The translations under genes and the position numbers were made by a program. Positions 1 to 50,494 of a stretch of DNA of 50,494 nucleotides are shown here, one piece after another; position 1 is the first letter of the stretch; each line of letters begins with the position of its first letter. The notes beneath the pieces are model-generated. The model was not told where the DNA came from. It did no database searches and saw only the letters and a program-made list of their open reading frames with translations. The stretch lies in IMG/VR virus record IMGVR_UViG_3300013132_000070, positions 1-50,494 of that record; one strand, given 5' to 3'. This DNA comes from a virus.

Positions 1-109
1 CACCTGGGAGAAAATAGATGAAAAATAATCCAGGCTTCGACTCATAGTAAGAGTTAGAAGTGTACTGGATAAAGGCTCATACCATCAACCATAGACATTG
101 CAAGATGGC

Positions 110-147
110 GCGGGTGGTGTATAATGGCGGGTCTTTACACCACCCGC
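110..147 (-). terminator. Hairpin after the fibre-like gene
   Basis: A perfect 12-bp inverted repeat (GCGGGTGGTGTA against TACACCACCCGC) with a 14-nt loop lies about 40 nt past the stop of the minus-strand gene ending at 188. No U-tract follows, so this is a stable 3' hairpin or a factor-dependent terminator. The rest of 1-187 shows no gene. Confidence 0.5.
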
Positions 148-187
148 ACCATGATTTAATGCTATACCGACATTACTCCATGCATTC

Positions 188-1583
188 TCATGTCTTAAAA
201 TAGATCACCGGAGAGCTGCTTGGATACACTGCCGTTGTATTACTTTTTGAAAAAATAGATCGAAAAGGCAAAGTCGTTGTCTCAAGGCTCCATACTCCAT
301 TATCGTTTTTAAGGAGGCCGTAGTAATTTAAGCCAGTAGATGATCCACTGCTATATTGTCCTACAAGCCATCGGGTGTTGTTGATAAAAATAATTTCCGA
401 TCCTAATTTTTGAGTCGTGGATGTACCTGAGATTATGGGTGTAGGGTTATATGTCCATGCAGTACCATTATACGTCGCCATATAGATGGATCCCTTACCA
501 TCAGAATTAGATCCATTATACGCCCCTATGAGAAGAATAGTTTTATCCCCGGATAATGCATAACCACTCCACCTCCCACCCCAGTAAGTATACATTTGCG
601 GCAGCTGGCCATACGGCCATCCGTAACCAGGACCTCTAGCCACTTCTGTAAAAGAAGACCACGCGTTGGACGATATAGAAGTTCTAAAGGTATAAACACA
701 GATACCGTCATAGGCGTAATCGTTTCTATACCCAACAAATTGAATTATAGTACATAAGTCTGCACTTATTAAAAAAACCGGATTACCTGAGCCTGTTGCT
801 TGACCTGCGCTGTATGGGGTTGCCACAGTGGTAAATTCAATAATATTGTTTGTTATTGTAATAATTTTAACACTGGTTAAAGTATCGTGATAATAAACGG
901 AATTCCAAACAATAACCATGTGTTGAGATGTCGTATATTTATAAGCAAATACACCGCCTTCTACAGCGGGAGAACTGCTATTCACTCCATCTAAAACCGG
1001 ATCGGCTATATATACGGGGGTGGTCTCAATACTCCATGCGGAATTTTCAAACACTGTTCGGTAATAGTAACCCGTCCATCTGTTATTTATATAAGCCGAT
1101 GCCGCATATAGCCCTATACCTTCATTCGTAATATAGACCGGTATTAAAAATCGCACATAAATACCGTTCATTACACCACTTGTTTGAGTAGCTAGCTGAA
1201 CGATACTTGATATTAACTGCGATGTTTGCCATGTATTCTGTGCTATAGAAATAGCCGATATAGCGTAAATATAAGAATAGGTACTACTTACGCCGGTGTA
1301 ACCATCAGCTGCTGCAAATATTATTTTTGTACCATCCGGTGAAAAAACAATACTGGTATAAGCTCTTGCATTGGTATGAATTTTTGTTAGCGTATTCCAA
1401 AGTCCACCGCTATACGTAATGGCATACAGATCATTGGTAGACGTTTGCTTAAAAATAAAAACAGTACCGTCGTCAGATATTTTCAACAAAGTATATCCGC
1501 CCGATATTGTAGTTACTGCCTGAAAATTAACAACCCCCCCCCGATACACCACTATTGCCAACCAACATTAGTTTAGAAATCAT
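188..1583 (-). CDS. Propeller-like tail/fibre protein, out of frame at a G9 tract
   Basis: The body (about 450 residues) is a run of blades of the form 'FSPDGTKIIFAA', 'LSGDKTILLIGAYNG' and 'W..ETTPVYI', as in WD40/FG-GAP-like beta-propellers, rich in Ser, Thr, Tyr and Gly as in phage fibre or adsorption proteins. The natural start is ATG at 1583, behind a clear GAGGTG and giving MISKLMLVGNSGVSGGG, but nine Gs at 1534-1542 put it out of frame with the body, and it stops after 18 codons. Eight Gs would restore one frame; without that only a TTG start at 1561 opens the body. The gene is more AT-rich than its neighbours, which suggests exchange. The role in adsorption is inferred; the family is not identified. 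Confidence 0.6.
1534..1542 (-). repeat. G9 homopolymer near the fibre gene start
   Basis: Nine consecutive C on the plus strand (G on the coding strand) lie 41 nt inside the gene that starts at 1583. The tract is one base off the length that joins the N-terminal peptide to the long frame. It could be a slippage-prone switch, a site of transcript slippage, or a sequencing error. Confidence 0.7.
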
Positions 1584-1600
1584 TTTTACACCTCATGAAA

Positions 1601-1630
1601 TTAGAGCATGTTTGCTTAAACATGCTCTAA
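1601..1630 (-). terminator. Hairpin between the fibre-like gene and the SLOG gene
   Basis: A 13-bp perfect inverted repeat (TTAGAGCATGTTT / AAACATGCTCTAA) with a 4-nt loop, just downstream of the minus-strand stop at 1648 and just upstream of the ribosome site of the next gene. It probably insulates the fibre-like gene from the upstream operon. Confidence 0.6.
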
Positions 1631-1647
1631 TTATTTATAAATATAGT

Positions 1648-2361
1648 TTATTGAACGATTGTACAGGCGTCGATATAACGCTGCAATCGTGCCGCAGCAT
1701 CCGCATTCTTTAAGTTAAACACCGGGATATGGAGCCACCCGGCTAAGACGATCGGCAATCCAGCGAATCCCGTCTGACTCGTACGATCTTTACCCATCTC
1801 GACGCCATCGTCGGTATACGTGATCATGAAGCGAATCGGGCTGCGTAAATCTTTACCGAAGACGACGGCGGCATTCCGGTTCAGGATCGCCTGGACGGCG
1901 GGCTTGAGGCTTTCATAATTCGGCTGTGCACGCCGTATCAGCGCTTCCGCATCTTTATGCGTGCGCGTATAATTACTCTCTTTTTGATTGAAGTCTTTCC
2001 ACGGCAGGTGGATCTCCTTATGTTCTGCCGCTGATTCAAATGCCTCTTCTAACGGTTGGCCACCGCCGCCGGTCCGTAGCGTAAAGCCTCGCCGATCCAG
2101 CTCCGGCGCCATCGTCTTAGCCCACTCCAGCCATTCACCGGCGATGTCTTTATTACCGGTGACGGCATACGGTTGATAGATGACGCCATGGGTCGGTTCG
2201 ACAGGTTTCGGCACGAACCGATTGCCGCCCTCTTTGCGTGGAAAGCCGCCGCCATACCCGCCGTCTTTACGGGGATACCCGCCCTCTCGCGGATAGCCGG
2301 TATCGCGGCTATAGCCTTCCTGACGATAGCCGCCCTCACGCGGTCCTGCATAGTCATTCAT
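1648..2361 (-). CDS. SLOG/DprA-like Rossmann protein with Gly-Arg-rich N-terminus
   Basis: Residues 1 to about 45 repeat Gly, Tyr, Pro and Arg (REGGYP units), a disordered RGG-like arm. The rest matches phage proteins of the SLOG/DprA-like superfamily: a 'GFTLRTGGG' glycine loop, then 'AFESAAEHKEIHLPW', then 'RN..VVFGKDL.SPIRFMITYTDDG', and a C-terminal 'IPVFNL'. SLOG domains bind nucleotides or related ligands; the substrate here is unknown. ATG at 2361 follows AAGAGGTGGTGTG. The gene directly follows the RNAP beta' C-terminal gene and is probably cotranscribed with it. The arm could bind nucleic acid or favour condensates (inference). Confidence 0.65.
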   Translation of the reverse strand: MNDYAGPREGGYRQEGYSRDTGYPREGGYPRKDGGYGGGFPRKEGGNRFVPKPVEPTHGVIYQPYAVTGNKDIAGEWLEWAKTMAPELDRRGFTLRTGGGGQPLEEAFESAAEHKEIHLPWKDFNQKESNYTRTHKDAEALIRRAQPNYESLKPAVQAILNRNAAVVFGKDLRSPIRFMITYTDDGVEMGKDRTSQTGFAGLPIVLAGWLHIPVFNLKNADAAARLQRYIDACTIVQ

Positions 2362-2372
2362 CACACCACCTC

Positions 2373-3689
2373 TTACGTTAATTGAGTCTGTACGTCGTAG
2401 CGGGTGGTACTCAGTACCGACCCGTGTCGCGCCTTTAAGGCCATCAGCAAAATTGTCGATGAAATCTCTAATGCTGCATTGCTCAGCCCTTGTGGGTTAT
2501 CGGCTAACCGCATACCGGCACACGCTTTACAGATTGTATCTTTCAAACTTCGGCAGTACATCGGGCTACGCACGGTCACGCGTTGGCCGAGATACCGCAT
2601 CACGTCATCGGTCGGTAAAATCACCTGCCACCCTGAGCCCGTCCAAATCGCCCGGCCGGATAATTGTTGGATATCCACTTTCGTAAAGGTGCGAGGCAAA
2701 CCGCGAAGTGTCCCACAATCCTCTTCGACGATGGTAAAGTTACCGACGGAGCGTACCATGACTTTAGCCATCGTCCCGCCTTTCTGTGTCTCTTTAGCAC
2801 GACTGTACGAGGCGGCCCGGGCATTATTGATCATCGCACTGTATTGTACCGGGTCGGTCGGCCACCCTTCATCGAGTGCATTCGGTACGACGGTCGGCAT
2901 CTTACCTTCTTCAAAGCCTTGGTTAGACCCGAGGGTCAGGTACATACTTTTACGGGCGATGTCCGTGACTTTACTGCTCATCAAAATACTGTTGTTGGAC
3001 GGATCGTCTTTGAGCCAAGCGGCATCGTATTCTTTTAATGCCTTTTCAAAGGCCGCCAAAGTCGTGGGATCATTCAGTTGTCCTTCATACTCCTTCAGCA
3101 GTTGTGCTTTAAATGCATCCCGTCCTGCCGGAGCGACGATGTTTTTCGGTGTCGCTGCATACACGCATAACGGTGATAGGGCTTCTAAAAAGTTTAAATT
3201 TTTAGCAAACACCAGCATTTCATCGACATAGAACACATCGTTTTGCCGGGTCGCTCCGATCTCCGGGGTATCGGTCAGTGTTTTAGCTAATGTCGTTTCA
3301 ATAGCCCCGATCTTGAACTTACCGGTCACAAATGGGTATTTAGCACCGAAGGCTTCAACCAAACAAATCCAATTAACCAACAGGTTGCCGAATTTTGTCA
3401 CGACCGGGGCCGTGATGTTTGGGCACCAGCTCGCATCCAACTCCGGCGTCTCTTCTAAAAACTGAAACAACGGCTGACCGGCGACCGCTGTCAACGGCAC
3501 CAACCGGGTCGGCTCATCCGGTGCGACGTAACTATACCCGGTCGGACTCTGCACCAGCCGGTACGGATACGGGTCTTGTAAATAGTCTTGCGGACCTTCT
3601 TGTGTCAAACTTACTGCAGCGATGATCCACCCGATCCGCTTATAACAGCGGGCCTGCAGTGCATCTTTCAAATAGTGCCAACGATCCAT
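2373..3689 (-). CDS. RNA polymerase beta' subunit, C-terminal part (probably virion RNAP)
   Basis: Protein of 438 residues. After the middle it carries the bridge-helix/trigger-loop region of multisubunit RNAP ('PVQYSAMINNARAASYSRAKETQKGG' in pieces), then 'EEDCGT' and 'YCRSLKDTICKAC', which supply the four cysteines of the second beta' zinc site, and ends soon after the region matching E. coli 'GEAIGVIAAQSIGEP'. phiKZ-like phages encode two RNAPs, each with a split beta'. A larger beta' C-terminal piece lies at 12.4-14.4 kb next to beta C, so this one is probably the virion enzyme's (phiKZ gp80-like); that assignment is inference. The start at 3689 was chosen over an upstream ATG because it overlaps the o-spanin stop as TGATG behind GGAG. 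Confidence 0.82.
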   Translation of the reverse strand: MDRWHYLKDALQARCYKRIGWIIAAVSLTQEGPQDYLQDPYPYRLVQSPTGYSYVAPDEPTRLVPLTAVAGQPLFQFLEETPELDASWCPNITAPVVTKFGNLLVNWICLVEAFGAKYPFVTGKFKIGAIETTLAKTLTDTPEIGATRQNDVFYVDEMLVFAKNLNFLEALSPLCVYAATPKNIVAPAGRDAFKAQLLKEYEGQLNDPTTLAAFEKALKEYDAAWLKDDPSNNSILMSSKVTDIARKSMYLTLGSNQGFEEGKMPTVVPNALDEGWPTDPVQYSAMINNARAASYSRAKETQKGGTMAKVMVRSVGNFTIVEEDCGTLRGLPRTFTKVDIQQLSGRAIWTGSGWQVILPTDDVMRYLGQRVTVRSPMYCRSLKDTICKACAGMRLADNPQGLSNAALEISSTILLMALKARHGSVLSTTRYDVQTQLT

Positions 3690-3973
3690 CAGGGTGCTCC
3701 GTACAGGCGATGCATCCGACCGATCCAATCTTGCAAAGCTTGGGCCCGTGCGTGCATCTCCCGCATCCCAATCATCTCCATTGCATGTTGACGAGCGATG
3801 TCACTCAATAACGCACCCTCCTGCAACGTATAGTTACTTGGGCTTTTCAAATCCTCCATCAGTTCAGCGGGGGGCATCGGAAAGACTGGTGACATCACCA
3901 CGGTTCGCGGCGTTCCACAGGCGGATAAATTCAGGAGGCACAGTGCACTGAGTATCATGGTGTTTCGTGACAT
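3689..3973 (-). CDS. o-spanin (Rz1-like outer-membrane lipoprotein)
   Basis: Starting at MSRNTM, the protein has a short hydrophobic signal and the lipobox LSAC at about residues 15-18, so it should become a roughly 77-residue outer-membrane lipoprotein after processing. It begins inside the i-spanin gene in another frame (overlap 3864-3973), the usual overlapped Rz/Rz1 arrangement. Spanins fuse inner and outer membranes at the end of lysis of Gram-negative hosts. It is longer than many Rz1 proteins and lacks a strongly Pro-rich middle. Its stop overlaps the start of the RNAP beta' gene, so a lysis gene is translationally coupled to a polymerase gene. Confidence 0.78.
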   Translation of the reverse strand: MSRNTMILSALCLLNLSACGTPRTVVMSPVFPMPPAELMEDLKSPSNYTLQEGALLSDIARQHAMEMIGMREMHARAQALQDWIGRMHRLYGAP

Positions 3974-4253
3974 AAAGGGGTACCTTTTTAATGATAGTGT
4001 GGCCTTGGGTTTGGATTGTGCGGATCCGATCGACGTAGACTGTCTGAACCTCTTTGACTTCACTGGCGGCGATGCGTTTCAGTGTGTCGAGTTGGACCTG
4101 TTGAAGGGCGAGGAGCTGCTGGTCGTATGCCGCATGATCTTGCCATCCTTTATAATAGCAAGCTGCACACATTATCAATCCAATGCTAAGGCCGATCCAT
4201 AGTCCATTCATGCGTTTAAACATGGCACTTAATGAAGTGAATAGGATACTCAT
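3864..4253 (-). CDS. i-spanin (Rz-like inner-membrane protein)
   Basis: 129 residues with an N-terminal membrane segment at about 18-35 (LWIGLSIGLIMCAACYY), then a helical stretch rich in Gln, Leu and Lys, and the typical Rz ending 'YVTKHHDTQCTVPPEFIRLWNAAN.GD'. It should be a type II inner-membrane protein spanning the periplasm with the lipoprotein encoded inside its 3' part. Start at 4253 overlaps the stop of the upstream gene as ATGA. No endolysin or holin was recognised next to it. Confidence 0.85.
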   Translation of the reverse strand: MSILFTSLSAMFKRMNGLWIGLSIGLIMCAACYYKGWQDHAAYDQQLLALQQVQLDTLKRIAASEVKEVQTVYVDRIRTIQTQGHTIIKKVPLYVTKHHDTQCTVPPEFIRLWNAANRGDVTSLSDAPR

Positions 4254-5170
4254 GTCGATTTACCGTGTGCCAGTGCTTTTACCGCATCCAGTGCGGTATT
4301 TGCAGTATTCGTAGGCGCTGTCATTGCTTTCTCATAATCGGCAAAACCTAGACTCAGCTTGACTATTTCAATGTCTACTTTTTGGATGGTACTCAATTGA
4401 TTCAAAAAGACTCCGCTGTACTGACGATACGTCTGGCTAATCGGTAATGCATGCTCATCGGAGAGCAAGATAATTGAAAAAATATCGATAGCCAATTGAC
4501 GGACATTCGTCTCTTGCCACGGCAGGCCAATGACGCCTTTATATAAGTGAATCGGGCGACCGGGTAAAAAGCCTGAAGCCGCTAAGCGCACACCCAACGC
4601 CCGTTCATCTTTTAAATAGTCTTGCAACGCTTTTAACCGCATCAATATTTTATCCGTATCTGCGACAGTCTCTGCTTGCTCGATCACTCTTTTTTGATCC
4701 TGCTGTGCGATATAGGCCCGCATTTCGTCAAGTAGATTCTCATCGAAATCAGCCAGCTGGTCCCAGCATTCTGTCACACTTTGAGTAGAAAGAAAAGCAA
4801 TGATCTCTGGCAATAATGCATCCGCTGGCATACTAGACTCCAACCATCGAGCAATCGTACTGTAATCATCCAGGTCTTCAAACAGTTTAAAGGCTTCAGC
4901 CCATTCGTTGTACTGCGGGATCGTCGTCTCGTCGTGTAATACGATCGTGTGCGCCTGCAGTACCGCTTTCAATTGTGACCGAATCGCCATCAACACCCCG
5001 TCATATATTTCATTCGGATCGTAGTATTCAGCGGTCATCAATAAATCTAAAATAGCCGTCTCGTGGTCAACGATATTATACGCCTCCAACAGCTCGAAAC
5101 TGCGATGGAGTTCGACTACTAAATCGGGCATGTAATTTTGAGCCAGGTATTCAGCAATAAACGGATCCAT
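4250..5170 (-). CDS. Unknown acidic helical protein upstream of the spanins
   Basis: About 306 residues from MDPFIAEYLAQ at 5170 (GAG about 10 nt upstream); an in-frame ATG at 5224 would add 18 hydrophobic residues without a clear ribosome site. The sequence is mostly helical and acidic, with no membrane span and no recognised motif. It is coupled to the i-spanin gene by an ATGA overlap. It may be a virion or assembly protein conserved in related jumbo phages, but nothing in the sequence proves this. Confidence 0.6.
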   Translation of the reverse strand: MDPFIAEYLAQNYMPDLVVELHRSFELLEAYNIVDHETAILDLLMTAEYYDPNEIYDGVLMAIRSQLKAVLQAHTIVLHDETTIPQYNEWAEAFKLFEDLDDYSTIARWLESSMPADALLPEIIAFLSTQSVTECWDQLADFDENLLDEMRAYIAQQDQKRVIEQAETVADTDKILMRLKALQDYLKDERALGVRLAASGFLPGRPIHLYKGVIGLPWQETNVRQLAIDIFSIILLSDEHALPISQTYRQYSGVFLNQLSTIQKVDIEIVKLSLGFADYEKAMTAPTNTANTALDAVKALAHGKST

Positions 5171-5312
5171 GAGATACTCACAGTAGTAATTTATTATAAT
5201 CAGCCTTAATCTATTAGTGGTCACACCACCTGATGCGCTGACGCTTCAATACACTCTACAATAAGTGCCATAGCATCTTGTACATCCTTTCTTCTTTTAT
5301 TGGAGCCCTTTT

Positions 5313-6053
5313 ATGTCTGACACCACCATCCCAATAGATCATAGCTCAGATGCCCGCAGCATCCTCATGTCTCAGGAAAAGATCCAGGCCGTCTTGCATC
5401 CGACTGAGAGCCCGGTACCCGAATCCGACGTACTCACGTCGAATGAGCTGAATGCCATCCTGGCGGGCGACTACGCCGATACCGATACGGGTGCCGATAC
5501 CGAAGGTCTGAACGACCTCGTCATCCGTGCGGCCGATGTGCCGCCCGAAGCCCAAGCGCTGTTCGATGCCGGTGATAACGCCGCCGCATTCGAGTACCTC
5601 CGCGACCACGGTTATGCCTCGACCCCAGCGGACGATGCGGCCGAAGAAGACGCTGCCGAACCCATTTATTGGGAAGACTTGGAAGACTTGTACAAAAGTG
5701 TCGGTGAAGCCATCGGCGGTACGGCCCTCGGGGTACAACAAATTCTGGAAGTCCCAGGTCTGCGGGAGCATGTCAGTTACGCCAATGAGCTCGCCGTCGC
5801 CGTCAATGGCCTCAACCGCGACCTCAACCATTTCGCTGACAAACTCGTCAGCATCCACGCCCAACACCTGAACCATACCGGTGAAATCAACGAACAAAGC
5901 CAATACATCGAATACCTCAGTATCGGCGATCAATACCGCACCGTCGCTGAAGAGTTTATGGCCATCACGGCCCCGGCCCTCATGACCATCAGTGAACATA
6001 CCGGCGCTGCCTTGCAAAACACCACCCCGACCTCAGAAGAAGCCCATGTCTAA
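5313..6053 (+). CDS. Unknown acidic protein
   Basis: 246 residues, very acidic (Asp/Glu/Ala-rich at about 35-120), with predicted helices in the C-terminal half ('LNRDLNHFADKLVSIHAQHLNHTGEINEQ'-type heptads, in pieces). It opens a short plus-strand block; TTGGAGCCC lies just before the ATG. Its last codons overlap the next gene's start by 8 nt, so the two are coupled. Composition suggests a scaffold-like or packaging-associated role, but no family is recognised. Confidence 0.6.
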   Translation: MSDTTIPIDHSSDARSILMSQEKIQAVLHPTESPVPESDVLTSNELNAILAGDYADTDTGADTEGLNDLVIRAADVPPEAQALFDAGDNAAAFEYLRDHGYASTPADDAAEEDAAEPIYWEDLEDLYKSVGEAIGGTALGVQQILEVPGLREHVSYANELAVAVNGLNRDLNHFADKLVSIHAQHLNHTGEINEQSQYIEYLSIGDQYRTVAEEFMAITAPALMTISEHTGAALQNTTPTSEEAHV

Positions 6054-7701
6054 TCCTACCCCCCCGACCCCGACCGCCTCGCTCGATAACGTCGATCTGT
6101 CAAAAGTCGTCAAGACGGTGACCGAAATCACGCCCGTGATCGAGACTCCGACGACCCCGCCCGTCACACCTCCGGTCATCGAGACCCCGCCAGCGGCACC
6201 GACCCCGCCACCGGCTGCCGAGCCTGCACCGCCTACCCCTCCACCCCCCGATCCGAATGCCCCGTACATCTTTAAAGAACAACGGACAACGGTCGAACAA
6301 GCGTGGACAGCCCCGACGACGTGGTCGGATGAGGCTGAGACGTTGAACATGCCCAGTCATTTCGATCAAGAGGTGAGCCGTAACTTGCTCAATACTCCGA
6401 AGATCAATCTAGTCGACAGCCCAGAAGGCCGTAAATGGGCCAGTGTTTTACAGGAAGGCGTGGATCTGACGATGGCAGAAAATGCCTTCGTACCCAGTTT
6501 AGAAGCAGAACACACCGACTGGCGACAAGCCGTGCACTACAACGGTGCCGAACTGCGTGGGCGACAACCCAACATCGGCGGTGGTAACACCAACCAGGTC
6601 TTGACCGGGGAGAGGGCGGTCTTACAGATTCTGACTCACGTAGGGTCCGGTTCTATCTTTCAAGTGCCGTTATGGCACACGGGTATTTGGCTCACCCTCA
6701 AACCACCGATGGAAAGCGAGCTGGTCGAACTCAACCGTATTCTCGTGGCACAGAAGATCGAGCTTGGTCGTTACACCTACGGGTTAGCGTTTTCTAACTC
6801 TATCGTGTACACGATTGAACACCTGGTCGATTTTGCCTTACGGCACGTGTATGACACATCGATTAAACTTGATGTCAGTAACACCCGCGCCTTGAAGGAT
6901 CTGATCGTCACCCAGGACATCCCGACCTTGTTGTGGGGGTTGGCGTGTGCGATGTATCCAAAAGGCTTTCAGTACCGAAGGGCCTGTATGGAAGATCCAG
7001 CAACGTGTAACCATATTGTTGAAGAAGTCATTAACCTAAGGAAACTGTTGTGGGTCGACCGTACCGCCTTGACTGATTGGCAGCGTAGTCACATGTCAAG
7101 TTGGCGGTCTGCTAGTATGGAGATGGAAACCATCAACCGGTACCGCTCGGAAATGCTCAGCCTAAATGACTTTACGATACGCCTGTATGAAAATACTGAC
7201 CGTGAAATGCGCATCGTCCTTAAAAGTCCGACCGTCTCAGATTACATCGACTCCGGGTATCGTTGGATAGGCGGCATCGTTGAATTGGTCGAAAAGACGT
7301 TAGCCGCACAGAGTCGCTCAGATGAACGGACTAAACTGATTACACAACACGGCCAAGCCACGGCCATGCGTCAATACACGCATTGGATTCGAGCGATTCA
7401 AATCGTCAGTCATGACGAAGTGGTTCGCTCAATCGAAGACCGTGAGGCGATTGAGAAAGTCTGTGATGCCTTGAGTGGAGATGATGCTGTTCGGAATACG
7501 TTCTTGACCAAAGTGGCCGAGTACATCAATCAAAGCACCCATGCCGTCATTGGTATACCCACCTACGATTGCCCAGCCTGTAAAACACCGCAGGAAAGCA
7601 GTCTGGTCCTTCCACACCATCGAAATGTAATACCGCTGGATGTAAACCAAACTTTTTTCGCTTTACTCACTCAACGAATGGCACGAATAGCACAACGCTG
7701 A
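6046..7701 (+). CDS. Pro-rich N-terminus structural-type protein with frameshift site
   Basis: 551 residues from MSNPTPPTP at 6046. Residues 1 to about 85 are Pro/Thr-rich and disordered; the remainder is a folded helical protein, ending in a CPAC motif and 'VIPLDVNQTFFALLTQRMARI'. The start overlaps the preceding gene by 8 nt. Near the 3' end the sequence reads T_TTT_TTC in frame (7653-7659), followed after 6 nt by a stem-loop, and the -1 frame stays open to 8135. So a 551-residue form and a 696-residue -1 fusion are both predicted. No function recognised. Confidence 0.7.
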   Translation: MSNPTPPTPTASLDNVDLSKVVKTVTEITPVIETPTTPPVTPPVIETPPAAPTPPPAAEPAPPTPPPPDPNAPYIFKEQRTTVEQAWTAPTTWSDEAETLNMPSHFDQEVSRNLLNTPKINLVDSPEGRKWASVLQEGVDLTMAENAFVPSLEAEHTDWRQAVHYNGAELRGRQPNIGGGNTNQVLTGERAVLQILTHVGSGSIFQVPLWHTGIWLTLKPPMESELVELNRILVAQKIELGRYTYGLAFSNSIVYTIEHLVDFALRHVYDTSIKLDVSNTRALKDLIVTQDIPTLLWGLACAMYPKGFQYRRACMEDPATCNHIVEEVINLRKLLWVDRTALTDWQRSHMSSWRSASMEMETINRYRSEMLSLNDFTIRLYENTDREMRIVLKSPTVSDYIDSGYRWIGGIVELVEKTLAAQSRSDERTKLITQHGQATAMRQYTHWIRAIQIVSHDEVVRSIEDREAIEKVCDALSGDDAVRNTFLTKVAEYINQSTHAVIGIPTYDCPACKTPQESSLVLPHHRNVIPLDVNQTFFALLTQRMARIAQR

Positions 7702-7706
7702 GTGAG
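7653..7706 (+). promoter_or_regulatory. Candidate programmed -1 ribosomal frameshift signal
   Basis: In-frame slippery heptamer T_TTT_TTC at 7653-7659, a 6-nt spacer (GCTTTA), then an 8-bp perfect stem: CTCACTCA (7666-7673) pairs with TGAGTGAG (7699-7706) around a 25-nt loop. The zero-frame TGA (7699-7701) lies in the 3' arm. The spacing equals that of known bacterial and phage -1 frameshift sites. The -1 frame has been open since 7584 and has no ATG, GTG or TTG before 7797, though its translation looks coding from before the slip-region stop. Confidence 0.7.
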
Positions 7707-7796
7707 GTTCCACATATCGGGGATCCAGGATTCGGTTATCAAGCCGATGGACGTCGCGTTGATGTCGTAGCGTTTCTAAACAAAGCCTTATTAGAA

Positions 7797-8135
7797 TTGC
7801 CGGCCTTAAACTCAGTCGATGCCCAGATGATCATGCGCGATCTGTATGAATCTGAGTATCGGCTGTACGACCATCTGCACCCGCACCCAAATAAACCATT
7901 GGCCTCAATAGCGATGCATAAGCAGGAGGATTTAAATACTGATTCAGCGTTAGAGCAGGTCTGTCGGTTGTACATTCGGCACCGGATCTACGAATGCTTT
8001 CATCTGGATCTGCTACAGTTTCTGGAATTGCCGGCGGATGTGATTGAAATGTTGATCGCACTGGCCAAAGAAAATACGAAGCAGAGTAATAAAGCCATGT
8101 CTGAAGTTGAAAAGAGCATGCAGCTCGATAAATGA
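7797..8135 (+). CDS. -1-frame extension of the preceding gene (or a TTG-started ORF)
   Basis: As a separate gene this would need a TTG start (112 residues). Coding character clearly begins upstream: the same frame reads 'HIGDPGFGYQADGRR' and 'VDVVAFLNKALLELP' before the TTG, and stays open back to 7584 without a standard start codon. The simplest reading is that it is the C-terminal 158 residues of a fusion made by -1 frameshifting at 7659. It is followed by a strong terminator hairpin at 8141-8174. Function unknown. Confidence 0.6.
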   Translation: MPALNSVDAQMIMRDLYESEYRLYDHLHPHPNKPLASIAMHKQEDLNTDSALEQVCRLYIRHRIYECFHLDLLQFLELPADVIEMLIALAKENTKQSNKAMSEVEKSMQLDK

Positions 8136-8140
8136 GTCGT

Positions 8141-8174
8141 AGCGCCTGTAGAGCCCCTGTGCTCTACAGGCGCT
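8141..8174 (+). terminator. Terminator of the 5.3-8.1 kb plus-strand operon
   Basis: A 13-bp stem (AGCGCCTGTAGAG / CTCTACAGGCGCT) with an 8-nt loop, closed directly onto ATGCCG. It begins 5 nt after the stop codon at 8135. The same UAUGCCG after the stem recurs at many gene ends in this window. Confidence 0.75.
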
Positions 8175-8186
8175 ATGCCGCACGGG

Positions 8187-8228
8187 CAAAAAAGAAAAGA
8201 CGGCATAGGGCGGCCCTCAGGGCCGCCC
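8187..8228 (-). terminator. Terminator of the gene at 8250-8951
   Basis: On the minus strand, stem GGGCGGCCC/GGGCCGCCC is followed by TATGCCGTCTTTTCTTTTTT. It faces the plus-strand terminator at 8141-8174, so convergent transcripts are both stopped here. Confidence 0.8.
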
Positions 8229-8249
8229 GTGCACCTATCGGCCGTTACC

Positions 8250-8951
8250 TTAGACCGGTGTCAGCATCGCATTGCGATACTGTGTGATCGCGTCCAACAA
8301 CTGCTGGCCGGTAGACTCCCCGTATTGATCCGCCAGCATGCCCATCAAATGCTCCTTCATGTTTTCAAAGTGAGTCCAATGGAAGCGCATGAACCCATCG
8401 ATCCAAAATGACGATGCATCCGCCGTCAATTTAATTTCCGGTATTATTAAAAGCGGAATATCTGAAATCCCTTCGACCGTCAGGGTATCGGCCGGTGCAC
8501 CCCCGGCCAGGATGCGGCGTTGTTCACGAAGGTAGGCGGCGTCCTCCGGTAATGCGGCGGTGATCAGGTCGGCGATCATGGCGTCGGTGACCCCCTGAAT
8601 GCGGATGGTGGATGAGGTGACGGTGGCCAGATGACTCACTTCGGTCAGGCAGACGTCCTTGTAAATCGCTAACCGGATTTCCTCGGTGGCTTCGTTCATC
8701 GTCCAGGCCTTCAGGAAGCGATCCTGTTCCACGTTTTTCTTAGACAGGTGAAAGATGGGGTTGTTGCCCGTGGAGATTTTATACTCCAACTCCCCGGTCT
8801 TCGGATTGCGGCTGGCGGCGTTGATACTCACCAGGATCTCCTGGGTATGCGGGTGCAAGATGTGTTCACCTTTGAATTCCCGAATGGCATCATCGGGGGT
8901 GATGACGAAGATACGATCAGTAGGCGTAACGGACACGGTGTAGCAAGGCAT
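8250..8951 (-). CDS. Unknown protein with conserved leader
   Basis: 233 residues from MPCYTVSVTP at 8951; an ATG at 9011 was rejected because the conserved leader with AAGAGGT sits directly before 8951. The protein appears soluble and mixed alpha/beta ('ILVSINAASRNPKTGELEYKI', a helical C-terminus 'LLDAITQYRNAML'). No family recognised. It has its own promoter-like motif near 9020 and its own terminator, so it is a single-gene unit. Confidence 0.6.
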   Translation of the reverse strand: MPCYTVSVTPTDRIFVITPDDAIREFKGEHILHPHTQEILVSINAASRNPKTGELEYKISTGNNPIFHLSKKNVEQDRFLKAWTMNEATEEIRLAIYKDVCLTEVSHLATVTSSTIRIQGVTDAMIADLITAALPEDAAYLREQRRILAGGAPADTLTVEGISDIPLLIIPEIKLTADASSFWIDGFMRFHWTHFENMKEHLMGMLADQYGESTGQQLLDAITQYRNAMLTPV

Positions 8952-8958
8952 GGAAAAG

Positions 8959-9026
8959 ACCTCTTGTAGTGATAATGGAGTCAAACAATCGCCTAGGTCG
9001 GCTAGGCTCATTAGTACTATATGTCC
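8959..9026 (-). promoter_or_regulatory. Promoter-like motif and shared leader upstream of 8951
   Basis: Reading the minus strand: GGACATATAGTACTA (9026-9012), then TTATCACTACAAGAGGTC ending at 8959, then ATG at 8951. The 18-nt leader is repeated before the RNAP beta C gene (16.7 kb) and nearly so before the gene at 37403. A CATATA-type motif sits upstream in all three. The promoter role is inferred from recurrence. Confidence 0.5.
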
Positions 9027-9052
9027 TTATAACACAGTGCATTCCATGCCGA

Positions 9053-9349
9053 TCACGGGTGCGCTGAACGATTCACGGGCAGTTCATTCAGCGTCGCCCG
9101 TAGACTCAGGTGCGACGTGTGCAGATCGATCAGTCCCGGCCGTTCCGCCGGGACATCGGTCAACACCGTGACCCGCTCGTCACAGATGGTCGCGATGTAA
9201 TAGGCCTCGTCAATACAGATCAATCCGTACCGACGATCCCCTACGGCCGCGTACGGGTAATACACTGCAGCCGGTAAGTACAACGCATCGCCGGGTTCAC
9301 CGATGGCGATGGTCCGTAGGTACGGCATCAGTCGGGAGGGAAAAGCCAT
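9053..9349 (-). CDS. Unknown small protein, last of the helicase operon
   Basis: 99 residues from MAFPSRLMPYLRT, overlapping the upstream stop as TGATG, so translation is coupled. It contains beta-type stretches 'RRYGLICIDEAYYIATICDERVTVLTDVPAERP' (in parts), suggesting a small beta-rich fold. No function recognised. Confidence 0.55.
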   Translation of the reverse strand: MAFPSRLMPYLRTIAIGEPGDALYLPAAVYYPYAAVGDRRYGLICIDEAYYIATICDERVTVLTDVPAERPGLIDLHTSHLSLRATLNELPVNRSAHP

Positions 9350-9720
9350 CAAGTACTCCGGTGTTGCAGGATGACGACCCAGCCGTCATCCCACGGGTGT
9401 AGGGCCGTCGCACACGGGTGGTTGCTGATGCACTGCCGGACCTCCTCAGAGGTCTGGGGTGGAAAGTAAACAGCGAGTTGGGTCGCTTCGATCCAGGCGA
9501 TCCCACACGGTTCTAAAAAGCCGGCGGCATACGCTTCTGCGATACGCCATAAGGTCATTAGGTAACTGTGACAGTTTTCATAATGCCACGGGTGCCGGTA
9601 CCCGTGCCAGCGGTCGAGCGGGATTTGATCGACCGCTGGCTGGTAGGCCAATTGGTGGTTAAACCGATGGGTCAGGTCGTGTTGGGTGGGGCGCATATAC
9701 GCGGTCATGCGACGTCTCAC
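9349..9720 (-). CDS. Unknown small His/Trp-rich protein
   Basis: About 123 residues if the GTG at 9720 is used; that GTG overlaps the upstream stop as GTGA. An ATG at 9708 is the alternative. His, Trp and Tyr are frequent ('RWHGYRHPWHYENCHSYL'). It is the third member of a coupled set behind the helicase. No family recognised. Confidence 0.55.
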   Translation of the reverse strand: MRRRMTAYMRPTQHDLTHRFNHQLAYQPAVDQIPLDRWHGYRHPWHYENCHSYLMTLWRIAEAYAAGFLEPCGIAWIEATQLAVYFPPQTSEEVRQCISNHPCATALHPWDDGWVVILQHRST

Positions 9721-9872
9721 GGTTTATTCAGAATGGACGGCAGTTGTGCTAACCACCAGTGCAAGGTCATGGTTGGCTGTCGTGTCCTTAACTTCCATTC
9801 TTTTAAATGGACCTGCAGCAGTTGAATGGGTGACAGCAATGCTGTATGTATGGCATGTATCAGTGTAGTCAT
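9717..9872 (-). CDS. Small 51-residue protein directly after the helicase
   Basis: An easily missed gene: ATG at 9872 overlaps the helicase TAA as TAATG, and its TGA overlaps the GTG of the next gene. The product begins MTTLIHAIHTALLSPIQLLQ and contains a basic/aromatic middle (WKLRTRQP, LHWWLAQL). Position and perfect coupling on both sides support expression. Function unknown; it may be a helicase cofactor. Confidence 0.5.
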   Translation of the reverse strand: MTTLIHAIHTALLSPIQLLQVHLKEWKLRTRQPTMTLHWWLAQLPSILNKP

Positions 9873-11443
9873 TAGACCGCCTCGGGATATATCAGCAATT
9901 TGGTGGATAACACTTTATCTTTCAACAAATGCATCCGCTGCTTCTGGTACTCCAATTGCCGTGGGACATTGCCCGCATGCCACGCATAGAACTTCACATC
10001 CCGATCAGGCAATTTCCGCAACCGTCCCATAACCTGTTCATTGCTTTGAATACTTTGCACGCTGATCGTCAAAATCACACACCGCAAGCCAGGAATATCG
10101 ATAGCTGTCCCTGATGACCCGAGCGTCGAGACGCGGATGTCGGATTCGATTACTTGTTCGTAGGGATCGTCTTCGACATAGCGGGCCACCGACAGATGCG
10201 GGTATTTAGCTTTTAAGAAGGCGCACAACTCCGTACACATCTGTATCGTGCTGGCATACACCGCTGCTCGATCACCAGGCAGATAATCCTTGATGTACCC
10301 AATCTCGATATTCCAATAAAGCAGTTGTTTGTAGGCATTGAACAACGGGACGTAGCGCATGATCGATTGTTCATACGCGTTATGACTGTAGCGTGTATCG
10401 CCCCATTCGCTGGTACGGATCCGCTCGGTAGTCTTTAGGCCGTACTCCACAGGAAAGTACTTGATATACCGATCGTAATCCATGCCCTGGTATCGGTGTT
10501 CAGGTGGGAAGGCATACTTGTACATCCGAATCATGAAGTGATCCAGATGCACCAGGGTCGCTGACATGGCTATCAAATGCGGCACATGCATGTGCAACAT
10601 TGCTTTGAAATTGGCATGAAACTCCTGATGGATCTCGTCGCAGAGCACCACCCCGATCCCGAGGGTGGCCATGAGCTGGTCCGGCGCACACCCGTACCCT
10701 AATTCTTTCCATGATCCTGGCCAGTCATCTTCATTCTTGAAGAAGTTCTGATGGGTGCGGGTACTCATCAGAATGACTTTACTGTGCAGTTCACCTTGCT
10801 GAGCTAATTCAATAATACCCTTTAACTGACTACTGCCACTGACTGACATTAACTCCTTCGTCTCGACTTGCAGGATGGATACCACATCTTTGCCCCATTT
10901 CTCCGTATAGGCCGGTTTAATTAACACCATGATACGGGTGTTGAGTTGAGCGGCAGCCGCCAGAGCACTCAGTGTCTTGCCTTTACCAGTCTGGATACCG
11001 ACAAACCGACTGTAGGTCGGGGCTGTTTTGATATACTCATCTGGATCGGTCACCCGTACCGACGGTCTAGCCAAGTATTCAACAATTGGCTCCTGGTAAT
11101 CTCGCAACTGCCACTGCGGTCGTAACGGGGCGTCAATCCGAACGGGCTGAAACAATGGCATCACACGGCGTTCGTACAAGGCCGTACCAATGTTATTGCG
11201 CTGTAACTGGTCTTCAATGACCGGCCATTGTCCGATGTGAAATCGGTACTGGCTCGTATCCTGTGCCCGAAAAGCAAACAGTCGGCCTTTCTTCATTTTC
11301 CATTTACCGTGCTCCTTAACAAAATTAGGCTGGGTGAACTGATCGCAGATGCGATCAAAAAACTGGCGCGCACGCGGTACGGCCTGAGTCACCAGGACAA
11401 AATGAGAATAAAACGTAGCCACAAACAACGGATCGTAGGCCAT
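9872..11443 (-). CDS. SF2 DNA/RNA helicase (DEIH-box)
   Basis: 523 residues from MAYDPLF; ATG at 11443 is preceded by AAGGAG, unlike the two ATGs upstream. Motifs in order: RDYQ at about 114 (Q-motif-like), Walker A GIQTGKGKT at 149-157, DEIH at 269-272, SAT at 294-296, and 'QVMGRLRKLPDRDVKFYAWH' (motif VI) near 470. The first about 110 residues form a phage-specific domain. The set matches the UvsW/RecG-like superfamily 2 group, which remodels branched DNA or unwinds R-loops during phage recombination and replication. Three small coupled genes follow. The exact substrate is unknown. Confidence 0.85.
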   Translation of the reverse strand: MAYDPLFVATFYSHFVLVTQAVPRARQFFDRICDQFTQPNFVKEHGKWKMKKGRLFAFRAQDTSQYRFHIGQWPVIEDQLQRNNIGTALYERRVMPLFQPVRIDAPLRPQWQLRDYQEPIVEYLARPSVRVTDPDEYIKTAPTYSRFVGIQTGKGKTLSALAAAAQLNTRIMVLIKPAYTEKWGKDVVSILQVETKELMSVSGSSQLKGIIELAQQGELHSKVILMSTRTHQNFFKNEDDWPGSWKELGYGCAPDQLMATLGIGVVLCDEIHQEFHANFKAMLHMHVPHLIAMSATLVHLDHFMIRMYKYAFPPEHRYQGMDYDRYIKYFPVEYGLKTTERIRTSEWGDTRYSHNAYEQSIMRYVPLFNAYKQLLYWNIEIGYIKDYLPGDRAAVYASTIQMCTELCAFLKAKYPHLSVARYVEDDPYEQVIESDIRVSTLGSSGTAIDIPGLRCVILTISVQSIQSNEQVMGRLRKLPDRDVKFYAWHAGNVPRQLEYQKQRMHLLKDKVLSTKLLIYPEAV

Positions 11444-11535
11444 GATAGGCTCCTTAGTAATCATAAATCTATACCATCGTAACAGTCCGGTAAAAAATAA
11501 TGCCACTCAGGAGCCATCACATCTCCTCAGTAACC

Positions 11536-11955
11536 TTAGTTGATCCAGTCCAATATGTCGTTTAATGCAGACGATTCTAAATCGGCCTGTTTCCAAATTT
11601 TTACATCCATCAAACTCGTTAGCAGTTTGGCTTGACTGATGACCCACGCCTCCCTTCCCACCGTGATACGGATCGTTTCTATTAGCGGTAAGACTTCGAT
11701 TTCCACCCAATCACAGTCAGCCGTACAAGTGTCTTTTAAACTGACTGATTTTTCCGACATTATAGCTTGTTCAATCTGCGCTAAGTCTTTCTTTTGCACG
11801 ATAAAAGCACAGTGAGAGTGAGAGTCATCTTCATCTAGCGTATAATGCATGGACAATTTATCGTCCTGTAACTTAAACATAATGCAACAGGGATGTAAAG
11901 TAACTGTTTCTTCGACGATGCAGTAAGAAGTCAGTTCGTAATAGTACGCATTCAT
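11536..11955 (-). CDS. Unknown small protein
   Basis: 139 residues from MNAYYYELTSYCIVEE, with GAGAG about 8 nt before ATG 11955; an upstream in-frame ATG at 11991 lies inside the preceding gene's 3' end. Beta-rich first half with several Cys (HPCC, CTADC) and a helical Trp-containing C-terminus. It shares size and position with the next gene at 11981, and both have 'F..QKKDLAQIE'/'FFIAYHDLAMIRR'-type stretches, so they may be distant paralogues. Confidence 0.5.
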   Translation of the reverse strand: MNAYYYELTSYCIVEETVTLHPCCIMFKLQDDKLSMHYTLDEDDSHSHCAFIVQKKDLAQIEQAIMSEKSVSLKDTCTADCDWVEIEVLPLIETIRITVGREAWVISQAKLLTSLMDVKIWKQADLESSALNDILDWIN

Positions 11956-11980
11956 AGTAGTCTCTCTGAATAAAAAAGGG

Positions 11981-12328
11981 TTAAAAGGCATTAGCTTTCA
12001 GTTGAAGGATACGGGTGTGCCACAGAAAGGCTTTGGCCGGCACCAGCAGTCCCATGTCCAATGCCCGGATTCGCAGTACGTTTAATGCCGGCAGCAAATC
12101 GAAAAACACGGTATGCTGAGACAAAGTCTCGGTCACGTGGCAAGTTTCATTATGCTTCACGACACGACGGATCATCGCCAAGTCGTGGTACGCGATAAAG
12201 AAACTGCCTTTCTGACCACTCGGGTGTAAGTAAAATTCGTGGGGGGATGCCGGGCCGATTTCAAGCCCGATCGGGAGAGGTTTAAAGTCATCGTGGAGGT
12301 CGTAACGACAGGCGCGCAGGATGTGCAT
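11981..12328 (-). CDS. Unknown small protein
   Basis: 115 residues from MHILRACRYDLHDD at 12328, just after the terminator of the RNAP beta' gene. Contains 'SGQKGSFFIAYHDLAMIRRVV' and ends 'LWHTRILQLKANAF'. The pattern resembles the neighbour at 11536-11955 (a 'phe..block then His/Lys-Asp-Leu-Ala'), hinting at duplication. No family recognised. Confidence 0.5.
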   Translation of the reverse strand: MHILRACRYDLHDDFKPLPIGLEIGPASPHEFYLHPSGQKGSFFIAYHDLAMIRRVVKHNETCHVTETLSQHTVFFDLLPALNVLRIRALDMGLLVPAKAFLWHTRILQLKANAF

Positions 12329-12349
12329 AAGGGTTCTCGTCAAGAGGTA

Positions 12350-12382
12350 AAATAATGCAAGAGGGCCTCCGTAGAAGCCCTC
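12350..12382 (-). terminator. Terminator after the RNAP beta' C gene
   Basis: Minus strand: GAGGGC TTCTACGGAG GCCCTC followed by TTGCATTATTTT, 9 nt past the stop at 12391. It separates the RNAP genes from the small genes downstream. Confidence 0.7.
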
Positions 12383-12390
12383 TCTCGCGG

Positions 12391-14427
12391 TTACATGGGT
12401 GGGATAATCTCCTCGGGTAAGGTGAAGGCATCGAACACACAATCCGGTCTATCGAGCTGGTAAAAGCTACGCGGATCCATAATAAGTTTTGGTTGCTCTT
12501 CAAAGGCATACGCGGCCGACAACGAGCGGTTGCGAATCGTCAGTTCCGCGACACCGAGTGCTGCATGGGTCGAATTACGGGCAAGACCGAATTGGTCATT
12601 GACCCCATCAGAAATCATTGAAGCATAGACGATGACTTCCAATAAGGCAATGTTGACATTGAGTTTCGCATTCACCAGATCAAACAACTCTACCAGCGTT
12701 CTCACCGGTGATTCCGGCTTGAGGCGTTCGGTGATGTTCTTGATCCGCGATTCGATTACATGGGCGATCTGCAACGAGTGTTGTGAATAGGAGTACTCCA
12801 TTGCCGGTAGGATGAACAGCGGTAACGCTGGATTCCAATACTCCAGATCAAACACCAGATTAAATTTGCTGTCCATGCTCCAGCGCTGCAGTTTACAGTA
12901 CTTCAAAAACTCATGGCTGAGGATCGCCATGCGCCCGTGCTGACTGATCTGCATCTGCGCGCGATACCGACTGCTGCGCTCGTCCAACTCAATGAGGATC
13001 GTATCGATTGCCGAAATACGGCTCGGGTCCAGATCCTCAATTTTTGGGGCATGACAGATGTCCGTGAGATTACTGACCTCCGTTTGAGCGATCAGCAATT
13101 TGGGTTTACCGGCCATGAGTTCTTTACGCAGGTAATAGGCATTATCTTTACCTTTAGTGGTAAAGTAGGACGACGTTACTTCGTTCAATGTCAACGGTTC
13201 GGCTTTAGAACTCGCATCCAAGTGCTTATTCGACAACACCGATTGCGACGTCTGCCGCGTCATCGTCCCGGCACAGATGTGACCGACATTGGTCTCATGG
13301 TTGAGATTATCGGCCATCTGCCCAAAACACACTCGACACACAGCGTGCGGGTCAGCATCTTGACACGTCAAGACACTTCGTAGCTGAATGGTCTGTCCTA
13401 CCCACTGCTGATCTTTTGCCGACAGAATTTTCAACGTCTGTGAGTCTGGATCCAGGTAGTACTTACCTTCTAGAAAGACCAAGTCCCCTGGATAGGTACC
13501 ATTGCCGTGCTTCTGAGGAGGTTTCACAATCCAGGTGATATACTGCGTCGACCCACAGTCGCCATGCTGGACGTACGTAATCCCCTCCGGTCCAATGATC
13601 GGCACGTCTTCATAATGGATACGCTCCACCACCATCGCCAACAACTGTAAACGCCGTGCAAAATATTCCGCATCCTGCAACGGCGATTCGGCGAAGTACA
13701 GACTCTTGGCAGCCGAACGAGACTCGGCGGCAAAGTCATACAACGACCGCATTCCCTGCGTATATGACCGCAAGACAGGGTAGGTGAAGATATGACCGTC
13801 TACTTCCGTTGGAAAACCCCGTGGGCCCACGCATTGCAGTACTTGGTTTTGATTGACCATCTGTGAACGCGTCGCACGGGCTAAAGCATTGTCCGTCAGA
13901 TCGTCCAACTCGTTCAAACCCTTGACCAATGCTCCATATGCCGCGTCGATTGAGTCAGCCGTGTTGTTTAAGCCGTCGAGAGCCGGTTTGATAGCCGGGT
14001 GATCGACGACTTGCAAACAGTCCAAGATATCCACGGAGACGACATATGCTTCTGCCCGATGACTGAGGTCGACGTAGAGTTCATTGACAATCTCGTACAC
14101 CATCTTGACCAATGGATCCCGTTTCAAGGGAGTATTCAGCTGATACACTTCGACTACATCCCAGAAAATAGCACTGAGCAATTTGATATGCGTCTTGGCT
14201 GAGATCACTTCTTTACCGAGGACCACATCGACATGATGACGGGGTAAGATTGGCGTCTGAGGGTACTCCCGGTGCATTCGCCAAAAGTATGATGAGTAGC
14301 CGGTACTGCGGTACGTAGTTAGCAATACCGAATCATCGTCAAACTTGAGGTTGAATTCACCGATCAGCAGATCCCACAGTTCTACCGTACTGTATTGCAG
14401 GAGATAGCGGGCACTTATTGTTTTCAT
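12391..14427 (-). CDS. RNA polymerase beta' subunit, C-terminal part (non-virion RNAP type)
   Basis: 678 residues. Matches beta' from the bridge helix onward: 'QCVGPRGFPTEVDGHIF' at about 198-214 (E. coli 'AGMRGLMAKPDGSII'), a trigger-loop region 'FAAESRSAAKSLYFAESPLQDAEYFARRL' (in parts, 232-260), 'GDCGS' at 289-293, and 'LTCQDADPHAVCRVC' about 352-366, giving the four zinc cysteines. About 190 N-terminal residues cover the region between the active site and the bridge helix. It lies 4 nt downstream of beta C, the order of phiKZ gp71-73/gp74, so it is probably part of the non-virion polymerase that transcribes late genes. The catalytic Asp triad is in the beta' N gene at 27.1-29.5 kb. Confidence 0.85.
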   Translation of the reverse strand: MKTISARYLLQYSTVELWDLLIGEFNLKFDDDSVLLTTYRSTGYSSYFWRMHREYPQTPILPRHHVDVVLGKEVISAKTHIKLLSAIFWDVVEVYQLNTPLKRDPLVKMVYEIVNELYVDLSHRAEAYVVSVDILDCLQVVDHPAIKPALDGLNNTADSIDAAYGALVKGLNELDDLTDNALARATRSQMVNQNQVLQCVGPRGFPTEVDGHIFTYPVLRSYTQGMRSLYDFAAESRSAAKSLYFAESPLQDAEYFARRLQLLAMVVERIHYEDVPIIGPEGITYVQHGDCGSTQYITWIVKPPQKHGNGTYPGDLVFLEGKYYLDPDSQTLKILSAKDQQWVGQTIQLRSVLTCQDADPHAVCRVCFGQMADNLNHETNVGHICAGTMTRQTSQSVLSNKHLDASSKAEPLTLNEVTSSYFTTKGKDNAYYLRKELMAGKPKLLIAQTEVSNLTDICHAPKIEDLDPSRISAIDTILIELDERSSRYRAQMQISQHGRMAILSHEFLKYCKLQRWSMDSKFNLVFDLEYWNPALPLFILPAMEYSYSQHSLQIAHVIESRIKNITERLKPESPVRTLVELFDLVNAKLNVNIALLEVIVYASMISDGVNDQFGLARNSTHAALGVAELTIRNRSLSAAYAFEEQPKLIMDPRSFYQLDRPDCVFDAFTLPEEIIPPM

Positions 14428-14431
14428 GACA

Positions 14432-16708
14432 TCATCCTTTTGGCTTAAAGGTGGTAAAGTACGGAGAGGTGACTGGCAATGTCGGCGGTGTGTACTTCAT
14501 ACGCCACCCTCCACACATGGCGACATGGCGCACCAATCCCAACGGTTTGGACCCGCCCAATGGCACCTGATGGCGATCGATCGCCATTGGGATATTGGTC
14601 GGCTGGGCCGCCGTCAAGATGGTCCAGACCACATACCGGTGCGTAGTCGGGCTGGTACTGCGGTCTAACATCTCTGCAATTGCAGCCCGCCCACAATACC
14701 CAGCAAAGATACGGCCTTCCGATTCTCCAATAGTACGAACTGGACTATTGCGATGCGGAAAGGTGTACTTCTGCGCCCGAGTGATAGGACTTAGTATTCC
14801 GAAATGTTGCAACGTACCAGAAGCTACTGAGGACAGCACGTCCGTGATCTTGTCCAATAGCATCATGTACACCGGCGCGATTCGAACCGGGTATTCCGTC
14901 GTGACCCGGTGACCACTATAACCAACATATGTCACTGGCCCGTATGTCGGTTTATACTCTTGTTGCAACCGACGGGCCACATCAGAGATCTCATACTCGT
15001 GATTCGTCGGGTAAAAGATCGAACCGCCATTCTCGACCAACCGGGCCAGGTGTTCAATTTTGTCGTCCAACCCCAACCCAGCGTAGTGTTGGTACTGTAA
15101 CGGTGAGATGATCTGGTAAAATCCCATTCTGTACCGGTAGGCATTATCGAATTGGTCGGGCGCTTGCTGGGCCAATGCCCGTACAGCTGGTAATGCCGTA
15201 GCATACGGTTGTTTTGGTATGCCTAAGATGGACCGAACAGTCTTCGTGACGTCTCGTTCGCAGGCTCCAAAGAACATTTCATACAACCGCCCCAAGTTCA
15301 TACGACTAAACGTTGTCTCGGCACCAACGACAATATCGGCCCGGTTACCAGCCTCATCGACCGGCATATTTTCCGGTTTCTCAATATAACAGATCACCCC
15401 TTTACCACCTTGACTGCACGTCAGTTTATACCCGATCGTCGGCTGTACTGTATACTCGATAGTAAGCTCGACCCGATAATCATCCAGTGGCACTTTACGA
15501 TACACCAAGTTTAGCTTACTGTCCTTCTTGAGTTCTTTACCGTTTTTGCTATCCTTACGACTGTGGTTACGGCCCAACACGGCCATGGCTTCTACCAACA
15601 ACCTGTGCAATTCTGGCTTTAGAATCACTTCCGCTTCCCCGTACTTCCTACGGCGTTCTTCTCGAATAGATTCATAAGCCTCTAACAACTCACGATAGAA
15701 CCGTTTCAAGGCGCGGGTGTATTTGTTCATGGCTGACATGACCCCTTCTGGCGTCTTGCTTGGTTCATTGTCGTCGTGGTAAATTTTGATATCTACGATC
15801 TTGCCAGATTTTATTTCTACCGGGTGTCCATCTTTTTCTCCCTGTATAATCGACCCCGGCCCACGAACATAGATCGCGTCGTCAAAAATGAAGTCAGGAG
15901 TCATGCAGTCGGTGATCGATGTCAAAACCGGACCCAAGTCCGATTCATAATTACGCAACATGACCAAAATACCGTCATCTCGGACCATCTGGCCGATCTC
16001 TGGGAACGGTTGATAATGGCCGGCATGGCCATATAAGTTCAATGGAAAGGCATGATTGCCAAATTCTACGACCCGTTTATCGTAGACTTTAAACCGGAGT
16101 CGCGGTAAGACATCTTCACTGATAAGGATACCATCTTCAGCCACAGCCGGATGCGACATGCCGGCGACATTCAATTCGATGCCAAATTTATAGCCACCGT
16201 TCTCACCGATCGAAGGGCTATTAGCAAAGATTGTATCCTTCTCGATATAGTCCGTGCCGGCCGACTTATACAGACCAGGCACCAGGCGTTTAAACTCAGG
16301 AGTCAACTTGTACTCAAACCCAAAGTACTGATGGTACGAGGCATGCCGTGGAATGACCATGCACCCAATCTGCGGTAACCGGTTGACATTCGGATCATTG
16401 GTCACCTCTTCGTAAATCACCACCATCTCAGGATTTTCCGGAATCGCATCCACGTCGATGCGAGTCGGGTAACGGTCGATCATGCGGAGTACCCGCATAT
16501 CGCAAGGGGCTTTCTTGTTAAAGACATAGTCACCCATCCGGCATTCTACGCCAGTCTGGATGCGTTTTTCAGTGGAACCTTCAATGACCAAATCCGACGA
16601 CTTGTGGGAGCCGTACATGTAAGCCCTTGAAGCGGAGTTAGTACCGGTGGCGAAGTTAGTCGCTTGTATCCCCAGCAGCTCGGGATAGAGTTCATTTGGT
16701 TTTGTCAT
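14432..16708 (-). CDS. RNA polymerase beta subunit, C-terminal part
   Basis: 758 residues from MTKPNELYPE at 16708, chosen because AAGAGGTCC stands 7 nt before it. Shows the beta C-terminal signature: 'KLTCSQGGKGV' at about 428-438 (E. coli 'MAGRHGNKGV'), 'NMPVDEAGNRADIV' at 447-460, 'FSRMNLGRLYEMFFG' at 467-481, and 'APVYMMLLDKITD' further on (E. coli 'GYMYMLKLNHLVDDK'). This part binds the nascent chain and DNA-RNA hybrid beside beta'. The beta N-terminal partner is not in the window. Adjacent to the larger beta' C subunit and in the same order as the phiKZ nvRNAP genes. No intron was seen here, although the phiKZ equivalent has one. Confidence 0.88.
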   Translation of the reverse strand: MTKPNELYPELLGIQATNFATGTNSASRAYMYGSHKSSDLVIEGSTEKRIQTGVECRMGDYVFNKKAPCDMRVLRMIDRYPTRIDVDAIPENPEMVVIYEEVTNDPNVNRLPQIGCMVIPRHASYHQYFGFEYKLTPEFKRLVPGLYKSAGTDYIEKDTIFANSPSIGENGGYKFGIELNVAGMSHPAVAEDGILISEDVLPRLRFKVYDKRVVEFGNHAFPLNLYGHAGHYQPFPEIGQMVRDDGILVMLRNYESDLGPVLTSITDCMTPDFIFDDAIYVRGPGSIIQGEKDGHPVEIKSGKIVDIKIYHDDNEPSKTPEGVMSAMNKYTRALKRFYRELLEAYESIREERRRKYGEAEVILKPELHRLLVEAMAVLGRNHSRKDSKNGKELKKDSKLNLVYRKVPLDDYRVELTIEYTVQPTIGYKLTCSQGGKGVICYIEKPENMPVDEAGNRADIVVGAETTFSRMNLGRLYEMFFGACERDVTKTVRSILGIPKQPYATALPAVRALAQQAPDQFDNAYRYRMGFYQIISPLQYQHYAGLGLDDKIEHLARLVENGGSIFYPTNHEYEISDVARRLQQEYKPTYGPVTYVGYSGHRVTTEYPVRIAPVYMMLLDKITDVLSSVASGTLQHFGILSPITRAQKYTFPHRNSPVRTIGESEGRIFAGYCGRAAIAEMLDRSTSPTTHRYVVWTILTAAQPTNIPMAIDRHQVPLGGSKPLGLVRHVAMCGGWRMKYTPPTLPVTSPYFTTFKPKG

Positions 16709-16712
16709 AATA

Positions 16713-16770
16713 GGACCTCTTGTAGTGATAACATGGAATGAGCACAGTAGGCTCTTTTTTAGTATATAAG
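16713..16770 (-). promoter_or_regulatory. Promoter-like motif and shared leader of RNAP beta C; divergent region
   Basis: Minus strand reads CTTATATACT (16770-16761), then TTATCACTACAAGAGGTC ending at 16713, then ATG at 16708. The leader is identical over 18 nt to that at 8959-8976. The TATATA core is nearly palindromic and also lies 25 nt before the plus-strand gene at 16789, so it may serve both directions. Confidence 0.5.
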
Positions 16771-16788
16771 ACACTAGGGTTTTTCAGT

Positions 16789-17127
16789 ATGAAACTTCAC
16801 ACCCTGGCATCACCGGCTGGTGATGCCACGTACTACAGTAATGGCTACCGTCAATTGGTCGAGAGCCATTACACGTACTTTTTGCAAAACGATCAGATCA
16901 GCCTCCGGTCGATCGATGACCAAACGGCGGATAAGTATCACGGGGACTTCTACGGATTATTAGACGCCCTCGATTACCCGAAATACTACCACTGGCCGAT
17001 CTTGTTTTTTAATAGGTACCGACACTCAGGCGATTATCGTCGGGATACGACAGTAGTGTTGATTCCGGACGTAAATTACCTGGATATCCTCATGCAGTTG
17101 TACAAAACACGCAAAAGTTTAATCTAG
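16789..17127 (+). CDS. Possible baseplate wedge protein (T4 gp53-like)
   Basis: 112 residues from MKLHTLASPAGD. The stretch 'IDDQTADKYHGDFYGLLDAL', then 'YYHWPILFFN' and a C-terminal 'IPDVNYLDILMQLYK' is like the LysM-type domain of gp53-like wedge proteins ('IADKYYGDP.YYWLI...N'). It is the only plus-strand gene between 8.1 and 32.4 kb, inserted between divergent RNAP beta C and convergent PGY-tailed genes. An upstream ATG at 16738 lacks support. The family call is a motif impression. Confidence 0.5.
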   Translation: MKLHTLASPAGDATYYSNGYRQLVESHYTYFLQNDQISLRSIDDQTADKYHGDFYGLLDALDYPKYYHWPILFFNRYRHSGDYRRDTTVVLIPDVNYLDILMQLYKTRKSLI

Positions 17128-17132
17128 CCATA

Positions 17133-17156
17133 GGGGCCTTGGAATTCCCAGGCCCC
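17133..17156. terminator. Bidirectional terminator hairpin
   Basis: GGGGCCTTGGAATTCCCAGGCCCC is a near-perfect palindrome between convergent stops at 17127 (plus) and 17167 (minus). On the minus strand it is followed by TATGGCTAG, on the plus by ATTTATGCG, again close to the UAUGCCG that follows other stems. Confidence 0.75.
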
Positions 17157-17166
17157 ATTTATGCGC

Positions 17167-18573
17167 TTAGATTTTCTGAATGCCGTACGGCTGCGGATAG
17201 CCCTGATTGTACGTCGGCGATGGATATCCCATTCCTGGATGAGGTGGATAGCCGGGCGGCTGTCCAGGCATATACCCTGGTGGATAGCCAGCCGGACCAT
17301 AGCCCGGAGGTGCCATCGGTGGACCATACCCAGCGGCTTGACCCGGTTGGTAGCCTGGCGGATAACCCGGCGGGGTAGATTGATACCCGTAGCCCGGTGG
17401 CATTTGCCCTTGAGGTGGTTGCGGTACCCAGGGATTGGGTACTCCACCCCACGGGGATCCGCCGTACGGTGGTTGATCGGGCGGTTGCTGGCTACGCATC
17501 AGTGACTTAAAATCTAATCCTCGATCGCTGTACTGTAGGTTAGACTGTGGTGGTGGGGCTTGATGCTGTACAGCTGGTGAGGTGGAGTGGGCATGTGAGG
17601 CGGGCGCCGGTGCAGCTGCCGGTACAGGATAGCTCGGGGCGGCTGCAGTTGGCGGTGTGAGTGGGGTAGCTGGAACAGTACCTTCATTTCCTAGCTGTGG
17701 GGGGATACGATTGATCAAGGGCAATAAACTATCCACATTTTCGAATGCCGAGACCCAATCCGACGTAAACTGCAAATCCTCCAACGTGATACCGTTGTCT
17801 TCATTAAAGATATACGGTTGGTACTGTTGAATGATGCCGTTCAGGCGTGAGGCGACGTGCATGGCCGAGTGCATCAGGGCTTCTAAATAAGGCGCCGTGT
17901 TGCTGTTACTGCCAAACGAATACTGTTCGGGCAGGTCAATCCCCGGTAGAATGAACCGATACAATTCACGCAAATGAGTCCGGTCTTTATTCCGAAGGTT
18001 AACGCCCAGTAATGGACCTTTCTCGGCTTTCAGATCTTCGTAGATAGGGAAGCTGGTGACCCCGATGCGAAAGTACCGTTGGCCTTTGTAAGTGCCACCG
18101 TAGCGGACGTATATGTCCACAAACGGTCGTTTCTTAGCAAAAGCTTTTTGCATCAGCTCCGACCAATGCTTGACGGTAGTCGTGTCTGGATCTTTCAAGG
18201 CGATCATCAGTTCCGTCTGATCCGGCGTTAACTTCGGATGCAACTTCGGTGAAGCCGCTAAGACGAGCAAAGATTGTGCTAAAATTCCAAAGACGTAGTT
18301 AACACGAATGTTGATACTGCGACGCAGTTTACAACCCATGTCTGATTCGCCTTGGTTGAGGATGTTTTCGCTCAGCGGGTGGAAGATCAATTTCTCTTTT
18401 GGGTTCGCTGTGCGTAAATGGTGATGTGTGGGTAGGACAATCGGTACACCGTTGAGCATGGCCAATTGTTTATTGCCATCGAACTGCGTGTAGACCATGT
18501 CATTCGCATCGACGTGCATTCCTGCAAAGCGCAAGATGTCCTTATAGATCGTAAGTATGTCGTGTGACATCAT
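17167..18573 (-). CDS. Conserved-type protein with long Pro-Gly-Tyr repeat tail
   Basis: 468 residues. Residues 1 to about 290 form a folded domain ('YVRYGGTYKGQRYFRIGVTSFPIY' in parts; 'LLGVNLRNKDRTHLRELYRFILPGIDLPEQY'), then a Pro/Ala linker, then from about 355 to the end an array of PPGY and GYPPG units. Start at 18573 has GAGG 8 nt upstream. It is the third gene of the 517-501-468 series leading to RNAP beta C, in the place of phiKZ gp70 by synteny (inference). The tail is intrinsically disordered and resembles PGY tails of annexins and tail proteins that self-associate. Function unknown. Confidence 0.6.
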   Translation of the reverse strand: MMSHDILTIYKDILRFAGMHVDANDMVYTQFDGNKQLAMLNGVPIVLPTHHHLRTANPKEKLIFHPLSENILNQGESDMGCKLRRSINIRVNYVFGILAQSLLVLAASPKLHPKLTPDQTELMIALKDPDTTTVKHWSELMQKAFAKKRPFVDIYVRYGGTYKGQRYFRIGVTSFPIYEDLKAEKGPLLGVNLRNKDRTHLRELYRFILPGIDLPEQYSFGSNSNTAPYLEALMHSAMHVASRLNGIIQQYQPYIFNEDNGITLEDLQFTSDWVSAFENVDSLLPLINRIPPQLGNEGTVPATPLTPPTAAAPSYPVPAAAPAPASHAHSTSPAVQHQAPPPQSNLQYSDRGLDFKSLMRSQQPPDQPPYGGSPWGGVPNPWVPQPPQGQMPPGYGYQSTPPGYPPGYQPGQAAGYGPPMAPPGYGPAGYPPGYMPGQPPGYPPHPGMGYPSPTYNQGYPQPYGIQKI

Positions 18574-18590
18574 GGATACCTCGTAATAGA

Positions 18591-18615
18591 GAGCACGCTC
18601 GTCATGAGCGTGCTC
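18591..18615 (-). terminator. Hairpin after the 501-residue gene
   Basis: GAGCACGCTC / GAGCGTGCTC, a 10-bp stem with a 5-nt loop, between the stop at 18642 and the start at 18573 on the minus strand. No U-tract follows, so readthrough is possible. Confidence 0.5.
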
Positions 18616-18641
18616 GTGGGTGGAATCGTACCAATGGGGTA

Positions 18642-20147
18642 CTAAATGTAAGGGTTAATGCCCTGAGGGGCTTGACTGTGATGCGCGACGGTATCGTTGA
18701 CATTATTGACCAAACGCTCCATGTCCATCACTAATGCATCAAATTGCAACTGGTTTTGTGCAATCACCGGAGTAAACAAGTTGTCACAAAACGACGGAGC
18801 TACGTACTGTATGGCGGGTTGACCTGCCAGTGACAGACTGATCCACGTCTCCCCGAAGATATCAGCTCTTATTTCCAGTTGATACATCTCCTGGTTGTTA
18901 AACGTAAAGTCCTGGATTACCTCTTGCTCCAATCTCCTAATGAAACGATCGTAGTAGTTACGCATATCGATGCCAGTTAACGATTTGGCATCGATGAGCA
19001 CCGTCGACATTTGTCCACTGATATCGTAGTTGGTGGAACGCAGAATGATTTTACTAATGAGTAAGTCCATCATCAGGGCCGGGATGGCTTGCATCAAGGA
19101 TGTTGCCACCACCGTACACCTATCCGATCCCGTCCAGTAGCTCGTCAATCCCGAATGGTGTTGGGCAGCTTGTTGAGCAGGCCCATTGACAATGAAATTC
19201 ACCATATTGCGAGCATTGTAATCTAGCTCCTCTAACTCGGCAAAGGTGAATTGGTACCAAGCTGCTTGTTGACGGCGTTCTCCCAACCAGCGAATGAAAG
19301 GATTCTCACTGATGGGGGCTTCCATCACTTGCTCGCGTGACTTACTCAATACATCGGCATTACCGTATCCAAAATCAGCCATCTGAGCCCCGTAGTAAAA
19401 TCCATCAACCACACGTGCCAAATACTGCGCCGGTAGATTATTACCTCGGTTACTGCGTTGGGGATCAGCACGCAAGGTCGTCCTGGAATCGTGGTAACTC
19501 GGTCCGCCGTATTGCGTAAACTGATCAGCGGCCCCGCGCAAGTAGTTCGATTGCATCCCGCTAAATACGTCCTGTGGACGCATCAGGTGAGACTGTCTTT
19601 GCTGGGTAATCGACTGCCAGGTCGGATCGGCGACGACCTGATATGACTCCAGCATACGGTCGACACTGCTGTACCCCATGGCATTGTAGTTGACAACCGC
19701 TTTACCGACTGCCACAACAGAGTTGATGATAAACACCATGTGGGGGTCGATATGACCCTGCAGTGTGACACCAGGGTAATTGGTATAGCCCTGGATGTAG
19801 TAAACGACTTCAGATCCAATACTGTATTGTGCATTTAGCTTCAATACAAAGCGAATCCGTCGTTCGGACCATCCTTGCGGGATAGCGACTTCCAACGAAG
19901 GATCGACACTGGCGACAGGGGCTAGGATGTTACTGGCAACACCAGCCATGACATGCCCTGAGATGGAGGCTGTACCGAGCTGATCGACTCGGTTGAGTAT
20001 CGTGTTCAGAGACCCAGCATCAAGGTGTGACTGGTAGGGCCGGTGGTACATGGGGTTGTAACTACCGGTCTCTACCATGATCAACTGTTCCACCGCCATC
20101 TTGGTGACGTGGTGGGTAGGGCCATTGGCATAAGGAAGTGGATTCAT
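18642..20147 (-). CDS. Unknown 501-residue protein in the RNAP cluster
   Basis: 501 residues, no membrane segment, rich in Tyr, Gln and Asn with stretches such as 'NYNAMGYSSVDRML' and 'FIRRLEQEVIQDFTFNNQEMYQLEI' (in parts). Located between the 517-residue candidate nvRNAP subunit and the PGY-tailed protein, 32 nt from the former. By order it corresponds to phiKZ gp69 (inference). No catalytic motif seen; a structural or transcription-associated role is possible. Confidence 0.55.
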   Translation of the reverse strand: MNPLPYANGPTHHVTKMAVEQLIMVETGSYNPMYHRPYQSHLDAGSLNTILNRVDQLGTASISGHVMAGVASNILAPVASVDPSLEVAIPQGWSERRIRFVLKLNAQYSIGSEVVYYIQGYTNYPGVTLQGHIDPHMVFIINSVVAVGKAVVNYNAMGYSSVDRMLESYQVVADPTWQSITQQRQSHLMRPQDVFSGMQSNYLRGAADQFTQYGGPSYHDSRTTLRADPQRSNRGNNLPAQYLARVVDGFYYGAQMADFGYGNADVLSKSREQVMEAPISENPFIRWLGERRQQAAWYQFTFAELEELDYNARNMVNFIVNGPAQQAAQHHSGLTSYWTGSDRCTVVATSLMQAIPALMMDLLISKIILRSTNYDISGQMSTVLIDAKSLTGIDMRNYYDRFIRRLEQEVIQDFTFNNQEMYQLEIRADIFGETWISLSLAGQPAIQYVAPSFCDNLFTPVIAQNQLQFDALVMDMERLVNNVNDTVAHHSQAPQGINPYI

Positions 20148-20179
20148 AAAAAACTCCTATTTTCGGGTAGTGGGGAGAG

Positions 20180-21733
20180 TTATTTCCAAGTATGACTACC
20201 AATCTCGATGACCAAATCGGCTAAGTCGTTACGGATGCTGTACGGGATGGTCAAGCGGTACGCGGGGTTCGGGCCCGTTGCCAACTCCACCATCTCAGTA
20301 TCTGCCGACAGTTTCCAACTGTAGACAGACAGGTTTTCGACAATGATGTCGATGCTGTGAACAGCCATGTTCACCGGTTTTTGACCGCTACGACGACTGC
20401 CTATATTTTTCATGTACGGGTACAGTTCGTCAAGACGGGCACGTTTCTCCTTGGACAATTGGGCTCGTGAATCCATCCCAGAGACGCGTAATTCATCAGA
20501 TGCAATATCTGCATAGCTAGTAACCAGCATGGCCAAAAAATGATATCCACGAGCCCATAATACCGCTTGTGCTACCCCCAATAGGTTTACAATGGAAGGT
20601 TTGCTGAGGTACAGGATTCCTTGAGGAGAGATGACCGGCTTCATCACCCATCGCAAAAGAGTGATTTGGGGATCCCGAATCGGTATCGTGTTGAGCATTT
20701 GAACAGAAGACAAGCTGCGCTCCAACAACTCCATGGTCATGTTCTGACTCAGGCGAAAAGCCAAAGCTGGCAAATTCGAGACCGAGTATTCCAATACCGT
20801 AATGTCACCGATGGAGATGTTATGCTTGTTTTTATACCGCTCCAGTACCGACAATTTATCGACCGAATCCATGCTGCCGCCATCATCGTTCTCTTTATTC
20901 TTGATGCTGGTATCGCCTGCCGTATCGTCCGACTTGATCTGTTGCGTCACAAACTTCCAGACACTCGTGACTAGGTTGGCTTCCGGATTCTCGCCCGTAC
21001 CGCTAATGTCACCGACACATAAACGACGTACAAAGATGCGGGCAATCATCCAGTTAACAAAGTCTTCGCTGGAGATGCCTTCGATGATGTTATCTTTGTC
21101 TTGATTGTCATCCCCAATTGCCAGATCGACGTATAGCTTCAGTTTTTGAAATGGGTCTGAATGCAAGATCTGGCTTTTACTGCACAGTTGAAAGGCATAG
21201 TACTCTTTGAACTTTGTACCGGTCTCCCTTTTGGTGCAAGCGATGAACTCACCCCACACCGGGATCAGGGTACGAAAGATCACCGACAACGTAACCAGAC
21301 CCACGTACTCCCCTTTGGTGTAGGTCTGTTCCCTAGATGTCTTCTTATTCTCAGCGGGTTTGTATTCCTCAGAGAAATTACAAGGAATGACGACATCGCT
21401 CATAAACACCAGCCAATGTCTCATTCGCTCATATTCGTGGAAGTTCAGTAATTCCGCGACATACCGGTTCAAATCCCGAACATAGATAAGCATCTCGAAG
21501 TCGGTTGTCAGTAGGTCGTAGATTTTGCGATACAGATCAAAAACATAGGCATGGTCTTGTAGCGATAACGTCGCCCAAAACGCGTTGAGTTGTTCAAACA
21601 CATCCCGGTCTCGAAGAGCATCCATGCCAAAGCTATTGACTCTAAACTCTAACGATTCAGACGGACCATGGCTGATCCGTACTGACGGTTTGAGGGTCGG
21701 GTCGTGCAAGTTTACAATTTGTGCTGTTAACAT
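20180..21733 (-). CDS. Possible fifth subunit of the non-virion RNAP (phiKZ gp68-like)
   Basis: 517 residues, close to the length I recall for phiKZ gp68, the non-canonical nvRNAP subunit needed for promoter recognition. Order here is 517, 501, 468, beta C, beta' C, matching phiKZ gp68, gp69, gp70, gp71-73, gp74. The protein is mixed helical with a charged, Asp/Lys-rich linker at about 260-300 ('DDTAGDTSIKNKENDDGG', shortened). The identification rests on length and gene order only; no motif proves it. Promoter-like TATATACT lies about 50 nt upstream (21781-21789). Confidence 0.42.
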   Translation of the reverse strand: MLTAQIVNLHDPTLKPSVRISHGPSESLEFRVNSFGMDALRDRDVFEQLNAFWATLSLQDHAYVFDLYRKIYDLLTTDFEMLIYVRDLNRYVAELLNFHEYERMRHWLVFMSDVVIPCNFSEEYKPAENKKTSREQTYTKGEYVGLVTLSVIFRTLIPVWGEFIACTKRETGTKFKEYYAFQLCSKSQILHSDPFQKLKLYVDLAIGDDNQDKDNIIEGISSEDFVNWMIARIFVRRLCVGDISGTGENPEANLVTSVWKFVTQQIKSDDTAGDTSIKNKENDDGGSMDSVDKLSVLERYKNKHNISIGDITVLEYSVSNLPALAFRLSQNMTMELLERSLSSVQMLNTIPIRDPQITLLRWVMKPVISPQGILYLSKPSIVNLLGVAQAVLWARGYHFLAMLVTSYADIASDELRVSGMDSRAQLSKEKRARLDELYPYMKNIGSRRSGQKPVNMAVHSIDIIVENLSVYSWKLSADTEMVELATGPNPAYRLTIPYSIRNDLADLVIEIGSHTWK

Positions 21734-21780
21734 ATCTACCTCTTGGAATGCCCGACAGTACTATGGGGCTTACACTATCA

Positions 21781-21790
21781 GTATATAGGC
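21781..21790 (-). promoter_or_regulatory. Promoter-like TATATACT motif upstream of 21733
   Basis: Minus strand reads CCTATATACT about 48 nt before the ATG at 21733. It matches motifs upstream of other genes in the window (see findings). Function inferred. Confidence 0.35.
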
Positions 21791-21841
21791 CTGTATTTGC
21801 ATGGATGCCGTACTGCCGGGCTATTATCGTGACGTGTGGCC

Positions 21842-22531
21842 TTAGAAGGGCACGTCGTTATCAAACATCAAACCACCGCCTTTACCCCCTTCACTGTCGA
21901 AGCCGGTGGGTTTTAGACGGGTCGGAGTAGCCAGTCGATTGCCGAACTCCCTAGGCGCAGGTGGGTTTTGCAAATACTGCGTCAGCATGTGCGCGTAAAC
22001 TTGGCGTAGCAGGTTCATATGCGCCAGCGCCGCTAACCGAGAAGCCTCCGATTCCGAGAAGGGTGTGCCATCTCCTTTTAGCAGTTTATGCCAATCGGAC
22101 ACCTGAAAAGTAAACTTAATCTGCGGTCGTCCTTTGGCGGTAACCGAGATCCAGATCATACCGTCGGTATCTTTACCGACCCAGACTTGGGAGTTGAGGA
22201 CGCGTTCACCGGTGGGTTTATTGTCTTCATAACGCTGCGTGTAGCAGTCCATGACTTGTTTCATTTCTTCCTTAGAACGGATGACCGTGTCGAGTTGGGC
22301 TAGAAAGACTTCAAAAACTTCCGGCAACATACCGGCGTAAATAATGCCTTTGGCCGTGGTGTCGTTCGGGTCATTGGTGAAGACGGTGATTCGGGGGTTG
22401 CCGTCACGAAAACCAAATGACAGTTTAGCGCGGACGCCTTGTACCCCGGGAGTTGGTGTAAATAGCTGCAGTTTGGTAAAGTCAAGGATTTTGATCGGGC
22501 CTTGATCCCGGTCGTTGGCTACTTCGGCCAT
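21842..22531 (-). CDS. Candidate single-stranded DNA-binding protein
   Basis: 229 residues. The first about 170 are beta-rich ('QGVRAKLSFGFRDGNPRITVFTND', in parts; 'GMIWISVTAKGRPQIKFTFQ'), compatible with an OB-like fold. The C-terminus runs through a Gly/Pro linker to FDNDVPF, the same acidic tip with terminal Pro-Phe as in bacterial SSB (DDDIPF), which docks partner proteins. ATG at 22531 has CAGGAGAACTCCT before it. It lies among genes of RNAP, Mre11-like nuclease and other replication functions. Alternative: an unrelated phage protein with a convergent acidic tail. Confidence 0.55.
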   Translation of the reverse strand: MAEVANDRDQGPIKILDFTKLQLFTPTPGVQGVRAKLSFGFRDGNPRITVFTNDPNDTTAKGIIYAGMLPEVFEVFLAQLDTVIRSKEEMKQVMDCYTQRYEDNKPTGERVLNSQVWVGKDTDGMIWISVTAKGRPQIKFTFQVSDWHKLLKGDGTPFSESEASRLAALAHMNLLRQVYAHMLTQYLQNPPAPREFGNRLATPTRLKPTGFDSEGGKGGGLMFDNDVPF

Positions 22532-22625
22532 AGGAGTTCTCCTGGTGTAGTGGTAAAAAAGATAAAGAATGCATCATAGTCGGTATGGTCATAGAGTAAG
22601 GCCCTGGCGTATTTTTTTACCGGGA

Positions 22626-23480
22626 TCATACGACTTTAAACAGACGGGCTAAAAAGTCTTGATCTGGAAAATTAGACTCTAAATGCATGCGGACGGTACT
22701 CCATTGGGTCATGGGTGTCCATTGTCGTTGTCGACTGATCTCGAGTATCAGTCGACGTAGACTCGGGGAGGTCGGGCGAATTAAGCTGTGATCGCCAAAC
22801 AGATACAGTAACGGTTTGTAAAACGGAAGGGTGTGCATCGGTTCTTTACCGAGCTCGTGGTATTTGGTATACCATAGTCCGCGTGACTTTAATTTACCGG
22901 TATGGCTTTCCAGTAAGACCAATCGCTCAAACCGTGGGTACGCTAAAAGATCCGCCGGGACATGGGTAATGATCAGACTGGTGGTACGGCGGTCTGGTTG
23001 GATGATATCCCGCACGGTTTGCAACGATGGCATGTGGGGGCTAATTCGACGTAAGACTTCCTGCCAACGAGCCGTATGAGCGAGTTGATCCGGCGTCTTA
23101 TCGCTCCGTGGTTCCACTACGTGGTGCTGGGCATCTAGGGCGAGCTGTGGGTATTGTGCCGTATAGAAATAGATCTGACAGGCGTTTTGACCTTCTTGTT
23201 CAAAGACTGAATTGACAACGTCTACTTCGTGTTCTAAGGCCTCAACCAGATCCCGAGGGGAGGCTGTCAACTGAGCCTCTTTAGGAATCGCACCCATCAA
23301 GTTCCGGTAAAGAGTTGCCAAGTTAATCCAACAGGACTGATAATGTTTGACATTTCCCTTTTCAGGTATTTGGCGGTCTGGATCATACGGCGGTAAACGC
23401 GGTTCAAATAACGTCTCCAGGGCTAACGATGTCGCAATCGCAACAGGAAAGCCTCCGATCGTCCGATCTGCTAAGCTCAT
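22626..23480 (-). CDS. Unknown 284-residue protein
   Basis: 284 residues with a Pro-rich N-terminal third ('RLPPYDPDRQIPEKGN') and basic helical C-terminus ('LRRLILEISRQRQW'). It is flanked by its own terminator upstream of the SSB-like gene's leader. No recognised motif. Confidence 0.55.
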   Translation of the reverse strand: MSLADRTIGGFPVAIATSLALETLFEPRLPPYDPDRQIPEKGNVKHYQSCWINLATLYRNLMGAIPKEAQLTASPRDLVEALEHEVDVVNSVFEQEGQNACQIYFYTAQYPQLALDAQHHVVEPRSDKTPDQLAHTARWQEVLRRISPHMPSLQTVRDIIQPDRRTTSLIITHVPADLLAYPRFERLVLLESHTGKLKSRGLWYTKYHELGKEPMHTLPFYKPLLYLFGDHSLIRPTSPSLRRLILEISRQRQWTPMTQWSTVRMHLESNFPDQDFLARLFKVV

Positions 23481-23504
23481 AGCTAAAAATCCTCAGGGGT
23501 GCAT

Positions 23505-23531
23505 AGAGGGCTGGGATTCCCCCAGCCCTCT
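23505..23531 (-). terminator. Terminator after the Mre11-like nuclease gene
   Basis: 11-bp stem AGAGGGCTGGG / CCCAGCCCTCT, 10 nt after the minus-strand stop at 23541, followed by ATGCACC. A close variant of the UAUGCCG seen at other ends. Confidence 0.65.
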
Positions 23532-23540
23532 ACGATAGGG

Positions 23541-24671
23541 TTATAAAACACGCCGTAGTATGTTATCCAGTAATGTCTGCTGTACAGTATCACAGTCATG
23601 ACGGCTCTGTATACGGTCCAGTAGTAAGATAGGCAAATTATCTGCCGTGAATGTAATACCTCGGTATAACGTCGCGGGGTCAACACTCAACGAAGTGGTC
23701 TCCTCGAATATTACATCGGTATCTGCCAGCTTACTCCAGTGTATGAATGGAAACTGTTGACGAATGCTGTCAAAGGCCAATAAAGCCGGATGGTCTTTGG
23801 GACCTTTCAATCGCACGTATGCCTGACGTGGGAGTTTGCGGACCTTGCGTTCGATCCAGACGATGCTGGCTTCGAGTGTCATGGGCTTTAACGTCCACGT
23901 TAAAAATGGTTTAGCCCGTTCATTCTCGATGAACCGTGCCGTATACTGGCCATCGGGGTATAAGGTACATTCTACCCCACCTTTCGCTTCTTCTTCACCG
24001 TGGGCCAGCCTATCAAACGACCCTTGTGCGATGATTCGATTCGAGGTGGAGTATGTGTGGACATGGCCGATGGAGATGACATACCGCACGATCTTCAAAT
24101 AGTCGGATTCCGTGTGGACACACGGCATCATCGCTGCTACCGGTAATTGGTATTGAAACATCCCATGCATCACCGCTACATCGACTTGCGTAAGACCGCA
24201 GTGCTCTAACGTCTCGATCACCTGCCGATACGTCTTGTCTGCGGTATCACTCCATTCGTCTGGCACATACAGGATCGACAAGCCCCAATCATCCATCTGC
24301 TCGATGCTGAGAGTATTAATGTACTTACAGTCCACTGGGATCGCTAATGTACGAACGATCGTCAGAAAGATCTGTGACTGACCCCAATCGTGCCTAGGAG
24401 TCCCTTCTAAGACACGTATTCGAATCCCTGCCTGGGCACACAACTCCAATAACCATGCTACCCATAAACACGCGTCATGCACATCGGACGCCTGAAACTC
24501 CACCAGGCGATCGAATACATCGCCCCCTAGGACTAAGAGGTCTAAAGGACGATCGCGCCGGTATGGCTCTAAGAAAGCCTGTAATGCCGCAATAATCTCG
24601 GGAGTCGTATTGCGGCGATGAAACAAATGTATGTCGCTGATGAACAGACAGCGTTTTTCAGACCTCAGCAT
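23541..24671 (-). CDS. Mre11/SbcD-like metallophosphoesterase (DNA nuclease)
   Basis: 376 residues from MLRSEKRC. Metal-site motifs in order: SDIHL (about 12-16), GGDVFD (about 50), a variant EGTPRHD in place of GNHD (about 88), MHGMFQY (about 165) and GHVHTY (about 195), all as in calcineurin-like phosphoesterases of the Mre11/SbcD group. C-terminal about 150 residues would form a capping domain. No SbcC/Rad50 partner is in the window. It starts 14 nt inside the preceding gene. It probably resects or cleans DNA ends in recombination. Confidence 0.82.
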   Translation of the reverse strand: MLRSEKRCLFISDIHLFHRRNTTPEIIAALQAFLEPYRRDRPLDLLVLGGDVFDRLVEFQASDVHDACLWVAWLLELCAQAGIRIRVLEGTPRHDWGQSQIFLTIVRTLAIPVDCKYINTLSIEQMDDWGLSILYVPDEWSDTADKTYRQVIETLEHCGLTQVDVAVMHGMFQYQLPVAAMMPCVHTESDYLKIVRYVISIGHVHTYSTSNRIIAQGSFDRLAHGEEEAKGGVECTLYPDGQYTARFIENERAKPFLTWTLKPMTLEASIVWIERKVRKLPRQAYVRLKGPKDHPALLAFDSIRQQFPFIHWSKLADTDVIFEETTSLSVDPATLYRGITFTADNLPILLLDRIQSRHDCDTVQQTLLDNILRRVL

Positions 24672-25257
24672 CGTAGTCGATATCGTCAGCAGGTTGATAT
24701 GACGGGATATTATTAACGACTGTCGTGACTTTGTTGTACCGTTGCATGATAGTACCCCAACGCTGTTGGTATTCATCCGGTAAGCGTGCATTTTTCAACA
24801 TCACCTGGGCCTTTTGAAAATAAGCTGCCTCCAGGTAGCGTTCACCCTGAATCGGTATATTCTGACGATGCAAGGCCGCTTGCTCCAGGACATCTTTCAT
24901 GGGCATACCGTTTGGCCGTGTCTGCACGTCTAAGAACTGCGTTGTCATGATGGGCGGGACGCGAAACAGTTCTTCTCGGGTGACATCGTCGATGACCCGT
25001 ACTTCAGCCGCAGGCGTGCCGGCGATGGCGATCCATTGACCGACGACCGTATTGTCTTCAATGGGTATTTCACCGGCAAAATAAGGCAAAAAGTATTCAC
25101 GGAAAATGCTTTCCGGTACCCGACCTAATACGACATCGTTTTCGATACAAAGGGCGGTATGCACTTTCGACATGTCTTTGGACATTTGTGCCATTTGTTG
25201 CTTGTACATCCGTTGTTCCAAAGACTCTGAGATTTGTTGGGGGGTAGTGTCGCTCAT
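24658..25257 (-). CDS. Unknown virion-type protein
   Basis: 199 residues from MSDTTPQQISESLEQRM at 25257, after GAGAG; the upstream ATG at 25353 overlaps the previous gene and lacks a ribosome site. Contains 'TVVGQWIAIAGTPAAEVRVIDD' (20 residues maximum shown: VGQWIAIAGTPAAEVRV) and 'ELFRVPPI', a pattern I associate with virion proteins of large phages. Last codons overlap the nuclease gene. Confidence 0.5.
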   Translation of the reverse strand: MSDTTPQQISESLEQRMYKQQMAQMSKDMSKVHTALCIENDVVLGRVPESIFREYFLPYFAGEIPIEDNTVVGQWIAIAGTPAAEVRVIDDVTREELFRVPPIMTTQFLDVQTRPNGMPMKDVLEQAALHRQNIPIQGERYLEAAYFQKAQVMLKNARLPDEYQQRWGTIMQRYNKVTTVVNNIPSYQPADDIDYDAEV

Positions 25258-25285
25258 GACAGACTCTCGTGGGTGGATGGGTGTA

Positions 25286-25711
25286 TTAAGTGCCCGTATT
25301 GTTAATCGAGGCGATACGGCTAAAGACACCGTTTCGCTCACGCAGTATTTCATTCATCGTAAACGTCGTACCCGTCTGTACATCCTTAAAAGCCAGGTAC
25401 AATACCAACTCAGCGGCCGAACTGTCGACCGGTGTCTGATCGACGACATCTACGACGATATCGTCAAAGTATCGACCGAAGTACGTCTGCAACGTCTGCC
25501 GCAACAGTGTGACCGTACGACCCATGTCGCCTTGGGCCGCTTGTATGACCCAGGCCATACTGGCAACTTCTCCAAGGTAGAGCTGCGTCTGACTGTAATC
25601 CGATAAAAAAAAGTGGGCCATTAAGTAATCCGATTTTTGCTTCGCATCTGTGACCCAGGCATCCTCGGAGAGTGTAGGGACTCTCCGAGGGTCGATTGTG
25701 TTGATGGACAT
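25286..25711 (-). CDS. Unknown small virion-type protein
   Basis: 141 residues from MSINTIDPRRV at 25711, with AGGAGCC 8 nt before. Helical first half, then 'FDDIVVDVVDQTPVDSS' and 'VLYLAFKDVQTGTTFTM', the latter beta-rich. In a chain with the genes at 24658 and 25768 sharing similar spacing, as in structural gene blocks. No family named. Confidence 0.5.
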   Translation of the reverse strand: MSINTIDPRRVPTLSEDAWVTDAKQKSDYLMAHFFLSDYSQTQLYLGEVASMAWVIQAAQGDMGRTVTLLRQTLQTYFGRYFDDIVVDVVDQTPVDSSAAELVLYLAFKDVQTGTTFTMNEILRERNGVFSRIASINNTGT

Positions 25712-25767
25712 AAGGCTCCTCATGCTATTGTAAAAACATCTATAGCATAACGAGCGGACCGATTCCT

Positions 25768-26403
25768 TTATAGACTCCCACCAGCCGGATTGGTCGGATC
25801 GTCACCGGCTTCAATCGCCATCCGCACGATATCCCACGTGCGCAGTATATCGATCTTTTCATAGTTCGATAATTCGCGATCATCCGGCAATAGATCTTCA
25901 CTGTACTGACGGGCATACCAGCCACCGCCTTCCTCTTCGATGACGACGACGGCATCCATGACCCGACGGTAGTTGTAGTCCTGCTCCCCGGATAGACCTG
26001 GGCTCATGTCGGTAGTATACAGATCACCGTATCCGTGACAGCGTTGCTGTTGATATCGTTCCCTAATATCCGGTTGTGACATGATCCAGCGCTGCATAAT
26101 AGGCGGTGCCGATTGTAGATGGTCCAACGTATCGATGTACTGAACGACATTCGGTTGAAACAACGATTTAGCGGAACGTAAGGCCAATCGCGCCAATTGC
26201 GCAGCTTCCGAGCTGTTGATTTGATCGTAGATGGTGCGAGACGCCTCCATAAAGGCTCGACCGGATTCAGTTAACGTGTGGTTAATGCGGTCGATCTGGG
26301 TTTGAAAATACTGTTGGTTCACAGGGTTCTGTTGTGTGGTATACAACAGACTGTCAAAGGCGTCACCGCCTCCGTAAACGACATTGATCATGACATTGTG
26401 CAC
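25768..26403 (-). CDS. Unknown virion-type protein
   Basis: 211 residues; ATG 26403 has AAGAGGAG 6 nt upstream. Mostly helical, many Gln and Arg ('QRWIMSQPDIRERYQQQ'), with a Gly-rich N-terminus (VVYGGGDAFD). Grouped with the genes at 24658-25711. Function unknown. Confidence 0.5.
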   Translation of the reverse strand: MHNVMINVVYGGGDAFDSLLYTTQQNPVNQQYFQTQIDRINHTLTESGRAFMEASRTIYDQINSSEAAQLARLALRSAKSLFQPNVVQYIDTLDHLQSAPPIMQRWIMSQPDIRERYQQQRCHGYGDLYTTDMSPGLSGEQDYNYRRVMDAVVVIEEEGGGWYARQYSEDLLPDDRELSNYEKIDILRTWDIVRMAIEAGDDPTNPAGGSL

Positions 26404-26418
26404 TCCTCTTTATAATCG

Positions 26419-26601
26419 TTACCATTCAGCGTAAACAGGTACTTTACCCTCCTGCATTTTACGCAACTGTTCTAACAAGGCTTTGTCCGATGGTATACTT
26501 TCTTGGCTGATGCTGTTGTTCAGTATCGTAGCCGTATTCCACGGGTACGGTTTGACGTATGTCGTCAAATCCGGAGGTGGCTCAGGGGTCGTGGGCTTCA
26601 T
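26419..26601 (-). CDS. Small unknown protein after the dimer glycosylase gene
   Basis: 60 residues from MKPTTPEPPPDL. The upstream ATG at 26634 was rejected: it would translate through an ATATACTAGTACT promoter-like motif and the 3' end of the glycosylase gene; AAGGTG precedes 26601. Pro-rich N-terminus, helical C-terminus (ALLEQLRKMQEG). Unknown function. Confidence 0.45.
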   Translation of the reverse strand: MKPTTPEPPPDLTTYVKPYPWNTATILNNSISQESIPSDKALLEQLRKMQEGKVPVYAEW

Positions 26602-26613
26602 AGGCGATACACC

Positions 26614-26632
26614 TTCAGTACTAGTATATGTC
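26614..26632 (-). promoter_or_regulatory. Promoter-like CATATACTAGTACT motif
   Basis: Minus strand GACATATACTAGTACTGAA lies about 20 nt before ATG 26601, inside the 3' end of the glycosylase gene. It matches the CATATACT motif found upstream of other genes and decides the start of the small gene. Confidence 0.4.
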
Positions 26633-27013
26633 ATTGAAAACTACTTTACTTGAAGCGGTCGTGGGTCTCGTAGCGTAAACGGCATGTGCACGCTGTCTAC
26701 ACTCGGAACAGCGACGTAGCAGTAACCGTAGATTACGCCATCGGTTAATACAGTACGCCTGCTGTTCAATCGGTAAGTAAGAAAAATCAGGCTGGTGTAA
26801 CGGTGACTGATGGTGATAGCCCCGTGTGACCATTTCCTGTGCCAAGGCATCATGCCGTGCTTTGTAACTGAGCGGTTCCATGGCATTGCCGGCGATACGT
26901 CCAGTGATGGATCGACGATGGATCCAATCGTTTAAAAACTTATGCAGCTCACCATGCTCCCCGAGGAGATGACGCCGGCATAATATCTTAGGATCCAACA
27001 TCCACATGCGCAT
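26621..27013 (-). CDS. Pyrimidine dimer DNA glycosylase (T4 endonuclease V family)
   Basis: 130 residues. 'MRMWMLDPKILCRRHLLGEHGELHKF' (shown in part: LCRRHLLGEHGELHKF) with an 'RHD.LA.EM..RGY.H.SPL' segment is typical of the phage pyrimidine-dimer glycosylases, whose N-terminal residues line the active site. The enzyme removes UV-induced dimers and nicks the AP site. It lies just downstream of the intron-bearing RNAP beta' gene, behind its terminator. Start 27013 has AGGA about 12 nt upstream; MWMLD at the second Met is possible. Confidence 0.8.
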   Translation of the reverse strand: MRMWMLDPKILCRRHLLGEHGELHKFLNDWIHRRSITGRIAGNAMEPLSYKARHDALAQEMVTRGYHHQSPLHQPDFSYLPIEQQAYCINRWRNLRLLLRRCSECRQRAHAVYATRPTTASSKVVFNDIY

Positions 27014-27076
27014 GGTCGTAGATCTATCCTAAAGAGGTCATAGGCAAAGTCATCATAATCACCTCATGCAGTAAAG

Positions 27077-27101
27077 GCCCTGCTGCAACGAGCAGCAGGG
27101 C
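27077..27101 (-). terminator. Terminator after the RNAP beta' N gene
   Basis: Stem GCCCTGCTGC / GCAGCAGGGC with a 5-nt loop, 8 nt after the stop at 27110, then CTTTACTGCATGAGG. It stops the spliced beta' transcript before the glycosylase gene. Confidence 0.7.
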
Positions 27102-27109
27102 AGTCAAGT

Positions 27110-29466
27110 TCACGCGTCAGGCAATGCCTCAAACCGTGCGATCTGATCGGGTGTAAACTGATACCCCCGTCGCGAAGACACAAAGTTCGAGATCGTCGCC
27201 ACGACCGGTTTAGGCAGGGAGATATTGCCGGATATCTCCCGTGGCCGCGTCAGCTCAAACACATTCTTGTGCGGTGCGAGCCCATACCACTGATCAGCCA
27301 TGTAGTGATCGATGGCTAAGCTCACGTTCATTTCATCCCCATCAAACCTAGTGTCCACACTCGTACTGAGTGCCGGTGTGCAGTGACACCCGCCCGTACT
27401 TTCATACGGGAGCAGACTATCTCTTTACCCTCGCCCTCTCTCGTGAAGAGGCGGTCGGGTACTTCCCACTCGACCCCGCTATCCGTAGCAGGGCTCCACC
27501 TTGCTGAAGGGTTAGTCGTTGAACCTTACCCATAGCAGGATCACTGCCGTAGGGTCTTGGCTGCTGATTGCCCAATCCATAGTCTTTTCGACCAATATCA
27601 CGCTCACCGTTTCCAGTCACGTTGTAGGGCCTATGGCTCTTAGGGGTTTCCAGCAATTCAGGAAGGCTCCTCACCCGCCTTACGACGAGGAGGGACATTA
27701 AGAAAAGTAGCTTTTGAATATGTTTTCACCCGTAGTTATGCAAACACTTGGTTTGCGTATTATACTACTATGCAATAAAACAAATGGATAAAAACATAAA
27801 AAACTACCCGTTTCTTACACCTTTGTCAGCATTGGGGGCCTTAGTGATCAAGATCGACAATGATAGGGTGTTATCCATCACGTCTGTCTTGAATTTCGTG
27901 ATATACACGCGTTGTGCTGCCAATGTCCGTGTGCGTCCGTCACACCGGTGTGCGCTGACACCCGCCCGTACTTTCATACGGGAGCAGACTATCTCATCAT
28001 CCTCGTGGTGTCTTGTGGACCCAGCGGTCGGATGCTTCCCATTTCGCCCGATCATCCATGGTCAAGCTACACTTAGTCGTTGAACCTTACCCGTAGCAGG
28101 ATCACTGCCGTAGGGTCTTGGCTGCGCGATTGCCCAATCCACTGTCTTTTAGCCAATATCACGCTCACCGTTTCCAGTCACGTTGTAGGGGCAGTGGCTC
28201 TCAGGGGGTTCCCGCAATTAGAGAAGTTATGCAGCCATCCTTTCAGATGACAGGGGCCTAAGTAGTTCGTCTTTACCATGGAGGTATACCTGTAAAAAAG
28301 ACGAGCTATACTATACCAGACCCGGAGAGGAGAGAGGGATTGCGCTGTATCAAACAAACTATTTTACGATCCGGCGATTCGTCTAACAACTCGTTGAGTA
28401 GTTTATCCAGCAACGGGTGGTATTTGTAGACATGTCCGTACAGCATCCCGATGGCATCGTTTTGCGCGATACCCAGTTTCATCAGTTTGTTGAGCAGATG
28501 GGGTTGAAAAGCCGTCAGTCCAACCGACCACGGCACATGAATCTCATCGTAGGCATGATCGTTCGTTAACGATGAGATCACGGCACGGAACGAGAAATGA
28601 GAGCGCGTACCGAAGACATGCTTGCGGAAGATGCCGTGTTTACTACTCAGGCTCGTTTTATAGAAGTTGTAGTAAAACTCGGACAGTTTGGTGAGGGCTT
28701 TGACGGTCCGCCGCTCTTTGGTCCGAAGTGAATGGTCGGACAGCGGATTGTCGATCCCGGCGATCATCATGATCGCATCGATGGCTCCGATATGGATCGC
28801 GTCGATCCAGCGGCCGGTGTAGTTCTGCTCCAGGATGAGCAGGGATTTGTTCGGCAGCGGGATGTACTGACTGAAAATACGGTCGGGGTAATCCTGCATC
28901 AAGTGGTACAAATAGTCCGTCTTGACCCGACGACTTTTCGGCATCTTGAAGTCTTTATGGGTGAACAACAGTTGCGTGATGTCGTAGAAGTTGTTGACGA
29001 AATAGTTGTATCCGCGTTCAATGCCCATGTCAGCGAGTTCGTTGATAATCGTGGGTTGTTTGACATTCGGGCGGTATGTAGAATCACAGATCCACTGAAT
29101 GACTGAATAACCGGATTTCTTGAACCGCTGATTGAGCATGTGCCAAATCGTCGGGTTAATCAGGGAAGCAACTTTCTCCGGAGCTCTGAACCAGACGAGT
29201 GGTTCGATATCCTCATTAATGATGGATTTGACGGGTTTGTGGCAGTATTCACACAGGACATCAATGGCGAACTCCCCTTTAGTACGACCACAATGGCAGG
29301 AGGGCAGTATGGATATCATGTCCGACGAGTAGTGAGTCATGATCAAGTTGCGGATGTAATCCCGGTTATCTTCAAAGACATTGCCGAGATCATTGATGAT
29401 AATGGGTGGTGACCGGAGTTGAGTGACCAGCTCATTAAAGTTGACAAGTTCTTGGTAGACTGGCAT
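27110..29466 (-). CDS. RNA polymerase beta' subunit, N-terminal part, split by two group I introns
   Basis: Three exons, 489 residues after splicing. Exon 1 (29466-28330, 379 aa): zinc motif CHCG...CEYC (C57, C59, C72, C75), switch region 'HGIFRKHVFGTRSHFSFRAV' (E. coli 'GRFRQNLLGKRVDYSGRSV') and 'RNPSL' (E. coli 'NRAPTL'). Exon 2 (27920-27825, 32 codons): AAQRVYITKF...ITKAPNAD. Exon 3 (27346-27110, 78 aa): FDGDEMNVSLAID to the stop. Joined, exons 2 and 3 rebuild the metal-binding NADFDGD motif. Spacing between RNPSL and NAD fits E. coli to one residue. All junctions are phase 0; exact 5' splice sites are uncertain by a codon or so. Adjacent to chimallin as phiKZ gp55 to gp54, so probably nvRNAP. 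Confidence 0.87.
27347..27824 (-). ncRNA. Group I intron 2, between NAD and FDGD codons
   Basis: 478 nt, no endonuclease gene. Group I core on the minus strand: AATTGCTGGAAACCCC (P element), CAGCAGCCAAG then CCTACGGC (R/P7-side element), GTTCAACGACTAA (S element), GAGATAGTCTG, and P9 hairpin CCCGTA/TACGGG. A P2-like stem CTCCTC/GAGGAG precedes the core. The intron ends in G at 27347. Candidate P1: exon ATGCTGAC pairs with GTTTGCAT (27745-27738) with one mismatch, giving C-G at the splice site instead of the usual U-G. Confidence 0.87.
27921..28329 (-). ncRNA. Group I intron 1, after the RNPSL codons
   Basis: About 409 nt, no endonuclease gene. Same core: AATTGCGGGAACCCCC (28220-28205), GCGCAGCCAAG near 28130-28119, GTTCAACGACTAAG (28085-28072), GAGATAGTCTG (27995-27985), P9 hairpin CCCGTA/TACGGG. 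Core segments of 20-35 nt are identical to intron 2, so the two are recent copies; the 5' parts differ, with a long stem CGTCTTT.../...AAAGACG here. Ends in G at 27921. The P1 helper sequence was not found and the 5' site may shift by one codon. Confidence 0.85.
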
Positions 29467-29490
29467 ATGGTATCTCTCTTGTAAAGTAGG

Positions 29491-29853
29491 TTAGGCTATA
29501 TAGTCATGCAAACGACGTTTTTGTTGAGAATAGATTTGCATGATACGACGAGCAGTGATGTCGTACAGACGACAGATGGTCTTGTATGGAATGTCGGCTA
29601 AGACGGCGCGGTAGATGTGAATGTTACGAGCATAGGTATCGTAACGGCGTTTATTCAGCGTATAACTATCCGGAGTCGTCACATAATGGAGTTCTCGCAG
29701 ATGAGCTAATGTCTGTCGGTAGGCTTGGATCAGGATCGGATCAGCCGGATCATCCGGGTCTTCTAGATGAATGAGAGCCGATTCGATATGGGTCATCGCT
29801 TTTCTCAAGTGGGCGACGGTGTGGTTATTATGAAGTTCGAGTGTGGCGGTCAT
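29491..29853 (-). CDS. Small HTH-like protein between chimallin and RNAP beta'
   Basis: 120 residues. C-terminal 'IPYKTICRLYDITARRIMQI' followed by basic residues has the spacing of a helix-turn-helix (helix 'YKTICRLY', turn 'DIT', recognition helix 'ARRIMQIYSQQ'). The N-terminal half is acidic and helical. It may be a small transcription regulator of the neighbouring nucleus/RNAP genes; homology not established. Confidence 0.5.
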   Translation of the reverse strand: MTATLELHNNHTVAHLRKAMTHIESALIHLEDPDDPADPILIQAYRQTLAHLRELHYVTTPDSYTLNKRRYDTYARNIHIYRAVLADIPYKTICRLYDITARRIMQIYSQQKRRLHDYIA

Positions 29854-29875
29854 GGATATCCCCTAGGAACGTACC

Positions 29876-29895
29876 GTATTACTATATGACAGCAT
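29876..29895 (-). promoter_or_regulatory. Promoter-like CATATAGTAAT motif upstream of 29853
   Basis: Minus strand GCTGTCATATAGTAATACG lies about 30 nt before the ATG. It is one of the recurrent CATATAnT motifs. Confidence 0.35.
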
Positions 29896-29927
29896 AAGTG
29901 ACTGCACATAGGTTATGGTCGGTGAAT

Positions 29928-29973
29928 AAAAAAGTACGGCATAGGCCAGGAGAGCCCAGATAGGCTCTCCTGG
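29928..29973 (-). terminator. Terminator of the chimallin gene
   Basis: Minus strand: CCAGGAGAGCC TATCTG GGCTCTCCTGG, then CCTATGCCGTAC and TTTTTT. A strong 11-bp stem whose U-tract is 10-12 nt away, in the window-wide style. Confidence 0.8.
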
Positions 29974-30015
29974 CGTTATGTCCGTGTGAGTTGAGCCGTC
30001 CGTGGCCCGCTGTAC

Positions 30016-31905
30016 TTAATAGCGGTAGTAGGACGGTTGGTAACCTGCCACCGGGGCCTGATAGCCGTAGTCACGACCCATAAAGGTCTGACCGGCTGCC
30101 ATACCTGGTGAGAGCAGGGCATCATTGACGAAGTTACCGACACCGCGTTGTTGATTGAACTCAGCAGACAGGGTCGGTGTCTGGATGCGGGTAGACAGAC
30201 CGGCTTCTGAACAACCGCGGATCAAGGCGGCTGTGAATTCCGTACTGAACGTTATACGCTGTGCAAAGCCGGTGAACACGGCATTGTCGTGCGTATATCC
30301 TGATATCATCTTCCGTCGTTCCGCCAATCGAGAAATCAGCGGTATTTCCGTGCGGTAGAACGTATCTGACCACAGCCGTATCTGCATCGGGTCTTTATCT
30401 CCAATGAGATTGGCGACGGCCAGGTAGTCAATTGCCCGAATATCCCGCTTAAGGCCGTTACTGTCGGTGTAATAGCCCATGTGGATACGGTTGTTCACGT
30501 CCGTGAACATGGCCCCGGACGTAGCATTGAAGTGCCGGCTGAACAACCCGTTAGTCAAGCTGTCGGCCGCTTTCATGATCACTTCCTGTGCATTGGGATT
30601 GCCATTAGCCGCTTCTTTAAAGACGGCCAAATACCAGGTCTGAGGCCCACATTCCGGTACATCCAGGGAGATGACCAGACCCGGCCGGAACAGGCGGGTG
30701 ATCAGGGCTCCCAGATCCGGCAGCTGAAAGCCATCGGACTTGGTGTCGATCCGCGTGCCAAACCCCCGCTGGTCATTTTCCAAGTTGGCATCGATGTTAA
30801 GTGCACCGATGTCGTACATGTCAATGCCTTGGGTATTAGGCGACGGCCGCAGGGCCTGAATCCAGTTATTGTCATCCCGGACGGCCGTCGCTGTCGCCAA
30901 CCACAACAGAATGGATGATGGAGTATAACTGAAGTTGGACGCAATGTCCGTTACAATGAGACGTGCTACATATCGCTGCGTCGGTACATTGTACTGCTGA
31001 GGTTGATAAAAGTTGTACCCGGTGACAGGGGCCAACGGAGCGTAGATCACATCGACAAAACCTGACAGAGACGAGATGGTCTGTTCCCGATTGCCGGCAT
31101 TTAGGGATTGTGCCTGCCGCTGATCCTGCGAAGGATTGCGCTGTGAGGTAAACCTGACGATGATGTCCGACCGCACGGGTTCACCGACGGCATTGTCCAG
31201 CTCCTGCCGGCTGAACGAGACATTGCAGATCAGACTGCTGTCATAGCTGGCTGATGCCAAGTTGATGTCCATGAAGCCCGGTTGGTGAATTTCAAGTTCT
31301 ACCGTAGCTGCCATACCGGCGCTTAGTGCTAACCTTTTCACCAGATTCTTATCTTCCGGGTTGAAGCCGGATGGAATCACGCAGGCATCAGCCATACGGT
31401 AAGGGCCTACCGGGAAGTGTTGTTTCACCTTTTCCAACACTCTTTTATAGAGTTCATCATCCATCGCATCGCCGGCGACCCGTATTATTTCCACCTGACG
31501 GTTGTAGACCGTTTGGTATATGGCACTAGGGCGTTCCCCAGTGGCTTCTATGATCAGTGTGTGGTAGGCGACACCTAAGTCAGCTACATTCTTCAGCTTC
31601 ACGCAAACCACAATGGCCGAATAGGCCAATGCCGTATCGACTGTGTTGTCGATGTTGATGAGTGCTATCTCAAACTTGGGATCGGCCTCCTTGTAAATAT
31701 CCGCCAAGGTCTGATGCATCTTGGTCAGGTATTCACTGCCCACGCCGGGCGATATAGGGGCGGCAAACAGACCGCCTGCATGAAACGACCACGGCTGACG
31801 GCCGGTAGATGCCGGTGTCGTCGGAGTCTGAGGCGGTGTGGGATGGATGTAGCCGGTCGTACCGGTAGCTGGGGTCGGACGTATGTTTTCGTCTTTAATG
31901 GCCAT
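30016..31905 (-). CDS. chmA: Chimallin-like phage nucleus shell protein
   Basis: 629 residues, the length of known ChmA proteins (about 610-640). Disordered Pro/Thr-rich N-terminus (residues 1-35), two long mixed alpha/beta parts, and a flexible Gly/Tyr-rich C-terminus ending PSYYRY, consistent with ChmA lattice arms. Neighbours support it: a PhuZ gene in the window, and next to it the RNAP beta' N gene, as phiKZ gp54 beside gp55. ChmA assembles the proteinaceous lattice around phage DNA and excludes host nucleases. A 459-nt leader precedes it and a strong terminator follows, expected of a very abundant transcript. No motif proves it; it could be another abundant structural protein. Confidence 0.72.
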   Translation of the reverse strand: MAIKDENIRPTPATGTTGYIHPTPPQTPTTPASTGRQPWSFHAGGLFAAPISPGVGSEYLTKMHQTLADIYKEADPKFEIALINIDNTVDTALAYSAIVVCVKLKNVADLGVAYHTLIIEATGERPSAIYQTVYNRQVEIIRVAGDAMDDELYKRVLEKVKQHFPVGPYRMADACVIPSGFNPEDKNLVKRLALSAGMAATVELEIHQPGFMDINLASASYDSSLICNVSFSRQELDNAVGEPVRSDIIVRFTSQRNPSQDQRQAQSLNAGNREQTISSLSGFVDVIYAPLAPVTGYNFYQPQQYNVPTQRYVARLIVTDIASNFSYTPSSILLWLATATAVRDDNNWIQALRPSPNTQGIDMYDIGALNIDANLENDQRGFGTRIDTKSDGFQLPDLGALITRLFRPGLVISLDVPECGPQTWYLAVFKEAANGNPNAQEVIMKAADSLTNGLFSRHFNATSGAMFTDVNNRIHMGYYTDSNGLKRDIRAIDYLAVANLIGDKDPMQIRLWSDTFYRTEIPLISRLAERRKMISGYTHDNAVFTGFAQRITFSTEFTAALIRGCSEAGLSTRIQTPTLSAEFNQQRGVGNFVNDALLSPGMAAGQTFMGRDYGYQAPVAGYQPSYYRY

Positions 31906-32364
31906 GGGAGAGCTCTCCTATTGTGTTACGGTTTTTCAGAATATCCTTGCATGCATGCAGGCTGCGTGAGGATCCGTCACGCAGTGTGACCCTCTTTCTG
32001 AGGTAGGGTCCTATTCAGTATATGGCTTTAAAAAAGCCTAGAATCTATATGGCGTGCATAAAGACCCTCGTAAGAGCCGATCTCTCGTCAATACTAAACG
32101 AAAGTGGCGTTATGATCTCTTGATCATAAAATTTAATGCAGTAGTATGACTGCACGATATTACGACGACGAGTCATGTTGTAGCGATTATCCTCCGTAAA
32201 TAACCATCCAGCCGTATGAGCCGGATGAGAGTGGATTTATAGCCGCTCCAAATGATCGGAGGGTGTACGTATTTTTTTATGGTACGGTGGGCCGTTTTAT
32301 CGTTTGAAGGGTATCCGTTTACGGGGCTCTCCTTATAAGCCTGACCTTTTTTATAGGCATTACC
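31906..32364. promoter_or_regulatory. Long divergent intergenic region between chimallin and 32365
   Basis: 459 nt without a gene. On the minus (chmA) side: CCATATACTGAA (about 32026-32015) and a second CCATATAGATTC (32052-32041), then a stem CTGCGTGA/TCACGCAG at 31962-31984 in the leader. Further right: ATGATC...GATCAT (about 32113-32128), a T7 run at 32272-32278 followed by ATGG. The plus-strand gene at 32365 has a weak AGGC ribosome site. Probably holds promoters for both directions. Confidence 0.45.
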
Positions 32365-33462
32365 ATGTTGGACTTGTTTTCTTCACGCCCGGTCGCCCAT
32401 GTCACCGCGATCAGTGATCCGGCGTTCCCCTACTTACGTACGGCGTACCGACGAGAAGTGACTGATATTATCAATTACTACCAACAACGCGTCTATGCCG
32501 TTAAGAACAACCATTTGTTGGCACGCATCCTGTATGCCTTAAGCATCCCGATGCAATACGAGACGTTACAATACGCCAGTGTCGCTGAGACTCGAGCGGC
32601 GTATGTCGCCAACAGTTTTCGTTTAACCAGTGAACTCACCGCTGGTCGTGTCTTTGAAGGTGTCTTTTATGGACCAGGCTGTCCTGAAGTCATCCTGCAC
32701 CGGGAGTGTTATTTTGATCCACTGCGGGCGACCCAACATTGGAAACATCTGGCGGCTGTACAAGTTCACCGACATCCGCAATCCCATACTGGACTGTTAT
32801 TACCGAACGGTAAGGCGACGTGTACGGAACAGGGTATCGCAGTCCTCAGCGTCAACATTGCATTATTGGCTGTGCAATACCGTGGGTTTGTACTGGAGCA
32901 ATACCGTCAGCAGCAGAATGGAGCGACAAGTCTTTTGGGCATCAACCACTTCATTCACATGTACGTACTGCCGAATATGTTGTACAGGCATGTGGATTAC
33001 CTTTTGCTGAACCGTGTACTAAACCTGTACTACGGGGCCCCTATGGGACAAGCAACATTGAAGCATCCATTTCTAATTTACGATTACAACCAAAAGCTAG
33101 ATCACTCTTTGTCGGTGTATCTGAAGCAATTGAAGAAACGTAATTTGACACTGACGGACACACTGATGAGTCTACCGGCTGTCTATGCTGAGCAGCAGCT
33201 TGCTGCTTTGCAATTGCCAAACTATGCCCCGACACGTCAAGTGGAGTGGGCCATGGTATTGAGTCGACTGCCCGTCATTCAACTGTTGGTTGATCTGAGC
33301 CTGAGTCATACTGGACGGCGGGATCGAGATGATTTCAATGCCTTACGCCGCTTATTGACTCGGCTGTTGCGGGATCAAAGCCTGTTGGGGCATTTACCGG
33401 CCGGGCTGGATATGCAATTACAGATTCAGTTACAAGCACTAATAAGGCAGATCAGTGCGTAA
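32365..33462 (+). CDS. Unknown 365-residue protein
   Basis: 365 residues, Leu/Gln/Arg-rich, mostly helical ('LLLNRVLNLYYGAP', 'ALRRLLTRLLRDQSLLG'), no membrane span. It faces chimallin and its 3' end overlaps the convergent gene at 33452 by 11 nt. It may be a virion or assembly protein of jumbo phages; no family recognised. Confidence 0.55.
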   Translation: MLDLFSSRPVAHVTAISDPAFPYLRTAYRREVTDIINYYQQRVYAVKNNHLLARILYALSIPMQYETLQYASVAETRAAYVANSFRLTSELTAGRVFEGVFYGPGCPEVILHRECYFDPLRATQHWKHLAAVQVHRHPQSHTGLLLPNGKATCTEQGIAVLSVNIALLAVQYRGFVLEQYRQQQNGATSLLGINHFIHMYVLPNMLYRHVDYLLLNRVLNLYYGAPMGQATLKHPFLIYDYNQKLDHSLSVYLKQLKKRNLTLTDTLMSLPAVYAEQQLAALQLPNYAPTRQVEWAMVLSRLPVIQLLVDLSLSHTGRRDRDDFNALRRLLTRLLRDQSLLGHLPAGLDMQLQIQLQALIRQISA

Positions 33463-33778
33463 AGTATTTCAGTAACGGATAGGCCGAGATCAGATACCGT
33501 CCCGACGCAATGATGTATTCTTTAATCTCAGGGGTATACGCAGTGGGAATCAATCGACTGCCGTCATACACGATGCCGGGTGTGATAAGGCCAGTCTCTA
33601 AGTAGCGTTCGATAGCCAGTACATCCGCTTGCCCTCGAGTCTTCTTATCAGCATGTTCAATAGTCAGATTCATCGCTTCATTAATAAGCCCCATCAGTTC
33701 TATGTACGGTACGTTATTTTGACGCAATTGCTCTAAAAATGCAATTGCATCCCGGTGTTCATCTTCAGTCACCATCAT
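33452..33778 (-). CDS. Small unknown helical protein
   Basis: 108 residues, acidic N-terminus, helical throughout ('AIAFLEQLRQNN', 'ELMGLINEAMNLTIEHADK' in parts), ending 'LISAYPLLKYFTH'. It lies convergent to 32365-33462 and divergent from 33810. No function recognised. The start could also be the second Met at 33775. Confidence 0.45.
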   Translation of the reverse strand: MMVTEDEHRDAIAFLEQLRQNNVPYIELMGLINEAMNLTIEHADKKTRGQADVLAIERYLETGLITPGIVYDGSRLIPTAYTPEIKEYIIASGRYLISAYPLLKYFTH

Positions 33779-33809
33779 CGTCCACTCTTTCGTTAAAAGG
33801 TAATCACTT

Positions 33810-34628
33810 ATGTCTGCACTCGCTACTGCATTGCGTGAGATTCATTTCTCGATCCCAACTCGCGCTTTACAAGAAGCCTTTACACCGCCGGATGCGACGT
33901 GGCGTAAAGCTCCGATCAGTCTGGATGAACAAATCATGGCAAAAGTATTACGGCCTCGTGTCTTATCAGACTGCAACTTGATGGGTGGAGCCTACTGCAT
34001 AGTCTCCTTGGAAGGCCTAAACCCGACCTACGTCGATACGTACAGCATGGTGTACGAAATACCAGGTGATCGGACACAGTATCGGGATATTATGTCGGTT
34101 CTATCGATCGGGTATTTGCCATTTGCTGGAGCCTACAGCGATATGAATCCCGGGATCGGTATGGTCGCACCCCAGAGCATCACATCATTGTCCAGTGCCG
34201 CTCAGCGGGTAGCTGACAGTGTAGGGGGCGTACCGCCGATCTCCAACGCCTATGTCGAACTGATCGGTGCCCGTAGTGTGTTGGTTCGAGATCAGGCTCG
34301 GGTCACTTCATCTTATATTTTACGGTGTATGTTAGCCAACGATGAGCAGTTGAATAATCTTAACCCACGGTATTGGATCCCGTTCAGTAAACTTTGTGTG
34401 TTAGCCGTACAGGCTTATATTTACAACGAACTGTATATCCGCATGGATCTGATGTATTTGGCCGGTGGTCAAGAGCTGGGTGCATTTAAAGACTATGTCT
34501 TGTCCCTTAGTGAGGCCAACCTCAACTACCAGACTTACTTATTGGAAAAATGGCAAGTCTCTGCTTTTATGAACGACACCAACGCCTACCAACGATTTAT
34601 CAAACTGCAAATCAATCCCGCTGTCTGA
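33810..34628 (+). CDS. Unknown virion-type protein
   Basis: 272 residues with AAAAGGTAA before the ATG. 'LSIGYLPFAGAYSDMNPG' and 'NAYVELIGARSVLVRDQ' show alternating strands and loops, and the C-terminus is helical ('LSLSEANLNYQTYLLEKW'). Single-gene unit ended by a UATGCCG hairpin. It looks like a conserved jumbo-phage structural protein, but the family is not named. Confidence 0.5.
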   Translation: MSALATALREIHFSIPTRALQEAFTPPDATWRKAPISLDEQIMAKVLRPRVLSDCNLMGGAYCIVSLEGLNPTYVDTYSMVYEIPGDRTQYRDIMSVLSIGYLPFAGAYSDMNPGIGMVAPQSITSLSSAAQRVADSVGGVPPISNAYVELIGARSVLVRDQARVTSSYILRCMLANDEQLNNLNPRYWIPFSKLCVLAVQAYIYNELYIRMDLMYLAGGQELGAFKDYVLSLSEANLNYQTYLLEKWQVSAFMNDTNAYQRFIKLQINPAV

Positions 34629-34638
34629 GCATCATATC

Positions 34639-34670
34639 GAGCAAGTAGAGCTATACTGCTCTACTTGCTC
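34639..34670 (+). terminator. Terminator after 34628
   Basis: 12-bp stem GAGCAAGTAGAG / CTCTACTTGCTC with an 8-nt loop, followed directly by TATGCCG. No U-tract in the plus direction; facing it is the stop of the DNA polymerase gene at 34678. Confidence 0.7.
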
Positions 34671-34677
34671 TATGCCG

Positions 34678-36804
34678 TCAGTATCCCATTTCTGAGATGA
34701 GCCATTGTTTCTTACAGTAAAAGCCTAACGACTCCAGTACCAATCGATAGCCATTGGTCAGTTCCAATACGACCCGCTTAGTATCCATGATGGCTTTAAG
34801 TTCTTCAGGGATGCCGTGCGATTGGACATGATCGAGTGGAATGAGAAACATACCGATCGTCGTCTTTTTGTTTAACCGCATCCACGCTTCTAACCGTGAC
34901 GCTAATTCACGATCTACAATAGCCTGAAGCCATTGTTTGACTGCCGTCTTATTTTCCAGCTTAGTGGGAATTTTAATGGCGACATACGGTGGAGGATTCA
35001 CCGAGCCGTACTTCGGTGCAAAGACTTCTTGCCACAATGTGTAATGTTGAAACGGAGATTTGTCAGGTGGCAGGACGTACCCGGCTGCATCTTTGATCAT
35101 CATGCTACGGCAATACTCTTCATCACCTTGCAGCAATGACAATGTGATCGACCGTTCCACATCCCCGATACTGCGCAATAGTTTATACAACGAGATTTTC
35201 TGACCACTAGCTACGGTGTCCAAGATTCCTCGAATAGTCGCATGAGTATTTTTAATCAGACTCACTGGACTTGCGCTGCTGATGAGGTGTACTCCTTTGG
35301 TATCGTACTCTGGTTCGGCATAGACATTACCTTCCTGGTATATGGTGCGAGCTGCATAATGTTTAGCTTTACTAGTGAGCATAAAGGCATCCCAGATGTA
35401 TTCCCCTTTTACAGCCAAGACATACAAATACTCTTTGGGAGTATTCATATTGGCTGACAGGATGGCTAAGATGTGGGCCATCGATTGCGTGGTCAAATAC
35501 GCGACAGCAGCTGCGATCCCGAGGGAGGTCGCATTGACGGCGCTGTTGCCCTGATACCACTCCACCCACTTATCGACCGAATAACAGGAACTGTCAGTAT
35601 CGCTGAGCGGGACGACCCGCCGTAGCATGTGAGGGATCTGGGCGATCGAGGCCGGCAGATTGTCCGTGAGAAAGAAGATGTCGATCAAGTCACGGTATTG
35701 GCCGATGGTATCGTAGATGTGATCAGCCGTTCCTACAATAGCATCTAGTACACCGGCCTCCGCCATCTTATCGTAGTTCTTACCCATGCCTTTGATCTGC
35801 ATCGCACAGACCTGGTGGGAGAATAACACAATGTCTTCGTTGAGGGTCTTGACCCTAGCTAAGCTATTCGGTTCAGCCGTGGTGACGATGGTAGCCAACG
35901 TCTGTAAAAATGTCCGTACACAGTCTGAATTAAAGAGGCGAAGATGATAGAAATCACCGGTGTACACAAAAGCCGCCCGCTGTAATGGATCTAGCGTCTC
36001 GACATACGTCCGAATCGTCTGTAAATACCGACCATCTCGCCAATACAGATCGGTAGAATACTGAATGACCTGCATCATCTCCTCGACTGTCGGGTAATGT
36101 AAGGCGTATCTTGTCATCACGGCTGTCATCGCCTCTCGATCGGTATGAGTGATCGTAGAAATGATGTTATTAATGGCAATATCGGGCGACCAATAATGGC
36201 GGTTACCAGCCAGCATGCGTTCATTGGTGGCATTACAAAGTGAGACGACAGTGCGAGTGATAGAGGTCAGCGTGCTGTGTGCAGTAGGATTGTACAGCAC
36301 CGTACCTTCCGTACCAAATGATCCCGACATGGCATTATTATAGATTTTCTTTTTGCTCTGAACGTTTTCCTGATATGTATGTTCAGCAAGATTACCTTCA
36401 GCCTTTGCCTGGTGAGATTTCTTCTTAGCGATCGAACGGAGCTTTTTGTTCTTTTCTGTAAAATTCACCAATATAGATCGGCGCATCTCAGGGTGCAGAT
36501 AGACAGTAAAGCTTGGGGCTAGAATGTAGCCGTTGCGGATGACGTTCTGAATGAAGTGACTGAGGGGTGTCTCTGTCACATGGTTGTCTCCATTGTCAAG
36601 TCGTTCATAGTGACGGATGACGGGATCGCGCATGTTAGGAAACGCCTGGGTCTTCAGCGCATTCAGAATATAGGCACGGCATGCATCGAGTGGATCACCA
36701 GTCATGCTGTTTAAGTAATGAGTCATTTGATCGATATACTGGCCGATGGGATTGATCTGGCGGGTATAGGACTCAGTCGCTTTAAGGAAAGGATTTTGTG
36801 ACAT
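34678..36804 (-). CDS. Family B DNA polymerase, C-terminal (palm/thumb) half
   Basis: 708 residues. 'ILAPSFTVYLHPEMRR' (about 94-109) leads into motif B 'KKKIYNNAMSGSFG' (151-164; family 'K..NS.YG') and 'YNPTAH...SITRTVV', then, after an insertion of about 240 residues instead of roughly 60, motif C DTDSS (402-406). Motif A (D..SLYPS) and the 3'-5' exonuclease are absent, so they should be on another gene, as in split phage DNA polymerases. The downstream part would be thumb. Single gene with terminator; ATG at 36804 follows a region of a ribosome-site-like GGCTACACC. Alternative: a polymerase with very unusual motif A. Confidence 0.75.
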   Translation of the reverse strand: MSQNPFLKATESYTRQINPIGQYIDQMTHYLNSMTGDPLDACRAYILNALKTQAFPNMRDPVIRHYERLDNGDNHVTETPLSHFIQNVIRNGYILAPSFTVYLHPEMRRSILVNFTEKNKKLRSIAKKKSHQAKAEGNLAEHTYQENVQSKKKIYNNAMSGSFGTEGTVLYNPTAHSTLTSITRTVVSLCNATNERMLAGNRHYWSPDIAINNIISTITHTDREAMTAVMTRYALHYPTVEEMMQVIQYSTDLYWRDGRYLQTIRTYVETLDPLQRAAFVYTGDFYHLRLFNSDCVRTFLQTLATIVTTAEPNSLARVKTLNEDIVLFSHQVCAMQIKGMGKNYDKMAEAGVLDAIVGTADHIYDTIGQYRDLIDIFFLTDNLPASIAQIPHMLRRVVPLSDTDSSCYSVDKWVEWYQGNSAVNATSLGIAAAVAYLTTQSMAHILAILSANMNTPKEYLYVLAVKGEYIWDAFMLTSKAKHYAARTIYQEGNVYAEPEYDTKGVHLISSASPVSLIKNTHATIRGILDTVASGQKISLYKLLRSIGDVERSITLSLLQGDEEYCRSMMIKDAAGYVLPPDKSPFQHYTLWQEVFAPKYGSVNPPPYVAIKIPTKLENKTAVKQWLQAIVDRELASRLEAWMRLNKKTTIGMFLIPLDHVQSHGIPEELKAIMDTKRVVLELTNGYRLVLESLGFYCKKQWLISEMGY

Positions 36805-36866
36805 GGTGTAGCCTGTAGTACGGTAAAGGATCCATCACGATAACGGAATACCGTAAGAGAATATTG

Positions 36867-36910
36867 AAAAAAAAATACTAGCGCATAAAAGGAGCCCCCA
36901 AAGGAGCTCC
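36867..36910 (-). terminator. Terminator after the gene at 36924
   Basis: Minus strand: GGAGCTCC...GGGGGCTCC hairpin, then TTTTATGCGCTAGTA and nine T. Stem followed by UAUGCG and a distant U-tract. Confidence 0.7.
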
Positions 36911-36923
36911 CTCTCTGATCGAC

Positions 36924-37403
36924 TTATCCTTGGATGTAAGCCGGCCGACTACGGTCTTTCAGCCATCTTCTCCCTGCCTTCACCATCCGTGTTACAGGAT
37001 CAGTCTTTACCCTGTACTCCCATCTGTGGACAAATAATGAGTTTATTCCCTTTCTTACTAACTCCGGATGAAGGATGGTGACCTTCTTACTGTTAACTAC
37101 AGAAAACGGCTCTCCGTAGTTCAGGCAGTACAGAAAGTCCAATTTACCAATTAAACTATCCTCATCGACTCTAAAAATAGTTTCCCCTATCCACCCATGG
37201 TTGCTGGGGGAGATGTCCTGTATCAGCCATGTGTCGAGGCCGATTTTGGCCAGCGCCATCAGGCGCCACTCGCCATTAGGACTATCATGAGCTCCCATGA
37301 TAAATACTTGCGCACGGGGCACGTAGCCCTGCGATCGGAAAGATGCTCCGATTTGACAGCATATGATCGTGCCAATGAATTCATTTGCTTGCTTCTTATC
37401 CAT
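36924..37403 (-). CDS. Unknown protein with the conserved leader
   Basis: 159 residues from MDKKQANEFIGTIICCQIGA at 37403. An in-frame ATG at 37457 was rejected because the leader CACTACAAGAGGTG stands immediately before 37403. Beta-rich ('WRLMALAKIGLDTWLIQDI', 'PFSVVNSKKVTILHP'), basic C-terminus (RRWLKDRSR). Short, single gene behind an early-promoter-like repeat. It may be an early host-interaction protein. Confidence 0.5.
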   Translation of the reverse strand: MDKKQANEFIGTIICCQIGASFRSQGYVPRAQVFIMGAHDSPNGEWRLMALAKIGLDTWLIQDISPSNHGWIGETIFRVDEDSLIGKLDFLYCLNYGEPFSVVNSKKVTILHPELVRKGINSLFVHRWEYRVKTDPVTRMVKAGRRWLKDRSRPAYIQG

Positions 37404-37409
37404 TATTTT

Positions 37410-37423
37410 CACCTCTTGTAGTG
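37410..37423 (-). promoter_or_regulatory. Shared ribosome site leader CACTACAAGAGGTG
   Basis: Seen on the minus strand 7 nt before the ATG at 37403. It matches the leaders at 8959-8972 and 16713-16726 and fixes the start codon. Confidence 0.5.
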
Positions 37424-37460
37424 TTTGTGAGACTAGAAATTTGAGCACAACGCTCATAGA

Positions 37461-37491
37461 TAATATACGGGATTATAAAAATCTGCAATCG
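37461..37491 (-). promoter_or_regulatory. Early-type promoter repeat, copy 1
   Basis: Minus strand: CGATTGCAGATTTTTATAAT then CCCGTATATTA. It matches 28 of 31 nt of copy 2 (37924-37954). T-rich block, TATAAT and TATATTA are close to the TATATTAC that I recall from phiKZ early promoters. The gene at 37403 starts 58 nt downstream. Confidence 0.6.
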
Positions 37492-37515
37492 TGCTCCTGC
37501 GATACAGCGGCATAA

Positions 37516-37537
37516 ATGCCAGGACGCTGCCTGGCAT
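37516..37537 (-). terminator. Hairpin downstream of the micro-ORF region
   Basis: ATGCCAGG / CCTGGCAT 8-bp stem with a 6-nt loop, followed on the minus strand by TTATGCCGC. No U-tract. It lies after the terminator at 37547 in transcription order. Confidence 0.35.
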
Positions 37538-37546
37538 CATCACTCT

Positions 37547-37587
37547 AAAAAAAGAGCTGCTCTGGCACCATGAGATAACAGAGCAGC
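37547..37587 (-). terminator. Rho-independent terminator of the short transcript
   Basis: Minus strand: GCTGCTCTG, 14-nt loop, CAGAGCAGC, then TCTTTTTTT. Here the U-tract is attached, unlike most terminators in this window. It would end any transcript from the promoter repeat at 37924. Confidence 0.7.
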
Positions 37588-37660
37588 CAAGTCATTACAA
37601 GAGGAGATTGCAACACAAAACCAAATCGAAGTATACCTCTATTCCTTTACCCCACTAACA

Positions 37661-37690
37661 GAGCCGTCTCCCCGTACGGGGAGACGGCTC
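37661..37690. repeat. 30-nt perfect palindrome
   Basis: GAGCCGTCTCCCC GTAC GGGGAGACGGCTC, followed on the plus strand by TATGCCG. It has no plus-strand gene before it. It may be a terminator for plus-strand readthrough or a hairpin of a non-coding RNA on the minus strand. Confidence 0.55.
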
Positions 37691-37763
37691 TATGCCGTAC
37701 GACGTTCGAATGTAACGTCATTTCACCATCTTCCTTATAGCAGCCAAATAGGAAAAATACTGC

Positions 37764-37832
37764 TTAAGTTATCGTCGGTGTAGGTTTTTTAGAAACGCGG
37801 TCTCCTACGATGTGTTCTACTTTGCATACCAT
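37764..37832 (-). CDS. Micro-ORF, 22 residues
   Basis: ATG at 37832 is preceded by AGGGTG at good spacing; the peptide is MVCKVEHIVGDRVSKKPTPT plus IT. It lies behind early-type promoter copy 2, but a stem and a T7 run lie between promoter and ORF. Ribosome site and Lys-rich composition favour translation; shortness means chance cannot be excluded. Confidence 0.35.
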   Translation of the reverse strand: MVCKVEHIVGDRVSKKPTPTIT

Positions 37833-37845
37833 AAGTTACACCCTA

Positions 37846-37889
37846 AAAAAATATAGGGTCTTAACAGGCGCACCGTTCAGTGCGCCTGT
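37846..37889 (-). terminator. Hairpin and T7 run close to promoter copy 2
   Basis: Minus strand: ACAGGCGCAC TGAACG GTGCGCCTGT (37889-37864), then TAAGACCCTATA and TTTTTTT. It lies only about 35 nt below promoter copy 2, so a transcript of about 80 nt would end here, or it attenuates expression of the micro-ORF. Confidence 0.55.
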
Positions 37890-37923
37890 AAAACCTAATT
37901 CCCTCCATTCAATGGATCAAGGC

Positions 37924-37954
37924 TAGTATATGGGATTATAAAAATCTGCACTCG
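37924..37954 (-). promoter_or_regulatory. Early-type promoter repeat, copy 2
   Basis: Minus strand: CGAGTGCAGATTTTTATAAT then CCCATATACTA. 28 of 31 nt match copy 1. It sits directly below the terminator of the interrupted gene at 38015. Confidence 0.6.
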
Positions 37955-37967
37955 CCCGATTTAAAAA

Positions 37968-38005
37968 ACGAGCAGGGCGATACCACCTTGATGCAGTATC
38001 GCTCT
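37968..38005 (-). terminator. Terminator after the interrupted gene
   Basis: Minus strand: GCGATAC TGCATCAAGGTG GTATCGC, then CCTGCTCG and TTTTTT. Stem, 8-nt spacer, U-tract, as at other gene ends. Confidence 0.65.
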
Positions 38006-38014
38006 ACAGTCGAC

Positions 38015-38455
38015 TCACTCCGGGCCTTCATGGATATCCCACAGATCCATGATCGCTTCGACCGTACACAGCCAGTCGCCGACGGTCGTCTCATAGCCCT
38101 CCCCTTCCATGTGCATCGGAATAAGGATCCGGGCTTGCATGAGATCGGCGATGCTGTAATCCAACCAAATGGCATGCCGTCGACTGCGCTGCAGTGTACA
38201 AGCCAACAGCCGGAAGTCGATCCGTTCAACATTCGGTCAGACTTGTACGTACAGGCCGTCATCCTGATCCGGTCGGTTGAGGATCCGGACGACAGTCAAT
38301 CGATCTTCGGTGGCATAGAGGACATCCATATCCCCTTCAAACCGGTCGCCGTACAGGTCGATGATGCCTTGTATGTATCCCAAATCCCGCGGACTAAACG
38401 CTACTCCTTTAATGTAGTTTTTGCCGTTACGATAACGGTGGGGTAGGGGCCGCAT
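38015..38455 (-). pseudogene. Small gene interrupted by an in-frame TGA
   Basis: First part from ATG 38455: 72 residues 'MRPLPHRYRNGKNYIKG...DDGLYVQV', then TGA at 38239-38237, then the same frame continues for 74 codons 'PNVERIDFRLLACTLQRSRR...DIHEGPE' to a real stop at 38015. The second part has no ATG or GTG in frame and no ribosome site, and only a TTG at 38206. One coding region of about 147 residues broken by TGA (TGG to TGA would explain it) is the simplest reading. Readthrough or a sequencing error are alternatives. Product unknown. Confidence 0.5.
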
Positions 38456-38467
38456 GCGATTATCTCG

Positions 38468-38869
38468 TTATTGCCAAGGGACAGTAGTGGACTCACGGGT
38501 GATGACTTTACCGGTCGGGGACAGAATAGCCCACTGCTCTAAGCCGTCTGTCATCTCGGGTGTCCAAAACATCTTTAACAGAAACTCCGCCCCTGAGAAA
38601 CTGACCCGTGGACCGTCCACACCGATCCACCAGCCGGACTCATTCATATAAATGGCTTTGGTCTGGCTGCCGGATTTGCACTGATACCCGGCAGTGGCGT
38701 AAGCCGGTAAGCGGTCTAACGAGCCTTCGCTGTTCATCAACCACCGGACGGGCGGCAGGTGTTCAAAGTTATAGACCTTCTCGGCCGTGATAAAGCGCAT
38801 TCGTTGCATTTTAGCTTGGATGACCGATAAGCCTACGGCCTGGGGTTCGTATTGTAGGTTGAGGTACAT
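38468..38869 (-). CDS. Unknown small protein
   Basis: 133 residues; start 38869 is preceded by AAAGGTGTAAC. Beta-rich with many aromatics ('GWWIGVDGPRVSFSGAEFL', 'EQWAILSPTGKVITRE'). Its stop lies 12 nt before the ATG of the interrupted gene, so both share a transcript. A leader with a CCAGACG/CGTCTGG hairpin precedes it (38897-38932). Function unknown. Confidence 0.5.
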   Translation of the reverse strand: MYLNLQYEPQAVGLSVIQAKMQRMRFITAEKVYNFEHLPPVRWLMNSEGSLDRLPAYATAGYQCKSGSQTKAIYMNESGWWIGVDGPRVSFSGAEFLLKMFWTPEMTDGLEQWAILSPTGKVITRESTTVPWQ

Positions 38870-38978
38870 GTTACACCTTTAGGGTTTGATACACCAACCA
38901 GACGCCGTGTATGAGAGCATACGTCTGGACGTATAAGTGCTAGGGTGATAGAAATCAATGACATCTAATAAAAGTCAT

Positions 38979-39386
38979 TCATGCGCTGACCGCTTGGGTT
39001 TTGATAGTGAAGCCGCTGTACCCCATCAATGTCAAGGTATCACGAATCTTTGTGGCGTCTTCTGCAGTCGCCACCGGGATGGTTACCGAGACTGTCATGA
39101 CATCCGCTGTGGTGATCGAATTGGAATCTATCCATTCATACGCTAAGATCTCCGTACGTTTATCCGGCGATTCCAATAACAGATAAGTGTACTGTGTAGG
39201 ATCTTCTTCGGTGCCCGAAGGAAGTAGTGGGTAAACGATCCTGGCTTTCTGGCTGACGGCATCCTGCTTGATGGCCATCGAGTAGTCCAGGATGGCTTTT
39301 ATTTTACTAGCTGTACGAGACCCACCTAAAACCGATGGGGCTAATGTCGTAAAACTATACCGGCGATTAGGGACAAACGTATACAT
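38979..39386 (-). CDS. Unknown small virion-type protein
   Basis: 135 residues. 'FTTLAPSVLGGSRTASKIKA' and 'YTYLLLESPDKRTEILAYEWI', then 'TISVTIPVATAEDATKIRDTL' (in parts), an all-beta fold with SH3-like feel. It follows the overlapping unknown-gene operon, starting 3 nt after the previous stop, as its last member. It may be a small virion protein; function unknown. Confidence 0.5.
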   Translation of the reverse strand: MYTFVPNRRYSFTTLAPSVLGGSRTASKIKAILDYSMAIKQDAVSQKARIVYPLLPSGTEEDPTQYTYLLLESPDKRTEILAYEWIDSNSITTADVMTVSVTIPVATAEDATKIRDTLTLMGYSGFTIKTQAVSA

Positions 39387-39388
39387 GG

Positions 39389-39937
39389 TTAAAATCCTAC
39401 AAAGTAGTAAGGGTCGTCGCCGCTGGTCAACACCAGGCTATCCAACGACGGATGGTAAAGGATATACTGGACTTGCGACATCACCTGAAAATAGCCTTGA
39501 TCACGTATCGCAAAATACACATCTAATCCAAACGCTACCGTGAGCTTCTTCAGTTCATGAACGAAGATGGGGTTAGCATTCAGTAGATTGTGTTTGAGTA
39601 GTCTATCAATATACGGTAGATCTTGCAATTGCTTACCGTATACTTGAAAGTCCGTGGTAAAAGACGCCATGATCTGGTTGATCAATTCTTCGTACCACTG
39701 TTGGGCTGTCCAGTAACGAAGGTCCTGCATCACGTTCTGAGAGCGTCGTAATGAATGCAATCCATTATCGACGGCGTGTACCGTCCACTCCGAGATGAGC
39801 TGATGCACGATATGCATCAGCCCCTGTCGAAATGTCTTCGCAATACCATGAATATCGATTATGATGTACGTTGGGAATTGCGTCGATGTCGATAATGGTA
39901 GTCCTGTATCAAAGTGTGCTGTAGTAACGTTCCACAT
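39389..39937 (-). CDS. Unknown protein, member 5 of the overlapping operon
   Basis: 182 residues starting 29 nt inside the preceding gene. Helical, Gln/Trp/Tyr-rich ('RYWTAQQWYEELINQIM', 'FVHELKKLTVAFGLDVYFAI'). Ends 'SGDDPYYFVGF'. No family recognised. The five genes 39389-41990 have similar size, composition and coupling. Confidence 0.5.
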   Translation of the reverse strand: MWNVTTAHFDTGLPLSTSTQFPTYIIIDIHGIAKTFRQGLMHIVHQLISEWTVHAVDNGLHSLRRSQNVMQDLRYWTAQQWYEELINQIMASFTTDFQVYGKQLQDLPYIDRLLKHNLLNANPIFVHELKKLTVAFGLDVYFAIRDQGYFQVMSQVQYILYHPSLDSLVLTSGDDPYYFVGF

Positions 39938-40418
39938 ACGGTAAACTCGGATCTGTATCTAAGTGTAGTAAAAACTCATCCTGCTCTGTAGGTGATTTGA
40001 CCATAAACCCAATTGTATCCGGCATCTCTAACCACAGGTAGTGATACGGCAATAGACCGTGTTCGTGATACACTCCACATTCCCCTAAGCGCTGAAAGAT
40101 TGCATCGATCAACAATCCAGTACTGACAATGATCTCTTTCGTGGAATGGGGAGGTCGGTAACGGCCGCAGTCATCCAACAACGTCTCGATAAAACAATGG
40201 CGTAAGATTGGATAATCCTCTTCAATCTTAAACAACTCGAACAAATCGGTACAGAAGGCATCGATCATCGCACTACGACGGAGATGGACATCCTTGAGAC
40301 AATCGTACTGATCATTTTGTTCCATCTGACACTGGTAGAGGCTGAAGATCGGTAACGTCCGCAAGCTGATCGGTGAGGCCAGGACCAGGCAAAGAGGTGG
40401 ACGTAAGAAGTCAGTCAT
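39909..40418 (-). CDS. Unknown protein, member 4 of the overlapping operon
   Basis: 169 residues; ATG overlaps the previous stop as ATGA. Helical with several Cys ('QYDCLKDVHLRRSAMIDAFC', 'RLGECGVYHEHGLLPYHYLWLEM' in parts). Likely soluble. No function recognised. Confidence 0.5.
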   Translation of the reverse strand: MTDFLRPPLCLVLASPISLRTLPIFSLYQCQMEQNDQYDCLKDVHLRRSAMIDAFCTDLFELFKIEEDYPILRHCFIETLLDDCGRYRPPHSTKEIIVSTGLLIDAIFQRLGECGVYHEHGLLPYHYLWLEMPDTIGFMVKSPTEQDEFLLHLDTDPSLPYVERYYSTL

Positions 40419-40876
40419 AACGACCTACAAGGTGCTTTAATGAGCACATCCGAGGACATATAGTGACGCAAGTCCGATCGGATCAGCAACATACTGTACC
40501 GATCCAACCACCGGTGAAATAAATACTCACCACTCAAGCCAGGCATCATTCTTTCCATATGGTCGTAGATCTCTATCAAGAGTGTATCAACCGTGAATTC
40601 GGCTAACGTCATAAACCGATCATCCATCAAGGAGTCATCAACACGTTGATAGAACAACTCCCAAAATGGCTCATCAAAATCTTGGTAAACCGGAATCGAA
40701 ACGATAGTCTCTACGATCAGGTGCAATGGAAAGTACTGATACAGCTTAAAGCGGGGGTCTTCAAAATGACGCAGCCACTGCATGTCCATCGTGACAAGAA
40801 CAGGAGCCTGTCGGTAATCCCGTCTATGTAGCTGACGGGCACTGGGGCGAGTAGGAGTTGATGTAGTAAAGGCCAT
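40415..40876 (-). CDS. Unknown protein, member 3 of the overlapping operon
   Basis: 153 residues from MAFTTSTPTRPSARQ at 40876, with GAGGC before it; an ATG at 40906 is unsupported. Short Thr/Pro-rich N-terminus, then acidic and helical ('FWELFYQRVDDSLMDD', 'YLFHRWLDRYSMLLIRSDL'). No family recognised. Confidence 0.5.
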   Translation of the reverse strand: MAFTTSTPTRPSARQLHRRDYRQAPVLVTMDMQWLRHFEDPRFKLYQYFPLHLIVETIVSIPVYQDFDEPFWELFYQRVDDSLMDDRFMTLAEFTVDTLLIEIYDHMERMMPGLSGEYLFHRWLDRYSMLLIRSDLRHYMSSDVLIKAPCRSL

Positions 40877-40893
40877 AAGGTGCCTCGCAATGA

Positions 40894-41613
40894 CTAAGGA
40901 GCCCAATCATCTAAATAGATGCTGTTGGTGTCAGATAGATCCGGCAGACCGAGTTCTTGTAACGATTGAAGTCGGTACATCTCACGGTCCCAGTCCTCTG
41001 ACTGTTGCCGAGTCCAATCAACGATACGAAAGTCTTCAGCTCGATCGATGATCACATCATGCTGATGACGTTTAACGAAAAAGATAGACCACACTTGGTT
41101 ATCTATAAAGTCATCGACCAGTTTGATCAGCTCAAAACACAATTCTTCCAATTCATCATACCGCACCCTATTGCGGTACATGGGTTGAATGTAATTGCCT
41201 ATCATAGTCTCTGATGTAGGATTCCAATCGTGATAAACCCGGCGGCTAATTCGTATCTTGATCAACAACACTGCAGTTTGAATAGCCCGTACCGGTACTT
41301 TCGGTACCGGACTTAGAAACCGGTGTTTATGTTGCATGATGTACCGTGGGATAACGACTACCCCACTGTCATCGACGACCGCTTCTCGGACTGCATCCAA
41401 TTCGGTTAAAGGGATTTGCAACGGATATTGCGATTCTGCATAATACCGTCCCGTTTGCAACAACGGTACGATATCGTTCATAACGTAAATACCCGGTTCA
41501 GGTGGTAAGAAATACGGCCCAATGTGATCCTGCAACCGCGGAATGTACTCCAGTAACGGGATAACCAGAGAAGCACGGGGTTCTAACATGGGCGCTATGT
41601 CGTACGGATTCAT
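40894..41613 (-). CDS. Unknown protein, member 2 of the overlapping operon
   Basis: 239 residues; ATG overlaps the previous stop as ATGA. 'YVMNDIVPLLQTGRYYAESQ' and 'VVVIPRYIMQHKHRFLSP' give an N-terminal beta part; the second half is helical ('ELEELCFELIKLVDDFIDNQVW', in parts) and ends acidic. Unknown. Confidence 0.5.
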   Translation of the reverse strand: MNPYDIAPMLEPRASLVIPLLEYIPRLQDHIGPYFLPPEPGIYVMNDIVPLLQTGRYYAESQYPLQIPLTELDAVREAVVDDSGVVVIPRYIMQHKHRFLSPVPKVPVRAIQTAVLLIKIRISRRVYHDWNPTSETMIGNYIQPMYRNRVRYDELEELCFELIKLVDDFIDNQVWSIFFVKRHQHDVIIDRAEDFRIVDWTRQQSEDWDREMYRLQSLQELGLPDLSDTNSIYLDDWAP

Positions 41614-41990
41614 AAACTGCGCACCAGAATGAGTTGGCTGTACGTCACAATAGCTTTTAGAATTGTGCCGTTAGCAAAATGCAATCCCTGCGTGTTAATC
41701 CAATACCCCATGTGCCGATCCACCAATGTCTTAATGGCAGGAATTCTGTAAATTGTTTTATACAAGTCGTGGGTCAGATGGTTGGCCATTTCAACGAATT
41801 GACCACGGTGGCGCAGTACTTCGACCAAGCTCTCCTGGACGATCCAGTCAAAGGCTTCTTCGATATCTGCAGCCGTCAATGGTCGGAATGGTGTCAAGAC
41901 AAACCATTCCGACTGAATCGCCGGTAAGATTCTCGGCGTGACATCGCCGAGGTCAGCAATCAGTATCGATTGCGTGCGGTATAAGTTCAT
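41610..41990 (-). CDS. Unknown protein, member 1 of the overlapping operon
   Basis: 126 residues; first gene of the chain. 'AADIEEAFDWIVQESLVEVL' and 'YWINTQGLHFANGTILKAIV' (in parts). The ending 'YSQLILVRSL' resembles 'YSMLLIRSDL' in member 3, which hints at common ancestry. The region just upstream (41991-42071) lacks a clear CATATACT. Confidence 0.5.
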   Translation of the reverse strand: MNLYRTQSILIADLGDVTPRILPAIQSEWFVLTPFRPLTAADIEEAFDWIVQESLVEVLRHRGQFVEMANHLTHDLYKTIYRIPAIKTLVDRHMGYWINTQGLHFANGTILKAIVTYSQLILVRSL

Positions 41991-42071
41991 ACGTGTGGAC
42001 TCCTCTTATTCTATCACATATCGCGTATCGCCGTTTTTTTATCGATAACCGGTAGGCATCCCCTCGAAATG

Positions 42072-42125
42072 AAAAAAATAGCGTCATAGACGGTTTAGGA
42101 GGCCTTTACGCACTCCTAAACCGTC
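42072..42125 (-). terminator. Terminator of the PhuZ gene
   Basis: Minus strand: GACGGTTTAGGAG, 11-nt loop, CTCCTAAACCGTC, then TATGACGCTA and TTTTTTT. A 13-bp stem with UAUGACG and a U-tract 10 nt off the stem. Confidence 0.85.
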
Positions 42126-42143
42126 ATAGGCATTCAGCCGCTA

Positions 42144-43121
42144 TTACAGTATCAATCCGTGTTCATTCAGCTCCTCATCCAGATGGATCTTTTTCGTGAT
42201 CGCACTGGTAGTATGCTCATCGATTTCTTTGATCAGTTTTGTCAACCGATCGATGACGCTGGGGAAATACCCGGCGACTGTCACGATGTGGAGTGGCAAG
42301 TCGACCGTGATGGCATCTTTGAGTTTATCGTCGATGTAGCCCGTGGCACGATAGCCTACCGGGATCCCGATCGCTGCATCGGTCTGGGCATCGGAAATGG
42401 AGACTGCCGAGATCACATTATGACCCCGAGCGATCTCGACATTCTTGGAGTAAAACTCCAGATGCGACAGTTGGGGTTCGATCGCCGTCACTTTCTGATA
42501 ATTCAAAAAGTTCGACAGATCCGCCGAATCCAGTTCGTGGTTCTGTCCGGAAAAGATCGCAGCCAGCAACACGATGATGGTCTGGACTTTCTGATCCACG
42601 CTACCCCGCGGTGTCGCCGAGCTGTTCTCGTAGTAGACCATGTTGACCGGCTTTTCTACTTTACGGGCACAGGCTTCGTAGCCTTTAAGGGTTTTCATGG
42701 TGTTATCGACTTCTATGCGGCTGTCGGTACTGCCAATTGTGATGACGATTAGCTGTGCGTCTTTGGTCATTAGTTGACCGGCGACGATCGGACCGATGAC
42801 TGAGCCAGAGCCCCCAGAGGCGCTGTGAACTATGACATTGATATCCCCGGGCTTGTACCGATGTAAGATTTCTTTCGCCCGCTCAGCGATCGCTGACGCA
42901 TTGCTATCACGCTTCTTGCCAGACCCATCTCGATCTTCGATCAAATACACCCGCTCATCCGAGATATCCAAGCCAGCTCTCTTGAAATTACTGGCACTCG
43001 TATCTATAAATACGGGTTTAAAGGCGGCAAAGCCGTCGCTGGGCCGATCGGCATGCCGCATCAGCTGCGACACGATGTTGATGCCGGCCCCACCAGCTGC
43101 GTAGATATTCATGGTATTCAT
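42144..43121 (-). CDS. phuZ: PhuZ-like phage tubulin
   Basis: 325 residues. Tubulin/FtsZ features: 'AAGGAGINIV' (8-17) for the nucleotide-binding N-terminus, the T4 glycine loop SASGGSGSVIG (100-110; tubulin signature GGGTGTG variant), a T6/H7 region 'DSADLSNFLNYQKV' and an acidic C-terminal tail 'DEELNEHGLIL', as PhuZ tails that mediate filament contacts. Short for an FtsZ, as PhuZ is. In nucleus-forming phages PhuZ filaments centre and rotate the phage nucleus and carry capsids. AAGAGGTACC precedes ATG 43121; MNIYAAGG at 43112 is an alternative start. Confidence 0.92.
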   Translation of the reverse strand: MNTMNIYAAGGAGINIVSQLMRHADRPSDGFAAFKPVFIDTSASNFKRAGLDISDERVYLIEDRDGSGKKRDSNASAIAERAKEILHRYKPGDINVIVHSASGGSGSVIGPIVAGQLMTKDAQLIVITIGSTDSRIEVDNTMKTLKGYEACARKVEKPVNMVYYENSSATPRGSVDQKVQTIIVLLAAIFSGQNHELDSADLSNFLNYQKVTAIEPQLSHLEFYSKNVEIARGHNVISAVSISDAQTDAAIGIPVGYRATGYIDDKLKDAITVDLPLHIVTVAGYFPSVIDRLTKLIKEIDEHTTSAITKKIHLDEELNEHGLIL

Positions 43122-43150
43122 TCAGGTACCTCTTTGGTTTGGTAATGGAT

Positions 43151-43660
43151 TCAATCATTCAGCGATAAAGAGCTCGGTATGAACTCCTTATATTCGGACA
43201 TCGTCGATTCGACTATCGCGACATAATGCGTTAATCGTTTCGACCGGTAGCCAGTATAACACTTCAATGTATCTCGACGCGAGACACCGCGTTGGCGACA
43301 TTCTTGCAAGACGCCTCCTCCGACTTTTACGGCTGTCGGGATATGAAACAAGTTGCAAGATTTGACTCGCCGACAATGGTACCTGGGCATGATTTGCATC
43401 AGCCCCATCGCACCTTGACGACTTCTGGCGTGAACATGAAAACGAGACTCGGTCTGCATGACACCCACGAGCAGACTCACCGGCAGATGCTGGACTCTCG
43501 CTTGTTCATGGATCGCACGAGCGATCCGTCGTGCCGTACTCTTTTTCATTTTGCTTTGAGCCAAGATCCACTTTTCAGTTTTAATTGGGCTCGCTGCATA
43601 ACTAGTCAGAGATACTGACAAGCCGATCAACAGTACGGATACATATTTCAGTAAGGTCAT
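43151..43660 (-). CDS. Lytic transglycosylase (SLT-type) with signal peptide
   Basis: 169 residues. Residues 1 to about 23 form a signal peptide ending SYAAS. The catalytic part has 'GVMQTESRFHVHARSRQGAMGL' with E71 as acid, and 'GLMQIMPR', typical of Slt/lysozyme-like transglycosylases that cleave the GlcNAc-MurNAc bond of peptidoglycan. It would act in the periplasm during infection or lysis. It lies 30 nt upstream of phuZ, transcribed with it. The signal peptide points to a secreted endolysin-like role rather than a virion enzyme; either is possible. Confidence 0.82.
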   Translation of the reverse strand: MTLLKYVSVLLIGLSVSLTSYAASPIKTEKWILAQSKMKKSTARRIARAIHEQARVQHLPVSLLVGVMQTESRFHVHARSRQGAMGLMQIMPRYHCRRVKSCNLFHIPTAVKVGGGVLQECRQRGVSRRDTLKCYTGYRSKRLTHYVAIVESTMSEYKEFIPSSLSLND

Positions 43661-43711
43661 AAAGCCTCCTATCGTTTAAACTCAAGCAAGATAGACTACG
43701 GATGTCAATCT

Positions 43712-43733
43712 CACCGGTAGTATATGATGCCAA
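43712..43733 (-). promoter_or_regulatory. Promoter-like CATATACTACC motif upstream of the transglycosylase
   Basis: Minus strand GGCATCATATACTACCGG, about 55 nt before ATG 43660, directly after the terminator of the preceding operon. Probably drives transglycosylase and phuZ. Confidence 0.45.
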
Positions 43734-43776
43734 ATTCCTCTTGAATATAAGGCTCATCCAGATAAGCGCATCGTCT

Positions 43777-43820
43777 AAAAAAATACATACGCCATAGTGG
43801 AGGGCCATTAGACCCTCCAC
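43777..43820 (-). terminator. Terminator after 43847
   Basis: Minus strand: GTGGAGGG...CCCTCCAC, then TATGGCGTATGTA and TTTTTTT. Stem, UAUGGCG, spacer, U-tract. Confidence 0.8.
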
Positions 43821-43846
43821 ATAACAGGCTCACTCGATTAATCGAC

Positions 43847-44452
43847 CTAACTTTCTACGTCCATCACGATCGTTGCTAGTTTACTTAAAAAGTAACGGAC
43901 ACTCTCAGCGTAATGATCACGATTCTCAATGTCTACCGCATACTGCTCCCGCTCAGCTGGAGATGCCGTACGCGAGTCATACGCCGCGATCCGATGCATC
44001 CGAGGCCGGACACACCGCATACCCCGCCGGACGTCCTCGGTCAACGGGACACCCAGATAGGCATCTGCCGTCTCGATAGCAAGATCACTCGCTATAAACG
44101 CCATCACCCGCCCCCAACCGACCTCCGGTAATGGCGGTACTACCGGTGGCAACACCAATGACTCTAACGTCTCTAAGCGATGCTGATACTGATTTACCAG
44201 TTCAACCTCGATCTGCGGTAGTCTTTTATTTAAGTACGCATCGATTCGCTCGATCACTGCCGTACTTACCCGCTCGATAGTTTCCTCTGTCGCATTCTGT
44301 GCATGCATACATGCCTGGATCTCCTGAACGATTGGATCATTCGCCCAATCTATCATGACCGTTTCACGCAGACTATTTTGCACGATCATCGAGACATCGA
44401 TCGGCGTCACTGTTTGCGTGGTGATCTCACGCCCACATTGTCTCATGGTCAT
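43847..44452 (-). CDS. Unknown protein, paralogue-like N-terminus to 44427
   Basis: 201 residues from MTMRQCGREI. N-terminus 'MTM...TPIDVSMIVQNSLRETV' matches the neighbour's 'MTM...EPIDVSSVLDEAHVAVT' in spacing. Then a helical part with 'RIDAYLNKRLPQIEVELV' and 'PPVVPPLP' linker. It overlaps the end of the upstream gene by 26 nt. Function unknown; probably duplicated from the neighbour. Confidence 0.5.
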   Translation of the reverse strand: MTMRQCGREITTQTVTPIDVSMIVQNSLRETVMIDWANDPIVQEIQACMHAQNATEETIERVSTAVIERIDAYLNKRLPQIEVELVNQYQHRLETLESLVLPPVVPPLPEVGWGRVMAFIASDLAIETADAYLGVPLTEDVRRGMRCVRPRMHRIAAYDSRTASPAEREQYAVDIENRDHYAESVRYFLSKLATIVMDVES

Positions 44453-44759
44453 GATCGTCAGCCCCCTTCATACGCCCTAATCCATACTGTGTCAATCCCG
44501 TACGGACCACCAACCGCCCGTATTCATCCGTATAAAATTCCCCTATACCTATACACCGGTGAGGCTTATCCTCCTTATACTCCTCGATTGGCTCTCCTTC
44601 CACCGAAATCGATAGATCCGACATGTCGCCAGATGTCTTTAAGGTGTCTGTCACTGCCACATGGGCCTCATCTAACACAGATGAGACATCGATAGGCTCG
44701 ATCGCCTCATGATGTATGCTAGCCAGCTTATTCGGTATAATACGTAATGCCATCGTCAT
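44427..44759 (-). CDS. Unknown small protein with the PIDVS motif
   Basis: 110 residues from MTMALRIIPNKLAS at 44759 with AGAGAAGTG before it; earlier ATGs (44852, 44792) would translate a hairpin and promoter-like region. Contains EPIDVSSVL. C-terminus is acidic/His-rich (DDHDHETMW). Function unknown. Confidence 0.45.
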   Translation of the reverse strand: MTMALRIIPNKLASIHHEAIEPIDVSSVLDEAHVAVTDTLKTSGDMSDLSISVEGEPIEEYKEDKPHRCIGIGEFYTDEYGRLVVRTGLTQYGLGRMKGADDHDHETMWA

Positions 44760-44774
44760 CACTTCTCTCTTGTT

Positions 44775-44819
44775 AAAAAATACAAAGGGCATAAATGACC
44801 GATCCCTCACGGGTCGGTC
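44775..44819 (-). terminator. Hairpin in the leader of 44759
   Basis: Stem GACCGACCC/GGGATCGGTC, then ATTTATGCCCTTTGTA and TTTTTT. It lies between the CATATATTGG motif (44826-44835) and the ATG, so it acts as an attenuator or stops readthrough. Confidence 0.55.
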
Positions 44820-44852
44820 ATAGCCAATATATGTCGGTGTTTTTATCTTCAA

Positions 44853-45296
44853 TCAATTCTAGCATCCAACGCACTTTATCGATATGCTCGGTCCTACTGA
44901 CCTCACATGCCTACGGCTCTTAATGTTTATTCTATACCTACCGCCACCCTCTACCAGAGCAAACCTAAACATTAGAATAAACAAATATAAACTTTATACA
45001 CATAATAGCATATAGAGATAAAATTTTATTCAATACTGCTAATAATTTGGACGACTAATTTCAGTCGGCCGCATGAGAGCTCATGGACAGAACGAGCGAG
45101 GCACGAGCGAGAGATGGACAGGAGATCGAGTGCATTAAGCCATCACAACACCTACTCTAGTCTTAATTTATAGACTCAAAAAGCGGGAGGGGGGGGCGAA
45201 GCCCCCCCCTTCTGATTTTTGCTCTATATGAAATACCCGCAAGTAAACATACAATAATAATTTATTTATTTTTTTATCACCACTGGAAGCCTAGAC
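44853..45296. other. AT-rich intergenic region between minus and plus blocks
   Basis: 444 nt without a gene. AT-rich stretches (about 44950-45060 and 45235-45285), a GAGCGAG-GCAC-GAGCGAG repeat near 45094-45112, and the 10-bp GC hairpin at 45188-45210. It divides the minus-strand block from the plus-strand structural block. No iteron array or clear origin was recognised. Confidence 0.5.
45188..45210. terminator. Very strong GC hairpin in the divergent region
   Basis: A + eight G + C, GAA loop, G + eight C + T: a 10-bp stem with a 3-nt loop, followed on plus by TCTGATTTTTG and on minus by CCCGCTTTTTG. Symmetric enough to stop transcription both ways. Confidence 0.55.
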
Positions 45297-45860
45297 ATGA
45301 GCACCGCAATTACCGACTTACAGCTGGATCCAGCTTCTGATAGTCAGAAGGATGTATCGCAGACAACTGTTAAAGAATCTACAACAGAGAAGTCCTCTGC
45401 TACTCCGTCTAAGGAAAAGACAGTTGAAACGATCGTGCTGGATGGACCATTATCGACGATCTATACTCAAGCTTTGCAAGTAGCCTACTCTAAGCAACGT
45501 CCGTTGCAGGATGATACCGATACCACAATAGCTAAAGAGAAGATGGCCATCGATGCGAGTATGATGGGTGTTATGGAGGTAGTGGATAAACAAGCCGTGT
45601 ATAGCCCGAAACCCTTATACATCTATGTGACGGATGATGAACACTTGACGGATAAGCAGGCGGAGACGCCGTCGACCGCTGAGACGTTTGATCGCTTACG
45701 GGTAGCGACTGAATCACGGCAATATAATGGCATTTGGTTCTGTGCAGAAGATGGGTACAAGTTAAGCCGTGCACAATGCCTTCTGAGCGATTTTATTCAG
45801 CAGTCGGGGGGTAGAGTGTTTTATAGTAAAGAGAGCCTCTGGCGGGCTCTGGGACTGTGA
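45297..45860 (+). CDS. Unknown protein, disordered Ser/Thr-rich N-terminus
   Basis: 187 residues. Residues 1 to about 45 are Ser/Thr/Lys-rich and disordered; the rest is folded ('IYVTDDEHLTDKQAETPS', 'GIWFCAEDGYKLSRAQCLL', in parts). First gene of the plus block, 1 nt before the next ATG. No family recognised. Confidence 0.55.
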   Translation: MSTAITDLQLDPASDSQKDVSQTTVKESTTEKSSATPSKEKTVETIVLDGPLSTIYTQALQVAYSKQRPLQDDTDTTIAKEKMAIDASMMGVMEVVDKQAVYSPKPLYIYVTDDEHLTDKQAETPSTAETFDRLRVATESRQYNGIWFCAEDGYKLSRAQCLLSDFIQQSGGRVFYSKESLWRALGL

Positions 45861-45861
45861 T

Positions 45862-47088
45862 ATGGCCACTCTAAAGCAAGTCTTCGATGAAGTCTTTCGG
45901 CACGTGAAGTTTAACAGGGCTTTGGCGCATCAGCAGTACCTGTTCCATACCGGCTTTATGAACAAGAACGACGAGCATTTGCTGTTCTTCAGTGGTAAAT
46001 TGACAGGGGTGCATTTTATTCGCTTCACCCCAAAGGACTTCGATGTTTTTTACAACGATCTGCTGGATGTCGATCTAGGGAATGTGAAGCATGCGATCTC
46101 GATGGTCGAAGCGATCGACCCGCGCTGGGTGATCGCCAGTGACGCCTTTAACTTAGTGACGATGTATATGGTACATCGGTGGTTAACGACGCCGGCGTTG
46201 GATGATAAATCCCGAGAGCAGGCAGCGACCGGTGCAGCAATAATCTTCTTCTATCGATCCGCAGCAGCGATGTTGAACGAATGGTTTCGGTATCCGGTCG
46301 ATGTCGCGTTAGCAGAAGCGACGTATGCGAACCTCAGTAATCGGTTTTTGATTCGTAAGTTAGACAGCTGGCAGGATGTGATGCTGTATAGGGCGACTGA
46401 GATCGTTAAACAAGAAAGTGTACACCGGAAGACGTATGAGTCGTTTAACGACGACTATGCAGTCGTCCAGCTGGTCAACGATGCCCGGGGACGAATGGCC
46501 GACATCATTAAGAACATCTACGCCGAGATGATGAAAGCGCATAAACGCGGGGAGCGATTAAAGACCAGCAGCGATATGTCGGTGAATCTGGACGGCGACG
46601 AGATTTTAAAAGACAAGAGTCACGGGCTGTCGGATTATTCGCAGTATCTATTCTCCATCATTCACGATGAAGCCTCCTTTATCAAAGCGGAGTTGGTGGA
46701 TATCGTAGCCAAGATCATGCCGACGATGCAGACGCGAGGCTTTCGAGCGTGTTTAGAATGGATGAGTGAGTATTGCGGACACAAGCAGTATGATGTGATT
46801 CAAGACTTTATCGAGCTGACGTTGATTCACAGCTACCATTACTTCTTGACCCATGAGTACATGGTCATCAACAGTCGGGATATCTCGGGCCTCCTGGGCC
46901 GTCTGAAGAACATTTATGTCAGTAGCCGGAGTACCGATGTCGATCTCATGAAACTGCGTGAGATGGGCTCTCAGATCGTCCAGCATGCCACCGGTAAGAC
47001 CAACGAACAATCGACGGCGGCGATTCGGACGGGACTGTTACTGTACTTGACCTTACGGACGTATACGCGTCATCATTATGCAGGATGA
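45862..47088 (+). CDS. Virion-type protein of the terminase block
   Basis: 408 residues; long helical segments ('YRSAAAMLNEWFRYPVDVAL', 'ADIIKNIYAEMMKAHKRGER', in parts), 'TGKTNEQSTAAIRTGLLLYL' near the end. It overlaps the start of the next gene. Position between the intergenic boundary and terL suggests a head or structural role; family unnamed. Confidence 0.55.
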   Translation: MATLKQVFDEVFRHVKFNRALAHQQYLFHTGFMNKNDEHLLFFSGKLTGVHFIRFTPKDFDVFYNDLLDVDLGNVKHAISMVEAIDPRWVIASDAFNLVTMYMVHRWLTTPALDDKSREQAATGAAIIFFYRSAAAMLNEWFRYPVDVALAEATYANLSNRFLIRKLDSWQDVMLYRATEIVKQESVHRKTYESFNDDYAVVQLVNDARGRMADIIKNIYAEMMKAHKRGERLKTSSDMSVNLDGDEILKDKSHGLSDYSQYLFSIIHDEASFIKAELVDIVAKIMPTMQTRGFRACLEWMSEYCGHKQYDVIQDFIELTLIHSYHYFLTHEYMVINSRDISGLLGRLKNIYVSSRSTDVDLMKLREMGSQIVQHATGKTNEQSTAAIRTGLLLYLTLRTYTRHHYAG

Positions 47089-47125
47089 CAAAACTGCATC
47101 ACTTCCGACTAACTCAGAGAGTAGC

Positions 47126-47656
47126 ATGACTTCACCGAAACAAAGTAAACAGCTTTACATCAACCTAGACCAATTTATCGTCGATCGAATCGATGGGCCT
47201 ATGCGGCATCAGATGGCCTGTGTGACTACTAAAGAAGTAAAATACGATGTGGTCGATATCAATCCGTTTTTTGATCGGCTAGTCCGTCCCCCAGAGGGCT
47301 ATACGGTAAATATCTGGTATGCTGACTGTTGGAAAATATGGCAACGTTCGGCACGCAAAGCCTGGCTGATGGATCAATTGTTACAGTGGGCTAAAGATGC
47401 ACGACACCGTCAAACCTTGGCATACGAGCTAGGCCATGGGTTTCTGCTGCTTAATCCAGCATTTGCTGAACAGTTGATTCCGCAGTGGTGTGCCAGTATC
47501 CTAAACCGAATACAGTGGTGTGGATGGGTGCCAAGAGCCGTCCGCAGTTTCGATAATTCGGCGGGTTTTATTAACTGTTTTCCGGTGATGGAAAATGGCA
47601 CACTGATTCAGGTATTGCTATTGCGGTCTGGTGAACTTGTCGCACTACAGAAATAA
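47126..47656 (+). CDS. Unknown structural-type protein
   Basis: 176 residues from MTSPKQSKQLYINL, with AGAGAGTAGC before it; an in-frame ATG at 47078 would add 16 residues but has no ribosome site and overlaps the upstream gene. Trp/Cys-rich, 'WCASILNRIQWCGWVPRAV', ending beta-like 'GTLIQVLLLRSGELVAL'. Function unknown. Confidence 0.5.
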   Translation: MTSPKQSKQLYINLDQFIVDRIDGPMRHQMACVTTKEVKYDVVDINPFFDRLVRPPEGYTVNIWYADCWKIWQRSARKAWLMDQLLQWAKDARHRQTLAYELGHGFLLLNPAFAEQLIPQWCASILNRIQWCGWVPRAVRSFDNSAGFINCFPVMENGTLIQVLLLRSGELVALQK

Positions 47657-47705
47657 AAAAATAACGGCATAGAGCCTGCTGGAGCTTTTACGCTCCAGCA
47701 GGCTC
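47655..47705. terminator. Bidirectional terminator, convergent genes
   Basis: 14-bp perfect stem GAGCCTGCTGGAGC / GCTCCAGCAGGCTC with a 6-nt loop. On the minus strand (gene at 47717) it is followed by TATGCCGTTA and TTTTTTT; on the plus by TTATGTCGC. Confidence 0.85.
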
Positions 47706-47716
47706 TTATGTCGCTA

Positions 47717-48109
47717 TTACTCTAACCACATATCGGTGACAGTCTCTGTCGAATTGAAGGCATCGGTTTCCAAACTTGGTGCATCCTTTTCTTTGACCAT
47801 GTGATAGCTAAGGATCCAAAACGATCGATCCCAGCGCTCCCGGCCATTTTCGACTGGGACGGCATAGACGTACAGTCGATTGATGGATATCTCAGGTCGC
47901 AAAATGAGATCTCGCTTGGCCTCTACACAGTCCTTATCATCGATCAGCTTCGGGATGGCCGTGACGTTGGCATTGATATGAGCGGTATGCACCGCTTTGA
48001 TCGCTTCTTCACTATTACACAACAGTACGTGATAATCCATACTAAGACGGTAGTCCGCCTGACAGGTGAATGAGGTGATGAGAGCGAGTACGAATAAAAG
48101 AGTGCGCAT
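47717..48109 (-). CDS. Secreted/periplasmic protein with signal peptide
   Basis: 130 residues. Residues 1 to about 17 are a signal peptide (MRTLLFVLALITSFTC) with a Cys at about 16, so it may be a lipoprotein or an exported protein with disulfides (three further Cys). The rest is mixed and mildly basic/acidic. It stands alone on the minus strand between plus-strand structural genes and terL. It may act against the envelope or superinfecting phage (speculative). Confidence 0.55.
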   Translation of the reverse strand: MRTLLFVLALITSFTCQADYRLSMDYHVLLCNSEEAIKAVHTAHINANVTAIPKLIDDKDCVEAKRDLILRPEISINRLYVYAVPVENGRERWDRSFWILSYHMVKEKDAPSLETDAFNSTETVTDMWLE

Positions 48110-48148
48110 GGGTATATACCTAGAAACAAAGGATGGAAATATCGGTCA

Positions 48149-48162
48149 GGCACAGTATATGC
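48149..48162. promoter_or_regulatory. CATATACTGTG motif between 48109 and terL
   Basis: Minus strand GCATATACTGTGC about 45 nt before ATG 48109, and 65 nt before terL on plus. It matches the recurrent motif, which is nearly palindromic at its core. Confidence 0.4.
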
Positions 48163-48222
48163 GACTGTCCTCTTTTTCAATCCAGGCATGGTATAGACGT
48201 TTTAATCCATCGAGAGCTCCTT

Positions 48223-50436
48223 ATGACTATTTTATTTTTAGACGAATGGTCACAGTACCCGAGTGCCATTGTTGACACTGCGACTGTGAATACCTCGTTC
48301 ATCCGTTACAGCGCCTTGTTGCGCGAGATGAACATTAAAAACCATGCCTTTCCTTTGCAGTTACACAATCCTTTGTTGCAGGGGGTCAATCCGTTTGATG
48401 CAAATTTGACACCTGAGCAAATCCTGATGATCGCCATCGAATCTAAAAACAATGTATTTTACTTCATGCGTGAAGTGGTACGTGTCCCGGCACCGGCAGG
48501 CCCCGGCGTGACTCACCTCTTTGCCAACCGTGGCAACATCGCTTTATTTTGGTTATTTTACAATCACATCATGACGATGCTGATACAACCGCGTCAGACC
48601 GGTAAATCCGTCTCTACCGATGCATTGCAAGTCTATTTGTTAAATGTCCGCTGTCAGAACACGACGATCAATTTGTTAACGAAAGACGATGCCCTACGCG
48701 CCCGTAACTTGGCACGGATTAAAGACATCGCAATGGAACTCCCGTGGTACATGCAGCGACGCAGTAAAAAGGATGTCGCCAATACTGAAGAGATTACGAT
48801 CGCAGCATTGAAAAACAGCTACAAAGGGTTTTTGCCTCATCAATCGCCAAAGCAGGCTTTGAATGTAGGCCGTGGTCTGACCAGCCCGATCTTCCACATC
48901 GATGAATTGGCCTTTCTTTACAATAACGAGATCATGATCCCCGCTGCATTGGCCGGCGGTGGTGCGGCTCGAGATATCGCTGCGAGTCGAGGTGAACCGT
49001 ACGGTACGATCATGACCACGACCGCCGGTAAGAAAGATGACCGGGATGGGAAGTATGCCTACCAGCGGGTCGTCAATTCGGCTATCTGGTCAGAACACTT
49101 TTATGATGTCGCTGATGCGGCTGCACTGGAGCACGTGATTCGACGTGCCTCCCCCAAAGGCACCTTGGCCGTGAATTGTACGTTCAGTCATCGTCAGTTA
49201 GGATATACGGATGAATGGCTCAAACGTAAAATGGAAGAATCTGGTGCCGTAGGCGATGATGCCGATCGTGATTTTTTTAACCGTTGGACTTCAGGTACTC
49301 AACGCCTCCCGTTACCGATTCACCTAATGGAAAGGATCCGTGAATCCCGGCAGATCGATTGTCACACCCAGATCAGTAAACCATACGGCTACGTCACTCG
49401 CTGGTATATCCCGGAAGCCCAATTAAAACCACTCATGTTACAACAGTCGACAGTGATGGGTCTAGATACGAGCGATGCCGTCGGTCGGGATGATATTGGC
49501 ATGGTGATTCGTCATGTCGTCACCGGTGAGATCGTAGCTGCTGGTAACTACAATGAAACAAACTTGATCACGTTTGCAAAATGGATTGCAGAGTTGTTGG
49601 AACAGTATCCAAAAATGACATTAATAATTGAACGGCGCTCATCTGGGGCTTCGATCCTGGATTACTTGATACTGCAGTTGGTCAGTAAAGGTATAGATCC
49701 ATTTAAGCGTCTCTACAATCGTGTCGTGCAAGATGCAGAAGAACAAAAGGAGCGGTTTAAAGAATTGCAACGGCCGTTTCATATGCGGCATCAAGAAGTC
49801 TATACGCAATACCGTAAACACTTTGGTTTTGCTACATCTGGGAGCGGCCTGACGAGCCGTACCGAGCTATACTCGACCATACTACTGGCTGCAGCAAAAA
49901 ACACCGGAGATCGCGTCAGAGACACGATACTGGTGGATCAGATTTTAGGCTTGACTACTCGTAACGGTCGCATCGATCACGGGGAAGACGATCATGACGA
50001 TGTTTGCATCGCCTGGTTGTTGACGTATTGGCTGCTGAGCAATGGCAAACATTTGGACTTTTACGGGATCGACAGTCGGGTGATCTTGCGAGAAATCAAT
50101 TCCAGTGATCCGGAAGTCGCCCCTGAAAACCTCTACCAGAAACAACTGCAACGGCAACTGCGGACCCGCATTGAGCAGCTCATCGCCGTCATTCAGAATG
50201 AGCACGACCCGTACATCAGTATGAAGTATGAACGGGAATTGATGGCACTCAGTCAGGACATCGTGTTAGAAGAAGGGGAGACGTTCAGTGTGGATAATTT
50301 GCTCAAGGAGCTCCGTGAGCAGAAGCAATTGCAGAACTCGAATCATAAGACCTCTGTCATGGGGTATAGGCCTCAGGGAGCCTCTCAGGGCTACTACCAT
50401 CGATCTCCTACGCGAGGGAGCATATACTTTGGTTAA
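48223..50436 (+). CDS. terL: Terminase large subunit
   Basis: 737 residues from MTILFLDEWSQ at 48223 with GAGAG 9 nt upstream; an ATG at 48133 is rejected. ATPase: Walker A QPRQTGKS (122-129), Walker B with catalytic Glu IFHIDE (about 223-228), 'TTTAGK' coupling motif (about 263). RNase H-like nuclease: GLDTSDAVGRDD (about 407-418) and DDHDD (about 595). This is the motor and headful nuclease that packages DNA. Last gene of the window, with Pro/Gly/Tyr-rich C-terminus. Similar to phiKZ gp25-type terminases. Confidence 0.92.
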   Translation: MTILFLDEWSQYPSAIVDTATVNTSFIRYSALLREMNIKNHAFPLQLHNPLLQGVNPFDANLTPEQILMIAIESKNNVFYFMREVVRVPAPAGPGVTHLFANRGNIALFWLFYNHIMTMLIQPRQTGKSVSTDALQVYLLNVRCQNTTINLLTKDDALRARNLARIKDIAMELPWYMQRRSKKDVANTEEITIAALKNSYKGFLPHQSPKQALNVGRGLTSPIFHIDELAFLYNNEIMIPAALAGGGAARDIAASRGEPYGTIMTTTAGKKDDRDGKYAYQRVVNSAIWSEHFYDVADAAALEHVIRRASPKGTLAVNCTFSHRQLGYTDEWLKRKMEESGAVGDDADRDFFNRWTSGTQRLPLPIHLMERIRESRQIDCHTQISKPYGYVTRWYIPEAQLKPLMLQQSTVMGLDTSDAVGRDDIGMVIRHVVTGEIVAAGNYNETNLITFAKWIAELLEQYPKMTLIIERRSSGASILDYLILQLVSKGIDPFKRLYNRVVQDAEEQKERFKELQRPFHMRHQEVYTQYRKHFGFATSGSGLTSRTELYSTILLAAAKNTGDRVRDTILVDQILGLTTRNGRIDHGEDDHDDVCIAWLLTYWLLSNGKHLDFYGIDSRVILREINSSDPEVAPENLYQKQLQRQLRTRIEQLIAVIQNEHDPYISMKYERELMALSQDIVLEEGETFSVDNLLKELREQKQLQNSNHKTSVMGYRPQGASQGYYHRSPTRGSIYFG

Positions 50437-50439
50437 AAA

Positions 50440-50480
50440 AAAGAGAGGTGATAGAAACGCCCCCACGAGGAGGCGTCGGT
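50440..50480 (-). terminator. Terminator-like hairpin after terL
   Basis: Minus strand: CGCCTCC TCGT GGGGGCG, then TTTCTATCACCTCTC and TTTTTTTT. It belongs to a minus-strand gene beyond the window edge and faces terL. Confidence 0.55.
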
Positions 50481-50494
50481 AGTAGTGCGATGGG

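Follow-up and report, generated by a model that had tools for sequence, protein, structure and literature searches.

A -1 frameshift that yields two forms of a tail assembly chaperone (TAC) is already known as a kind, and is described for gpG/gpGT of phage lambda and for siphophage TACs (Xu, Hendrix and Duda 2004; reviewed in PMC5009743). In the Vandenendeviridae and Andersonviridae, including phage Adele, TAC-N and TAC-NC come from one locus through a -1 shift at the conserved poly-T sequence GTTTTT (PMC12846349). The locus described here resembles that of phage Adele, where the site is close to the 3′ end of TAC-N, no stop codon interrupts the -1 frame, and annotators split the locus; the Adele locus differs in belonging to other myophage families and in having the gene just upstream of the tape measure gene (PMC12846349). 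Similar to gpG/gpGT, our locus is predicted to give a short product and a rarer -1 product from overlapping ORFs, the second of which lacks its own start. The roles of the lambda forms, the short one with the tape measure and the long one with the tail tube, served as the model for the TAC-N and TAC-NC proposed below. In contrast to lambda, the first gene (gene 1) encodes 551 aa with a T4 gp26-like predicted fold and a CPxC motif, and no annotated tape measure gene is adjacent. Lambda G has about 140 aa.

In phage T4, the proteins gp26 and gp51 (PF12322, phrog_150) were reportedly treated as the TACs by Vladimirov, Gautam and Davidson in 2022. PF12322 matches both proteins and phrog_634 matches gp51 only, and the two resemble a shorter and a longer variant of a single protein, made from two genes. 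Gene 1 resembles gp26 in its predicted fold and in the C-terminal CPxCG...FFxLL pattern; the end of gp26, CPECGKTHAHVIRGLKEFFELL, has the same order as CPxC...PLDxxxxFFxL in gene 1. T4 differs in that gp26 and gp51 are encoded by two separate, divergently oriented genes, and in having GAG TTC TTT GAG instead of a slippery run. Moreover, PF12322 (T4_baseplate) misses the jumbo-phage protein: it gave no match in the window, phiKZ, 201phi2-1, PhiPA3 or Noxifer, and matched twice in the T4 positive control. Similarity between the extension and the gp51 C-terminus was not detected.

Layout of the locus and proposed mechanism

The window is the whole stretch of DNA analysed, 50,494 nt of the IMG/VR record IMGVR_UViG_3300013132_000070. 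Both parts match families of unknown function, gene 1 phrog_4585 (E 1.8e-113) and the extension phrog_12109 (E 1e-25). The features of the locus are listed in Table 1. The in-frame heptamer, the 6-nt spacer and the perfect 8-bp stem of the initial annotation are at the positions it gave, and its product lengths of 551 and 696 aa, the latter for the frameshift fusion, were reproduced. The -1 frame is open from 7584 to 8135. The CPAC sequence, initially noted as a tail, is indeed near the end of gene 1 and is a conserved zinc-knuckle-like motif, present also in T4 gp26.

Table 1. Positions of the features of the frameshift locus in the window.
Feature	Position	Strand	Remarks
Upstream gene	5313..6053	+	position of phiKZ gp78 family; 8-nt overlap with gene 1 start
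Gene 1, 0-frame	6046..7701	+	551 aa, proposed TAC-N (short TAC); ATG 6046, TGA 7699-7701; phiKZ gp77 family (phrog_4585)
CPAC codons	7570..7581	+	conserved zinc-knuckle-like motif of gene 1
Slippery heptamer T_TTT_TTC	7653..7659	+	in gene 1 frame; site conserved among relatives
Spacer, heptamer to stem	7660..7665		6 nt
-1 frame extension, post-shift	7659..8135	+	158 codons plus stop; phrog_12109; proposed C-terminal part of TAC-NC
Stem 5′ arm, CTCACTCA	7666..7673	+	
Stem 3′ arm, TGAGTGAG	7699..7706	+	overlaps gene 1 0-frame stop codon
TTG, earliest -1-frame start candidate	7797..7799	+	without SD-like site; not conserved in L002

The -1 programmed frameshift initially proposed at this site is strongly supported by a conserved heptamer, a universal -1 overlap, the lack of an independent start, and coding conservation ahead of the first possible start; on this comparative sequence evidence, it is near-certain. 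Comparison with the relatives described below showed the signal and the frame of the shift, the coding constraint on the shifted frame, and that the downstream ORF has no start of its own. Taken jointly with the predicted function, the best reading is that the locus probably makes, by a -1 frameshift, the short and the long TAC of phiKZ-like nucleus-forming phages.

According to this reading, one mRNA would give rise to two proteins through -1 programmed ribosomal frameshifting. The majority of ribosomes would stop at the TGA and release the 551-aa protein, while a fraction, with tRNA-Phe on T_TTT_TTC, would move back by one base, aided in the clade of the window by the stem downstream. The shifted ribosomes would run to the stop at 8133 and produce the 696-aa protein, which would carry an additional and mostly helical domain. 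The short TAC-N may coat the tape measure protein, and the long, rarer TAC-NC may bring in tail tube subunits.

Conservation of the frame and of the slip site

The search with tblastn revealed gene 1 in 249 phage records, all with less than 60% identity. Counterparts of gene 1 include phiKZ gp77, PhiPA3 gp074 and 201phi2-1 gp136, and the extension corresponds to PhiPA3 gp073 and 201phi2-1 gp135. IMG/VR contigs and phage records provided 150 usable loci, of which 102 were kept after removal of near-duplicates; the full set was too diverse for one alignment, and alignments were made by subgroup. In 101 out of 102 non-redundant loci, and in 101 out of 101 intact ones, the phrog_12109 domain is encoded in the -1 frame and in overlap with the end of gene 1. 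The lone exception, L002 (IMGVR_UViG_3300045125_000085), is uninformative, as the frames of this contig are broken at several places by what look like sequencing indels. L002 is also the nearest relative found of the window, with 68% DNA identity over 1.6 kb. The median pairwise identity of the gene 1 proteins among the relatives is 29%, and thus the arrangement is conserved over deep divergence.

The same arrangement is present in the finished reference phages phiKZ, PhiPA3, 201phi2-1, Noxifer and Goslar. In phiKZ, the slip site reads ACT TTT TTT ACT, that is T_TTT_TTT, and the -1 frame extends without interruption over record positions 71957 to 71442 (minus strand); the annotation covers just its last part, PHIKZ076.4 (71442-71684). 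A sequencing error or a decayed gene in the contig of the window could be suspected, given that homopolymers are error-prone, a caution already raised in the initial annotation. Nevertheless, this explanation is refuted by the identical arrangement in 101 independent relatives, finished reference phages included, and is practically excluded.

At a conserved Phe-Phe site near the end of gene 1, 97 out of 102 loci carry an in-phase TTT-TTN. Seventy-seven loci have T_TTT_TTN, divided into T_TTT_TTT (47), T_TTT_TTC (27) and T_TTT_TTG (3). Twenty other relatives possess G or A at the first position (G_TTT_TTT in 11, A_TTT_TTT in 5, G_TTT_TTC in 3 and A_TTT_TTC in 1), where re-pairing in the P site would be weaker. 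The G_TTT_TTY variants are plausible in view of the GTTTTT site in the TAC genes of the Vandenendeviridae and Andersonviridae. In the remaining five loci, the homologous position is occupied by a similar T-run (CTTTTTA or GGTTTTTT) that does not encode Phe-Phe. In four sequences (L118, L123, L128 and L129) Phe-Phe is replaced by Leu-Phe (CTT-TTT-ATT); in this group, slipping of a single tRNA on TTT-A would still lead into the -1 frame.

In the gene 1 bodies of the relatives, T_TTT_TTN was in phase at none of 35,768 other codon positions. The leading Phe codon is TTT in 97 out of 97 sites, compared to 33-43% of Phe codons elsewhere; TTT-TTN itself defined these sites, and the count is to be read as no Phe-Phe site having TTC first. 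Among 25 representatives, one per 40%-identity cluster, a set in which relatedness is reduced but still present, this usage has a naive P of about 1e-16. The base 5′ of the leading TTT, which played no part in the recognition of the sites, is T in 22 out of the 25 representatives versus 6.6 expected. Codon choice and preceding base rule out that the T-run merely encodes Phe-Phe.

A T-run can also act on the transcript. The phage RNA polymerase could add or drop a base on the run, and the mixed mRNAs would then be translated. Twenty-nine out of 97 relatives possess runs of 8-9 T, and phiKZ-like phages encode multi-subunit RNA polymerases of their own, both in agreement with such transcriptional slippage. 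Nonetheless, runs of only 5-6 T are found in 28 out of 97 loci, including the window (6), which is short compared to the known slippage of other polymerases. The run is also always in X_XXY_YYZ phase, and in the clade of the window a conserved stem lies downstream of it at a distance suited to ribosomes. Transcriptional slippage is therefore very unlikely, and because of the 28 short runs we infer slippage by ribosomes rather than by RNA polymerase.

Start of the downstream frame and RNA stem

Nearly all records split the locus into two genes, with the extension usually annotated as a separate, truncated gene. This annotation corresponds to an explanation in which ribosomes reach the -1 ORF, an ordinary separate gene, through re-initiation or translational coupling past the gene 1 stop, and the T-run just encodes Phe-Phe. 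Possible starts close to the stop exist in some phages, such as a TTG overlapping the stop in 201phi2-1 and an ATG at +26 in Psa21. However, SD-like sites precede the first -1 start in only 6 out of 96 loci, similar to the random rate of 5.6%, whereas 75 out of 95 loci have them ahead of the first ATG of gene 1. The earliest possible -1 start is scattered from -43 to +413 nt relative to the gene 1 stop. In the window, a scan for ATG, GTG and TTG confirmed that the frame is open to 8135 and that no usable start precedes TTG 7797, as initially stated.

Conservation of the protein begins ahead of any start. Out of 70 loci carrying the H(V/I)xxxxFG motif, 54 have no ATG, GTG or TTG between the slip site and this motif. 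In the 32 codons ahead of TTG 7797, the window and L002 share 24 identical aa, and their differences are distributed 10/5/21 over codon positions 1/2/3; because of the shared residues and this pattern, the stretch behaves as translated. A coupled gene could lie in either of the other frames, yet only the -1 frame was observed, and the Phe-Phe codons and the preceding base are under the extra constraint described above. A separate gene is thus highly improbable. Pairs of separate genes with clear starts, named in the initial annotation as a refuting outcome, were looked for among the relatives and did not occur. The absence of an independent start in the downstream ORF was shown by these sequence comparisons.

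The 63 nt from the heptamer of the window have a folding energy of -15.7 kcal/mol versus -9.0 for shuffled sequences (z -2.66), and 3 out of 200 shuffles were as good. The stem is found in one register in six related sequences (the window, L001, L054, L056, L057 and L094). In an alignment of ten sequences, 72% of the cells pair at the stem register compared to 23-43% when slid, and two-sided changes were found in 5 out of 11 stem pairs. Across the family, stems of at least 7 bp just downstream of the site are somewhat commoner than expected (10 versus 3.5). Family-wide folding of the downstream 50 nt was not stronger than in control windows (p = 0.13), and a general downstream RNA structure was rejected for the family on this result and kept for the clade of the window. 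The stem looks like a clade-level stimulator rather than a family trait, as far as the sequences indicate. Of the signal initially described as heptamer plus stem, the heptamer is therefore conserved across relatives and the stem only in the clade of the window.

A dnaX-like SD stimulator upstream of the slip site was considered and rejected, as SD-like sites are present there in only 4 out of 97 relatives.

Predicted fold, proposed role and genome setting

Gene 1 residues 132-551 were modelled by AlphaFold2 (78 sequences) with a mean pLDDT of 89, and the extension model has a pLDDT of 88. Among predicted viral structures, Foldseek placed the own family of gene 1 first, followed by several T4-like proteins annotated for baseplate hub assembly or as hub subunits, with E-values from 6e-5 to 4e-4, a probability of 1.00 and a target TM-score of 0.46-0.57. 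An annotated siphophage TAC was matched only with E 0.14. In the PDB, no meaningful match was detected with the extension by Foldseek (best E 7.8) or with gene 1 by VIA-align, whose best Z of 5.6 is in the range that the tool calls common. Annotators of DT01, AH06 and pEa_SNUABM_43 named the protein gp26-like (DT01), baseplate, or baseplate hub assembly protein.

At the sequence level, Pfam, PHROG and hhalign comparisons of gene 1 with T4 gp26 and gp51 were weak and below significance, and the search for related loci with T4 gp26 revealed close T4 relatives only. A sequence-level proof of T4 gp26/gp51 homology was abandoned, as none of these three gave a convincing result. According to the models, the relation to T4 gp26 is one of fold and not of Pfam membership, and the 551-aa protein appears to be a large relative of gp26. 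The initial description as a structural-type gene is probably wrong, since the fold resembles gp26, a tail/baseplate assembly factor. The initial contrast with tail assembly chaperones is probably wrong as well; by its gp26-like fold, gene 1 is itself most likely a case of TAC frameshifting.

Since the fold of the 551-aa protein relates to T4 gp26, the pair is most likely the TAC of phiKZ-like nucleus-forming phages, and we consider this role probable. The layout typical of TACs, with a short form, a C-terminally extended form and a second ORF without its own start, is present at the sequence level. Furthermore, phiKZ gp77 and 201phi2-1 gp136 carry no virion-protein flag in their records and their neighbours are flagged, which fits a chaperone.

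The genes around gene 1 encode RNA polymerase subunits, a helicase and unknown proteins, and no annotated tape measure gene is nearby. A position just upstream of the tape measure gene is usual for TACs and not defining. This setting among RNA polymerase genes and away from tail genes would also suit a real frameshift in proteins other than TACs, such as factors for the assembly of baseplates or heads, or components of the transcription programme. The matched gp26-type proteins were historically named baseplate hub assembly proteins, and PF12322 has no sequence-level match here, in agreement with this explanation. Nevertheless, a short form and a -1-extended form near the 3′ end are the hallmark of TACs, the gp26 fold and the C-terminal CPxC...FFxL order agree with a TAC, and a poly-T site is also used by the TACs of the Vandenendeviridae and Andersonviridae. 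A role other than TAC is thus unlikely. It is doubtful, though conceivable, that the locus encodes a giant frameshifted gp26-type chaperone, placed outside the tail genes in an RNA polymerase block, with a role beyond tail length. For example, such a chaperone might couple the assembly of tails or heads with the phage nucleus or with the packaging of the virion RNA polymerase, and the -1 shift would set the ratio of its two forms.

No prior report on a frameshift or tail chaperone of phiKZ, jumbo phages or Chimalliviridae was found in the open-access library searched. Within that library, a TAC-type shift that occurs in phiKZ-like nucleus-forming phages as a whole, in a large gp26-like protein encoded at a distance from any annotated tape measure gene, is apparently new. 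If the proposed TAC reading is right, the locus provides a candidate for the TAC of phiKZ-like giant phages, and hundreds of their genomes hold a protein entered in databases as two hypothetical genes, of which one is usually truncated. In that case, phiKZ gp77 and its missed extension, of which PHIKZ076.4 is a fragment, would gain a testable role. The locus would also be informative on the evolution of chaperone pairs, with proteins of one kind produced through a frameshift here and, apparently, through two separate genes in T4.

The window encodes a nuclear shell protein (phrog_4795, E 1e-89; 30019-31905, minus strand) and a PhuZ tubulin (phrog_4733; 42147-43121, minus strand), which confirms the initial assignment to a nucleus-forming phage. 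Split RNA polymerase beta/beta′ genes, typical of phiKZ-like phages, surround the locus at 2373-3728, 12391-14427, 14432-16774 and 28309-29466, all on the minus strand. The ORF of the terminase large subunit (48133-50433, plus strand, 767 aa) matches phrog_2 in two separate stretches, and possibly contains a large insertion such as an intein.

Follow-up and report, generated by a model that had tools for sequence, protein, structure and literature searches.

The DNA analysed here, called the window below, is a 50,494-bp fragment (virus record IMGVR_UViG_3300013132_000070). At positions 30016-31905, a sequence-only reading had proposed a 629-residue protein to be the chimallin ChmA; the open reading frame exists, on the minus strand, a point that reading had left unmentioned, and the structure prediction and HMM search it called for both returned chimallin. 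Residues 83-627 matched the Pfam family PF25677, "Phikzvirus chimallin family" (E=8e-37, 127 bits for a cutoff of 27), the ORF matched PHROG 4795, 'nuclear shell protein' (E=1e-89), and a sequence search of the PDB returned chimallins, including those of 201phi2-1 and phiPA3 PhuN, with E-values of 2e-26 (7sqt) to 9e-24; a search of NCBIfam gave no match. By tblastn, 114 phage records were recovered, the best being gp382 of Burkholderia phage FLC9 (40.9% identity over 90%), and the nearest ChmA relative in IMG/VR, contig L004, is 57% identical. An AlphaFold2 model built from 18 relative sequences had a mean pLDDT of 76.4, with 470 residues at a pLDDT of at least 70. Residues 54-578 were well modelled except for three short loops, and the termini were disordered (53 N-terminal and 51 C-terminal residues with pLDDT below 50); it is the N- and C-terminal regions that make the lattice contacts in known chimallins. 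Foldseek matched the model to nine chimallin/PhuN chains (E 4e-33 to 3e-30, target-normalised TM 0.78-0.85, the latter for 7sqv) and, besides chimallin/PhuN, to nothing with E below 0.1, the next match having E=0.17. Judged by sequence profiles, PDB sequence matches and predicted fold, which concur, the product of this ORF is chimallin, the major nuclear shell protein homologous to phiKZ gp54. It is hardly credible that the protein is some other virion or structural component beside an RNAP gene, with the real ChmA elsewhere: identity to characterised chimallins is just 21-25%, but the Pfam, PHROG, PDB-sequence and fold searches gave chimallin only, the fold search being the ground on which another identity was rejected, the gene adjoins that for RNAP beta' N, which is also the arrangement in FLC9, 201phi2-1 and phiKZ, and no second ChmA match was found in the 50.5-kb record. 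The HMM searches did not reassign the gene to a different structural protein: it encodes chimallin itself and is the sole ChmA match in the record.

Window ORFs were compared with phiKZ gp38-gp80 by blastp. The gene for the spindle tubulin PhuZ (phiKZ gp39, 325 aa) had been placed 10 kb from chmA and was found 10.2 kb away at 42144-43121, on the minus strand. Its product matched PHROG 4733 (E=1e-85), PhuZ structures in the PDB (9pm9, 3zbp and 3r4v, with E-values of 3e-38, 4e-23 and 5e-17), the tubulin GTPase domain PF00091 (4e-8) and the phage C-terminal domain PF22334 (9e-9), and the tubulin G-box signature SGGSGSV could be aligned. The following genes are also on the minus strand: a divergent family B DNA polymerase (34678-36804, phiKZ gp50; Pfam PF20286, 9e-218), an SbcD-like nuclease (23541-24791, gp65; PHROG 100, 7e-43), the RNA-binding protein ChmC (21842-22531, gp67; blastp 31%, E=6e-16), the nuclear import factor PicA/Imp1 (18642-20147, gp69; blastp 25% over 547 columns, E=8e-38; PHROG 3141) and a helicase (9872-11506, gp75; blastp 28%, E=2e-51; PHROG 16). 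The names ChmC and PicA were given to gp67 and gp69, respectively (PMC12571901), and conservation of PicA is reported for every phage known to encode ChmA (PMC11087766). Of the five subunits of the non-virion RNA polymerase (nvRNAP), four are encoded in the 50.5-kb fragment, together with one virion RNAP subunit (2373-3728, minus strand, gp80; PHROG 2962, 1e-103; blastp E=2e-44); the others would fall outside it. Besides beta' N, the nvRNAP genes, again on the minus strand, are those for the fifth, sigma-like subunit (20180-21733, gp68; blastp E=6e-40), the beta part (14432-16774, gp71-73; PHROG 3295, 4e-194), which is here one uninterrupted ORF matching gp71 and gp73, and the beta' C part (12391-14427, gp74; PHROG 3015, 1e-167).

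Read from right to left, the order in the window is PhuZ gp39, DNA polymerase gp50, gp42-like and gp52-like genes on the strand opposite to their neighbours, ChmA gp54, beta' N gp55 and gp56.1, gp59, gp62, SbcD gp65, gp66, ChmC gp67, gp68, PicA gp69, gp70, gp71-73, gp74, helicase gp75, gp77 and virion RNAP gp80. The position of the gp42 homolog is shifted with respect to phiKZ and the remaining orthologs are collinear, so that the window shares its orthologs, in broadly the same order, with the nuclear-shell block of phiKZ and 201phi2-1 (phiKZ gp39-gp80). Given PicA, ChmC and the phiKZ-collinear genes, the window is therefore assigned to the Chimalliviridae, as a genome fragment of 50 kb. The closest isolate is FLC9 (LC667451), which is alike in ChmA (41% identical), in beta' N (46% identical) and in the order chmA, RNAP beta' N, SbcD, gp68, PicA, gp70, gp71-73 and gp74; in this part, on the side of chmA away from PhuZ and the DNA polymerase, FLC9 differs from the window in having an uninterrupted beta' N gene and no orphan gene between it and chmA. 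When 24 kb of the window was compared with phages by megablast, the only match was one of 46 nt, an intron sequence in common with FishSpeaker. Two other genes were noted: 48133-50436 (767 aa) is a terminase large subunit candidate that matched PHROG 2 in two stretches and gave no Pfam or NCBIfam match, its length relative to the best-matched region possibly reflecting an extra domain or an intein, and a small gene directly after beta' N (26621-27013) matched pyrimidine-dimer DNA glycosylase (PF03013, E=3e-11; PHROG 1183, DenV-like).

The orphan that separates chmA from beta' N in the window is a 120-aa ORF (29491-29853, minus strand) that had been described as HTH-like. The order chmA, this ORF, RNAP beta' N was correctly described; the HTH assignment is unsupported by Pfam, PHROG or relatives, as no Pfam family scored above cutoff, the match to PHROG 836, a late transcriptional activator family, was sub-threshold (E=0.064), and no homolog was found among the relatives compared.

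The proposal that these genes form a phage-nucleus set is borne out by the homologs of ChmA, PhuZ, PicA, ChmC, the DNA polymerase and nvRNAP. The established part of this reading consists of the homologies, the fold predicted for ChmA, the set of genes present and their phiKZ-like order, and the phage very probably belongs to the known kind that keeps its own DNA in a protein "nucleus". Shell assembly, positioning, import and shielding from DNA-cutting defences would be carried over from studied relatives. Chimallin (30016-31905, minus strand) would form a shell that encloses the phage DNA as it replicates. Centring of the shell and movement of capsids would fall to PhuZ, import of selected proteins to PicA, and transcription of middle and late genes within the shell to nvRNAP. 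A DNA-enclosing nucleus would keep restriction and Cas enzymes out, as follows from the experimentally studied relatives; PMC11797060 states at family level that DNA-targeting defences (restriction, CRISPR-Cas) are kept off phage DNA. It might be argued that a phage with ChmA builds no functional nucleus here, or that its shell protects the DNA no longer. We consider this very improbable, as the genes for PicA, ChmC, PhuZ, DNA polymerase and nvRNAP have all been kept and the beta' N frame is intact after splicing. As components, ChmA, PhuZ and the nvRNAP genes are already known (reviewed in PMC12908238), and what the window adds is a new, distant member of the Chimalliviridae.

The beta' N gene proved to be more complex than had been described. 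Its 386-aa ORF was correctly recognised as RNAP beta' N in the sequence-only reading, which overlooked two introns and hence took exon 1 for the gene; the ORF spans positions 1-387 of a profile of 478 and is incomplete because two group I introns follow. On the minus strand, the gene consists of exon 1 (28320-29466, 1147 nt, phiKZ gp55; PHROG 2987, 7e-119), intron 1 (27920-28319, 400 nt) inserted at GGG T^CA GCA CAA in the GS codon region (the caret marks the splice site), exon 2 (27825-27919, 95 nt), which ends at the catalytic NAD and was delimited by alignment to the intronless contig L004 and to FLC9/201phi2-1, intron 2 (27347-27824, 478 nt) inserted at NAD^FDGD in the catalytic motif, and exon 3 (27110-27346, 237 nt including the stop, phiKZ gp56.1). 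Both introns gave full-length matches to Rfam RF00028 above its cutoff of 50 bits: 73.9 bits (E=6e-17) at 27965-28304 for intron 1 and 82.4 bits (E=1.5e-19) at 27393-27787 for intron 2, both on the minus strand and both including the P3-P9 catalytic core of group I introns. No homing-endonuclease ORF was found in either. Joining 29466-28320, 27919-27825 and 27346-27110 yields a 492-aa protein with no internal stop, which aligns end to end with the FLC9 homolog (46%) and with that of L004 (77-90% by segment). Between the window and L004, pS is 0.87 for the tail of exon 1 and 0.79 for exons 2 and 3, whereas pN is 0.05 and 0.10, respectively; with pS saturated and pN low, the beta' N exons, exon 3 included, are therefore under strong purifying selection. 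The IMG/VR contig L004 (3300045125_000085) is the nearest relative found and, unlike the window, has neither intron site occupied. In both ChmA and beta' N, this relative (L004/L081) carries frameshifts of a single base, which are probably sequence errors.

Covariance-model matches, the intact joined frame and an intronless allele establish the two introns, and both are predicted to splice. As expected from group I biology, guanosine would initiate self-splicing of the nvRNAP beta' transcript while it is being made, presumably in the early vesicle or in the nucleus prior to export. In intron 1, which ends in G, P1 is canonical: it spans 8 bp (GGGU^CUGG with UUAGGCCC) and places U.G at the splice site; the predicted exon junction is GGGT^CAGCACAAC (...GGGT^CAGCA). 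For intron 2, the predicted junction is GCTGAC^TTTGATGG (...GCTGAC^TTTGAT). This intron also ends in G, and its 5' splice site is atypical, with a C at -1 and no canonical U.G P1: the best P1 at NAD^ is of 4 bp (GAC^A/UGUC), with a loop that is taken up by a long A/U-rich hairpin. Several offsets were tried and only GAC^...^TTT restores NADFDGD. An alternative helix, read by eye, is a 7-bp P1-like pairing with a U.G pair (GGGUAGU^/GCUACUU) accompanied by a 3-bp P10; this site lies 22 nt downstream, and splicing there would retain a stop codon in the mRNA. Translational bypassing of these 22 nt was rejected by eye because no landing codon restores F-D-G-D.

These features leave some room for a reading in which ChmA is real but beta' N is broken, intron 2 being unable to give NADFDGD, so that the genome would be defective or mis-assembled. 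The NAD^ site without a canonical U.G P1 favours it, as does the helix and P10 pointing to the downstream site; however, exon 3 is intact and constrained, a unique join with an omega-G restores NADFDGD, and contig L058, whose exons can be joined to give an intact protein, has an intron at NAD^ as well. We therefore hold a broken gene to be improbable, though less so than the loss of nucleus function considered above. Combined, these results make us confident that the window is a piece of an uncultured nucleus-forming jumbo phage of the Chimalliviridae, with ChmA, PhuZ, PicA and nvRNAP in their predicted roles and with two introns.

The two introns show 81% identity across 290 nt comprising the core and the 3' part, and their 5' target-pairing parts are unrelated; among the loci compared, each is the other's nearest relative. 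Exact searches of IMG/VR with an intron-core 30-mer recovered 18 loci, of which 3 lie in chimallivirus beta' N genes, and with a 31-mer none.

Interruption of beta' N is found in many nucleus-forming phages, mostly without annotation. In phiKZ, gp55, the HNH gene gp56 and gp56.1 (L037:20924-23762) together make up a single beta' N gene that a group I intron divides and that the public annotation shows as three. Whereas this intron lies at N^AD and carries the HNH gene, the window introns are ORF-less and occupy two other sites; conversely, phiKZ gp71-73 carries a group I intron (L037:38392-38618) and the window homolog (14432-16774) is uninterrupted. The N^AD break is shared by phiKZ, Koomba, PA_ZH1 and 124.01, DFDGD^ is interrupted in PA7, OMKO1 and PS119XW, and DFDG^D in FishSpeaker and the IMG/VR contigs L014, L023, L024 and L047; in OMKO1 and PA_ZH1, RN^P is the site of a second intron. 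Insertion points within about 25 nt comprise just before NAD, N^AD, NAD^FDGD, DFDG^D and DFDGD^. In several contigs, two neighbouring introns leave a very small exon: 15 nt over NADFDG in L014 (minus strand, about 2900-5725), about 20 nt over NADFDG in L078 (4150-5165, boundary placed by eye) and 9 nt encoding FDG in L058 (7038-10916). The last gene has four exons of 1140, 114, 9 and 183 nt that join to the intact 481-aa protein, and its three catalytic aspartate codons lie on three separate exons; Rfam matched two of its three introns, and the first is deduced from a 1.7-kb break at RN^P. In a survey of 80 further beta' N loci, 76 were uninterrupted, a count that understates intron frequency because the loci were retrieved partly by the intact NADFDGD pattern.

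That chimallivirus RNAP genes can carry group I introns is in principle already known. In PhiPA3 gp210, such an intron follows conserved aspartates in a conserved RNAP region, and the endonuclease that it encodes plays a part in competition between phages (PMC11620839); that gene encodes virion RNAP beta and the intron carries an HNH homing endonuclease, whereas in the window the introns are ORF-less and the gene is nvRNAP beta'. A small exon between two phage introns is likewise found in the rNDPL of phiNIT1 (PMC11878797), which differs in being a phage of the Bastillevirinae with the introns in a ribonucleotide reductase gene, not in RNAP. In the literature searched, mostly outside subscription papers, no description was found of a multi-site intron hotspot at nvRNAP beta' NADFDGD or of micro-exons there; the original phiKZ genome paper may mention gp56. 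The nvRNAP beta' intron hotspot is under-described. There is in our view an even chance that the nvRNAP beta' NADFDGD motif is a recurrent hotspot with micro-exons of 9-20 nt, that the window introns are sister copies in which the core was kept and the target-pairing 5' domain swapped, and that polymerase production depends on ribozyme splicing in the nucleus before export.

The ChmA, PhuZ and RNAP set adds a lineage with about 41% ChmA identity to the nearest isolate, which helps to reveal constrained residues of the shell. The intron arrangement in the active-site motif of the polymerase is the more surprising and weightier of the two results. In several lineages ribozymes interrupt the active-site codons, so that public gene calls (phiKZ gp55/gp56.1, OMKO1, PA7, FishSpeaker) detach the C-terminal part of the catalytic subunit. 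Nucleus-forming phages need nvRNAP, and a polymerase gene split by introns would serve as a natural experiment on whether an mRNA has to be fully spliced within the phage nucleus prior to its export.
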